Assembly (NCBI RefSeq): GCF_964275005.1 | Contig: NC_092706.1 | Location: 27,828,781-27,892,780 of the forward strand | Origin: Diadema setosum | Lineage: Eukaryota; Echinodermata; Echinoidea; Diadematoida; Diadematidae | DNA: 64,000 bases | Direction: 5' to 3' | Shown: positions 1 to 64,000 of the stretch, one piece after another | How positions within the stretch are numbered: position 1 is the first letter of the stretch | Layout of the letters: each line of letters starts with the position of its first letter | Notes under the pieces: model-generated | What the model saw: the letters and a program-made list of their open reading frames with translations, nothing else | Told to the model about the DNA's origin: nothing | Databases searched by the model: none | Program-made: the position numbers and the translations under genes

Positions 1-434
1 AATACAGTAACAAAGAAGTTCGGATGATGAGACTCATGACCTGAAATAATATGAAATTATTGTAATGCAATGTCTTTAAATGAGATGTCATTTTCTTTAC
101 ATTTAGATATAGTTGTAATCACATTTACATTCTATAAAGCAATAAATGTTAGACATTTTACTGCTGATATATGAATTGCCATTCATCAAAAATTGACGAG
201 AAAAGAAAGAGAAGTATATGATATGCAAATAAATTTCACTTGCGGAGAGGGCAATCATTCAAATGAAATATGGTTCTCAATCATTTTTGCAGTGTATGAC
301 CACAGAGGGAAAAATACCATTGATATTTTATTTGAGTATGTAACGAGTACAGCTAATATGATCCCGCCAACTAATTCTTGCCAGTGGATGCATTAAACAA
401 GAGGATTACAGTATTCTACTGACGGGATATTTAC
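1..434. other. Non-coding left edge, presumed intron of the HARBI1-like gene
   Basis: AT-rich sequence with no convincing reading frame on either strand. It lies downstream (minus strand) of the last visible exon of the Harbinger-like gene. It is most simply an intron, with the remaining 3' exons outside the window. The 67-codon plus-strand frame at 193-396 shows no recognisable motif. Confidence 0.4.
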
Positions 435-1695
435 ATTGATCGAATACCTCTTCTTCCTGTTAAGGAAGTACAGGGCTTGTTCCCTACCAGGACTCCTTAT
501 TGAGACATGAGTCCTATCGATAGCACCTATGACTCCTGGATAGCGGCAGTACTCATAGAATTTCTGCTGGGTAGATTCAATCTCTTCTCTCGTAGTTGGA
601 AACCTGATGAATTCTCTCTTCCTCCTTGCGATGGCTTCCAAAACGTCTCTGATGACTCTGCAAACAGACCACTGTGACATTGATGCCTCGTCCCCATGCA
701 TCTGCTGGAATGAATCTGAATAAAAATATGAAACCACTTAAATAGATTTTTGCGTGGATAATCCTTTATCAAATGCAATTGTACACATTTGATTAAAATA
801 CAAAGAAATATATAATTTGATTTAAGCCTGTGAAAATGACTGATCCTACTCCCATAGAAATAAGTTCCAAATGCAACAATTTCCCATGTAAACTGGAGTA
901 TCCCCCCCCCCAACAACAACAAAAATGGTACAAAATGATACGAAGAAAAATGTTTGGCAGCTCTGTTAAATCACTGGTATGAGGAAAACAATTAAAAGTC
1001 TAAATAAAAGAAAAGCTGAGCAATACTAACATTAAGAGAGAGTATGCAGATCTAGTGCTCACCAGGGTACACATAATCTCCTGTATTACCAACCTTTAGG
1101 GAACCTCCAGCTCCCTCCCATTATGGATGGTCCCACAGAGATTGGTTATAAACATATAAAATGCAATTTGTAAAATTTAATGAGCAAAAATGTATTAACT
1201 TACCAACGGCATAAAAGTAGAGAGTGGTCAACACCTGCACATGAACAGGTAGTGCATCATTCCAATCTGTGTCCCTCCTCAGATCACCTCCAAGCATATT
1301 GATGAGGTGGAGTGCAGAGTATCTTTCGAAAATCTGTAGCTCACTTGAAAAGCTTCATCCTCATACAGTTCAAATGGATTCCGCCTGTCAGCCGATCCTC
1401 TTCGAGGCCTTTCAGCTCTCTAGGAATGTACGGAGGAATAATTTGGACAATAATATACATGTAGTTAGAAAATATGTGGTAAAACAAAATGATTCTCCTT
1501 GTTGGTCATAAAACATATTCAATAATGAGGTTTATGAAACAAATATCTACTATTCTGTTAACATTCCTTGGTGCTGTTCACCTCAGCTCTACCCAAGAAT
1601 GATAGCAGGGTCGGTACAAACAACTCCTTGGGAGTGAGCATTTCTTCTACTATCCTCATGATCAGTCAATACTTGGTGTTATTTCATCTTAATTG

Positions 1696-1721
1696 AAAAA
1701 AAAAAACAACAACAACAACAA
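1696..1721 (+). repeat. A-run followed by (CAA)n
   Basis: Ten A bases run into about five CAA repeats. It is a short simple repeat within a presumed intron of the Harbinger-like gene. Confidence 0.8.
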
Positions 1722-2119
1722 CTTTAAGGTGAACAAGAGTATTGGGGAGAACATAACTGTTATATGCTTAAAACAGTAATGTGCCGCTTAATTGTCCATC
1801 TAACTCACTTTCATAGGACGACAAAATAAAAATGAAATACACAAAGACAATAAATTGTCGTCACTAATGTCAGTTTTTTCAACTGTCAACTGGTGATTAT
1901 CATGAATTTCTTGAGCCAAATGATCAGTTGTAAAGTACTTGCATAGTCCAGTCAGTAGAATACACAGAATTAAATAGGTGATCTTTAAAATGTCATTATT
2001 GTTAATGCCCACTACTCTAATTTGCCATACATTTAACTTGAATATAAGAAGCACCACTGCATGCTGATGTACAGGTGTACATGTGTAATTTGGAAGAATG
2101 ATAATTTAGTTAGATTATA

Positions 2120-2370
2120 AATGTATGTCAACTTTAGCAGTGGCCCAGTTGCCACTGGCAAAACAAAAGTTTTCTCGAGCACCAAAAACTGAGCCCTTTG
2201 TAGCCCGGTTGGCCACTCAAAACAGTCATAGCAATGTTTCCTGATTAAATTTATTCATGAAAGTCAGAAATTTGTGCTTACATTCTGTATTGCAATTGTA
2301 TCCGAAATTGAATTTGCCCACCAATCATCTTGGTTAAGTGGCCCAGCTGGCCACCTGAAAAATAAGTTCA
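2120..2370. repeat. Dispersed-repeat-like stretch with recurrent GGCCCAGYTGGCCAC
   Basis: Variants of GGCCCAGTTGCCAC and GGCCCAGCTGGCCAC occur three times within 250 bases, each near-palindromic. No coding frame accompanies them. It may be part of an old repeat; the family is not recognised. Confidence 0.3.
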
Positions 2371-2807
2371 GCCATGTATGTCTTACTCATTTTAAGTGAA
2401 TAATCACTTTGAAGAAGCCATGTTGTCCTATTTCCATGCTTTATCGTACAAAGGAAAACATTGAATGTTATATCAAGGCAAGCACCAAAAAATGAAACAA
2501 AATAATACCTTTCAGTCTTTGGAGTATAGCTGGAGATGTCTCAAATGGTTGCGCAGCCATTATTGGTGTTTCCTACATTTGGTACAAAAAGGACAAAGAT
2601 CTTAACTGCATTGAAGAGATTGATTCAGACTATCAAGTTTTATGACATTTTCAACAACAAAGACCTGCGAACAACAAATGAATAATGAATTTAGAGATTC
2701 AGCCATGTTGATACATTTTTCTTTTGCAAGTAAATTATTTGGGAATTTTAAACTTCAAGATGTTTTAATGAGATCATTAGAAGTAAAAGAGAGGTTGTGA
2801 CATCTTG

Positions 2808-2812
2808 ACAAT
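2808..2812. repeat. Target-site duplication (ACAAT), left
   Basis: ACAAT directly precedes the left LTR and is repeated directly after the right LTR at 9763-9767. This is the 5-bp duplication expected of a Ty3/gypsy integrase. Confidence 0.9.
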
Positions 2813-2981
2813 TGTTATGTGATGTGATGCTTGTGAATGTTCAGAGACGTCATGTCAAGGCCGACAATCATGACATGATTGGACACAGTAGTAGCTCAAG
2901 GTTCAGCCATGTTTTATGTGCAGTGAATAACGATCACTGATATCGGTTGGTGACATCGATAACAATCGTGATATCGTAACA
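2813..2981 (-). repeat. 3' LTR of the gypsy element
   Basis: This 169-bp repeat begins TGTTATGTG and ends TCGTAACA on the plus strand, so it has the TG...CA ends. It matches 9594-9762 except for one base (GACATGATT here, GACACGATT there). Confidence 0.95.
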
Positions 2982-2994
2982 TCCCCCTTTCTCT
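2982..2994 (-). promoter_or_regulatory. Polypurine tract
   Basis: On the minus strand AGAGAAAGGGGGA directly abuts the 3' LTR. That is the position and composition expected for the plus-strand primer of reverse transcription. Confidence 0.85.
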
Positions 2995-3704
2995 GAAAAC
3001 ATAGTCACACAAACACCATTGTGAACACATTCCTGTGGGGGTTACAGACTCTGTAGTAAGTTTCTTAAACATACATTCCAAACACATTTGACCTTGGTAT
3101 CCAGGACGAAACAACTATGTCATTAACATTTTTACTTTGGTAATTATATCCGTGTAGTTCCAAGGTTGACTCAAGCATTAACATATGTGGTGGAATTGTC
3201 TCAAAATAAGAGTATGACTGCATATATATATCTGGAGTTGCTTTTTCCTAGTATTCTGTCTGTGTTCATTTATACCAACACCAATCACTGGATAACATTA
3301 CAAGTTACCACAAGCATGTCCTGCTATTGTCATATGAACAAAACGTTTGGAAAACACTGTGAACCTTTAACTTCTGGCTAGTGTTACAACTGTGACTAGC
3401 ATCTACAAACATCATTTAAACAACACAACACTTCGGCCTTTCATTCAACACTTTTGGCCTTGAACTCATATCCAACTTTAACACTGTTTTGTTTTTGGTA
3501 TGAGTCTTACCAACAACTTCTAACTCTTACATTGTTTGTGACATATGATTTCTACATATTATACATTCTCCCTTTTCACACATGAATTTGAATGGTGTGT
3601 ATCTTGTACACCAGTCAAGCATTTACCATATCATGCACAATTTAAATGATTAACAACTTAAGGACTGTGCTTGACTCTGGTCTGCATCTGTTTCTCATGA
3701 GTAT
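2995..3704 (-). other. 3' untranslated region of the gypsy element
   Basis: AT-rich sequence between the Gag-Pol stop codon and the polypurine tract. No substantial minus-strand frame is present, so there is no envelope or accessory gene. The small plus-strand frame at 3166-3381 has no recognisable motif. Confidence 0.7.
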
Positions 3705-6700
3705 TTATGTGTGTTGGTATCTGGTTGGCTTACGGATCTTACGACCGTACCTACTGACCATGGGAGTGGTACTTGAGGTTGTGTTCTGACTGCGATTGTT
3801 GTTTGTGTTCTGTGTGTCTGTGTGAGGGTGATCTCGATGACCCGGAGGGGTCTCTACGACAGACTTGCTGTCGTCAGCAAAATGTACACGCTTTCTGGGT
3901 GTAGGTGTACTGCTGGCTGGTACATCTCTCAGGTGAGAGCGATTGCGTCGTAGAATCGAACCGTTGGGTGTTGACACGGTGTACGACCTAGGTTCATCAC
4001 ACACCTGTGTGACCTTGGCGGGTATCCAGGTGTGCTCCTGAGGGTGTAGAACGCGAACTTGCTGTCCTACATGTAGAGGTGGGAGTTCCTCTCCTGCATG
4101 CTTGTCATGCGTTTCCTTCATCTTTGACTGCTTTCCAAGAAGGCATTCTGTAGTTGATGAATCTCCCGTGAGATGATGGCTCGGAAGGCTGGTTCTGATC
4201 GGTCTGCCAAACATGAGTTCAGCTGGTGACTTCATACCAGAGTCAATAGGAGTTGCTCGGAGGTGCAACATCGCTACTTGTGTGTCCTGACCAGTCTTCG
4301 CACACTTCTGTAAAGTGGACTTTACAGTTCGCACCATCCGTTCTGCTAGGCCGTTGGAACGTGGATAGTGGGGTGACGAGGTCGTATGTGTGATGGACCA
4401 CTTCTTGCACATTTCCTGGAAAGGTCTGCCGGTGAATTGTGTGCCATTGTCGGACACAATTTCGGCTGGTGGACCAAACAAACTGCACAGTACACTCATC
4501 ACACCTGCTACAGCTGCACTGGACGTTTCTTTCAGCTTGTAGATCACCGGGTACTTGGAGTAGTAGTCTGTAACAAGAAGGTATTCCTCCCTCTGGAATG
4601 TGAAGAGGTCTGCTCCGAGCTTGGTCCAAGACGATGGTGGTACATCGTGTGGGATTAGCGGCTCTTTCTGGAGTCTAGCCTGGAACTCCTGACATGCTCC
4701 GCAATCCTTCGTGATCCGTTCTATGTCTTTGTTGATCCCTGGCCAGAAGACTGTTTCACGGGCAAGCCGTCTCGTCTTCTCTATGCCCATGTGGCCAATG
4801 TGAAGTTGTTCTAGAATATCTTCTCTCAAGGCTTGGGGGATGACAACTTGTCTGCCTTTGAAGATAATTCCGTGTGACACTCCCAACTCATCTCTGTATG
4901 GCCAGAATGTTCTCAGTGTTGTGGGAATTTCCTTGATGGAGTCTGGCCATCCGTTGGTTACGAGTTGCCACAGCTCCCGCAGGATGTGGTCACTTGCTGT
5001 CTCCGTTTGGAGCTGTTCCCTCTTGCTCTGACCAAAGGAAACGAGGTCGATGTCGAGGAGGTCTTCGGCTTCCGTGCAGATTGTCTCTACTCTGATGTCA
5101 ACTGGTATATCCTGTGCTTCCAGCGGATTAGGGAGCCTGCTGAGAGTGTCTGATAGTATCATCTCCCGCCCAGGCTTGTACTTTACAGTACAATTATATC
5201 CCTGAATCTTGATCAACAGCCTCTGGAGCCGAGGAGGTGCACTTGTTATTGGTTTCCGCCAAATCATTTCGAGTGGTTTGTGGTCTGTTTCAACCGTGAA
5301 TTCCTTCCCGAAGAGGTACGTATGGAATCGGCTAATTCCAAAGACCAGTGCGAGAGTCTCTCGCTCGATGTTAGAATAATTCGACTGTGCTGGAGATAAA
5401 CTCTTGGATGCGAACGCTACAGGTTCGGCGTTCTGGAGGAGGCATGCACCAACTCCCTTCAAGGATGCATCTACTTCCAATGTTGTCTCCTTCCGTGGGT
5501 CATAGTACCTCAAGCAGACGTCCTCAGTAATGGCGTCTTTGAGCGCTTCAAAAGCATGATCATGGTTGGTGTCCCACAAGAATGGGGTGCTCATCCTTAA
5601 CAATTCTCGGAGAGGCGCTGCCTTCTCAGAGAAGTTCGGGATGTAAGCGGCTATGTACGTGAACAACCCAAGACATCGCTGGACGTCCTCTTTGTCTTTT
5701 GGCGTTGGCATTGATTTGATTGCTTCTACCTTCGTCGGATCCGGCCGAATGCCACTCCTCGTGTACAACGATCCGAAGAAGCTGATCCGGTCTTTCTTGA
5801 TTGAACACTTGGCGCTGTTGAACACAAGGCCTTCCTGCTGGGCTTTCTCCATCAGGAGCTGTAGATTCTTGTCGTGTTCTTCCTCCGTGCGACCAACTAC
5901 CGCGACATCATCAGCAATGCATATGCATCCAGGTATGCCATCGATGATTCTGTCCATGTGTTGTTGGAAGATGTCCTGACTAACACATAGTCCAAATGGT
6001 AACCTCTGGAAACAGTATCTCCCAAAGGGCGTTCTGAACGTTGTCAATTCCTGGCTCTTGGCTGCTAGGTGGATGGACCAGTACCCAGACTTAGCGTCAA
6101 GTTTGGAGAAGTACCTTGCTCCTGCAAATGTCGGATTTACTTCCTCCAGTGTTGGCACTTTGTGTGGACAACGTTTAAGTGCGTTGTTGAGTCGTCTAGG
6201 GTCAAGGCACAAACGAATTGAACCATCTTTCTTCACTGTCGTCGTCATGGAACTGCACCAGTCAGTGTGGTGCTCAATCTTGCGGATAACACCATTTTGT
6301 TCCATGGTTTGTAGTTCTGCCTTGATCTTATCCCGTAAGTGTACGCTACACTTCCTCGGTGGATCAATCGATGGCTGTGCATCATGCTCCAGGTGCAATG
6401 GTGCTGTTCCTCTGAAGTTCCCGATCCTGTCGAATTGTGCAGGATATGCTGCCTTCAGGTCGCCTACATTCCTGATGACGCGTGATGGTGTATGGTACTG
6501 CAATTCGTGTATCGTCACAATTGCCATGCCGTGGCAGCCTGGCAAGCCTAGGATGGCAGGACCTGGTACGTCAACCACATAGAACGTCTGAGTGTTCCAA
6601 TCGGTGCTCTTGTATCGGCACATGAGGTCGATCGTGCCGACACAGTTGATTTGGCTGCCGTTGTATGCAGTGAGTCTCGTCTGTGTGTCTTGAAGGACGG

Positions 6701-7799
6701 ATCTCCATCTGTTGCTGTACATATTCTTGACGATCCGCAGAGGTAGGGTGTTACCGCTTGCCCCAGTATCCACCTTTAGTTTGAGGATATGTTGGCCTGC
6801 TTTCTGAGAGCAAACAATATCAACTTCTACAAAGGCTTCTGTCCTAGTTGTGTTGTATGTGAGTTGTGGTTTGCTAACGTCAATCACATCAAACCTTTGT
6901 GTTTCTGCAGTTGCCTCATGGCGAGTATCATCAAAGCTGCCTCCATGTGCAGTTATCTCATCAACAGGATCTTTTCGATTGTTCCTGGACTTGGAACGTC
7001 TGTTTCTCCACTGTTTGGATGAGCTGCGTTTGCCATGTGTCTGTCTCTTAGGGCTTCTTCCTCGCTGTTTCTGTGCTTGGCGACACATCTTTGCCCAGTG
7101 TCCTACCTTGCCACATGAGTGACAAGTATCCTTGTATGCAGGACATCTGCGAGGTGGGTGCTTGGTACCACAGTTGCCACACGCGTGCTGACCTTTCTTG
7201 TGGTGTGTTACGGCACCAACACTTCTGTCTATGTCCATAGTCTGCAGAGACTTACGACCAGCTGCCAGTGCTTCGTACTTCCTTCCCTCGAGTAGGATTT
7301 TGTCAATCGTAAATCCCTTTGGTTGCTCAAGGAGGGTCCTCTGCAGTTGCTCACAAGGTGTCGTTGCGATGACCAGTTCCATGATCCGTTCCTGGAGTTC
7401 TGACAGTGAGAAGTCGCATTCACGAGCTTTGTCGCGACAGCGCGTCACGAACTCATCAATATTTTCATCTGATCGTTGTCGATAACGCATCAACTCGAGG
7501 CGATGAATACGGAAATTGACATTGATCTTCAACTGGGCCTCGATCGTGGACCATATTTTCGCAGGATTATCTAAGTCATCGTCACTCAGGCCAGATGTAT
7601 TCAGTCTACGGAGACCTTCGCCTCCAAGGGCAATTTTGATTTTTACAGCCTGCTTCTTGGAGTCTGTGACCTCTTGGTCCTGTAACACAAGTGACATTCT
7701 TTGCCTAAAGACTTTGAATTCGGCAAGGAGGTCTGACCCCTTCCATACCATTTCAGGGTATCGTGCCATCTTGTACCGTATGACTGATACGAACACCAC
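3705..7799 (-). CDS. Gag-Pol polyprotein of Ty3/gypsy retrotransposon
   Basis: A 1364-residue frame encodes the particle and replication proteins. Gag-like capsid sequence spans about 1-200. Two zinc knuckles follow: C207/C210/H214/C219 and C226/C229/H234/C239. A basic stretch runs to about 280. The aspartic protease has DTGA at 344-347. Reverse transcriptase spans about 485-690, with Asp568 and the catalytic pair Asp630-Asp631 in an IADD box, where YxDD is commoner. RNase H follows (Asp777, Glu814, Asp839), then the integrase zinc-binding region (H1000, H1003, C1033, C1036). The integrase core has Asp1064, Asp1117 and Glu1153, giving D,D-35-E spacing. The basic tail ends RKIRKPTRYQ; no chromodomain is seen. 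The first Met is taken as start, but Met11 (position 7769) is equally plausible. The frame is uninterrupted, so the proteins could be functional. Gag and Pol share one frame, so no frameshift signal is needed. Confidence 0.97.
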   Translation of the reverse strand: MVFVSVIRYKMARYPEMVWKGSDLLAEFKVFRQRMSLVLQDQEVTDSKKQAVKIKIALGGEGLRRLNTSGLSDDDLDNPAKIWSTIEAQLKINVNFRIHRLELMRYRQRSDENIDEFVTRCRDKARECDFSLSELQERIMELVIATTPCEQLQRTLLEQPKGFTIDKILLEGRKYEALAAGRKSLQTMDIDRSVGAVTHHKKGQHACGNCGTKHPPRRCPAYKDTCHSCGKVGHWAKMCRQAQKQRGRSPKRQTHGKRSSSKQWRNRRSKSRNNRKDPVDEITAHGGSFDDTRHEATAETQRFDVIDVSKPQLTYNTTRTEAFVEVDIVCSQKAGQHILKLKVDTGASGNTLPLRIVKNMYSNRWRSVLQDTQTRLTAYNGSQINCVGTIDLMCRYKSTDWNTQTFYVVDVPGPAILGLPGCHGMAIVTIHELQYHTPSRVIRNVGDLKAAYPAQFDRIGNFRGTAPLHLEHDAQPSIDPPRKCSVHLRDKIKAELQTMEQNGVIRKIEHHTDWCSSMTTTVKKDGSIRLCLDPRRLNNALKRCPHKVPTLEEVNPTFAGARYFSKLDAKSGYWSIHLAAKSQELTTFRTPFGRYCFQRLPFGLCVSQDIFQQHMDRIIDGIPGCICIADDVAVVGRTEEEHDKNLQLLMEKAQQEGLVFNSAKCSIKKDRISFFGSLYTRSGIRPDPTKVEAIKSMPTPKDKEDVQRCLGLFTYIAAYIPNFSEKAAPLRELLRMSTPFLWDTNHDHAFEALKDAITEDVCLRYYDPRKETTLEVDASLKGVGACLLQNAEPVAFASKSLSPAQSNYSNIERETLALVFGISRFHTYLFGKEFTVETDHKPLEMIWRKPITSAPPRLQRLLIKIQGYNCTVKYKPGREMILSDTLSRLPNPLEAQDIPVDIRVETICTEAEDLLDIDLVSFGQSKREQLQTETASDHILRELWQLVTNGWPDSIKEIPTTLRTFWPYRDELGVSHGIIFKGRQVVIPQALREDILEQLHIGHMGIEKTRRLARETVFWPGINKDIERITKDCGACQEFQARLQKEPLIPHDVPPSSWTKLGADLFTFQREEYLLVTDYYSKYPVIYKLKETSSAAVAGVMSVLCSLFGPPAEIVSDNGTQFTGRPFQEMCKKWSITHTTSSPHYPRSNGLAERMVRTVKSTLQKCAKTGQDTQVAMLHLRATPIDSGMKSPAELMFGRPIRTSLPSHHLTGDSSTTECLLGKQSKMKETHDKHAGEELPPLHVGQQVRVLHPQEHTWIPAKVTQVCDEPRSYTVSTPNGSILRRNRSHLRDVPASSTPTPRKRVHFADDSKSVVETPPGHRDHPHTDTQNTNNNRSQNTTSSTTPMVSRYGRKIRKPTRYQHT

Positions 7800-9582
7800 A
7801 AATAGGTTTTCAATCTATGGCACACACAAAAAAGGAAGGGAAACCTGGTACTATATGCTACACTATACTGTATCAATACAATGGCGTCACGTATGTAGGA
7901 TGAACTTTTTCATCAAAGCAACAAACACTGTACACAAGAATGGACTAAGTTAAGACACTCTGAATTAACTCTACTCTCTGTTCTATCTTTGTCTACTGCC
8001 TGCTTAACGACGAGGTGGGTGTAATTCAGTCCGCAATATAACTCAGTTATACCACCAATACATAGAACATACTGTTAATTACAGCAGTAACCGGCTGAAA
8101 TACATCGTTAGCGGCAACGTGCGACAGCATAATAGGCGAGTGAATTACAAATCATTGCAATAACACATACTACACATATAATAGGCCTACTCAATGTCCC
8201 AGTGTGCTCGTACGTGTGCAAACTAGCGCTTCAGTGTCGGTTCGGGATAGGTAAAATGATACACCCCTGAAGCACACCCGTATACAGCCACACTGTTTTA
8301 CATATACATGCTATGTATATAATACTGCTGGGACTGCAACGTAGAATCGTACAGCCACTATGTGTACTAGTACGATACGGCAAAATATGATTTGAAGACC
8401 AGAACTCAGTCACAGACTGTATAGACTATACTAGTCTACCAGTGCATAGGGTCTAGACAAGATTCTATAGATAATTATCTATAGATCTAGGGCTAAAATG
8501 CTCCGCGTCTAGAACAGGCACATTTGGTAACCGGTACAACACATCCACTGACTCAGCAAATTCACTCCATAGACTCATAGGCTAGCGTAAAAAATGAGAT
8601 AATGTGTACGTTACCACAGGTTCTGCCTCCTTTTGCGATGCCTTGAATCAAGATCACATCTCTTTATACACGAGATAGGATAACTGTGGAACATATGCAC
8701 GTTAATGGTTACATGTTGATACAAACGTTACTATACTAACGTTAAGCATCACACAGACTATGTTATTGTACCATTCATTCACTCAACAAACTGGAATCTA
8801 GCATGTTCTGTATTCTACCATTGCTTTAAATGTTTGTGTTTTAGTGTTCATTCATCTCATATTTGCCATGGATTCCGTCTGGTAGCTGAGTCGTCATCGA
8901 GAACCGGCAAGCCCACAGTCGATAGACCTGCTGCTCAGCATGCATCGGTGCGACGTCACCTCCCTGGCCTGCTACCCTGCGACGCTACCGACTTGCGCGT
9001 GCGATACTCGCCCTGGGCTTGGCCTGTGAGACTGCGTGTTGCGCTGGCTCCGATGCGATGCAACGCGATGCGATCGGCGACTCTATCCCATTCGGTAGAA
9101 CTGCGTGCGGTGCAATGCTGTCATGGCACTGCTGAGGAACTGCGTCGTGACCGCTGTCCAAAAGCTCGGCGTTGTAATCGGCGATGCACACACTCCGCCT
9201 CACACGGGTCCGATCCTGACAGGTGCTCACGCTGGCTGTCGATGAACTAGACGGCAAAGTTATGACGGAAATGCTGCAACGCATTGCCTGCAGGTTGCCA
9301 TTCCATACGATATATTATGCTCCCTGGCAGCTAAGCGTCCGACTCAGATCGTTCGATCTCCATTCCAAGACCGGTCGCAGCTACTGCGTACTGTAGTTCC
9401 ATACGCTTATCGTGCGCGTATTCAATACTCAGCAGCTCAGTTACTCGGACAGCTACAGCCTGGCATTCACTGGTGCACGGTATTGGTAGACCGTCGGTCC
9501 TTGTGGCGAGTTCTAATGGTGAAAATACATGGCCCTGGAGGGGACAATGGCGATCTCAGGCGTTTTGTCGAAGTCCACAACG
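7800..9582 (-). other. Long leader between primer-binding site and Gag-Pol
   Basis: Nearly 1.8 kb separates the primer-binding site from the first Gag codon. The 5'-proximal half (about 8840-9580) is visibly richer in G+C than the Gag-proximal half (about 7800-8830). A 99-codon minus-strand frame at 9284-8985 has no recognised motif and biased composition. An AG lies shortly upstream of the Gag start (rc CGTATCAG), so splicing of the leader is possible but not shown. Confidence 0.6.
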
Positions 9583-9593
9583 CGCTGCCACCA
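9583..9593 (-). promoter_or_regulatory. Primer-binding site, tRNA-Leu type
   Basis: On the minus strand TGGTGGCAGCG lies directly after the 5' LTR. It is complementary to the CCA-extended 3' end that I recall for metazoan tRNA-Leu(AAG), CGCTGCCACCA. The match stops after 11 bases, which is short. Confidence 0.7.
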
Positions 9594-9762
9594 TGTTATG
9601 TGATGTGATGCTTGTGAATGTTCAGAGACGTCATGTCAAGGCCGACAATCATGACACGATTGGACACAGTAGTAGCTCAAGGTTCAGCCATGTTTTATGT
9701 GCAGTGAATAACGATCACTGATATCGGTTGGTGACATCGATAACAATCGTGATATCGTAACA
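9594..9762 (-). repeat. 5' LTR of the gypsy element
   Basis: 169 bp, matching the left LTR at all but one base. Read on the minus strand it starts TGTTACGATATC and contains a CATAAAAC stretch that could serve as a TATA-like box. It is followed by the primer-binding site. Confidence 0.95.
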
Positions 9763-9767
9763 ACAAT
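9763..9767. repeat. Target-site duplication (ACAAT), right
   Basis: The second copy of ACAAT, directly after the right LTR. Confidence 0.9.
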
Positions 9768-11162
9768 ATTTGAATTAGTATACATAAAAAGAGCTTGTGG
9801 GTCTAGCGCGGAATTGTACGCCCATACTAGCACAGCATGTAGTATTGCCAGATTTGGGGCATTTTTGTAAATTAAACAAAAGATGCTACCCTGGAGCACC
9901 CTGGGGAGCTACACTCACCACATGTACATTTTTAACTCCCCACCCCTTACAGATTTCCCTCCAAGTTTGGTTAAAATCTGCTTGTCAGTTGTTAAGATGG
10001 GAATGGTGAGCGATCGCTAGAGCTCACTTGAGCTATTTGGCTCAGGTGAGTTGAAAACACTAATCAGAAAAATGCAGATGGTCAGTGCCAAATTTGGTAA
10101 AAATCTTTCCAATTGTTTTCAAGAAGATGGCAATGTAGAAAGGATGTTGTTGCCGCCCCAGGGCCCCTCTTAAGAGTATTCCATTTGTACAATACTCCCT
10201 CTCCACATAGATGCTTACCAATTTTGCCATTTACACAGACCTAGTGATGACATTTTTTTTTTTAAACAGTAATAATCTGCTTATTTACTCATCTGATTTC
10301 TTCAAATATTTCAAAATTCCATATCTTTTCTTTCTTTTTTTTTTCATTCTCTAATACACACTTTTATCATGGTGGATTCTAGTTTAAGGCTCACGATCAC
10401 CCATGCAAGAATGAATCTGTTTCCGAATTTCGTTTATGAGCTACTGTACCACAGTGGAATCTTACAATGCAATGATGAACACTAGCTGACCAGACGCTGT
10501 TTATACGCTATGCGAACCCACGTACGTACAGCGACTGGGCTGTGTATAGTTAGATGAACACATAACTTTCTCACAGGGTACTGTAGTAAGTTCAAGCTTG
10601 TAATTATGATTAATAAAATCTCCACAAGTCATGTTTTTAAACTAAAGCAAGTATTCCACAATTTTAATTCCTCCCCAACTTGTGTATTTACGAAAGGATT
10701 CTACTTACGGTTTTGTTCTTTACAGCAAAACCAGGTTTCCTGTTGATGGCAGTCAAAGGATGTGTCTACTGCAACAGATAAATCACATAAAAAGGGAATG
10801 TCATCCATCTAAATTTTGATAAGTAACTCAATCATTTTCAAAGCAGGATCATGTCAATAATTATATCGAAGAATAAATCGTCGGCTGGCCAATATAATTG
10901 GTAAACACACATCACTACATTACATACCTTCACACATCAGTCACTTGTTTTCCGCATACAATTTGACAATTCTCGAGTAGAAGCTGTTATGATTGAACAA
11001 TTGGTTAACCACTTGTTAATGTCGTGTTGTACATCATTTCCGCATACGATGTGCTTCTCAAATTTCACAATACACGTCTACGTTCATTTGAAGCTCCGTT
11101 GTTGGCAGACAAACAGAGCTTCGATATCGGAGTTACCCTGTGTAGTGTTAGCGAAGTATATT
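9768..11162. other. Non-coding stretch
   Basis: Mixed unique-looking sequence with T-runs near 10250 and 10330. No reading frame looks coding, and the short frames overlap on different strands without motifs. The only recognisable item is a partial copy of a small dispersed repeat at 10478-10549. Confidence 0.5.
10478..10549 (-). repeat. Partial copy of CTATACACAGC dispersed repeat
   Basis: On the minus strand this starts CTATACACAGCCCAGTCGCTG and continues through TCGCATAGCG to GTCTGGTC and an AGCTAG-type end. This order is shared with the full copy at 13399-13489. The second terminal inverted repeat is missing. Confidence 0.6.
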
Positions 11163-11520
11163 GTATGGTTGAGGGGTCTAGATATCGCGCACGTAAATTT
11201 GAAATGCTCTTATAATAGAAGTTATTCTATAATCGTACCTGAATTTCTCAATGAATATCACGAAAAAGCAGAAAAATCACCTCCCAGAATCTCCTGATGA
11301 TACGATGACGGAGTAGTGCGCTGTCGCCGTTTGTATGTCGGACTTTCTTTTATGCGTTCAATTTCTCGGGGTATGTAAAGATCGCGCAGCTGCCCTCTGT
11401 AGTTTCATGCGTGAAAGTGTCTGCCCCTCTGCGGCTGTAACGTGCTCCGGCTTTCGTAGAATATTTTTTCACTTGATATTAAATTTGTCCCTGTTATAAG
11501 CAACAGCAGTTTTACCTAAC

Positions 11521-11750
11521 TTGTGTATATTATTGTTATTATTATTATTATATGTGTTATTATTATTATCATTATTATTATTATTATTGTTATTATTATT
11601 ATCATCATTATTACTATTATCACCACCACCATCATCGATGATCATAATCATCATCATCATTATCATTTTCATTATTATTATTATCACTTCCACCACCATC
11701 ATCATTTTATCATTCTTATTATCATTATTTCTATCATTGATATTTTCATA
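11521..11750 (+). repeat. ATT/ATC-rich microsatellite (left arm)
   Basis: Interrupted runs of ATT, ATC and CAC triplets. Reading frames through it give only poly-Ile/Leu or poly-Asn and are artefacts. The reverse-complement version lies at about 14364-14570. Confidence 0.9.
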
Positions 11751-11860
11751 ATCGTTAATGATTTTCATTTATAAAGTTTTCTTACAATATTTCTAATCAC
11801 TTTAACCAATAATATACACGTAATATGAAATGGAAAAAAGTAAAATATGAACATATACTT

Positions 11861-11899
11861 TGTGTGTGTGTGTGTGTGTGTGTGTGTTTGTGTGTGTGC
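11861..11899 (+). repeat. (TG)n microsatellite (left arm)
   Basis: About 19 TG repeats with one TTT interruption. The right-arm counterpart (CA)n at 14141-14171 is shorter, showing that the arms have changed independently. Confidence 0.9.
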
Positions 11900-12523
11900 T
11901 TACCCATTCGTCACCCTCTCATTTTCGTCACCCATTTGTCACACTCTCATCTAATTTGTTTTCTTCATATTATGGCCCTCCCCTGTCACAAATATATCAC
12001 AAGTTAGCGCAAGAAATCACAAGCAAATTCAAATTGAAATCACACTTCAACTTCGATAGACTGAAATATTTATTCCTTTGTAATATTATAATCGTTGTGT
12101 TAAAATTTGACTTAAAACAACATTTATTAACAGTATTTCAGCGTAGCTGGCAGCATACACGTACATTGTTCTTGTGTATGATGACGTCACGTGGTAAACG
12201 ATCGATCGAACAAATTACGAATTCTATCGACTACGAACGAGACAAGCGAGACGACACGTCTAGGCTACAACATCCTTAGAACAGATTTTAAGGGAAGGTA
12301 GGTTTGTACAAGGTAAAAAATTGGAAATTTAGTGGAAAATTCGTTGGAAATCAAAATTTCTTACCTGCTTCCTTCTCATGTTGAGCGGTAAGTCAGGTAT
12401 GTTTATTCCATGGGCGTATCGGCAAATTTTGCGCTTAGTCCTACGCGTAATATCGCTTGCTATACGCAGTTACGCTATGCGCGATCATTAGGTCCCTGCG
12501 CGAGACCTAGTACCCTTACTATA

Positions 12524-13517
12524 TATCAAATAATAATAAAGAAATATTGCTACTTGTCTTGTATGCTAGCTTTTACTACGTAACAAGACATCAGCGACTA
12601 GCGACAGATAAAAACGATGGACTTTTACGGTGGCTTACGAAAACACCGATCAAACATGAAAATGACCCAATACTAAAAATTATAGACTAGTCAGCGCAGT
12701 TGGACTAGCGCGACAAACGCACCTCGTAGGACCTAGACTAACTGCTGGTCACAGTTTAATAGACCTAACGACACGTGTTAGACCTAGGCCTACTAATCTA
12801 TCATATACTACAGATGTTGGTAGGCCTACTCACCAGCAAAAGGTTGCAAATTGAGCACTGTAAAAACAGTATACGATTCTCTCCTATTGAGGATCGAGAC
12901 ACTGTTCGCGAACGATTGCTCATGTTGCTGCCTTCTTGGAGGACCGTATCCTATCTTTACGGCAGTTTGCAAACTTTTGCTGGGGAGTACCAACGTCTTA
13001 ATAGCAAGACTTGTTTGTCACACTTTTCCCATTGAATATTTTGGTAATGTTTAATATTACTAACACAGAACTAGACTCTAGAGTTCTAGTTTCTAATATT
13101 TATAAGGTCATTTCAACGTTAGATTATAATGTTCGATTGTGTAGGTTGTAAGCCATTGTAAGAGTTCATCGTTTTTATACGCCCGGACTTGCTGCGGAAA
13201 GATCCTTTTGGGACAGCCACCCCAATTACATTAGTAGTAGGCCTAGGCCTAACATAAGTTAGGTCCTACTAACGTACTAACAGTAGGTCTAGAATCTTAA
13301 TTCTAGGCCTAGGCCTAGATCTACTAGATCCTAGTACTAACACCGTTAGATTTCTACTAGCCCGACAAGATGCTGTTTAATAGTACGCTGTTACATAACT
13401 ATACACAGCCCAGTCGCTGTGTACATGTTTTCGCATAGCGTAACAGTGTCTGGTCGGGCTAGCTGTTACAACGACTGCGCTGTGTATAGCAGTTTAGTCT
13501 ACTACGTTACGTACTAG
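12524..13517. other. Spacer of the palindrome
   Basis: A 994-bp unpaired centre between the arms. It holds dense AGGCCT/CTAGG palindromes at 12780-12840 and 13236-13335, and the MITE-like element at 13399-13489. CCTTTTGGGACAGCCACCC at about 13203 is repeated inverted at about 15080. No coding frame is supported. Confidence 0.8.
13399..13489 (+). mobile_element. 91-bp MITE-like element
   Basis: It starts CTATACACAGCCCAGTCG and ends with CGACTGCGCTGTGTATAG, an 18-bp terminal inverted repeat matching at 17 positions. No clear target duplication is seen. Related partial copies lie at about 10478-10549 (minus), 17025-17075, 25759-25825 and 34503-34570. It is too short to encode anything and is a non-autonomous DNA-transposon candidate. 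Confidence 0.6.
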
Positions 13518-14926
13518 TATAGTAAGGGTACTAGGTCTCGCGCAGGGACCTAATGATCGCGCATAGCGTAACTGCGTATAGCAAGCGATATTACGCGTAG
13601 GACTAAGCGCAAAATTTGCCGATACGCCCATGGAATAAACATACCTGACTTCCCGCTCAACATGAGAAGGAAGCAGGTAAGAAATTTTGATTTCCAACAA
13701 ATTTTCCACTAAATTTCCAATTTTTTACCTTGTACAAACCTACCTTCCCTTAAAATCTGTTCTAAGGATGTTGTAGCCTAGACGTGTCGTCTCGCTTGTC
13801 TCGTTCGTAGTCGATAGAATTCGTAATTTGTTCGATCGATCGTTTACCACGTGACGTCATCATACACAAGAACAATGTATGCTGCCAGCTACGCTGAAAT
13901 ACTGTTAATAAATGTTGTTTTAAGTCAAATTTTAACACAACAATTATAATATTACAAAGGAATAAATATTTCAGTCTATCGAAGTTGAAGTGTGATTTCA
14001 ATTTGAATTTGCTTGTGATTTCTTGCGTTAACTTGTGATATATTTGTGACAGGGGAGGGCCATAATGATACTGAAGAAAACAAATTAGATGAGAGTGTGA
14101 CAAATGGGTGACGAAAATGAGAGGGTGACGAATGGGTAAGCACACACACAAACACACACACACACACACAAAATATGACGTGTTCATATCAGGGAGGTGT
14201 GAGACCTTCCTGTTCATATTTTACTTTTTTCCATTTTATATTACGTGTATATTATCGGTTAAGTGATTAGAAATATTGTAAGAAAACTTTATAAATGAAA
14301 ATCATTAATGATTATGAAAATAAACTTTATAAATGAAAATCATTAACGTTTATGAAAATATCAATGATAAAAATAATAATAAGATAATAAGAATGATAAA
14401 ATGATGATGGTGGTGGAAGTGATAATAATAATGAAAATGATAATGATGATGATTATGATGATCGATGATGGTGGTGGTGATAATAGTAATAATGATAATA
14501 ATGATAATAATAATAATAATGACAATAATAATAATAACACATATAATAATAATAACAATAATATACACAAGTTAGGTAAAACTGCTGTTGCTTAACAGGG
14601 ACAAATTTAATATCAAGTGAAAAAATATTCTACGAAAGCCGGAGCACGTTACAGCCGCAGAGGGGCAGACACTTTCACGCATGAAACTACAGAGGGCAGC
14701 TGCGCGATCTTTACATACCCCGAGAAATTGAACGCATAAAAAAAAGTCCGACATACAAACGGCGACAGCGCACTACTCCGTCATCGTATCATCAGGAGAT
14801 TCTGGGAGGTGATTTTTCTGCTTTTTCGTGATATTCATTGAGAAATTCAGGTACGATTATAGAATAACTTCTATTATAAGAGCATTTCAAATTTACGTGC
14901 GCGATATCTAGACCCCTCAACCATAC
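13518..14926 (-). repeat. Right arm of the 3.8-kb palindrome
   Basis: About 1409 bp, the inverted copy of 11163-12523. It is longer mainly because of a 38-bp direct duplication at 14284-14359 (two copies starting AAACTTTATAAATGAAAATC), and it has shorter microsatellites. The arms therefore differ by more than sequencing noise. Confidence 0.92.
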
Positions 14927-15906
14927 TACTAGTACATAGATATCTAGTAGGCCTACTAGTAGACAGTGAGTCAGTGCAGCTAGATCTAGATCCTATCGGC
15001 TATACAAGTTACAACTCTACCTAGCCTAATCTTGGCCTTGCTTGCGATACACACGGATGCACACACGCACTCACTTTTATGGGTGGCTGTCCCAAAAGGA
15101 ACTCTTGCCAAACTGAACAAAGGTCTAACATAACCCCGGGTGCTCCTTGGATACGGAATTGTACACAGTTATCAAAGGCCTAGACCACGTCTATAGTCCT
15201 ATACAGTACTGTACAACGCTTCGCGTTGCGTGGGGCTGGTCGCAGTTCTAGACTAGGTCCTAAGTTTTTGGATACGTACTCTTCCGTGAGAACTCACACT
15301 TCACTGGTTACCTAGGCCTGGCTAGGTCTCTCGTTTGAGACTGATCCTAGATCCTCTACGGCTACGCTCCAGATCTATACTAGGCCCTAATTACTATTTT
15401 GGAATGGTGTATAGGAAGATCAAACTTTTTCTTCAATTCTAGCCAGTTTTGTGTGGCTGCCTGACCATGAGCAGGTAAAGAATAGAGAGAACTAGCAGAG
15501 CTCAAGGAGTCAAGCAAGGTCACAAGGAGAAGGATGTGTGGTATGGTAGCTCGCCGCTGTCTATGTGCGAGAGGGAGACACAAAAATATACGTGTAGGAC
15601 TACACAAAACCTGCTGACGATAACGCATCTCTATATCAAATCCCGTGTTCTGCTAGGTAGCATTGCATGCATTTTATACCATCAATCTAAAATTTTCTTC
15701 ACAAATAAAAACAATGGATGATAGCGTAAAACACTTCTCATCACTATAAATGGATAAATTACTCACGATTTTCTGAAAGTTGGAGCGAACGCTAGTAATT
15801 CTCTAACCATCAATAACTCTTTATTCTCTTGCCGAGTGATTCAAGAATTGCCGCGCTGACCACCTCGTCTGCAAAAGTATGTCCCGAGATGCTGCGCTGT
15901 GATTGG
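14927..15906. other. Non-coding stretch
   Basis: AGGCCT and CTAG-rich sequence with a short CA-rich run near 15060. A GGTGGCTGTCCCAAAAGG segment at about 15080 is the inverse of one in the palindrome spacer. The frames here are short and lack motifs. Confidence 0.5.
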
Positions 15907-16098
15907 TTAAAACCACGGTTTCAGTTGAGTCCACTGTTTCAGACCACCCCAAACAGTTGACTCAAAATCGTGACGTAGAAGACTGCGGAGAAACCATGGT
16001 TTCTGCCGAAACCACCTTTGTGAATCGCAAGTTGAAACCATGGTTTCAAATCTGCGGTTTGAAACCGTGGTTTCGAGCGAAACCACCTTTGTGAATTC
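15907..16098 (+). repeat. Cluster of GAAACCATGGTTTC palindromes
   Basis: Within 190 bases AAACCACGGTTT occurs once, GAAACCATGGTTTC twice and GAAACCGTGGTTTC once. Half-site runs GAAACCACCTTTGTGAAT occur twice. The arrangement looks like an irregular repeat of a perfect 14-bp palindrome. It ends just before the first copy of the 8.74-kb unit. Confidence 0.75.
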
Positions 16099-17024
16099 GG
16101 GCCTATATGTCTATAGGCTAGCTTAAAAAAAAAAAGTCAATGTCAACTAGACTTTCTGAAAGTACTCTAGACGCTATTATCGATTCATTATCCAAATCCG
16201 CTACTTTCAAGCAGGATAAGAAGCTATCGGTAGAGAACTAGAGTGCTGGTGAGTGCTATGGCGATGAATAGGTGCTAGGCTTACGCTACGCCTTACACAA
16301 TGTAGGCACCCTACGTAGCCTACAGTCTATACTCTAGTCTAGAACCATCTAGATTTTACATAGCCCTAGGCCTACCCCCTTGGCCTCATTCCCCTCCTGT
16401 ACATGTGGGCTAGTTATTTTGCAGTGATACTGTCCACGTGACGTGAAAGCTTGCTGAATTTTTTAATTGATGTGTAAATTTATTTTTGATAGGCCTAATC
16501 ACTCGATTAGACTCTGTGGTCTAGGCCTGTGTTAGGCCTATATTAGTATATAAAATAGTCTATAGGCCTAGGCCTATTTGTAATTTGGGCTAGTTTCTAG
16601 ACCTAGCTAGGGGTTTACATCTAGGTAGGGCCTAGATGTTCTAGGCCTAGTAGAAGTTCTACTTTTGCAGGTCTTAAAAGAAAGTTAAGAGTTGGCCCAA
16701 GGGTACGTGCTCCACAACTTCACTATTTTAGTCCAATGGTTAGAACTAATCAACCGTATCAACTGTATCAGTGACCCCTACACAGACGTGTCGTTATTGA
16801 TATTGGTGTGAGCCTACAGCGCCCCGGGGTTAGTCTAAAACCTTCTTTGAGCAGGGAGGTGAAATCAAAGAGGTTGGAGAACCTCTTTGGGTGGAATAGA
16901 CCTTGCTTTTTCAGGTTGTTCTGTTCTGGAATTTGGACGGATCAATTGAAATCTTGCAATTTAGTGTTGACTAGCTGGATCAATAAAAAGCTATGATTTA
17001 AAACGAACAAGGGCCAAGTGCATC

Positions 17025-17095
17025 CCAGGGTCCCAGTCGCTGTACTTCGCACCGCATCTGGTTGGGCTACTGTTTGGGGGGGGGGGGGGAGAAAT
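17025..17095 (+). repeat. Decayed CTATACACAGC-family copy with G-run (unit copy 1)
   Basis: GTCCCAGTCGCTGTACTTCGCACCGCATCTGG... resembles the middle of the 91-bp element at 13399. A G-run of about 14 follows. The same place in copies 2 and 3 retains the AACTATACACAGCCCAG end. Confidence 0.5.
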
Positions 17096-18014
17096 TGAAC
17101 CATTTCTATAGTAAGTACCTACAAGTAATCAGAGTTGCAATGATAGTACTGTAGTGTAGTGTATCAAACAGTGCCAGTAAAACTTTAAGTTTTGTAATAC
17201 AGTGTGTAAATATAGGTCTATAGTCACCAAGGCTGACATTTCAGACAAGAAGCGTACGGATAAGATGAGCAAACTGACTGTAGGATATCCAAGCAGAAAT
17301 ATTTACATGTGTCAGTGCTTATGTTGAAAACAAGTGCCAGTGGTTGAAGGGGTACACTTATGAAAGCTACCCAGGCCTGGATTTCAAGTGATTTACTTGA
17401 TGGAGTCATAACTATGAGTACAACAATTCTTTATGCTCTTTTTGTTTGTGGAAAGAACAAATAGGCCTTGTTAGAATGCATTTAAACAAATGGTATTTAT
17501 GGACACTTACCAATTAGATACCAGAATTTGCATAGTACCATACTCTAATACAAGGTGTGTGCCACCCTATAGTGTAGTTGTATGTAACCCCATAGGCCTA
17601 CCCAAGCACCACGTCACAATGACCTCCGGATTTGGGAAATGAGGAAACATAGTTGAGAGTGCTTGCAATAGGCAGGACACATGAGAGCCTAATGGATGTG
17701 TGATTTGCAATGTACATTGTATAATATATACGGTACAGCACTAAAAATATTGTACATGTCTGCATATGAATATGAGTGGGGGTGATGGATTGATGGGCAG
17801 TCAACAGTCAACCGTGCCTAAGTCGATTTGATTTGGACTAAAGAAATAGATTCTGCTTCAAGAAATTTTGGCTTATGAAGATTAAAATTAATAGAATATA
17901 AAGAGAAGAGGATGTGAAAAGACTGTAGACTTTGGTGATTATTTGACTTTAATATGCAAGGTGAATGACTGTATAGAGGGTTAATTTGTTACAGAGGGGA
18001 GGATATGAAAGCAG

Positions 18015-18266
18015 TTCAAAGAGTGTTCCAACATTATTGTAATATCAAGAAAAAAGTGCCTGCTTCTAAACATCAATGTCCATTTTGTTCCTACACTGTT
18101 TGGTTGTAATTTTGCAAATTCTCATTGCTCTTTTGTACTTCTGCACGATGAGACAATTTTATCTGTTCTATCAGCAGGGAAAGGAAGAAAAAGAGGAGAA
18201 AAACCATGTTTCTTCAAGACCGAGACTCACACCAGCATGAGAATTCCAGCCAGTGCACACAGACAG
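18015..18266 (+). other. Exon-like stretch A (unit copy 1)
   Basis: Open from about 18015 (FKECSN...) to a GTAAGT donor at about 18267, preceded by an AAAGCAG acceptor-like site. The frame stays open to the donor in copy 1. In copies 2 and 3 one A is missing (GAGAAAACC for GAGAAAAACC), which brings a stop before the donor. The product is not recognised. It may be an exon of a decayed duplicated gene. Confidence 0.25.
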
Positions 18267-18925
18267 TAAGTGAACATCGTACATTGTACGATAATTTCCA
18301 GTTAAGAGAGAGAATGAAATGTGTAGAACCTCTCAGCTTGAAATGTGAATATATTGATTTGTTGGAATCTGTCATTATTGTCTTAGGATAAATTCTGATG
18401 TGATGTCTCATTTGAGGATACTTGTACAATGACTTCATCCTACTGAACAAGAAAATGTACAGCATGGCATAGTAATGAGTAAAGAAGACTTCGCAGCAGT
18501 TCATACAAAATTATAAGCAAAAATGATGCATTGAAATTTACATAACACAAAGTTACCCATAATGAAAGGAATGTTTTGTACAGCAATGGCTTATATTATG
18601 TTTAATAAAGAGTTAAGACATTCAAATCTCTTTATCAAGCCCCCTGAAAACTGAAAATGCTCTACATATCCTGACAGTAGTATTCAGGCCTTCATGATTC
18701 AGGTACATTGTATCATTTTGGCGCATGAAGTTGCATGTAATAAAAATTCTTCAGTATATTACTGATTGTTTGAAATTTCCCTCATTTTCAAATTAAAATG
18801 TTGGTACCATCATACCTTTACACAAAACGCCTTTTGGATGTCCACAAATTGACTTTGTGAGTGCAATGTTTCCATTTTTATTTCCCATTTCTTATGTCTT
18901 CAATATTTCTTGTATCATGTATAGG

Positions 18926-19061
18926 TATAACTTCTGTGAATCAAGGGAAATGGCAGCTGAGGGCAGACAGGCCAAACTTAATATCAAGAGACGGTATACA
19001 CTGCAAAGGATGAGCAGCTCGCTGTCAACAATGAGGAAAAGTGTGAACAAAACAAGGCAGT
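18926..19061 (+). other. Exon-like stretch B (unit copy 1)
   Basis: A pyrimidine-rich tract and ATAG acceptor precede an open frame reading YNFCESREMAAEGRQAKL and ending TRQ-stop. Counterparts are at 27686-27821, 51644-51779 and, minus strand, 63094-62959, with a few amino-acid changes between copies. The product is not recognised. Confidence 0.25.
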
Positions 19062-19343
19062 GATTTTTTAAACACATTTCATCAGGCTGAGGTCATCACT
19101 CTTAGAAAACAAGGGACACACGAAGCAAGCAGTGTTTCAGAGCTGCAACAAGTGCATGGGTAGTAATAATCTCGGCTGCATCACATGCATCCAAGTGTGC
19201 TAGCTACAATAAAAGCACGTTGTGCTTTTCAAAGATATTGAAGAGTCCTTTGGATATTTTGCCCCTGTCACTTATTCTGTGTGAGTCATTTATTCTGCAG
19301 TATTAGCACTGATAATGGGATAATCAACCTTTTACTGAACCAG

Positions 19344-19456
19344 TGTTCAAGAAGTTACGTGTAACATCCAAAACCCTCCACGTAGAGATTGGCAGAAAAC
19401 ATATTGCAGAGCCCTGTTTTGTTCTTTTTCATGGGAAGAAATGTTCAGTCCATGAT
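19344..19456 (+). other. Exon-like stretch C, identical in all four copies (copy 1)
   Basis: The acceptor TTTTACTGAACCAG and donor GAT-GTGAGTATG bracket 113 nt that read FKKLRVTSKTLHVEIG... to ...KKCSVHD. By my reading all 113 bases match in copies at 28104-28216, 52062-52174 and 62676-62564, although flanks differ between copies. The protein is not identified. Confidence 0.35.
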
Positions 19457-19980
19457 GTGAGTATGTATATAATGCAGGGAGGTGACTCACCTCCCTGGTA
19501 TATGTATGTACACTGTAAAGCACCACAGTTTGAGTTTCTAGAGAGCTGTAGGACAATTATAACTTAAATATACAAGAGTAATCTGGCCATGAACATCATG
19601 TCTATGGACATGTTTTATTATATTTTTTTTCCTTACCCTGGTCCATTATACACCGTAAATACAGCTACTACTGTATTCATAATCTCCAAGGTAACAGTTC
19701 ACTGGTCCTTGTTTTGTTATTCAAACCACAAAATATGGTTTGTTACTCTGAAGGCTTGTAAGTCTCAGCCATATTCCATTTCAGGCTATCAAACCTTTAG
19801 AATAAGGAACATTCAAAATAACAAACAGTTGTATTAAAGGACATCATCGAACTCAAAACTGCCAAGGTATATTGTGAGACATTTCATGTTTCTTGGTGGT
19901 AAAAAAAAAAAGTTCTTTAATAAGTACTGGTTGAAATTATGATGATCTTGATCTTGTTTACAGTTGTGTAGCACCACCTG

Positions 19981-20209
19981 GGGGCAGATGAACCTGTGCT
20001 GTGGCAAGATGGCACTGAATTTGATTTCTCAGCAATTGAACCACTTATTTGTATTGCATTCATGGGTCCTGGGATAGTTCCCACTAGAAGGCTAGAAGGT
20101 GGTTACGAGATATGTAGTAAACCATATTTTCCAACAAGCTGTATCTGTTTCACACTATTACAAAAGATCAGTAGATACTGCTATGGGCCAATTTGCAGAT
20201 TACAGTACT
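19981..20209 (+). other. Exon-like stretch D (unit copy 1)
   Basis: After a TTTACAG/TGTAG acceptor region a frame reads DEPVLWQDGTEFDFSAIE and ends at a stop about 70 residues later. Copies differ mostly at amino-acid-changing positions (for example LICIAF here, LIFIDF in copies 2 and 3), which argues against present-day constraint. Confidence 0.2.
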
Positions 20210-22156
20210 AATCAGTTGTACAAAGTTACATGTACAGTATACAGTGAACACAATGGTGGATCTTTTTTGGTTAATACAGTATGTCGTTTCCCAATTGACA
20301 TCGTGATATTGTAGCATAATTGAACACATTTCTAGGGCATTTGCATACATTTTTGGGCAAAAATTAACAGTTCTGCATGTCAGAAGTATTTTTGCTGTAA
20401 CATTTGGTTACCTTAAACTTAATAAAGACATGTTTGTATGAGTAGATCACAGCACAAGTATACAAATGCAGATAAGTTACATGTAGATAAGCTAACTTTA
20501 TGCGTGGTTGTCTTGATATTCAGTACTGTATTAGTACCTCTATGACCATGCATGCTTAAAAGATATGCATGAGTGCATGACAGTGGGGAACACACACATG
20601 AGTATTCAGCCATAGATGTGGGTTAATTTTGAGCTCAGTTGATGGTATGATCTGGGATAGATAGGGTTTATGCAATGGGAAGAGAAACTTGGTGTAATTC
20701 AGATGTGAGTGCATGATGTTATCATGAAGATGTTCATGTCATACACTACATATTATGTATGTGTTCAGTCGTGCTGAACTGCAGAGAAGACGTAAGGTAT
20801 AGAATACAGATTTCAATGTGGATCGAGGCTTTGACACATTTAGCGATAGGCCTACATGTCCTTGGAAGAGAGCATGTGAAGTAATCCTACTTATGAGGAT
20901 AGCTACAGGTAGTTGACTGAAGGGTTTCCAGCAGACTGTCAACCAGTTTGCAATTAAGCATGTTACAGAGAATGTTCATTCAATTTTAAATGAATCTGAT
21001 TATTGATTTAAAAAACATAAAAACAAATAGAAAAATCACAAGCAAGGGATTATTGAAAACATTACTCTTTGTTCACTGTTTTAATGGAGTCAATCACACA
21101 GTGAATAGGGAGCTACAAATGTATGGAGCAACATACAAGAAACAAACAATCAGCAGTAATGAATTATTGAACCTAGTAATTATTCCAGTAGTTTAATGTT
21201 ACATATATCATAATAATATGTAACACTTTGATTTACTCAACCCTTCTCATTTTGTAGGTGTAACTAGTGTTTCATAATGAGGAGTGTATACTAAGTACAC
21301 GTGTAATTGGCTCTTCTGTACTCAGCAATGTGTGCATTCTCATTAACTGCCTTTTCATACTTGTAGTATGCTTTTCTTTTGCACATTTCTCTGTACTATC
21401 AGTCATTATATGAACATTTCTTTCAATATGAGAGCAACAAGAAAAGAGGTACAATATAGGGGTCCTACATATCTGTGAAAGTGCATGCTGTCTTGTTCAG
21501 AGAGACAGTGTGTCTTTTGTCTCCATCATGTCTTGTCATCAATTGCCCAGCATCATCTGATATGGGGCAAATGGAGGGGGGGGGGGGTGGATGAGGAGCA
21601 AGCTTAATTTGCGATACTGTACGCGCCATATATTTAACAAGTATTTATCAAGACTGAGACAAATTGTGCAAGTAGTTCAATTCATGATTGTGGGGTACAA
21701 AGTACTGAATGTAGAAATATATGTTTGCAGATGGACCCTAATGTCAGTGTCAGAGTTGATATTTTTGTGTGTCTTCAAATTCATGGATACATGTAGCAGC
21801 TGTCTTGGGAAATTCATGAAGATATATACCTTGCAGAATATTGAGCATATACAGTAGGTTAAGTTTAGTGTGGTATGGTGTATATCATGTAATGCATCAT
21901 ATTCATACTTTACGTCATTTAAAAAATGTCATTCTAGTGCTTACAGCTGCTTTAATAAATACTTGAAGTGCACCTTTAAAGTACCATCCTGACATGCGCC
22001 AAAATTTCTTCTGAATTTCCTGAAAACTGCAGGTGAATTTAAATCTGCATTTTTAAACTTGAGTTTAGGGTCAAAATGCACTGTTTCCATGACAACAGAA
22101 TTTCAACTATACTCTTGTTAAATGTGTCCATCACAAATTTGCACTGACCTTGCTAT

Positions 22157-22198
22157 GTGTGTTTGTGTGTGTGTCTGTGTGTGTGTATACATATGTGT
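22157..22198 (+). repeat. TG-rich microsatellite (copy 1)
   Basis: Interrupted TG repeats ending TATACATATGTGTAG. Length differs in the other copies (about 30897-30946, 54857-54906, 59820-59867). Confidence 0.85.
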
Positions 22199-22294
22199 AG
22201 TACCTCGTGAGTACCTGGTGAATTTGACTACAGGTACAATGTACTTCACAATTCTGGAAGTAGTTCACTGAAAAAGATTTGAAGAAAATATGCA

Positions 22295-23487
22295 GTAACC
22301 ATGGCAACACGTCACATACAAACACAAAGAGTGTCTTGCATATTACTACACCTTTGGATCATTTCACGCCCTACATACTGAATTTGAAATAAATAAACTA
22401 ATAGTTCGTTCAGCAATGTTTTGGGTAGTTACCATGGCAACGCTTTCCCCGACAGACACACAAAAACATGTGTTGCATATCTACACCTCAATGTCATTAT
22501 GTACACCAAATTTGAGTTCAGTTGCTTCAAAATAGTGAAAGAAGTTCAAATCTTAAGATTTTCAAGAAAATATGCCGTTACCATGGCAACGCCTTGTCGG
22601 GTACAAACACAATTAAGTGTGTCTTGCATAATTGCACCTATAGATCATTATACATACCAAATTTGAAACGAATTGCTTAAATACTATGAAAGTAAGTCAC
22701 AAGGTTTTTGGAAAATTGCGGTCACCATGGCAACGCTTTCTCTGACAAACACAAAAGACATGTCTTACACGTCTACACCTCAATGACATCATGTACACCA
22801 AATTTGAGTTCCATTGCCTTAAAACTCGAAATAGTTTCACCCCACATGATTTTCAAAGAAAAAAATTGCCGTTACCATGGCAACGCCCAGTCAGGTACAA
22901 ACACAAAGTGTGTCCTGCATAACTACACTTATAGATCATTATACATACCAAATTTGAAACAAATTGCTTAAATACTGTGAAAGTAGTTCACTCCACAACG
23001 TTTTGGGAAATTTGTGGTTACCATGGCAACGCTTTCTCAACGCAACGCCCAGTCAGGTACAAACACAAAGTGTGTCCTGCATAACTACACTTATAGATCA
23101 TTATACATACCAAATTTGAAACAAATTGCTTAAATACTGTGAAAGTAGTTCACTCCACAACGTTTTGGGAAATTTGTGGTTACCATGGCAACGCTTTCTC
23201 CGACAAACACAAAAAACGTGTCTTGCACATCTACACCTCAATGTCATTATGTACACCAAATTTGAGTTCAAGTGCCTCAAAATTGTGGAAGGAGTTCACT
23301 CCACAAGATTTTCAAGAAAATATGCCGTTACTATGGCAACGCCTTGTCGGGTACAAACACAAAGTGTTTCTTACATAACTACACCTAAAGATCATTATAC
23401 ACATAAAATTTGAAATGAATTACTCAAATACTGTGGCAGTAGTTTACTCTACAAGGTTTTTTGGGAAATTGTGGTTACCATGGCAAC
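22295..23487 (+). repeat. X-box (RFX motif) tandem array, copy 1, 9 sites
   Basis: A degenerate repeat of about 147 bp, each monomer carrying GTTACCATGGCAAC or a one-base variant. Sites start at 22295, 22428, 22577, 22721, 22871, 23017, 23179, 23327 and 23474. Two monomer types alternate: one continues GCTTTCTCCGACAAACAC, the other GCCTTGTCGGGTACAAACAC. The palindrome fits the RFX-factor X-box consensus (GTTRCC-AT-GGYAAC). Function is not shown; widespread repeats with this core are known in marine invertebrates as far as I recall. Confidence 0.9.
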
Positions 23488-23828
23488 GCTTTCTCCGATA
23501 AAGACAAAAAAACGTCTTGCATATTTTCACTTCGATGTCATCATGTAACCCAAGTTTCATCAAAATTGCTTCAAAACTGTAGATGGAGTTCGTGACGCAA
23601 GATTTGCAACGGACTGCCCGACCGACCACATGCTGATTCATATACTAGTATACTGAGTAACCCCTTATACACTTTGTGTATGTTAAAAAAAGTATCTTAC
23701 ACAATCATACATTACATAAAAATGTCATTTATACGGAATATTTTCTTCTTTTTTCTTAAAAGAAATGATCAAATTTGGAGATTTGTCCGCCAGCATCTAT
23801 ATAAGCAGCCGCAATTATGACATTTGTA

Positions 23829-24056
23829 ATCTATTGCAAATCGATTGCAAAATTTGCAACTACCCCTGAATCTATTGCAAAGTTGCAATTGATTAGCAAT
23901 TGATTGCAGAGATGCAATCGATTTGCAATCAATTGCATCTTTCTTGCAACAGAATTGATTGCAACTTGCAATTGATTGCAAATTTGCAATGGATTTCAGG
24001 ATTTGCAATAGATTTTGGGGAGTTGCAATCAATTGCAACTTTCTTGCAACACCCCC
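23829..24056 (+). repeat. TTGCAA-rich block, left part (copy 1)
   Basis: TTGCAA or ATTGCAAT recurs every 8-14 bases on both strands, since TTGCAA is self-complementary. The block ends TTGCAACACCCCC, whose inverse GGGGGTGTTGCAA opens the right part at 24229. The frames through it are artefacts of the repeat. Confidence 0.85.
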
Positions 24057-24227
24057 ATAGACATTTTCAAATCAAACTGATCGTTTACCAGCCGCGCAAA
24101 ATACATACCAACACGCACGGTTGTTAGCTCAAAATTTGCGCTATCTTCATGAGTGCAAAATCCTTAAACTCAATTATGACGTAACAATGTATCATAAAAT
24201 GCATAAGAAGCATAAGAAGTAAGACAT

Positions 24228-24388
24228 AGGGGGTGTTGCAAGAAAGTCGAGTTGCGATTAATTGCAAATATCTATTGCAACTTTGCAATAGATAGATCTA
24301 TTGCAACTTGCAATCAATCGCAAGTTGCTGTTGCAAGAAAGGAGCTTGCAATTAATTGCAAGATGCAATTAATTGCAAGCTCCTTTGC
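24228..24388 (+). repeat. TTGCAA-rich block, right part (copy 1)
   Basis: It begins AGGGGGTGTTGCAAG and carries further TTGCAA/AATTAATTGCAA repeats. With 23829-24056 it forms a broad inverted structure around a 171-bp centre, whose sequence is tandemly repeated in copy 4. Confidence 0.8.
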
Positions 24389-24401
24389 TGTATTTTGTAT
24401 T

Positions 24402-24409
24402 TATAAAAG
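24402..24409 (+). promoter_or_regulatory. TATA-like box (copy 1), possible promoter
   Basis: TATAAAAG follows the TTGCAA block. About 135 bases downstream AACAGA|GTAAGTT is a strong donor-like site (24545). Together they could be a core promoter and first non-coding exon. The same arrangement is at 33142-33149. Copy 3 lost this part and it is not seen in copy 4. Confidence 0.35.
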
Positions 24410-27400
24410 CGACTGGCAAGACAAGCCTAGCCAATTTGTCCATTTTTCAATGCATTTTGCATGCATGAGATACTCCATATAGCTCAGTGTGTTGTGTCTC
24501 TCCTGTGGTGGTTTGCTGTGCGATCGTTGGGGATTCGAAACAGAGTAAGTTACAAAAATTGTCGATTTTGAACCCATTATTTACTCATTGTGTCTTGTAT
24601 TTAAAAGAGCTAGTTCCTTAGACTTACTTCTTATACGAATTTTCTTGAAAAATGGGAAAATGTGTTTCCTATAACTGACAGAGTTGTGGCCGTCGCGACC
24701 ACTCATTGGGCACACAGTACATCAATCATAGTCCCACACATAGCTTTTTGTGTTAGCATTTTTTCTTGCATTGGCAAGCTCCTTTTCTTTTCTTTTTTTT
24801 TTTCTGCTGCCAGAGGCAGGGCTCTTATGTCTATAGGCCAGCTTAAAAAAAAAAAAAGTCAATGTCAACTAGACTTTCTGAAAGTATTCTAGACGCTAGT
24901 CATTATCGATTCATTATCCAAATCCGCTACTTTCAAGCAGGATTAGGAGCTATCGGTAGAGTGTTGGTGAGTGCTATGGCGATGAATAGGTGCTAACACT
25001 GTTAGGCCTACGCTACGCCTTACACAATGTACGTAGCACAGTCTATACTCTAGTCTAGAACCATCTAGATTTTACATAGCCTAGGCCTACCCCCTTGGCC
25101 TCATTCCCCTCCTGTACATGTGGGCTAGTTATTTTGCAGTGATACTGTCCATGTGACGCGAAAGCTTGCTGAATTTTTTAATTGATGTGTAAATTTATTT
25201 TTGATAGGCCTAATCACTCCATTAGACTCTGTGGTCTAGGCCTGTGTTAGGCTAGGCCTATATTAGTACTAAGTATATAAAATAGTCTGTAGGCCTATTT
25301 GAAATTTGGGCTAGTTTCTAGACCTAGCTAGGGGTTTACATCTAGGTAGGGCCTAGAGGTTCTAGGCCTAGTAAAGTAGTAGAAGTTCTACTTTTGCAGG
25401 TCTTAAAGAAAGTTAAGAGTTGGCCCAGGGTACGTGCTCCACGATTTCACTATTTTAGTCCAACGGTTAGAACTAATCAACCGTATCAACCGTATCAGCG
25501 ACCCCTAGACAGACGTGTCGTTATTGATATTGGTGTGGGCCTACAGCGCCCCGGGGTTAGTCTAAAACCTTCTTTGAGCAGGGAGGTGGAATCAAAGAGG
25601 TTGGAGAACCTCTTTGGGTGGAATAGACCTTGCTTTTTTAGGTTGTTCTGTTCTGGAATTTGGACGCATCAATTGAAATCTTGCAATTTAGTGTTGACTA
25701 GCTGGATCAATAAAAAGCTAGGATTTAAAACGAACAAGGGCCAAGTGCATCTGTTTGGGTAACTATACACAGCCCAGGGCCCCAGTTGCTGTACTTCGCA
25801 CCACATCTGGTTGGGATACTGTTTGGGGGGGGGGGGAGAGAAATTGAACCATTTCTATAGCAAGTACCTACAAGTAATCAGAGTTGCGATGATAGTACTG
25901 TAGTGTAGTGTATCAAACAGTGCCAGTAAAACTTATAAGTTTTGTAATACAGTGTGTAAATATAGGTCTATAGTCACCAAGGCTGAAATTTCAGATAAGA
26001 AGCGTACGGGTAAGATGAGCAAACTGACTGTCATAGGATATCCAAGCAGAAATATTTACATGTGTCAGTGCTTTTGTTGAAAACAAGTGCCAGTGGTTGA
26101 AGGGGTACACGTACTTATGAAAGCTACCCAGGCCTGGAATTCAAGTGAGTTACTTGATGGAGTCATAACTATGAGTACAACAATTCTTTATGCTCTTTTT
26201 GTTTGTGGAAAGAACAAATAGGCCTTGTTAGAATGCATTTAAACAAATGGTATTTATGGACTCTTACCAATTAGATACCAGAATTTGCATAGTACCATAC
26301 TCTACTACTTACAAGGTGTGTGCCACCCTATAGTGTACTTGTATGTAACCCCATAGGCCTACCCAAGCATCACGTCACAGTGACCTCCGGATTTCGGAGA
26401 TGAGGAAACATAGTTGAGAGTGCTTGCAATAGGCAGGACACATGAGAGCCTAATGGATGTGTGATTTGCAATGTACATTGTATAATATATATGGTACAGC
26501 ACTAAAAATATTGTACATGTCTGCATATGAATATGAGTGGGGGTGATGGATTGATGGGCAGTCAACAGTCAACCGTGCCTAAGTCGATTTGATTTGGACT
26601 AAAGAAATAGATTCTGCTTCAAGAAATTTTGGCTTATGAAGATTGAAATTAATAGAATATAAAGAGAAGAGGATGTGAAAAGACTGTAGACTTTGGTGAT
26701 TATTTGACTTTAATATGCAAGGTGAATGACTGTATAGAGGGTTAATTTGTTACAGAGGGGAGGATATGAAAGCAGTTCAAAGAGTGTTCCAACATTATTG
26801 TAGTATCAAGAAAAAAGTGCCTGCTTCTAAACACCAATGTCCATTTTGTTCCTACACTGTTTGGTTGTAATTTTGCAAATTCTCATTGCTCTTTTGTACT
26901 TCTGCACGATGAGACAATTTTATCTGTTCTATCAGCAGGGAAAGGAAGAAAAAGAGGAGAAAACCATGTTTCTTCAAGACCGAGACTCACACCAGCATGA
27001 GAATTCCAGCCAGTGCACACAGACAGTAAGTGAACATTGTACATTGTACGATAATTTCCAGTTAAGAGAGAGAATGAAATGTGTAGAACCTTTCAGCTTG
27101 AAATGTGAATATATTGATTTGTTGGAATCTGTCATTACTGTTTTAGGATAAATTCTGATGTGATATCTCATTTGAGGATACTTGTACACTCACTTCATCC
27201 TACTGAACAAGAAAATGTACAGCATGGCATAGTAATGAGTAAAGAAGACTTCGCAGCAGTTCATACAAAATTATAAGCAAAAATGATGCATTGAAATTTA
27301 CATAACACAAAGTTACCCATAATGAAAGGAATGTTTTGTACAGCAATGGCTTATATTATGTTTAATAAAGAGTTTAGACATTCAAATCTCTTTATCAAGC

Positions 27401-30400
27401 CCCCTGAAAACTGAAAATGCTCTATATATCCTGACAGTAGTATTCAGGCCTTCATGATTCAGGTACATTGTATTATTTTGGCGCATGAAGTTGCATGTAA
27501 TACGAATTCTTCAGTATATTACTGATTGTTTGAAATTTCCCTCATTTTCAAATTAAAATGTTGGCACCATCATACCTTTACACAAAACGCCTTTTGGATG
27601 TCCACAAAACGACTTTGTGAGTGCAATGTTTCCATTTTTATTTCCCATTTCTTATTTCTTCAATATTTCTTGTATCATGCATAGGTATAACTTCTGTGAA
27701 TCAAGGGGAATGGCAGCTGAGGGCAGACAGGCCAAACTTGATGTCAAGAGAGGGTATACACTGCAAAGGATGAGCAACTCGCTGTCAACAATGAGGAAAA
27801 GTGTGAACAAAACAAGGCAGTGATTTTTTAAACACATTTCATCAGGCTGAGGTCATCACTCTTAGAAAACAAGGGACACACGAAGCAAGCAGTGTTTCAG
27901 AGCTGCAACAAGTGCATGGGTAGTAATAATCTCGGCTGCATCACATGCATCCAAGTGTGCTAGCTACAATACTAGCACGTTGTGCTTTTCAAAGATATTG
28001 AAGAGTCCTTTGGATATTTTGCCCCTGTCACTTATTCTGTGTGAGTCATTTATTCTGCAGTATTAGCACTGATAATGGGATAATCAACCTTTTACTGAAC
28101 CAGTGTTCAAGAAGTTACGTGTAACATCCAAAACCCTCCACGTAGAGATTGGCAGAAAACATATTGCAGAGCCCTGTTTTGTTCTTTTTCATGGGAAGAA
28201 ATGTTCAGTCCATGATGTGAGTATGTATATAATGCAGGGAGGTGACTCACCTCCCTGGTATATATGTACACTGTAAAGCACCACAGTTTGAGTTTCTAGA
28301 GAGCTGTAGGACAATTATAACTTAAATATACAAGAGTAATCTGGCCATGAACATCATGTCTATGGACATGTTTTACTATATTTTTTCTTTCCTTACCCTG
28401 GTCCATTATACACCGTAAATACAGCTACTACTGTATTCATAATCTCCAAGGTAACAGTTCACTGGTCCTTGTTTTGTTATTCAAACCACAAAATATGGTT
28501 TGTTACTCTGAAGGCTTGTAAGTCTCAGCCATATTCCATTTCAGGCTATCAACCTTTAGAATAAGGAACATTCAAAATAACAAACAGTTGTATTAAAGGA
28601 CATCATCGAACTCAAAACTGCCAAGGTATATTGTGAGACATTTCATGTTTCTTGGTGGTAAAAAAAAGTTCTTTAATAAGCACTGGTTGAAATTATGATG
28701 ATCTTGATCTTGTTTACAGTTGTGTAGCACCACCTGGGGGCAGATGAACCTGTGCTGTGGCAAGATGGCACTGAATTTGATTTCTCAGCAATTGAACCAC
28801 TTATTTTTATTGATTTCATGGGTCCTGGGATAGTCCCCACTAGAAGGCTAGAAGGTAGTTACGAGATATGTAGTAAACCATATTTTCCAACAAGCTGCAT
28901 CTGTTTCACACTAGCACAAAAGATCAGTAGATACTGCTTTGGGCCAATTTGCAGATTACATTACTAATCAGTTGTACAAAGTTACATGTATACAGTGAAC
29001 ACAATGGTGAATCTTTTTTGGTTAATATGTTGTTTCCCAATTGACATCGTGATATTGTAGCATAATTGAACACATTTCTAGGGCATTTGCATACATTTTT
29101 GGGCAAAAAATTAAAAGTTCTGCATGTCAGAAGTATCTGTAACATTTGGTTACCTTAAACTTAATAAAGACATGTTTGTATGAGTAGATCACAGCACAAG
29201 TATACAAATGCAGATAAGTTACATGTAGATAAGCTAACTTTATGCGTGGTTGTCTTGATATTCAGTAGTGTATTAGTACCTCTATGACCATGCAAGCTTA
29301 AAAGATATGCATGAGTGCATGACAGTGGGGAACACACACATGAGTATTCAGCCATAGATGTGGGTTAATTTTGAGCTCAGTTGATGGTATGATCTGGGAT
29401 AGATAGGGTTTATGCAATGGGAAGAGAAACTTGGTGTAATTCAGATGTGAGTGCATGATGTTATCATGAAGATGTTCATGTCATCACTACATATGTATGT
29501 GTTCAGTCGTGCTGAACTGCAGAGAAGACATAAGGTATAGAATACAGATTTCAATGTGGAGGATTTGACACATTTAGCGATAGGCCTACATGTCCTTGGA
29601 AGAGAGCATGTGAAGTAATCCTATTTATGAGGATAGCTACAGGTAGTTGACTGAAGGGTTTCCAGCAGACTGTCAACCAGTTTGCAATTAAGCATGTTAC
29701 AGAGACTGTTCATTTGTAATCAGTTTTAAGTATAAATGAATCTGATTATTGATTAAAAAAAAACATAAAAACAAATAGAAAAATCACAAGCAAGGGATTA
29801 TTGAAAACATTACTCTTTGTTCACTGTTTTAATGGAGTCAATCACACAGTGACTAGGGAGCTATGTATTGAGCAACATACAAGAAACAAACAATCAGCAG
29901 TAATGAATTATTGAACCTAGTAATTATTCCATTAGTTTAATGTTACATATATCATAATAATATGTAACACTTTGATTTACTCACCCCTTCTCATTTTGTA
30001 GGTGTAACTAGTGTTTCATAATAAGGAGTGTATACTAAGTACACATGTAATTGGCTCTTCTGTACTCAGCAATGTGTGCATTGTCATAAACTGCCTTTTC
30101 ATACTTGTAGTATGCTTTTCTTTTGCACATTTCTCTGTACTATCATTCATTATATGAACATTTCTTTCAATATGAGAGCAACAAGAAAAGAGGTACAATG
30201 TAGGGGTCCTACATATATGTGAAAGTGCATGCTGTCTTGTTCAGAGAGACAGTGTGTCTTTTGTCTCCATCATGTCTTGTCATCAATTGCTCAGCATCAT
30301 CTGATATGGGGCAAATGGGGGGGGGGGGTGGATGAGGAGCAAGCTTAATTTGCGATACTGTACGCGCCATATATTTAACAAGTATTTATCAAGACTGAGA

Positions 30401-31036
30401 CAAATTGTGCAAGTAGTTCAATTCATGATTGTGGGGTACAAAGTACTGAATGTAGAAATATATGTTTGCAGATGCACCCTAATGTCAGTGTCAGAGTTGA
30501 TATTTTTGTGTGTCTTCAAATTCATGGATACATGTAGCAGGTGTCTTGGGAAATTCATGAAGATATATACCTTGCAGAATATTGAGCATATACAGTAGGT
30601 TCATTTTAGTGTGGTATGGTGTATATCATGTAATGCATCATATTCATACTTTACGTCATTAAAAAAATGTCATTTTAGTGCTTACAGCTGCTTTAATAAA
30701 TACTTGAAGTGCACCTTTAAAGTACCATCCTGACATGCGCCAAAATTTCTTCTGAATTTCCTGAAAACTGCAGGTGAATTTAAATCTGCATTTTTAAACT
30801 TGAGTTTAGGGTCAAAATGCACTGTTTCCATGACAACAGAATTTCAACTATACTCTTGTTAAATGTGTCCATCACAAATTTGCACTGACCTTGCTATATG
30901 TGTGTTTGTGTGTGTGTGTCTGTCTGTGTGTGTGTATACATATGTGTAGTACCTCGTGAGTACCTGGTGAATATGACTACAGGTACTTCACAATTGTGGA
31001 AGTAGTTCACTCAAAAAGATTTGAAGAAAATATGCC

Positions 31037-32227
31037 CTAACCATGGCAACACGTCACATACAAACACAAAGAGTGTCATGCATAACTACACCTTTGGATC
31101 ATTACACGCCCTACATACTGAATTTGAAATAAATAAACTAATAGTTCGTGCAGCAATGTTTTGGGTAGTTACCATGGCAATGCTTTCCCCGACAGACACA
31201 CGAAAACATGTCTTGCATATCTACACCTCAATGTCATTATGTACACCAAATTTGAGTTCAGTTGCTTCAAAATAGTGAAAGAAGTTCAAATCTTAAGATT
31301 TTCAAGAAAATATGCCGTTACCATGGCAACGCCTTGTCGGGTACAAACACAATTAAGTGTGTCTTGCATAATTGCACCTATAGATCATTATACATACCAA
31401 ATTTGAAACGAATTGCTTAAATACTATGAAAGTAAGTCACAAGGTTTTTGGAAAATTGCGGTCACCATGGCAACGCTTTCTCTGACAAACACAAAAGACA
31501 TGTCTTACACGTCTACACCTCAATGACATCATGTACACCAAATTTGAGTTCCATTGCCTTAAAACTCGAAATAGTTTCACCCCACATGATTTTCAAAGAA
31601 AAAAATTGCCGTTACCATGGCAACGCCCAGTCAGGTACAAACACAAAGTGTGTCCTGCATAACTACACTTATAGATCATTATACATACCAAATTTGAAAC
31701 AAATTGCTTAAATACTGTGAAAGTAGTTCACTCCACAACGTTTTGGGAAATTTGTGGTTACCATGGCAACGCTTTCTCAACGCAACGCCCAGTCAGGTAC
31801 AAACACAAAGTGTGTCCTGCATAACTACACTTATAGATCATTATACATACCAAATTTGAAACAAATTGCTTAAATACTGTGAAAGTAGTTCACTCCACAA
31901 CGTTTTGGGAAATTTGTGGTTACCATGGCAACGCTTTCTCCGACAAACACAAAAAACGTGTCTTGCACATCTACACCTCAATGTCATTATGTACACCAAA
32001 TTTGAGTTCAAGTGCCTCAAAATTGTGGAAGGAGTTCACTCCACAAGATTTTCAAGAAAATATGCCGTTACTATGGCAACGCCTTGTCGGGTACAAACAC
32101 AAAGTGTTTCTTACATAACTACACCTAAAGATCATTATACACATAAAATTTGAAATGAATTACTCAAATACTGTGGCAGTAGTTTACTCTACAAGGTTTT
32201 TTGGGAAATTGTGGTTACCATGGCAAC
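31037..32227 (+). repeat. X-box array, copy 2, 9 sites
   Basis: Same monomers and spacing as copy 1; the first site is CTAACCATGGCAAC and the last is at 32214. The recombination junction inferred from copy comparisons lies at 31213-31241 inside this array. Confidence 0.9.
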
Positions 32228-32568
32228 GCTTTCTCCGATAAAGACAAAAAAACGTCTTGCATATTTTCACTTCGATGTCATCATGTAACCCAAGTTTCAT
32301 CAAAATTGCTTCAAAACTGTAGATGGAGTTCGTGACGCAAGATTTGCAACGGACTGCCCGACCGACCACATGCTGATTCATATACTAGTATACTGAGTAA
32401 CCCCTTATACACTTTGTGTATGTTAAAAAAAGTATCTTACACAATCATACATTACATAAAAATGTCATTTATACGGAATATTTTCTTCTTTTTTCTTAAA
32501 AGAAATGATCAAATTTGGAGATTTGTCCGCCAGCATCTATATAAGCAGCCGCAATTATGACATTTGTA

Positions 32569-33128
32569 ATCTATTGCAAATCGATTGCAAAATTTGCAAC
32601 TACCCCTGAATCTATTGCAAAGTTGCAATTGATTAGCAATTGATTGCAGAGATGCAATCGATTTGCAATCAATTGCATCTTTCTTGCAACAGAATTGATT
32701 GCAACTTGCAATTGATTGCAAATTTGCAATGGATTTCAGGATTTGCAATAGATTTTGGGGAGTTGCAATCAATTGCAACTTTCTTGCAACACCCCCATAG
32801 ACATTTTCAAATCAAACTGATCGTTTACCAGCCGCGCAAAATACATACCAACACGCACGGTTGTTAGCTCAAAATTTGCGCTATCTTCATGAGTGCAAAA
32901 TCCTTAAACTCAATTATGACGTAACAATGTATCATAAAATGCATAAGAAGCATAAGAAGTAAGACATAGGGGGTGTTGCAAGAAAGTCGAGTTGCGATTA
33001 ATTGCAAATATCTATTGCAACTTTGCAATAGATAGATCTATTGCAACTTGCAATCAATCGCAAGTTGCTGTTGCAAGAAAGGAGCTTGCAATTAATTGCA
33101 AGATGCAATTAATTGCAAGCTCCTTTGC
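32569..33128 (+). repeat. TTGCAA-rich inverted blocks (copy 2)
   Basis: Same as copy 1: TTGCAA repeats to the TTGCAACACCCCC motif, a 171-bp centre, then GGGGGTGTTGCAA and more TTGCAA repeats. No difference from copy 1 was seen. Confidence 0.85.
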
Positions 33129-33141
33129 TGTATTTTGTATT

Positions 33142-33149
33142 TATAAAAG
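33142..33149 (+). promoter_or_regulatory. TATA-like box (copy 2)
   Basis: TATAAAAG in the same context as 24402-24409, with the same downstream GTAAGTT donor-like site at about 33285. Confidence 0.35.
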
Positions 33150-33566
33150 CGACTGGCAAGACAAGCCTAGCCAATTTGTCCATTTTTCAATGCATTTTGC
33201 ATGCATGAGATACTCCATATAGCTCAGTGTGTTGTGTCTCTCCTGTGGTGGTTTGCTGTGCGATCGTTGGGGATTCGAAACAGAGTAAGTTACAAAAATT
33301 GTCGATTTTGAACCCATTATTTACTCATTGTGTCTTGTATTTAAAAGAGCTAGTTCCTTAGACTTACTTCTTATACGAATTTTCTTGAAAAATGGGAAAA
33401 TGTGTTTCCTATAACTGACAGAGTTGTGGCCGTCGCGACCACTCATTGGGCACACAGTACATCAATCATAGTCCCACACATAGCTTTTTGTGTTAGCATT
33501 TTTTCTTGCATTGGCAAGCTCCTTTTCTTTTCTTTTTTTTTTTTCTGCTGCCAGAGGCAGGGCTCT

Positions 33567-36044
33567 TATGTCTATAGGCCAGCTTAAAAAAAAAAAAAAG
33601 TCAATGTCAACTAGACTTTCTGAAAGTATTCTAGACGCTAGTCATTATCGATTCATTATCCAAATCCGCTACTTTCAAGCAGGATTAGGAGCTATCGGTA
33701 GAGTGTTGGTGAGTGCTATGGCGATGAATAGGTGCTAACACTGTTAGGCCTACGCTACGCCTTACACAATGTACGTAGCACAGTCTATACTCTAGTCTAG
33801 AACCATCTAGATTTTACATAGCCTAGGCCTACCCCCTTGGCCTCATTCCCCTCCTGTACATGTGGGCTAGTTATTTTGCAGTGATACTGTCCATGTGACG
33901 CGAAAGCTTGCTGAATTTTTTAATTGATGTGTAAATTTATTTTTGATAGGCCTAATCACTCCATTAGACTCTGTGGTCTAGGCCTGTGTTAGGCTAGGCC
34001 TATATTAGTACTAAGTATATAAAATAGTCTGTAGGCCTATTTGAAATTTGGGCTAGTTTCTAGACCTAGCTAGGGGTTTACATCTAGGTAGGGCCTAGAG
34101 GTTCTAGGCCTAGTAAAGTAGTAGAAGTTCTACTTTTGCAGGTCTTAAAGAAAGTTAAGAGTTGGCCCAGGGTACGTGCTCCACGATTTCACTATTTTAG
34201 TCCAACGGTTAGAACTAATCAACCGTATCAACCGTATCAGCGACCCCTAGACAGACGTGTCGTTATTGATATTGGTGTGGGCCTACAGCGCCCCGGGGTT
34301 AGTCTAAAACCTTCTTTGAGCAGGGAGGTGGAATCAAAGAGGTTGGAGAACCTCTTTGGGTGGAATAGACCTTGCTTTTTTAGGTTGTTCTGTTCTGGAA
34401 TTTGGACGCATCAATTGAAATCTTGCAATTTAGTGTTGACTAGCTGGATCAATAAAAAGCTAGGATTTAAAACGAACAAGGGCCAAGTGCATCTGTTTGG
34501 GTAACTATACACAGCCCAGGGCCCCAGTTGCTGTACTTCGCACCACATCTGGTTGGGATACTGTTTGGGGGGGGGGGGAGAGAAATTGAACCATTTCTAT
34601 AGCAAGTACCTACAAGTAATCAGAGTTGCGATGATAGTACTGTAGTGTAGTGTATCAAACAGTGCCAGTAAAACTTATAAGTTTTGTAATACAGTGTGTA
34701 AATATAGGTCTATAGTCACCAAGGCTGAAATTTCAGATAAGAAGCGTACGGGTAAGATGAGCAAACTGACTGTCATAGGATATCCAAGCAGAAATATTTA
34801 CATGTGTCAGTGCTTTTGTTGAAAACAAGTGCCAGTGGTTGAAGGGGTACACGTACTTATGAAAGCTACCCAGGCCTGGAATTCAAGTGAGTTACTTGAT
34901 GGAGTCATAACTATGAGTACAACAATTCTTTATGCTCTTTTTGTTTGTGGAAAGAACAAATAGGCCTTGTTAGAATGCATTTAAACAAATGGTATTTATG
35001 GACTCTTACCAATTAGATACCAGAATTTGCATAGTACCATACTCTACTACTTACAAGGTGTGTGCCACCCTATAGTGTACTTGTATGTAACCCCATAGGC
35101 CTACCCAAGCATCACGTCACAGTGACCTCCGGATTTCGGAGATGAGGAAACATAGTTGAGAGTGCTTGCAATAGGCAGGACACATGAGAGCCTAATGGAT
35201 GTGTGATTTGCAATGTACATTGTATAATATATATGGTACAGCACTAAAAATATTGTACATGTCTGCATATGAATATGAGTGGGGGTGATGGATTGATGGG
35301 CAGTCAACAGTCAACCGTGCCTAAGTCGATTTGATTTGGACTAAAGAAATAGATTCTGCTTCAAGAAATTTTGGCTTATGAAGATTGAAATTAATAGAAT
35401 ATAAAGAGAAGAGGATGTGAAAAGACTGTAGACTTTGGTGATTATTTGACTTTAATATGCAAGGTGAATGACTGTATAGAGGGTTAATTTGTTACAGAGG
35501 GGAGGATATGAAAGCAGTTCAAAGAGTGTTCCAACATTATTGTAGTATCAAGAAAAAAGTGCCTGCTTCTAAACACCAATGTCCATTTTGTTCCTACACT
35601 GTTTGGTTGTAATTTTGCAAATTCTCATTGCTCTTTTGTACTTCTGCACGATGAGACAATTTTATCTGTTCTATCAGCAGGGAAAGGAAGAAAAAGAGGA
35701 GAAAACCATGTTTCTTCAAGACCGAGACTCACACCAGCATGAGAATTCCAGCCAGTGCACACAGACAGTAAGTGAACATTGTACATTGTACGATAATTTC
35801 CAGTTAAGAGAGAGAATGAAATGTGTAGAACCTTTCAGCTTGAAATGTGAATATATTGATTTGTTGGAATCTGTCATTACTGTTTTAGGATAAATTCTGA
35901 TGTGATATCTCATTTGAGGATACTTGTACACTCACTTCATCCTACTGAACAAGAAAATGTACAGCATGGCATAGTAATGAGTAAAGAAGACTTCGCAGCA
36001 GTTCATACAAAATTATAAGCAAAAATGATGCATTGAAATTTACA
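33567..36044 (+). repeat. 8.74-kb duplicated unit, copy 3, left part
   Basis: Nearly identical to 24826-27300. It breaks at GAAATTTACA, where the 15.2-kb element is inserted, and resumes at 51255. Exon-like stretch A of this copy lies at about 35517-35768. Confidence 0.94.
36039..36044. repeat. Target-site duplication TTTACA, left
   Basis: TTTACA here and at 51255-51260 flanks the insertion. The empty sites in the other copies have TTTACA once. Because the element's ends read A...T, a 4-bp TTAC duplication with AACCC ends fits equally well. Confidence 0.85.
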
Positions 36045-36175
36045 ACCCAGTCCAAAATAAAAAGAGACTTTCCGAAACAGTCTACAAAAAAGCACTCGAT
36101 TTTGGGAAAAATTTGTTAAAAATTGATCCATCAATGTGCAAAAAATGGCATTTTCTACTGAAAATGATGCTCCAA
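36045..36175 (+). repeat. Unique terminal inverted repeat, left
   Basis: About 130 bp from ACCCAGTCC to the first hairpin unit. The inverse copy is 51124-51254. Small differences (for example AAACAGTCTACAAAAAAGC here) show the two ends have drifted. Confidence 0.9.
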
Positions 36176-37097
36176 GGTTCGCTAGAAAGCGAACCCTGGC
36201 TGCCCTGCCAGGTTCGCCAAAAAGCGAACCTGACTGCCGGGTTTGCCAAAAAGCGAACCTTGCCGCCTGGCCGCCAGGTTCGCCAAAAGGCGAACCTGGC
36301 TGCAAGGTTCGCCAAAAGGCGAACCTGGCTGCAAGGTTCGCCAAAAGGCGAACCTGGCTGCAAGGTTCGCCAAAAAGCGAACCTGGCCGCCAGGTTCGCC
36401 AAAAAGCGAACCTGGCCGCCAGGTTTGCCAAAAAGCGAACCTGGCCGCCAGGTTTGCCAAAAAGCGAACTTGGCCGCCAGGTTCGCCAAAAAGCGAACCT
36501 GGCCGCCAGGTTTGCCAAAAAAGCAAACCTGGCCGCCAGGTTCGCCAAAAAGCGAACCTGGCCGCAAGGTTTGCCAAAAAGCGAACCTGGCTGCAAGGTT
36601 CGCCAACAAGCGAACCTGGCCGCCAGGTTCGCCAAAAAGCGAACCTGGCTGCAAGGTTCGCCAAAAAGCGAACTTGGCCGCCAGGTTCGCCAAAAAGCGA
36701 ACCTGGCTGCAAACACTAACTGGCCGCCAGGTTCGCCAAAAAGTGAACCTGGCTGCAAGGTTCGCCAAAAAGCGAACTTGGCCGCCAGGTTCGCCAAAAA
36801 GCGAACCTGGCTGCAAAGTTTGCCAAAAAGCGAACCTGGCCGTCAGGTTCGCCAAAAAGCGAACCTGGCCGCCAGGTTCGCCAAAAAGCGAACCTGGCTG
36901 CCAGGTTCGCCAAAAAGCGAACCTGGCCGCCAGGTTCGCCAAAAAGCGAACCTTGCCGCCAGGTTCGCCAAAAAGCGAACCTGGCAGCCAGGTTCGCCGA
37001 AAAGCGAACCTGGCCGCCAGGTTCGCCAAAAAGCGAACCTTGCCGCCAGGTTCGCCAAAAAGCGAACCTGGTTGCCAGGTTTGCCAAAAAGCGAACC
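36176..37097 (+). repeat. 29-bp hairpin minisatellite array, left
   Basis: Roughly 30 units of GGTTCGCCAAAAAGCGAACC plus a 9-base linker, TGGCCGCCA or TGGCTGCAA. Each unit has a perfect 7-bp stem around a 6-base loop. Variants: three successive AAAAGG units near the outer end, TTTGCC units, and one interruption AACACTAAC near 36712. Because 29 is not a multiple of 3 and the unit lacks stops, frames of about 120-350 codons stay open on both strands; they are artefacts. Confidence 0.97.
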
Positions 37098-37720
37098 TCG
37101 CATACATCACAAAATCCTTTTCAAACAAGAGAAAATGTTAGGTGCATTTTGATCTCAAAAAGGCTATTGTAATTGTTTTCATCATATTTTCCTTCAGTAA
37201 ATGTGAAATTATCACTCTTGGTTTTGTGTATGAAGAGGTTAGATAAGTGAACAAACATTTGTCAGTGACAATCAATTTTACCTGTGTAATTACTCTGTAC
37301 TAATCGTTGATTTTAGCCCATTGGGCCATGAATAGATGTATGCCCGTAACAAAAAAAAAAAAAAAAACGGTTTTTTTTAAGTTTTACAAATTAAGCACTC
37401 AGTAAAGAAGAACACAACTAATTAAATGCAAAGCAAGGTCATAACCCTCTTCCGAAACACTCATAAAGAAACTTCTGCTCTGTAATAATTAAGTAGTCAA
37501 TTATTGTTAAAAAGTGTACATCTGTAACAGACACATATAGTGTGACTGTATGTGAGCTTTACAATTTCATGAGGATTGATTTGTTGATTTTATTTTCTGA
37601 TGTTTATTTGTGATTTAATTGAAAGGTAGCATGGAACATCTTGATAACTACGATTAAGTTGGAATACTTGTTAATCAAACTAGTTAGCAGTGTTTGTTTG
37701 TTTGTTTTGTTTGTTTGTTT
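37098..37720 (+). repeat. Inner inverted arm, left, outer segment
   Basis: Parts match the inverse of about 49915-50115: the CACAAAATCCTTTTC junction, the TTTTCATCATATTTTCCTTCAGTAAATG stretch, and GGAATACTTGTTAATC followed by TGTT repeats. The left copy has extra sequence between these blocks, including A-runs near 37350. Confidence 0.75.
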
Positions 37721-37729
37721 GTTGTTGTT

Positions 37730-40480
37730 TTGTAAATCGCATTGCACACATATTCAAGATTTCCGAGAAAGGCCTAAAGTATATGGAAATGCTAAATTGC
37801 GTAGATCTCTCATCTTTTGGCCACGGTGTATCAGGAGACAGAGAGTAAAACAAAGAGCATTGTTACTGTGTCAGATGAGCTATACAACACAAGCAAAACA
37901 TCTATACATGTAGATCTATATAATTATGGAACATATCTTGATTAGGATTAAACAAAAAATACCTTTAACTACCAACAATCCATGTGGTTTCAGATGTACC
38001 CATACCCAGTTCAAGCCAAGTCTTCCTTGATACAAAAGTAGTTCCAAGGAAACTATCAATGCAGATAATGATAAAGTGGCTTTTTGTCATGGTAAGGGTG
38101 TACAACGAAAGTGTGTTCTCAGTGGATGGACAAGATAGTGAGTACTGTAAAAAAAAAAAAAAAAAAAAAAAAAAAGCAGTTTGGAGATACATGACATATG
38201 TGTAAAATGGGCGGGCAGCTACATCAACCCCACAAACAACCTATGAGGTAGAAATACTAAGAATCCTACTAAAGATGTGATTACTAAAGGAAATGATATC
38301 AACTGAGAGAGAAGTTGGATTCAAAGGCACCCCTATTTGCAAATAGCTGTACCTGTACCAAATGCTCACACAGTCATTAGGCCTACTAGTATATAAGGAG
38401 CATAATGTGAGTATCAAAAGTACCATTGAATGCTTTAGAATACAGGAAAGTCCAATTAGACAGGTTTAAGATCTATGATTCCATTGTCAGTCTAGATGAG
38501 AAACCTGAAGATGACACGTCAGTGAATGATAAACTTGATGTGAATGTTGGGGATTTAGTGTTTTAGATGAATATCACATGGAAACATTTCCTGGTGAGGT
38601 TCTTTAAATAGGGGCACTAAGGGCAGGAATCTCAGGATCAATGTCAAGCATCCTGCAAGTGGTCACCAGATCATCAGATCAAATATTTTCCTTAAAAACA
38701 AAAAACAAAACAACAAAAAAAAACAAAAAAACACTGCCAGAAAAATCACACTACAAACAGTTGATGGCAATCGTGGTCAGTTTACACGTAGCTGGAGTCT
38801 GGGACTCGCATTCAAACTCTTTGCTCTGTAAATTATGTCCTTCATCCATTAATATTTCAATCATTCCATGTTACACTATTTTTAATACCCCCCAAAAAGT
38901 GAAATTATTACTTCAATTTTAACCATACAAACCAGTATAATTTTGTTTTTAACATGCTGAGAAATAGAAGATTTTTGAAATACTCACAATTCATAGAGCA
39001 AGGGACACCATGATGTGTTTTCAAAATCCACATTTTCAAAATCCACATTAAGATTATTATTCTGGTGATCATGATAGTTTGCTGTCAATTTGTTTTTATG
39101 TACAAATGTATCTATTTTTTTTATTTATTTCAAAACTTTGATCAGGTATAGAGTCTACAATTGAGATATGTTTGAAAGGATTTTGTTTGAAATGCTTGCA
39201 AAATATAGTAGGCCTACACCATCAATTTTTCATGTGTGGCGCAAACCATTTCTGCACTGCTTTCTGTGTACTGCATACATGAGCAATGGATCCCTAGATA
39301 GTTATATGGTGGCATTAATTAAATCTGATTCCAATATTGAATTAATTTCTTTTCTACAAATTAATATTCTAGACAATAATGTGTTTGTCAAAATGAAATA
39401 GGCTACAACATGACCAACTGACAAGCTAATTTACCATGAAAGGATATTTCTTTGGATAATGTAATCACCCTGTTGCTCAGTGAAGCATGAACTGTATGCA
39501 AGGTGATGATTTGGGGAAGGTTTTTGCAGATTTCAGTAAAAAAATGTGATTGTCATCTCAAATTATGAAGATTAAGACCCTACAGCACGAGAAGTCACTG
39601 AATTCTGGTAAAGGGGTCTTAAAATAAATCCATCAAAATAATAAAATTAATAACGATTTCAAAACGTACGTCTGTAATGGAAATTTTGTACATCTGTAAA
39701 ATACTGTACGTCCGTAACACAAAAAGGGTGCAATTAATTGCCAATTTAAAAAAAAAAAAATTCTTACTTTCTGCACTTTTGGGTTGTTTCACATCTAATT
39801 GAAAATGAAAAGAATGAATTTGCTGGAAAGTACCCCACAATTCACAGAGTTTTCCACTTTACATTCCAATGTCAGAAATTTCAATTCATGCGAGTACGTC
39901 TGTAACGGTCTGTCATCATATCAAGGTCAAAGTATTGATCATATTGAATATAATTTTGTGATCACTTTACCTTCGAGATGGATGTTAGAAATTAAAAGCA
40001 TCAAATCTTGTGAATGAAATCAAGTCTAGTTGTTAGAGCTTTTTAAAGTGTACGAAATGTATGTTTGTAATTATGGAATTGCCCGTAAAAGACAATGAAA
40101 ACAAGAGAGAAAGAGATAGATGGCGTTTCTCAGCTCAAACACAAACTTTGATGCACTACAGATTGAAAAGTAGTGACATTACTTCAAATTTTTTTTAATG
40201 TATCAACAGAAAATATACTTCTGCTGATATTTTGAAGCCTGATACGCAGTTTTACCGCTGTGATGTGTCTCCTTAAAATGAAGAAAATGAAAGGAAGGTA
40301 GGATTCCCTCCATAGGCTCACATGTTATGAAGCTTGCGGTTTCATTATTAAAATGGCTGCCGTTGGGCTCCATGTGAGGCCCCATGGCGTACTACATCCA
40401 TTTTTGTGTGAAATCGCGAGAGTATACACCCTCTTAGCCTAGCTATGTATACTATTTGCTCTGAATTAATAAACGCAACT
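37730..40480 (+). other. Left-arm-only block of the foldback element
   Basis: About 2.7 kb with no counterpart in the right arm: either inserted here or deleted there. It holds an A-run of about 26 at 38150-38175, a decayed coding remnant (38460-38700), and repeated TACRTCYGTAA motifs between 39665 and 40085. Otherwise it is AT-rich and without convincing genes. Confidence 0.6.
38460..38700 (+). pseudogene. Decayed coding remnant, C-terminal-domain-like
   Basis: One frame reads RFKIYDSIVSLDEKPEDDTS and on to VNVGDLVF then a stop. Two bases into the next frame it continues VLDEYHMETFPGEVL, a stop, then GSMSSILQVVTRSSDQIFS. The order VGDLV...FPGEV...SDQIF resembles the C-terminal part of many transposon-derived or uncharacterised invertebrate proteins (VGDxV...YPGxV...DxIFY). 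That resemblance is from memory. A frameshift plus a stop mark it as dead. It may be captured sequence or a remnant of the element's own gene. Confidence 0.4.
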
Positions 40481-40489
40481 TTTCTGGAA

Positions 40490-42772
40490 GACGTTTATCA
40501 CAGGGCTTTGGAAACGACTTTTGATAGTGGGCATGCATGGAAAGCCTTTTTGTAATTCGCGGAAAGATGATAAACGCAGCCTTTAGGCCTATGCTTCTCC
40601 TATATTTTCTATATCGCACCTGAGAACTGGATTGTATTCAGCTATTGATAGATAGCCCTGCTTGTGGTGTGTGTGTGAGTGTGTGAACATACTTACATAC
40701 AGTAATTAGCCATACATGGCCTTGCACATGCAAAGTTTGTATGTGCTAGGCTTTGCATTATGCGTAACAAGTTTGAATATTTTGCACACTACACAGCATG
40801 CACATGAAGTGGAACATTATCATTTAATGCAATTTACGTGTAATGGTAAAGCAAGAACTGTAACTACCGGTACACAATCAATGTAATATTTTGCAACAAC
40901 ATTCCCGCATGCATATTGATCAGAAGAAAGCTATATAAAGTTATAGGGCCAGTACCAGGTATCGCACAAACATTTAATACGTACAGTCCAAATAACGTCA
41001 TTGACAAACACAAGTAAGTCAAATGCTCACAACTCAAAAAAGGATATAGTTCTGGACACTCAATCAAAATGTTTATGCACAGCTCCTAATCATTGCATGA
41101 TCGCCATCCAGTGCACCACTGGCCACATCCTGTGAAGTGAACAGTTTACAAGAGAATATGGGATAGACTTACAGTTGTACAAACTACTATGACATCCGTT
41201 TAGCAATATTTGTGAGTCAGGACACCGCTCTCTTATCACAGTCGTCATCTTATGGCGAGTGCTCTTCTTCAGATGGCCATGTTCACGATGAGCAACATAT
41301 ATATGCTGGTTTCAGAGGATTTATATTGTGGGGATAGAAAGTGTGGAACAATGTCTGGCCTATGTCCATCAGTGCAGGGGTCAGAAAAGGTCAAGACCTA
41401 GCCAACTGCCAAATCCGCAGAGGGTTCAGTGAGTGGAATGTGATAATTCAGACACACTAGCACAGTGCCTGCACTACATTGTAGCTGTACAGTTCTCATT
41501 GCAGTGTGTCTGCAAAACCAAGGCCATAGACAATGTTTTGGTGGGACAAAGCCACTTGTATGAAATATATTAAACTAACAATCCCACCTCATCCCTGCTC
41601 GTGGATATACAGTTCTGTATCATACACTTGAACATTAAAGGGGATGGCTAGTAACTGTTCAGTGGGAATCAGTGGGAATGCTGGGGGATGATCAAGGATT
41701 GCAACAATCACCCCTCAGCATTCCCACTGATTCCCACTGATCAGTTTGGTAAGAGTAGCCATCCCCTGTAAGTATGCATTTCAGTTAATTGAAACAGGTT
41801 TGTTTAGTATTTGTTAGTTCATGTGTTTGCTTGTTTTGGTGATCATGGCGATCATGGAAATTTATACACGTCATGAAACACAACTGAAACATGTTTATTT
41901 TTTGTGGGCTTGTTTTTGGAGATGGCCTGTGTTCATGGATATTTGACAGAACTACATAATCATACCCAATTTAAGGATAACTGTGAAGATAAAGGCAATT
42001 TTGATTTTGATATTTTACATAGAGATAAACATGGTTTTGCTATTGTCCTGTCGCAAATATAACTTTAATTCCCAGTAATTGGTCCTTTTTAAACCTGGTT
42101 AAATTAAACCACTTGTGATGTTACTCTATTCCAAATATCAGGATACTCTTTTGCATTTTTTCATATGTCAGTGTGCTTTCACTGAACAGACAGGTCGCGG
42201 GCGCAGTGCGGCTTGCTGTGGCGAAATTAGTAGTCCCAGAATACTGTATGGTGTCTTCAAGGAGACAAATTGAAAACAGCATCCATATCCATTATCGGCC
42301 TGTAATAAACATATGCCTTGTATCAAAACATTGTTTGGGCAATATGCTTTTGGTGAAAAATGATTTAAATATTTCAAAAAATAATGGTTTGGGTAACTAA
42401 CAGGAGAATAAATTGGAACTATGAGAATGGTGCAAATTGTACACTACTAGGGTACAAAATGAGTGCTGAATTCACAAATATTATGAAGGCATTAGCATTC
42501 AAAATGGGGATCCCAATTGTTTAAACAATGCAGCAAAGATGTGTCGTGTCCAAAATCCAATTCGTATTGGAATTCATGAATGACTAATAACTGTTATGGA
42601 GATACATTTAATGTTTTTACCCTCAGGCTGACCTAAAAATCATGATTCAAAATGGACGGAGGGGCTAATATTCATTATAGACATTGCTTCTGAAAGCTTT
42701 GTTTACAAGAGGAGATTCCTACAGTACGTGTTGGCCTATACTTATTCGTAATCTGTATTTTCTGACATCAGT
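40490..42772 (+). repeat. Inner inverted arm, left, inner segment
   Basis: Diverged inverted match to 47172-49910. Landmarks shared in inverse order are GCAGCCTTTAGGCCTATGC, GAGAACTGGATTGTATTCAGC, GCACAGCTCCTAATCATTGC, AATCAGTGGGAATGCTG, AGGATACTCTTTTGC and AATCTGTATTTT. Divergence and independent small insertions are far greater than in the terminal arrays. No gene is supported. Confidence 0.75.
41662..41747 (+). repeat. Long hairpin (left arm)
   Basis: CAGTGGGAATCAGTGGGAAT...GGGG pairs with CCCC...ATTCCCACTGATTCCCACTG over about 30 bp with few mismatches and a short loop. The right-arm equivalent at 48105-48440 has a much longer loop. Confidence 0.75.
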
Positions 42773-43946
42773 CTTAACTTTTTTGTGTGTGCGTGTGTTT
42801 CTTTTACTTTCACCATTCTGCTTTCCTAAGTTGTGTGTTTGTACTCCTTATAGCGTCTCCGTTTGTTGCAACTTCAATTTTTCTTGATACTGAAATTTAA
42901 TAGCATTGACTTGATTCTTTGTTATTATTTGATAGTTAACAAGAATTTGAACGTCTACAGTGTAAAAAAAAAATCATGGTAAATGAAAAGCTTTTCTTGG
43001 TTTTTATTTTTGGCGATGAGCTTCCAATCTGTGTGGATGTAGCTCTTTCTTTTTCTTTCCTTGCTGTCTGTCTTAGCTTATCCATCATTTTCTTTGTCCA
43101 TTCCTATCTCATCTGAGGTTGATTCTGATTTCAGTTCGATGAAGCAATTTGGAGACTGAAGTTGTTGTTTTTTTTGTACATAATAGTCATCAATGGTACC
43201 ATTTAATGGAATTGTTAAAAAAAACAGATAAACACACCAATTTTCTATCTTACTGACAAGAGTTAATTTTTCTTTTCATATCTTTGAGGTAAGGCAATGT
43301 CTGCACGGAGTTATACACCTTGAGCTATACCTTGCTAATCTTTATCCTTGTTAATCTTTATCCCTATGATATGTCATTCTGTCTCATTATGTTTTATATT
43401 ATCTTGTCATATTTTCCCACTGTTCCTCCCCTTATGTTATTTACAGTATTGTTTTATTTCATCTCATCTTCCATCTTTCCTCCCCTTTTATCCTCTGTCA
43501 ATCATCATTTTCCCTTTTTATGATTCCATCATCTTCTCTTCTTATTCGTTGTTAAGTGTTATTTCTCTCTGTATATCAATTTGAACGGTTTTCATCCCGT
43601 GATATGGACTCTTTTCGATGAGTCCCCTTGAAGACACGCGTATAAAGCTTTTACGGGCTAATTTTGCCCCAGCTAGCCACACCGCACCTGTGATCTGATT
43701 GTTTAGCAAAAGCCTGTTTGGAATACGAGAAGTACAGAGGTTACACTCTAGAAAGATATGTTCGTACAGGGTGGGTCGTGGCTCAAAAAAAAAAAAAAAA
43801 AAAAAAGGCCTAACCTGTTTCCCATGGTCAATTTCTGCAATATTTGTTATCAGTAATTTAGATGCGCCATTTTCTAAGAAAAACAATACCAAGAATGATC
43901 GTCAATTTTGGTCGAGTAGTTTTCGTTTTATGCTACAAATCATACT

Positions 43947-44392
43947 GTGGAAGGAAGCCCCACCGCCATGCTTATCTACCGATGAACGCCATGGTGGGGC
44001 TGAATTCATGAGTAGGTTTAGGCCTATAAAGCAGGCGAGTCGCCGTAGTATTAGTACAGACACGCAGTGGTGGTGGTGGGGCTATCGTGAAATAGGCCCC
44101 ACCGCAGTGCGCGTGCCCTGTACCCGTGTGTTTATAGCAAGCAAAGGTAGGTCCTAGGGTTTAGGGTTAGGTAGGGTTGTATTTATGGTTAAATTGGCCG
44201 TAAAATTAGTCGAGGGACATATTAGGAAGTCATTTTCGCCGCATTCACGAGTATTGACTATGGAAGGCAGCCCCACCGCCGTGCTTACCTACCGATGAAC
44301 GCCACACGGTGGGGCTGAATTCACGAGTATTTAAACAGGCGAGTCACCGTAGTAATAGTACAGACACGCAGTGGTGGGGCCTATTTCACGAG
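43947..44392 (+). repeat. Duplicated AGCCCCACCG hairpin segment
   Basis: A segment of roughly 140-150 bp occurs at 43947-44096 and again at 44259-44392. Both contain CTACCGATGAACGCCA, GGCGAGTC and ACAGACACGCAGTGGTGG. In the second, AGCCCCACCG (44269-44278) and CGGTGGGGCT (44307-44316) form a perfect 10-bp stem. Confidence 0.75.
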
Positions 44393-44507
44393 TTTGCCGA
44401 AAATTATGGATATCCAAGCGTACCACAGTTGTAATCTGTATTATTGGCAGTATTAAATCTGATACAATTCATTAAATATTCTTTTGTCTAAAGGCTTAGC
44501 CAATGAC

Positions 44508-44616
44508 AATAGTGCAGCGCCTGCTATGCGCTCGCTAGCTCGCTCCCCCGCCAGCGCTAGCCGCCGGCCGGCTGTCACTGTGCTGCGCTAGCATAGCCTT
44601 GCTAGCTCGCTGGCTA
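44508..44616. other. GC-rich island with GCTAGCTCGCT repeats
   Basis: A compact CpG-rich stretch in otherwise AT-rich DNA: GCTCGCTAGCTCGCTCCCCC, CCGCCGGCCGGC and a second GCTAGCTCGCTGG. Halves are partly inverted copies (CTATGCGC...GCTAGCATAG). No gene start is evident. Confidence 0.5.
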
Positions 44617-45416
44617 TCAACCAGACAATCAATATCGACGACTCCGTTCTCAGACGTCATCACAATTTAGAAGTGATAGTGCCAAAGTATAGAAAGTTTT
44701 CCAAAACCGAGGAAATTGCATCCATTATGTTAACAAATGTAGAACAAAAATCAGAACAGTAAAAAAACCCCACGACCATAGAATTACTTAGAATTTAACA
44801 TTTAATATTATTACATCATTAAGAAAAAAAATGTCCAAACCATTTTATTAGGTCTTTAATGTCAGGCCTTGTTTGATATTTTGTATCAAATTATAATGCA
44901 TGTAGTGTTTTGTTCTTGTTTGTATGTCATGTGTTTTCTTCAATAAAAACATTGAAAAAAAAAGAAAAAAAGTTTTACTAATCAGACTGCAATCACATAC
45001 CCTTTCTTGGGTGGCCGGAAGCAGCATACAATGTACTTTGCATTCGATGACCTGACCTTACCCAGAGACTCCAACCCCAAGCACCTTCTGATCTGGAGAT
45101 TCTCCCGCCCAAAACCCCTAACAAACGGGAGACTCCAAGTTGACGTGTGCGAAGTTCCTAGGGTTTTAGATGTTCTCTGGTGCTATCTAAGGCTTATTTT
45201 TTCAACATACGATAGCTATAAGTAAGAAATCCTTTCCACCGGGAGACACAGAGCCAGGGCGGGAGAAATCAAATCTCAATCGGGAGAACAGGAGATTTTG
45301 CGAAAATGGGCTTTCAGCGGGAGATCTCCAGTCGAAAACGGGAGGGTATGGAGTCTCTGCTTACCCAACCCTTTGTATATTAGGCCATGTCATTCATGAA
45401 ATGTAGGTAACGCGAC

Positions 45417-45580
45417 CAGTGGTGGATCCAGAGGGGGGCGCAACCGGCGCACGCCCCCCCCCCCTTTAATTTTCGTTAAAAACAAAGAAAATAAAAAGAA
45501 AATACTGCAATGAAACCCGGAAGTGGCACCAGAAATATTAGTCACGCCCCCCCTTTACAGAATTCCTGGATCCGCCCCTG
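45417..45580. mobile_element. 164-bp hAT-like MITE
   Basis: CAGTGGTGGATCCAG at the left end and CTGGATCCGCCCCTG at the right are imperfect terminal inverted repeats, each followed inward by a G-run or C-run. GCGAC flanks both ends (45412-45416 and 45581-45585). CAG-start TIRs with GGATCC are common in hAT-type MITEs, which normally make 8-bp duplications, so the family is uncertain. Confidence 0.65.
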
Positions 45581-46004
45581 GCGACCACCTGACACGAATA
45601 TGATCACCAAATGAAACAATGTAAAGCCTTATAATTGAGGTTTGTTGAAGTCAAGGGTAAATCAAGAAAATATTGATTTCAATTTTAGGGCATAACAATA
45701 TCACAATGCCAAAACAGTTTAGAACTCTGCTATTAAAGGAAAAAGGGGTAACTGAAAAAATTTTAGCAACTAAAGTATGGAACCTGTTAACAATATTCTT
45801 AATCAGGGGTCCTAAGTCAAAACTTGTTATCCGTGACATTAACTACCACATTTCTGTGACAAATTTGTTCTGCGCCAATCCAATCATGTAAGGATTTCAT
45901 TACAACAGCTATAATTGCAATTTGGCACTCATAACAAGTTTCATGAAAAATGCCCTGGACACTATACTTTCTCAATGCAGGAAGTTGTATGTTCACAATG
46001 AGTG

Positions 46005-46385
46005 CAGAGATGCCAAGTTCAAAAAACTTTTATGAGTGAGATTTTTATGACTTGGCGTCTCGGCGCTCGCGCGCATGCGCACGCGAACGAGGAGGGTGTC
46101 CCACTCCCATGGTAGGGAGCTTTTTTAAATTATTAGCTTTTAATGATGCGATCTGGTGCATACTTCAGTGACTGTTTTTTACTAATTTTGAAAGGCAAAA
46201 GGGAAATATACCTTCAATTGCAACTACCAGGTATCACTTTAATCCTTTGAGCTATGCTCCTTATTTTTGGCCCAAATTGCAGACTTCACCAGATGCGCGA
46301 GAAAAATGGGTGCCATGCGTGAGATCGTGAGACAGACCCTAAATGCTCGAGTCTCACGCAGAATGCGTGAGACTTGGTAGCTCTG
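46005..46385. mobile_element. 381-bp TIR element of the CAGAGNTGCCAAGTC type
   Basis: CAGAGATGCCAAGTTC at the left and GACTTGGTAGCTCTG at the right are imperfect inverted repeats, flanked by TGAGTG on both sides (45999-46004 and 46386-46391). Inside are CTCACGCA/TGCGTGAG hairpins. No coding frame is present. Confidence 0.65.
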
Positions 46386-46996
46386 TGAGTGTCCAGTGTA
46401 TGCTGTATTGTGGGGAAAATATTTAACTTTTGCCCCTGTACAGTTCAGGGGTCAAAAAGAATGTCACCTTGATAAGACTTGGCCAAAACATTCACCAGAC
46501 TCATGGTCAGGGGAGAGTAAAGTAACATTAGCCCACTGTATCTGCACTTTGCTGTGTGCACCATACACTCTGTGTGCCACCAAGTTTGGTTGTCTTAAAG
46601 GGACCCTAAACTTTTGCAAATACATTCATTCTGGCATAGGCCAGTACAAACATTATTGTTCTGTCACGACAGCCAGATTAGTGAGATCCCTAGGGCTTAC
46701 AATTAATCAATTACATGGCAGTATAGCTAAATTGGATGAAAAGGATGAGGACCTCATATCAAGGTGACTTTAAAAAAACCTCAGCTTTCTATAAAATAAT
46801 ACCAGACGTTCTAGACATAAAAAAAGAAAAAAAAAATCATGGGTACATCCCATCATCTTTGCACTTTTCGTTTAAATAATTCTTAACACAAACGCAAAAC
46901 ACACACACACACACAAAAAAAAAAAACTTTAAAGAAATTGAAAACACTTGGATCAATGTATAGGACTGCCTCTCCACCTGAAAACTTCGTAAATAA

Positions 46997-47020
46997 TTTT
47001 TTTTTTTTTTTTTTTTTTTT
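46997..47020 (+). repeat. T-run of 24
   Basis: An uninterrupted poly-T tract near the inner end of the right arm. Other long homopolymers in the element are A-runs at about 38150 and 43785. Confidence 0.9.
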
Positions 47021-48104
47021 AAAGGTGCCCGTTTGCATAAATTGAGATTCTATTCCCCTCGGGAAGAAGAAAATGAATGTACAAAATTAACGCATGACGC
47101 ACATCACACACTGGACAAAGAGCACACGCAATAACTCAATTGAGCCTTCAGCTCAGTGAGCTATAAAAAGGATGTCAAAAAATACAGATTATGAATATCA
47201 AGTATGGGTTCCCTCCTGTTATCAATGTCTGCAGATGCAATGTAGCCCCTCTGTTCACTTTGAGTAATGATTTTCATATGTCAATGTGAAGGTAATTGCT
47301 CTCCATAGCAAATGTATGAGTCTCTATGTTGCTTGAACAAGGATCCCAATTTCATTTGTGATCTTATAGTCCTCATCAAATGCTAATGAATTTTCATTCA
47401 TTAATTGAGTACTTATCTTAATGCACTAGTATACTTTTGCACCATAGCGCATTCCTTTTGAATTTCTGATTTCTCCTGTTTACGTAATACCCCGCTCATT
47501 ATTCTTTGAACGGATGAATTAAATCATCTTTTACCAAAAACATAGGCCTACAGGGTACTGCCAAAGCAGTGTTATTGCTGTGTAGGCCTACATGCCATAC
47601 GATCGTTTCACTACCATTAATCATGGATATGGATGCTGTTTCAATGTGCTTTCTTGAAGACACCATACAGCTTTTTTGGGCTATGTATGCTCCAAGCAAG
47701 CTGCATCACTGATCTTATAAGAGATCAGTTGCTGCACCATGAATGACACACCCACGGCCCAACTGTTAAGCTTAATACAGTTATATATACGCCTGAGCAA
47801 AAGAGTATCCTGATATTTGTATGTCTATACGTAAGAAGTGGATTTTTAGAGGAAGCTTCTAGGACAATAAAGAAACCATGCAGCTCACTATAATTCTTAT
47901 TAAGCTTCCAGCATATGCATTCACATGTAAATGATCAAAATCATCTAAATTGCCTTAACTTCACAATCAACATGAAACTGGGTATGTTACTGTGGAGTTC
48001 TGTCAAATTTCCATGATCACCAAAACAAGCAAACACATGAACAAACAAATACTAAACAAACCTGTTTCAATTAACTGAAATGCATACTTACAGGGGATAG
48101 CCTG

Positions 48105-48440
48105 TATTACCAAACTGATCAGTGAGAATCAGTGGGAATGCTGAGGGGTGATTGTTGCAATCCTTGTGGGATTCTTTTATGAGTATATTATATATCTATT
48201 GTTGAATGAAAATTATTTGCCTCAGAATGATCTCATATTCAAGTAATGTGCAGTATATGCCCCGTCACTGTCAGGCATGCTAACCTGGAAACATTGAACT
48301 GCACATTACTTGAATAATAATTAAATATGAGACCATTAATTCTCAAGCAAATAATTTTCACACAACAATAAATACTGGTATATAAAGTACTCTATCCCAC
48401 AAGGATTGGAACAATCATCCCCCAGCATTCCCACTGAACA
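48105..48440. repeat. Nested hairpin with long loop (right arm)
   Basis: AATCAGTGGGAATGCTGAGGGGTGATTG...CAATCCTTGTGGGAT pairs with its inverse ending CCCCCAGCATTCCCACTG. The loop is itself an inverted repeat (AAGTAATGTGCAGT...ACTGCACATTACTTG type), so two hairpins are nested. The left arm has only the short-loop version. Confidence 0.7.
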
Positions 48441-49528
48441 GTTGCTAGCACTCATTTTGGTCCTTTCTCACTCTAAAGCTTTATTTCATTTGCATGCATT
48501 TCTATTGATATCACTCATTTTGACTCCTAAATTATAGCATTGGCCTATGGGAGTCTCACTCTCAACTAGTTTCCAAATATGGCAGCCCTGTACTGCCATC
48601 CCCTTTTATAATGTTCATGTGTATGATATATTCACAAGCAGGGATGAGGTGGGATTGTTAGTTTAATACATCTCATACCAGTGGCTTCCCACCAAAACAT
48701 TATCAATAACCTTGGTTTGCACACACGCTGCCATGAGAACTGTATAGCTACGTGTAGTGCAGATACTGTGCTAGTGTGTCTGATTTATCACATTCCACTC
48801 ACTGAACCCTCTGCGGATTTGGCAGTTGGCTAGCTCTTGACCTTTTCTGACCCCTGCACTGATGGACATAGGCCAGACATTGCTCCACACTTTCCATCCC
48901 CACAATATAAATCCTCTGAAACCAGCATGTATATGTTGCTCATCGTGAACATGGCCATTTGAAGAAGAGGACTTGCCATAAGATGATGACTGTGATAAGA
49001 GAGCGGTGTCCTGACTCACAAATATTGTTAAACGGATTTCATAGTACATAGTTTGTACAACTGTAAGTCTATCCCATATTCTCTTGTAAACTGTTTACTT
49101 CACAGGATGAGGCCAGTGGTGCACTGGATGGTGATCATGCAATGATTAGGAGCTGTGAATAAACATTTCGATTGAGTGTCCAGAACTACTGTATTATATC
49201 CTTTTATGAGTTGTGAGCATTTGACTTAGGTACTTGTGTTTGTCAATTTGACATTTGGACTTCATCAAATGTTTGTGCGATACCTGGTACTGGCCCTATA
49301 ACTTTATATAGCTTTCTTCTGATCAATATATGCATGCGGGAATGTTGTTGCAAAATATTACATTGATTGTGTACCGGTAGTTACAGTTCTTGCTTTACCA
49401 TTACACGTAAATTGCATTTAATGATAATGTTCCACTTCATGTGTATGCTGTGTAGTGTGCAAAATATTCAAACTTGCTACGCATAATGCAAAGCCTAGGA
49501 CATACAAACTTTGCATACGTGTGCACGT

Positions 49529-49690
49529 CAGGGCTGCCAACTCTCATGCATTGAGGTCCTTTCTCATTCGATCTAAAACTTATTTCATTTCCATGCATTT
49601 CTATTGATCTCACGCATTTTGACTCCTAAATTATAGCATTGGCCTATGGGAGTCTCACTCTCAACTAGTTTCCCGTGTTGACAGCCATGG
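49529..49690. mobile_element. CAGGGCTGCCAACTC MITE-like insertion
   Basis: It begins CAGGGCTGCCAACTCTCATGC and ends GTTGACAGCCATG. The left arm lacks it at the equivalent point (near 40730), so it inserted after the arms formed. A left-truncated relative is at about 48455-48590. Confidence 0.6.
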
Positions 49691-49914
49691 CATGTATGGA
49701 TAATTACATGTATGTATGTTCACACACTCACACACCACATGCAGGGCTATATCTATCAATACTAATAGCTGAATACAATCCAGTTCTCAGGTGCGATGTA
49801 GAAAATATAGGAGAAGCATAGGCCTAAAGGCTGCATTTATCATCTTTCTGCGAATTACAAAATTACAAAAAGGCTTAATTTCCATGCACACCCACTATCA
49901 AAAGTCGTTTTTTA

Positions 49915-50115
49915 ATATGTGTGCAATGCAATCTACAAAAAACAAAACAAACAAACAAACACTGTTAATTAGTTTAATCAACAAGTATTCCAACTTCCAA
50001 ATTTCACATTTACTGAAGGAAAATATAATGAAAACAATTAGATAGCAATTAGATAGGCTCATCAAATGCACCTAATATTTTCTCTTCTCTGAAAAGGATT
50101 TTGTGATGTATGCCA
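49915..50115 (-). repeat. Inner inverted arm, right, outer segment
   Basis: Inverse of parts of 37098-37720: ACAAACAAACAAACACTGTTAATTAG, CAAGTATTCCAACTT, CATTTACTGAAGGAAAATAT and AAAGGATTTTGTGATGTATG. It abuts the hairpin array. Confidence 0.75.
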
Positions 50116-51123
50116 GGTTCACTTTTTGGCAAACCTGGCAGCCAGGTTTACTTTCTGGCAAACCTGGCAGCCATGTTCGCTTTCTGGCAAACCTGGCGGC
50201 CAGGTTCGCTTTTTGGCGAACCTGGCAGCCAGGTTTGCTTTCTGGTGAACTGGCGGCCAGGTTCGCTTTTTGCCGAACCTGGCGGCCAGGTTTGCTTTTT
50301 GGCAAACCTTGCAGCCAGGCCGCTTTTTGGCGAACCTGGCGGCCAGGTTCGCTTTTTGGCGAACCTGGCGGCCAGGTTCGCTTTTTGGCGAACCTTGCAG
50401 CCAGGTTCGCTTTTTGGCGAACCTGGCGGCCAGGTTCGCTTTTTGGCGAACCTTGCGGCCAGGTTCGCTTTTTGGCGAACCTGGCGGCCAGGTTCGCTTT
50501 TTGGCGAACCTGGCGGCCAGGTTCGCTTTTTGGCGAACCTCGCGGCCAGGTTCGCTTTTTGGCGAACCTCGCGGCCAGGTTCGCGTTTTTGGCGAACCTG
50601 GCGCTTTTTGGCGAACCTTGCAGCCAGGTTCGCTTTTTGGCGAACCTGGCGGCCAGTTAGTGTTTGCAGTGTTGTTAGTGTTTGCAGCCAGGTTCGCTTT
50701 TTGGCGAACCTGGCGGCCAAGTTCGCTTTTTTGGCGAACCTTGCGGCCAGGTTCGCTTTTTGGCGAACCTTGCAGCCAGGTTCGCTTTTTGGCGAACCTT
50801 GCAGCCAGGTTCGCTTTTTGGCGAACCTTGCAGCCAGGTTCGCTTTTTGGCGAACCTTGCAGCCAGGTTCGCTTTTTGGCGAACCTGGCGGCCAGGTTTG
50901 CTTTTTGGCGAACCGTGCAGCCAGGTTCGCTTTTTGGCGAACCTTGCAGCCAGGTTCGCTTTTTGGCGAACCTGGCGGCCAGGTTCGCTTTCTGGCAAAC
51001 CTTGCAGCCAGGTTCGCTTTTTGGCGAACCTGGCGGCCAAGTTCGCTTTTTGGCGAACCTTGCAGCCAGGTTCGCTTTTTGGCGAACCTGGCAGGGCAGC
51101 CAGGGTTCGCTTTCTAGCGAACC
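50116..51123 (-). repeat. 29-bp hairpin minisatellite array, right
   Basis: Roughly 34 units, the inverse of the left array (GGTTCGCTTTTTGGCGAACC plus TGGCGGCCA or TTGCAGCCA). The inner units are more degenerate (CTTTCTGGCAAACC). It has two adjacent interruptions of GTTAGTGTTTGCAG at about 50655-50687, where the left array has one matching AACACTAAC. The long frames on both strands are artefacts. Confidence 0.97.
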
Positions 51124-51254
51124 TGGGAGCATCATTTTCAGTAGCAAAAGCCATTTTTTGCACATTGATGGATCACTTTGTAACAAATTTTTCCCAAAAT
51201 CGAGTGCTTTTTTGTAGACTGTTTTGGAAAGTCTCTTTTTATTTTGGACTGGGT
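51124..51254 (-). repeat. Unique terminal inverted repeat, right
   Basis: Inverse of 36045-36175, ending TTTTGGACTGGGT before the TTTACA duplication. Confidence 0.9.
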
Positions 51255-54200
51255 TTTACATAACACAAAGTTACCCATAATGAAAGGAATGTTTTGTACA
51301 GCAATGGCTTATATTATGTTTAATAAAGAGTTTAGACATTCAAATCTCTTTATCAAGCCCCCTGAAAACTGAAAATGCTCTATATATCCTGACAGTAGTA
51401 TTCAGGCCTTCATGATTCAGGTACATTGTATTATTTTGGCGCATGAAGTTGCATGTAATACGAATTCTTCAGTATATTACTGATTGTTTGAAATTTCCCT
51501 CATTTTCAAATTAAAATGTTGGCACCATCATACCTTTACACAAAACGCCTTTTGGATGTCCACAAAACGACTTTGTGAGTGCAATGTTTCCATTTTTATT
51601 TCCCATTTCTTATTTCTTCAATATTTCTTGTATCATGCATAGGTATAACTTCTGTGAATCAAGGGGAATGGCAGCTGAGGGCAGACAGGCCAAACTTGAT
51701 GTCAAGAGAGGGTATACACTGCAAAGGATGAGCAACTCGCTGTCAACAATGAGGAAAAGTGTGAACAAAACAAGGCAGTGATTTTTTAAACACATTTCAT
51801 CAGGCTGAGGTCATCACTCTTAGAAAACAAGGGACACACGAAGCAAGCAGTGTTTCAGAGCTGCAACAAGTGCATGGGTAGTAATAATCTCGGCTGCATC
51901 ACATGCATCCAAGTGTGCTAGCTACAATACTAGCACGTTGTGCTTTTCAAAGATATTGAAGAGTCCTTTGGATATTTTGCCCCTGTCACTTATTCTGTGT
52001 GAGTCATTTATTCTGCAGTATTAGCACTGATAATGGGATAATCAACCTTTTACTGAACCAGTGTTCAAGAAGTTACGTGTAACATCCAAAACCCTCCACG
52101 TAGAGATTGGCAGAAAACATATTGCAGAGCCCTGTTTTGTTCTTTTTCATGGGAAGAAATGTTCAGTCCATGATGTGAGTATGTATATAATGCAGGGAGG
52201 TGACTCACCTCCCTGGTATATATGTACACTGTAAAGCACCACAGTTTGAGTTTCTAGAGAGCTGTAGGACAATTATAACTTAAATATACAAGAGTAATCT
52301 GGCCATGAACATCATGTCTATGGACATGTTTTACTATATTTTTTCTTTCCTTACCCTGGTCCATTATACACCGTAAATACAGCTACTACTGTATTCATAA
52401 TCTCCAAGGTAACAGTTCACTGGTCCTTGTTTTGTTATTCAAACCACAAAATATGGTTTGTTACTCTGAAGGCTTGTAAGTCTCAGCCATATTCCATTTC
52501 AGGCTATCAACCTTTAGAATAAGGAACATTCAAAATAACAAACAGTTGTATTAAAGGACATCATCGAACTCAAAACTGCCAAGGTATATTGTGAGACATT
52601 TCATGTTTCTTGGTGGTAAAAAAAAGTTCTTTAATAAGCACTGGTTGAAATTATGATGATCTTGATCTTGTTTACAGTTGTGTAGCACCACCTGGGGGCA
52701 GATGAACCTGTGCTGTGGCAAGATGGCACTGAATTTGATTTCTCAGCAATTGAACCACTTATTTTTATTGATTTCATGGGTCCTGGGATAGTCCCCACTA
52801 GAAGGCTAGAAGGTAGTTACGAGATATGTAGTAAACCATATTTTCCAACAAGCTGCATCTGTTTCACACTAGCACAAAAGATCAGTAGATACTGCTTTGG
52901 GCCAATTTGCAGATTACATTACTAATCAGTTGTACAAAGTTACATGTATACAGTGAACACAATGGTGAATCTTTTTTGGTTAATATGTTGTTTCCCAATT
53001 GACATCGTGATATTGTAGCATAATTGAACACATTTCTAGGGCATTTGCATACATTTTTGGGCAAAAAATTAAAAGTTCTGCATGTCAGAAGTATCTGTAA
53101 CATTTGGTTACCTTAAACTTAATAAAGACATGTTTGTATGAGTAGATCACAGCACAAGTATACAAATGCAGATAAGTTACATGTAGATAAGCTAACTTTA
53201 TGCGTGGTTGTCTTGATATTCAGTAGTGTATTAGTACCTCTATGACCATGCAAGCTTAAAAGATATGCATGAGTGCATGACAGTGGGGAACACACACATG
53301 AGTATTCAGCCATAGATGTGGGTTAATTTTGAGCTCAGTTGATGGTATGATCTGGGATAGATAGGGTTTATGCAATGGGAAGAGAAACTTGGTGTAATTC
53401 AGATGTGAGTGCATGATGTTATCATGAAGATGTTCATGTCATCACTACATATGTATGTGTTCAGTCGTGCTGAACTGCAGAGAAGACATAAGGTATAGAA
53501 TACAGATTTCAATGTGGAGGATTTGACACATTTAGCGATAGGCCTACATGTCCTTGGAAGAGAGCATGTGAAGTAATCCTATTTATGAGGATAGCTACAG
53601 GTAGTTGACTGAAGGGTTTCCAGCAGACTGTCAACCAGTTTGCAATTAAGCATGTTACAGAGACTGTTCATTTGTAATCAGTTTTAAGTATAAATGAATC
53701 TGATTATTGATTAAAAAAAACATAAAAACAAATAGAAAAATCACAAGCAAGGGATTATTGAAAACATTACTCTTTGTTCACTGTTTTAATGGAGTCAATC
53801 ACACAGTGACTAGGGAGCTATGTATTGAGCAACATACAAGAAACAAACAATCAGCAGTAATGAATTATTGAACCTAGTAATTATTCCATTAGTTTAATGT
53901 TACATATATCATAATAATATGTAACACTTTGATTTACTCACCCCTTCTCATTTTGTAGGTGTAACTAGTGTTTCATAATAAGGAGTGTATACTAAGTACA
54001 CATGTAATTGGCTCTTCTGTACTCAGCAATGTGTGCATTGTCATAAACTGCCTTTTCATACTTGTAGTATGCTTTTCTTTTGCACATTTCTCTGTACTAT
54101 CATTCATTATATGAACATTTCTTTCAATATGAGAGCAACAAGAAAAGAGGTACAATGTAGGGGTCCTACATATATGTGAAAGTGCATGCTGTCTTGTTCA

Positions 54201-54996
54201 GAGAGACAGTGTGTCTTTTGTCTCCATCATGTCTTGTCATCAATTGCTCAGCATCATCTGATATGGGGCAAATGGGGGGGGGGGGGGGTGGATGAGGAGC
54301 AAGCTTAATTTGCGATACTGTACGCGCCATATATTTAACAAGTATTTATCAAGACTGAGACAAATTGTGCAAGTAGTTCAATTCATGATTGTGGGGTACA
54401 AAGTACTGAATGTAGAAATATATGTTTGCAGATGCACCCTAATGTCAGTGTCAGAGTTGATATTTTTGTGTGTCTTCAAATTCATGGATACATGTAGCAG
54501 GTGTCTTGGGAAATTCATGAAGATATATACCTTGCAGAATATTGAGCATATACAGTAGGTTCATTTTAGTGTGGTATGGTGTATATCATGTAATGCATCA
54601 TATTCATACTTTACGTCATTAAAAAAATGTCATTTTAGTGCTTACAGCTGCTTTAATAAATACTTGAAGTGCACCTTTAAAGTACCATCCTGACATGCGC
54701 CAAAATTTCTTCTGAATTTCCTGAAAACTGCAGGTGAATTTAAATCTGCATTTTTAAACTTGAGTTTAGGGTCAAAATGCACTGTTTCCATGACAACAGA
54801 ATTTCAACTATACTCTTGTTAAATGTGTCCATCACAAATTTGCACTGACCTTGCTATATGTGTGTTTGTGTGTGTGTGTCTGTCTGTGTGTGTGTATACA
54901 TATGTGTAGTACCTCGTGAGTACCTGGTGAATATGACTACAGGTACTTCACAATTGTGGAAGTAGTTCACTCAAAAAGATTTGAAGAAAATATGCC

Positions 54997-56905
54997 CTAA
55001 CCATGGCAACACGTCACATACAAACACAAAGAGTGTCATGCATAACTACACCTTTGGATCATTACACGCCCTACATACTGAATTTGAAATAAATAAACTA
55101 ATAGTTCGTGCAGCAATGTTTTGGGTAGTTACCATGGCAATGCTTTCCCCGACAGACACACGAAAACATGTCTTGCATATCTACACCTCAATGTCATTAT
55201 GGACACCAAATTTGAGTTCAGTTGCTTCAAAATAGTGAAAGAAGTTCAAATATTAAGATTTTCAAGAAAATATGCCGTTACCCTGGCAACGCCTTGTCGG
55301 GTACAAACACAATTAAGTGTGTCTTGCATAATTTGAAACAAATTGCTTAAATACTATGAAAGTAGTTCACAAGGTTTTTGGAAAATTGTGGTTACCATGG
55401 CAACGCTTTCTCTGACAAACACAAAAGACATGTCTTACACGTCCACACCTCAATGTCATCATGTACACCAAATTTGAGTTCCATTGCCTTAAAACTCGAA
55501 ATAGTGTCACCCCACATAATTTTCAAAGAAAAAATTGCCGTTACCATGGCAACGCCCTGTCAGGTACAAACACAACGTGTGTCCTACATAACTACACTTA
55601 TAGATCATTATACATACCAAATTTGAAACAAATTGCTTAAATACTGTGAAAGTAGTTCACTCCACAACGTTTTGGGAAATCTGTGGTTACCATGGCAACG
55701 CTTTCTCCGACAAACACAAAAAACGTGTCTTGCACATCTACACCTTAATGTCATTATGTACACCAAATTTGAGTTCAGTTGCTTCAAAATAGTGAAAGAA
55801 GTTCAAATCTTAAGATTTTCAAGAAAATATGCCGGTACCATGGCAACGCCTTGTCGGGTACAAACACAATTAAGTGTGTCTTGCATAATTGCACCTATAG
55901 ATCATTATACATACCAAATTTGAAACGAATTGCTTAAATACTATGAAAGTAGTTCACAAGGTTTTTGGAAAATTGAGGTTACCATGGCAACGCTTTCTCT
56001 GACAAACACAAAAGACATGTCTTACACGTCTACACCTCAATGACATCATGTACACCAAATTTGAGTTCCATTGCCTTAAAACTCGAAATAGTTTCACCCC
56101 ACATGATTTTCAAAGAAAAAATTGCCGTTACCATGGCAACGCCCAGTCAGGTACAAACACAAAGTGTGTCCTGCATAAGTACACTTATAGATCACTATAC
56201 ATACCAAATTTGAAACAAATTGCTTAAATACTGTGAAAGTAGTTCACTCCACAACGTTTTGGGAAATTTGTGGTTACCATGGCAACGCTTTCTCAACGCA
56301 ACGCCCAGTCAGGTACAAACACAAAGTGTGTCCTGCATAACTACACTTATAGATCATTATACATACCAAATTTGAAACAAATTGCTTAAATACTTTGAAA
56401 GTAGTTCACTCCACAACGTTTTGGGAAATTTGTGGTTACCATGGCAACGCTTTCTCAATGCAACGCCCTGTCAGGTACAAACACAAAGTGTGTCCTGCAT
56501 AACTACACTTATAGATCATTATACATACCAAATTTGAAACAAATTGCTTAAATACCGTGAAAGTAGTTCACTCCACAACGTTTTGGGAAATTTGTGGTTA
56601 CCATGGCAACGCTTTCTCCGACAAACACAAAAAACGTGTCTTGCACATCTACACCTCAATGTCATTATGTACACCAAATTTGAGTTCAAGTGCCTCAAAA
56701 TTGTGGAAGGAGTTCACTCCATAAGATTTTCAAGAAAATATGCCGTTACCATGGCAACGCCTTGTCGGGTACAAACACAAAGTGTTTCTTACATAACTAC
56801 ACCTAAAGATCATTATACACATAAAATTTGAAATGAATTACTCAAATACTGTGGCAGTAGTTTACTCCACAAGGTTTTTTGGGAAATTGTGGTTACCATG
56901 GCAAC
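54997..56905 (+). repeat. X-box array, copy 3, expanded to 14 sites
   Basis: Sites start at 54997, 55128, 55277, 55391, 55540, 55686, about 55834, 55978, 56127, 56273, 56435, 56597, 56745 and 56892. Five more monomers than copies 1 and 2, with repeated blocks (for example the GCTTTCTCAACGCAACGCC junction occurs twice in related form), consistent with unequal exchange between monomers. Confidence 0.9.
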
Positions 56906-57250
56906 GCTTTCTCCGATAAAGACAAAAAAAAACGTCTTGCACATTTTCTCTTCGATGTCATCATGTAACCCAAGTTTCATCAAAATTGCTTCAAAACTGT
57001 AGATGGAGTTCGTGACGCAAGATTTGCAACGGACTGCCCGACCGACCACATGCTGATTCATATACTAGTATACTGAGTAACCCCTTATACACTTTGTGTA
57101 TGTTAAAAAAAAAGTATCTTACACAATCATACATTACATGAAAATGTCATTTATACGGAATATTTTCTTCTTTTTTCTTAAAAGAAATGATCAAGTTTGG
57201 AGATTTGTCCCCCAGCATCTATATAAGCAGCCGCAATTATGACATTTGTA

Positions 57251-57478
57251 ATCTATTGCAAATCGATTGCAAAATTTGCAACTACCCCTGAATCTATTGC
57301 AAAGTTGCAATTGATTAGCAATTGATTGCAGAGATGCAATCGATTTGCAATCAATTGCATCTTTCTTGCAACAGAATTGATTGCAACTTGCAATTGATTG
57401 CAAATTTGCAATGGATTTCAGGATTTGCAATAGATTTTGAGGAGTTGCAATTAATTGCAACTTTCTTGCAACACCCCC
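57251..57478 (+). repeat. TTGCAA-rich block (copy 3, left part only)
   Basis: Matches 23829-24056 with a few changes (GAGGAGTTGCAATTAATTGC). The right block is missing because copy 3 ends at 57559. Confidence 0.85.
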
Positions 57479-57559
57479 ATAGACATTTTCAAATCAAACT
57501 GATCGTTTACCAGCCGCGCAAAATACATACCAACACGCACGGTTGTTAGCTCAAAATTT

Positions 57560-57747
57560 TCAGACTGGGCTGAACAGAGACCTGTCATGGCTAGGCAAAT
57601 ATAGTTTCTTTAAGTAGTATATCTCTTTGTCTCTGCGCCTCAATTTAGGCCCAATTCGATAAAGTTTACCGGCTATTACTCAAACATGCCTTTAGAATGT
57701 TTTATCTGCATATTTTAATCGTTATGCTCTCTTCGGGTTGCTATATG
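57560..57747. other. 188-bp spacer between copy 3 and inverted copy 4
   Basis: Sequence not found elsewhere in the window, from CAGACTGGGCTGAACAG to GGGTTGCTATATG. It sits at the centre of a large inverted repeat with arms of at least 6 kb. No coding frame is seen. Confidence 0.75.
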
Positions 57748-58127
57748 TTTCGCGCGGCTGGTAAACGATCAGTTTGATTTGAAAATGTCTATGTCTTACT
57801 ATACTTCTTATGCATTTTATGATATATTGTTACGTCATAATTGAATTTAAGGATTTTGCACTCATGAAGAAAGCGCAAATGTTGAGCTAACAACCGTGCG
57901 TGTTGGTATGTATTTTGCGCGGCTGGTAAACGATCAGTTTGATTTGAAAATGTCTATGTCTTACTTCTTATGCTTCTTATGCATTTTATGATACATTGTT
58001 ACGTCATAATTGAGTTTAAGGATTTTGCACTCATGAAGATAGCGCAAATTATGAGCTAACAACCGTGCGTGTTGGTATGTATTTTGCGCGGCTGGTAAAC
58101 GATCAGTTTGATTTGAAAATGTCTATG
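57748..58127. repeat. Tandem 165-170-bp repeats at the inversion junction
   Basis: CGCGGCTGGTAAACGATCAG... starts at about 57754, 57919 and 58088. The first two are full repeats of the TTGCAA-block centre (single in copies 1 and 2, at 24057-24227); the third is cut short by GGGGGTGTTGCAA. The repeats differ slightly. Confidence 0.85.
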
Positions 58128-58356
58128 GGGGTGTTGCAAGAAACTTGCAATTAATTGCAACTCCCCAAAATCTATTGCAAATCCTGAAATCCATTGCAAA
58201 TTTGCAATCAATTGCAAGTTGCAATCAATTCTGTTGCAAGAAAGATGCAATTGATTGCAAATCGATTGCATCTCTGCAATCAATTGCTAATCAATTGCAA
58301 CTTTGCAATAGATTCAGGGGTAGTTGCAAATTTTGCAATCGATTTGCAATAGATTA
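58128..58356 (-). repeat. TTGCAA-rich block (copy 4)
   Basis: Inverse of the left block of the other copies, opening GGGGGTGTTGCAAG. Same repeat composition; frames through it are artefacts. Confidence 0.85.
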
Positions 58357-58697
58357 CAAATGTCATAATTGCGGCTGCTTATATAGATGCTGGGGGACAA
58401 ATCTCCAAACTTGATCATTTCTTTTAAGAAAAAAGAAGAAAATATTCCGTATAAATGACATTTTTATGTAATGTATGATTGTGTAAGATACTTTTTTTTT
58501 AACATACACAAAGTGTATAAGGGGTTACTCAGTATACTAGTATATGAATCAGCATGTGGTCGGTCGGGCAGTCCGTTGCAAATCTTGCGTCACGAACTCC
58601 ATCTACAGTTTTGAAGCAATTTTGATGAAACTTGGGTTACATGATGACATCGAAGAGAAAATGTGCAAGACGTTTTTTTGTCTTTATCGGAGAAAGC

Positions 58698-59726
58698 GTT
58701 GCCATGGTAACCACAATTTCCCAAAAAACATTGTGGAGTAAACTACTGCCACAGCATTTGAGTAATTCATTTCAAATTTTATGTGTATAATGATCTTTAG
58801 GTGTAGTTATGTAAGAAACACTTTGTGTTTGTACCCGACAAGGCGTTGCCATGGTAACGGCATATTTTCTTGAAAATCTTGTGGAGTGAACTCCTTCCAC
58901 AATTTTGAGGCACTTGAACTCAAATTTGGTGTACATAATGACATTGAGGTGTAGATGTGCAAGACACGTTTTTTGTGTTTGTCGGAGAAAGCGTTGCCAT
59001 GGTAACCACAAATTTCCCAAAACGTTGTGGAGTGAACTACTTTCACGGTATTTAAGCAATTTGTTTCAAATTTGGTATGTATAATGATCTATAAGTGTAG
59101 TTATGCAGGACACACTTTGTGTTTGTACCTGACTGGGCGTTGCCATGGTAACGGCAATTTTTTCTTTGAAAATTATGTGGGGTGAAACTATTTCGAGTTT
59201 TAAGGCAATGGTACTCAAATTTGGTGTACATAATGTCATTGAGGTGTAGACGTGTAAGACATGTCTTTTGTGTTTGTCAGAGAAAGCGTTGCCATGGTAA
59301 CCGCAATTTTCCAAAAACCTTGTGAACTACTTTCATAGTATTTAAGCAATTCGTTTCAAATTTGGTATGTATAATGATCTATAGGTGCAATTATGCAAGA
59401 CACACTTAATTCTGTTTGTACCCGACAAGGCGTTGCCATGGTAACGGCATATTTTCTTGAAAATCTTAAGATTTGAACTTCTTTCACTATTTTGAAGCAA
59501 CTGAACTCAAATTTGGTGTACATAATGACATTGAGGTGTAGATATGCAACACATGTTTTTGTGTGTCTGTCGGGGAAAGCGTTGCCATGGTAACTACCCA
59601 AAACATTGCTGAACGAACTATTAGTTTATTTATTTCAAATTCAGTATGTAGGGCGTGAAATGATCCAAAGGTGTAGTAATATGCAAGACACTCTTTGTGT
59701 TTGTATGTGACGTGTTGCCATGGTTA
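58698..59726 (-). repeat. X-box array, copy 4, 8 sites
   Basis: GTTGCCATGGTAAC sites (the inverse of GTTACCATGGCAAC) run from 58698 to 59713 at about 147-bp spacing. One monomer fewer than copies 1 and 2. Most sites match the palindrome exactly; the last reads GTTGCCATGGTTAG. Confidence 0.9.
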
Positions 59727-62563
59727 GGGCATATTTTCTTCAAATCTTTTTCAGTGAACTACTTCCACAATTGTGAAGTACCTGTAGTCAAATTCACCAG
59801 GTACTCACGAGGTACTACACATATGTATACACACACACAGACAGACACACACACACAAACACACATAGCAAGGTCAGTGCAAATTTGTGATGGACACATT
59901 TAACAAGAGTATAGTTGAAATTCTGTTGTCATGGAAACAGTGCATTTTGACCCTAAACACAAGTTTAAAAATGCAGATTTAAATTCACCTGCAGTTTTCA
60001 GGAAATTCAGAAGAAATTTTGGCGCATGTCAGGATGGTACTTTAAAGGTGCACTTCAAGTATTTATTAAAGCAGCTGTAAGCACTAGAATGACATTTTTT
60101 TAATGACGTAAAGTATGAATATGATGCATTACATGATATACACCATACCACACTAAAATTAACCTACTGTATATGCTCAATATTCCGCAAGGTATATATC
60201 TTCATGAATTTCCCAAGACAGCTGCTAGATGTATCCATGAATTTGAAGACACACAAAAATATCAACTCTGACACTGACATTAGGGTCCATCTGCAAACAT
60301 ATATTTCTACATTCAGTACTTTGTACCCCACAATCATGAATTGAACTACTTGCACAATTTGTCTCAGTCTTGATAAATACTTGTTAAATATATGGCGCGT
60401 ACAGTATCGCAAATTAAGCTTGCTCCTCATCCACCCCCCCCCCCCCCCCCATTTGCCCCATATCAGATGATGCTGGGCAATTGATGACAAGACATGATGG
60501 AGACAAAAGACACACTGTCTCTCTGAACAAGACAGCATGCACTTTCACAGATATGTAGGACCCCTACATTGTACCTCTTTTCTTGTTGCTCTCATATTGA
60601 AAGAAATGTTCATATAATGACTGATAGTACAAAGAAATGTGCAAAAGAAAAGCATACTACAAGTATGAAAAGGCAGTTAATGAGAATGCACACATTGCTG
60701 AGTACAGAAGAGCCAATTACACGTGTACTTAGTATACACTCCTCATTATGAAACACTAGTTACACCTACAAAATGAGAAGGGTTGAGTAAATCAAAGTGT
60801 TACATATTATTATGATATGTGTGACATTAAACTACTGGAATAATTACTAGGTTCAATAATTCATTACTGCTGATTGTTTGTTTCTTGTATGTTGCTCCAT
60901 ACATAGCTCCCTATTCACTGTGTGATTGACTCCATTAAAACAGTGAACAAAGAGTAATGTTTTCAATAATCCCTTGCTTGTGATTTTTCTATTTGTTTTT
61001 GTTTTTTTAAATCAATAATCAGATTCATTTATACTTAAAACTGATAAATTGAATGAACATTCTCTGTAACATGCTTAATTGCAAACTGGTTGACAGTCTG
61101 CTGGAAACCCTTCAGTCAACTACCTGTAGCTATCCTCATAAGTAGGATTGCTTCACATGCTCTCTTCCAAGGACATGTAGGCCTATCGCTAAATGTGTCA
61201 AAGCCTCCACATTGAAATCTGTATTCCATACCTTATGTCTTCTCTGCAGTTCAGCACGACTGAATACATACATATGTAGTGTATGACATGAACATCTTCA
61301 TGATAACATCATGCACTCACATCTGAATTACACCAAGTTTCTCTTCCCATTGCATAAACCCTATCTATCCTAGATCATACCATCAACTGAGCTCAAAATT
61401 AACCCACATCTATGGCTGAATACTCATGTGTGTGTTCCCCACTGTCATGCACTCATGCATATCTTTTAAGCATGCATGGTCATAGAGGTACTAATACAGT
61501 ACTGAATATCAAGACAACCACGCATAAAGTTAGCTTATCTACATGTAACTTATCTGCATTTGTATACTTGTGCTGTGATCTACTCATGCAAACATGTCTT
61601 TATTAAGTTTAAGGTAACCAAATGTTACAGCGAAAAATACTTCTGACATGCAGAACTGTTAATTTTTTGCCCAAAAATGTATGCAAATGCCCTAGAAATG
61701 TGTTCAATTATGCTACAATATCACGATGTCAATTGGGAAACAACATATTAACCAAAAAAGATCCACCATTGTGTTCACTGTATACTGTACATGTAACTTT
61801 GTACAACTGATTAGTAATGTAATCTGCAAATTGGCCCACAGCAGTATCTACTGATCTTTTGTGCTAGTGTGAAACAGATACAGCTTGTTGGAAAATATGG
61901 TTTACTACATATCTCGTAACTACCTTCTAGCCTTCTAGTGTGAACTATCCCAGGACCCACGAATGCAATACAAATAAGTGGTTCAATTGCTGAGAAATCA
62001 AATTCAGTGCCATCTTGCCACAGCACAGGTTCATCTGCCCCCAGGTGGTGCTACACAACTGTAAACAAGATCAAGATCATCATAATTTCAACCAGTACTT
62101 ATTAAAGAACTTTTTTTTTACCACCAAGAAACATGAAATGTCTCACAATATACCTTGGCAGTTTTGATTTCGATGATGTCCTTTAATACAACTGTTTGTT
62201 ATTTTGAATGTTCCTTATTCTAAAGGTTTGATAGCCTGAAATGGAATATGGCTGAGACTTACAAGCCTTCAGAGTAACAAACCATATTTTGTGGTTTGAA
62301 TAACAAAACAAGGACCAGTGAACTGTTACCTTGGAGATTATGAATACAGTAGTAGCTGTATTTACGGTGTATAATGGACCAGGGTAAGGAAAAAAAATAT
62401 ACTAAAACATGTCCATAGACATGATATTCATGGCCAGATTACTCTTGTATATTTAAGTTATAATTGTCCTACAGCTCTCTAGAAACTCAAACTGTGGTGC
62501 TTTACAGTGTACATACATATACCGGGGAGGTGAGTCACCTCCCTGCATTATATACATACTCAC

Positions 62564-62676
62564 ATCATGGACTGAACATTTCTTCCCATGAAAAAGAACA
62601 AAACAGGGCTCTGCAATATGTTTTCTGCCAATCTCTACGTGGAGGGTTTTGGATGTTACACGTAACTTCTTGAACA
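62564..62676 (-). other. Exon-like stretch C (copy 4)
   Basis: The same 113 nt as 19344-19456, with intact acceptor and donor, although the neighbouring bases differ (for example CCGGGGAGG here against CCAGGGAGG beyond the donor). Confidence 0.35.
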
Positions 62677-64000
62677 CTGGTTCAGTAAAAGGTTGATTAT
62701 CCCATTATCAGTGCTAATACTGCAGAATAAATGACTCACACAGAATAAGTGACAGGGGCAAAATATCCAAAGGACTCTTCAATATCTTTGAAAAGCACAA
62801 CGTGCTATTATTGTAGCTAGCACACTTGGATGCATGTGATGCAGCCGAGATTATTACTACCCATGCACTTGTTGCAGCTCTGAAACACTGCTTGCTTCGT
62901 GTGTCCCTTGTTTTCTAAGAGTGATGACCTCAGCCTGATGAAATGTGTTTAAAAAATCACTGCCTTGTTTTGTTCACACATTTCCTCATTGTTGACAGCG
63001 AGCTGCTCATCCTTTGCAGTGTATACCGTCTCTTGACATCAAGTTTGGCCTGTCTGCCCTCAGCTGCCATTCCCCTTGATTCACAGAAGTTATACCTATA
63101 CATGATACAAGAAATATTGAAGACATAAGAAATGGGAAATAAAAATGGAAACATTGCACTCACAAAGTCATTTTGTGGACATCCAAAAGGCGTTTTGTGT
63201 AAAGGTATGATGGTACCAACATTTTAATTTGAAAATGAGGGAAATTTCAAACAATCAGTAATATACTGAAGAATTCGTATTACATGCAACTTCATGCGCC
63301 AAAATAATACAATGTACCTGAATCATGAAGGCCTGAATACTACTGTCAGGATATGTAGAGCATTTTCAGTTTTCAGGGGGCTTGATAAAGAGATTTGAAT
63401 GTCTTAACTCTTTATTAAACATAATATAAGCCATTGCTGTACAAAACATTCCTTTCATTATGGGTAACTTTGTGTTATGTAAATTTCAATGCATCATTTT
63501 TGCTTATAATTTTGTATGAACTGCTGCGAAGTCTTCTTTACTCATTACTATGCCATGCTGTACATTTTCTTGTTCAGTAGGATGAAGTCATTGTACAAGT
63601 ATCCTCAAATGAGACATCAGAATTTATCCTAAAACAATGACAGATTCCAACAAATCAATACAAATGTATATTCACATTTCAAGCTGAGAGGTTCTACACA
63701 TTTCATTCTCTCTCTTAACTGGAAATTATCGTACAATGTACAATGTTCACTTACTGTCTGTGTGCACTGGCTGGAATTCTCATGCTGGTGTGAGTCTCAG
63801 TCTTGAAGAAACATGGTTTTTCTCCTCTTTTTTCTTCCTTTCCCTGCTGATAGAACAGATAAAATTGTCTCATCGTGCAGAAGTACAAAAGAGCAATGAG
63901 AATTTGCAAAATTACAACCAAACAGTGTAGGAACAAAATGGACATTGATGTTTAGAAGCAGGCACTTTTTTCTTGATATTACAATAATGTTGGAACACTC

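Follow-up and report, generated by a model that had tools for sequence, protein, structure and literature searches.

Our results show that a 15,212-bp element (AACCC...GGGTT, with the terminal A and T counted in) was inserted as one unit, with a 4-bp target duplication, into the window, the whole stretch of 64,000 nucleotides that was analysed. It is a real transposon and seems to be non-autonomous. The explanation that we favor, and that we hold to be rather probable, is a DNA transposon of the foldback type that is mobile as a single block, with a DUF7869 protein (or a relative) as its transposase and the 29-bp units of its terminal arrays as binding sites in duplex DNA.

The insertion can be read from the window itself. 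In three empty copies of the surrounding host repeat, all within the same window, the repeat is uninterrupted across the junction position (Table 1). One could argue that the structure is a segmental or assembly artefact, that is, an inverted duplication of host DNA in which no unit was ever transposed; the 8.7-kb host repeat is indeed itself duplicated, both in tandem and inverted. However, it is this repeat that runs through the junction in the empty copies, and the same ends are found in different flanks at 13 loci, together with 4-bp duplications. This contradicts an artefact for the whole unit, and we find such an origin scarcely credible.

Table 1. Parts of the element, its target duplications and the empty sites (window positions)
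Feature	Positions	Strand	Basis
Complete non-autonomous element	36044..51255	no strand	junctions and three empty sites in window
Left target-site duplication TTAC, 4 bp	36040..36043	no strand	junction comparison
Right target-site duplication TTAC, 4 bp	51256..51259	no strand	junction comparison
Left terminus, ~130 bp, begins AACCCAGTCCAAAATAAAAAGAGACTTTCC	36044..36174	+	34 genome matches; 20 ends aligned
Left array, 32 x 29-bp palindrome, core GGTTCGC-N6-GCGAACC	36175..37102	+	unit count and TRF
Left inner inverted arm, insertions inside	37103..42769	+	74–96% to right arm, in blocks
Central unpaired region	42770..47170	no strand	Pfam: nothing at cut-off
Right inner inverted arm	47171..50109	-	inverted-block alignment
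Right array, 35 x 29-bp palindrome	50110..51125	-	unit count and TRF
Right terminus, ~130 bp	51126..51255	-	genome matches and alignment of ends
Empty target site TTAC, host-repeat copy A	18538..18541	no strand	repeat-copy comparison
Empty target site, host-repeat copy B	27298..27301	no strand	repeat-copy comparison
Empty target site, inverted host-repeat copy	63479..63482	no strand	repeat-copy comparison

The genome contains 13 complete small copies of 15.2–19.6 kb, and a 14th copy with one end found. The ~130-bp terminus has 34 matches across the genome, and the terminal 29-mer occurs in 32 places (27 exact, five with one mismatch; none for a reversed-pattern control). A 601-bp core probe (46300–46900) gives 14 matches of 541–603 bp, one each in the 13 complete copies and in C3. 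Long inverted ends with tandem repeats of variable number, and exact ends with target duplications in multiple copies, are the features of the foldback structural class, and all of them are found here. The large non-autonomous foldback-like family of the original prediction is thus supported by its copies; the termini proved to be neither single-copy nor inconsistent. Exact scans, whose scope may not extend to the host's own genome, found the 23-base unit pattern in no viral contig and no prokaryote genome, and the terminus pattern in no viral contig. The translated array and terminus had no protein relative among 7996 candidates scored.

The target duplication is shorter than originally proposed. 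In nine of nine aligned copies, ACCC is preceded on its outer side by A and GGGT followed by T, and these outermost bases are therefore element sequence, common to the copies (AACCCAGTCC...GGACTGGGTT). Hence, the duplication is not the 6-bp TTTACA but the 4-bp TTAC: a 4-bp model is exact in eight of nine copies, a 6-bp model in three. A Polinton-like duplication of 6 bp, which we considered first, is ruled out by the aligned ends. Exact 4-bp duplications flank 11 of the 13 complete small copies, and the other two match at three of four positions. The chance of at least 11 exact duplications among 13 is about 1e-24 if base frequencies and independence are assumed. Among the 11, the copy on C19 lies inside a (TAA)n run and the copy on C12 beside one, and both are little informative.

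As had been noticed before, no transposase is visible in the window element. Pfam found one match in the six whole frames of 37102–50111 (E 0.58), and none at the curated cut-off. Ten single ORFs of the element gave three weak matches (E 0.13–0.46), all below half the cut-off, and Rfam had no match in the window at gathering thresholds.

The search for a related copy with a candidate transposase was more rewarding. One relative, a 76,890-bp element on C71, has the same termini and arrays around an unrelated interior. Its termini are on average 90–92% identical to those of the small copies. Its target duplication (AGTT/AGTG) matches at three of four positions, a match that by itself would arise by chance with a probability of about 0.06. 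Its two flanks are contiguous at a diverged site elsewhere (C19:~26475974), from which we conclude that the giant element is a single insertion. Since the arrays are common to the only gene-bearing relative found, arrays and ~130-bp terminus are likely to be the functional ends. The original prediction had assigned this role to the arrays, as hairpins.

The giant element carries a DUF7869 gene of six exons with GT/AG borders, which splice into a 719-aa frame without a stop; Pfam matches the exons with E 8e-30 and 4e-14. We found 58 homologues, and in the 29 that were aligned, D259, D262, D344, E383, D384, and D386 are invariant. These acidic residues form a pattern that looks DDE-like. In the host genome there are 32 DUF7869 matches in 27 places by our count, whereas the control genomes have none (0/14). 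One pair of loci (C6/C12) is 98.8% identical over 4.6 kb, with no boundary within these 4.6 kb. A query with one exon returned three matches in the genome, of which one is the exon itself and the others are only 43% and 30% identical, and hence no second copy of the giant element's gene is known. A comparison of the DUF7869 profile with PDB revealed no solved transposase (best match RFX5, E 0.51). The protein is the best transposase candidate that we have, linked to the ends through one element only.

One could also argue that the 77-kb element carries the DUF7869 gene as a passenger, and that the family is moved by a transposase encoded elsewhere, for instance in an element with diverged ends or by a host-domesticated gene. 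Because there is only one gene-bearing copy, the gene is linked to the ends by association and could be cargo, which is possible in an element of 77 kb. Among the 27 DUF7869 places, only the one on C71 is enclosed by a pair of terminal 29-mer ends. Our Pfam scan of the C71 interior covered ten ORFs, three forward frames of C71:43001-53000 and one forward frame of C71:33001-43000. This is part of the interior, C71:73001-74499 lying outside it, and the scan may have passed over a further transposase. Nevertheless, we think it rather unlikely that the gene is a passenger. First, a search with the first 19 bp of the terminus revealed no further family beyond chance: with up to two mismatches there are 72 matches, own family included, and 98 for the reversed pattern. 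Second, DUF7869 has invariant acidic residues. Third, its genomic copies are repeated, and one pair is near-identical. Fourth, the C71 gene is open across six exons.

Pfam also gave weak matches below the cut-off on C71, of which we make no use: an RFX DNA-binding domain in exon 1 of the DUF7869 gene (E 0.008), DUF3646 (E 0.017), and RNase_Y_N (E 0.021). For the ORF at C71 44641-45246, a motif suggested a ParB-like protein; Pfam, PDB, and NCBIfam had no match, and we do not claim it.

The arrays themselves hold 27 to 73 units each (18 arrays in nine copies, up to four substitutions permitted), and TRF independently detects the two in the window. The perfect-stem design that had been described is overstated. 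An 11-bp stem is perfect in 24 of 65 window units and the inner 8-bp stem in 45. Among 717 units, the core G6 T7 T8 / A21 A22 C23 and the pair C11/G18 are 99–100% conserved, and the CpG base C9 only 72%. In the small copies the left CpG is intact in 64–82% of units. Such a nearly invariant dyad core is what one might expect of a duplex binding site. Base conservation in arrays may stem from homogenisation instead of binding.

Alternatively, the extruded hairpin or cruciform could itself be the signal, with an enzyme that recognises single-stranded or cruciform DNA at about 30 hairpins per end. A segment of 291 bases from the left array does fold far better, as DNA, than 200 shuffles (z −14.2), but good folding is a property of any palindromic tandem repeat. 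Much of the stem is conserved, yet one-sided changes through CpG decay are tolerated. Pair 9/20, the most variable inner pair, has 23 double changes in the 717 units, where 17.3 are expected, and three in the 65 window units. However, the 150 distinct units have 11 where 10.3 are expected, and when half-units are shuffled, 63 of 1000 shuffles pair as well as observed for all units and 481 of 1000 for distinct units. Pair 3/26 has four double changes, all unpaired, against 18.2 expected. Hairpins as the selected form are not clearly supported, and we regard this alternative as improbable.

With duplex binding sites, the explanation that we favor, transposition could proceed as follows. A DDE/D-type transposase, which would be the DUF7869 protein of C71 or a lost or unsampled relative, would recognise the AACCCAGTCC termini, cut the target with a 4-bp stagger, and move the small copies in trans. 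Each 29-bp unit would offer a palindromic site (GGTTCGC-N6-GCGAACC) to a protein dimer, with the transposase as the likeliest candidate, and hairpin folding would follow from the palindromes as a side effect. Roughly 27–73 sites per end could assist the pairing of ends as far as 77 kb from each other, a role proposed for Galileo's repeated THAP sites.

To our knowledge, it is mostly non-coding copies of foldback elements that have been described, and the enzyme that mobilises them is unknown in many cases. Here, one genome offers both: 13 complete copies, most of them between clean 4-bp duplications (no gene is recognisable in the one scanned), and a 77-kb relative with the same ends and an intact-looking gene. 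Hence, the question of what moves such elements becomes directly testable. DUF7869, a widespread animal domain of unknown function, gains a concrete hypothesis, and a candidate joins the few giant DNA transposons known from animals. We tentatively suggest that DUF7869 proteins might be the transposases of an undescribed animal superfamily, with AACCC...GGGTT ends, 4-bp duplications, and end arrays with dozens of palindromic binding sites, which would enable both giant autonomous elements of ~77 kb and their foldback derivatives of 15–20 kb to move. Similar proteins may move foldbacks of the sea-urchin type. Literature searches, with most subscription papers outside their scope, found no paper on DUF7869 and, among the matches listed, nothing recognised as this family.

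How does the family compare with known systems? In the TU foldback elements of sea urchins, the long inverted ends comprise an array domain and, further in, a non-repetitive domain, much as in the element of our echinoid-like host. TU elements have 15-bp units and 8-bp target duplications, and FB elements have 9-bp duplications. By comparison with TU descriptions only, our family differs in its 29-bp palindromic units, the additional ~130-bp terminus, and 4-bp duplications. Polinton/Maverick elements are giant, with AG...TC ends and genes for polymerase, integrase, and capsid. The size of our small copies and their inverted ends are similar, but their ends are AACCC, and a 4-bp duplication fits better (8/9) than the 6-bp duplication (3/9) stated for Polintons in PMC10045372. 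No Polinton gene was found at the Pfam cut-off in the window element, which is non-coding, or in the scanned part of C71.

Tetris of Drosophila virilis is similar in layout: its description gives three-domain inverted ends (outer flanking, tandem-repeat, and inner) and a middle without apparent coding capacity, as in the window element, but ~220-bp units and 8–10-bp duplications as opposed to 29 and 4 bp (PMC4079207). The 8–10-bp duplications of the TU, FB, and Tetris lineages are not seen in our family (4 bp, exact in 11/13 and with three of four positions in 2/13). Galileo, of the P superfamily, has several transposase-binding sites within long ends that are foldback-like and internally repetitive, a precedent for repeated sites, but its transposase is a THAP-domain P-type enzyme (PMC3688188). 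Neither the six frames of the window element nor the scanned part of C71 has a THAP or P-type match in Pfam. Sola2 shares the 4-bp target duplication, which is mostly AT-rich; its inverted repeats, in contrast, are short, 12–21 bp in examples from PMC3627910. Our family is most likely of the foldback type, and possibly of an undescribed superfamily.

The inverted three-layer termini that were originally described are borne out, and copies in the genome share the ends. The outer inverted arms (36045–37210 and 50000–51254) are 85% identical over 1259 columns, and further inverted blocks, 74–96% identical, reach inward as far as about 42769 and 47171. A 926-bp block of the inner arms is present on both sides in all nine small copies compared. 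The giant element lacks the inner arms, and a place for these kilobase arms among the shared ends is not supported. Gene conversion between the arms was considered and rejected: left-right identity of the 131-bp terminus (95.7%) is the same within copies as between them. Across copies, left inner arms are most like left arms and right like right, and the inner arms are thus an old, fixed inverted duplication without homogenisation.

The window element, 15,212 bp in length, lies inside one of the window's copies of an 8.7-kb host repeat, and it moved there as a single unit. Three element-free copies of this repeat in the window, two direct (sites 18537 and 27297) and one inverted (63483), run unbroken through the site as TTTACATAAC. 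The termini of the element read AACCCAGTCC...GGACTGGGTT. The original prediction of an element with inverted ends is borne out: the ends align over 1259 columns (85%), and they are layered as described, with a terminus of about 130 bp followed inward by an array of 29-bp units (32 in the left array, 35 in the right) and then by inner arms interrupted by insertions. Additional inverted blocks run inward as far as about 42769/47171, and the central 4.4 kb is unpaired. As first noted, no transposase is visible. Against Pfam, the six frames of 37102-50111 gave a single match below the cut-off (E 0.58), and ten single ORFs gave three matches, none at cut-off (E 0.13-0.46).

The proposed TTTACA target duplication is a coincidence of the window copy. 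Among nine small copies aligned in detail, a 4-bp model is exact in eight, a 6-bp model in three. The base preceding ACCC is A and the base following GGGT is T in all nine, and four further copies with ends read likewise show AACCC/GGGTT. The 4-bp duplication is exact in 11 of the 13 complete small copies, including two (on contigs C19 and C12) that fall within or next to TAA-type repeats, so that a match of 4 bp carries little weight there; in the other two, three of four bases agree. Duplications of 4 bp do not fit TU, FB or Tetris (8-10 bp), nor do they fit Polintons (6 bp). Our results show a DNA transposon of the foldback type that duplicates 4 bp of target: it is mobile, has defined ends and a family, and has a giant relative, itself a single insertion, with an open gene.

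The family was sought in the 912.7-Mb assembly (102 contigs). As predicted, the terminus finds many copies with shared ends and mostly exact duplications. A 136-bp terminus query has at least 34 matches: 13 inverted pairs spaced 15.2-19.6 kb apart, a left end only on C3, one pair on C71 spaced 76.9 kb apart, four isolated ends plus a short fragment. Three isolated ends, inspected by script, lose similarity within the array or just before it; the fourth, C12:19022260, was left out because the terminus pattern did not place it. The terminal 29-mer occurs at 32 places (control: 0). With a 601-bp core probe, 40 matches were scored out of 774 candidates; 14 of these (541-603 bp) are the same 13 pairs plus C3, and the remaining 26 are shorter pieces, mainly a dispersed repeat of about 90 bp. 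Arrays in the nine aligned copies range from 27 to 73 units. The C16 and C12 copies are 99.2% identical across 19 kb, which points to recent movement. Other same-orientation pairs share 93.1-97.5% across aligned parts, and C15a and C15b 94.3%; the values of C15a/C15b against the rest (88.7-90.6%) come from opposite orientation and are not comparable.

Within the 131-bp terminus, mean identity among the nine copies is 98.4% left-left and 99.5% right-right; left-right identity is 95.7%, within and between copies alike. For a 926-bp inner-arm block (left block of C16 and C12: only 762-784 bp compared), same-side identity is 95-99% and opposite-side identity 88-92%. The higher same-side identity shows that the inverted duplication predates the amplification, and that homogenisation does not act on the arms of a copy. 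Kilobase inner arms had been counted as a layer of the inverted termini, but they do not belong to the shared ends: they are without counterpart in the 77-kb relative on C71, where similarity to the small copies ends where the arrays end, save for scattered repeat-like pieces of at most 782 bp.

Contig C71 is 89,393 bp long and was read at 1-73000 and 74500-79500. The left flank of the giant (C71:1-313) aligns to C19:26475789-26475973 and the right flank (from 77204) from 26475976, with identities of 75% and 84%. The flanks thus adjoin at the C19 site, which shows that the 76,890 bp entered a diverged duplicate of this site as a single insertion. The flanking AGTT/AGTG agree in three of four bases, a match that could by itself be due to chance (about 0.06 under assumed base frequencies). 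A few hundred bp off, the right flank contains an exon-like block that is highly similar between C71 and C19 and resembles a midasin-type gene; the giant may thus have landed in an intron of a gene that is duplicated.

A related copy with a transposase gene had been sought, and the giant carries a candidate. Two ORFs match DUF7869 (PF25273; E 8e-30 and 4e-14), and in a separate genome search three C71 stretches match. The spliced six-exon product has 719 aa and no internal stop. The nearest of its 58 homologues, an S. purpuratus protein, matches at 63% across 65% of the query, and the set also includes proteins of bivalves, amphioxus, cnidarians, a sponge and Chara. In 29 aligned homologues D259 and D262 (DGMDQ), D344 (QADNC) and E383/D384/D386 (GHTHEDID) are invariant, and the Cys pair C199 and C202 is nearly so. 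We take the acidic residues to be a DDE/D-like pattern; the DUF7869 profile matched no transposase among solved structures. By our own count the genome has 32 DUF7869 matches at 27 places, of which only C71 falls between family termini. Nothing else in the genome is close to the giant's last exon (next best 43% and 30%). It is plausible from these features that the gene is a new transposase, and we infer that it would move the family. Two further loci (L052 and L053, minus strand, on C6 and C12) hold a 585-aa open frame, a distant DUF7869 relative; they are 98.8% identical over the 4.6 kb compared, which is what mobile or duplicated DNA would show.

What the arrays do is a separate question. 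The hairpin function first proposed is not clearly supported: the unit GCCAGGTTCGCCAAAAAGCGAACCTGGCC can fold, but any palindromic array does the same. Compensatory stem changes do not clearly exceed chance. Of the 773 units in 18 small-copy arrays, 717 entered the pairing test (56 with gaps or insertions were left out). Pair 9/20 (CpG), which varies most within the inner stem, has 23 double changes versus 17.3 expected in all 717 units, and 11 versus 10.3 in 150 distinct units. Shuffled half-units attain the observed pairing in 63 of 1000 cases (all units) and 481 of 1000 (distinct units). Hence, the slight excess vanishes once repeats are counted singly. The giant supplied 105 usable units out of 110, with too few changes for a test.

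Unit bases 6-8, 11, 18 and 21-23 are 99-100% conserved. This looks like a duplex-DNA dyad and would be best explained by dimer binding. The loop is likewise conserved (94-99%), so conservation alone cannot tell binding from array homogenisation. Galileo is a tested precedent for transposase sites within foldback-like repeats (PMC3688188). We infer that the arrays would be binding sites of the DUF7869 protein. The giant's arrays have 46 and 64 units, with 97-99% of stem CpGs intact (105 clean units); in small copies 64-82% are intact in the left half and 85-96% in the right half. The high retention suggests that the giant's array is younger or was recently homogenised.

Features of the window and of the giant element on C71
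Feature	Location	Strand	Description
Gypsy-like LTR retrotransposon	window 2813-9762		169-bp LTRs with 1 mismatch; ACAAT on either side
Gypsy-like ORF	window 3705-7814	-	single open frame, 1369 aa
Harbinger-like ORF	window 393-737	-	resembles a HARBI1-type Harbinger transposase
Second foldback-like structure	window 11163-14926		arms 11163-12523 and 13518-14926, 92% identical
8.7-kb host repeat	window 16106-36044 and 51255-64000		two copies in direct orientation, a third interrupted by the element, one inverted copy; contains tandem arrays of about 148/291 bp
Window element	window 36045-51254 (36044-51255 with terminal A and T)		inverted ends
Giant element	C71, ends at 314 and 77203		76,890 bp
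DUF7869 gene	C71, 18944 to about 6719	-	six exons, GT/AG borders; more exons possible
202-aa ORF	C71:44641-45246	+ (in stretch read)	resembles a ParB-like domain by a motif; no match in Pfam, PDB or NCBIfam
Tandem arrays	C71:65429-66305 and 69792-71900		188-bp and 61-bp units, rich in CCCATATGGG-like words

The outer 31 bp of the arms of the second foldback-like structure are identical and begin GTATGGTTGAGGGG; no target duplication is evident. The Gypsy-like retrotransposon looks recently inserted. The protein matches of its intact ORF suggest that the host is an echinoid or near to one: the best named match is from Strongylocentrotus purpuratus (65% identity), with two unnamed proteins nearer (73% and 69%) and matches from Lytechinus, Diadema and Patiria lower in the ranking.
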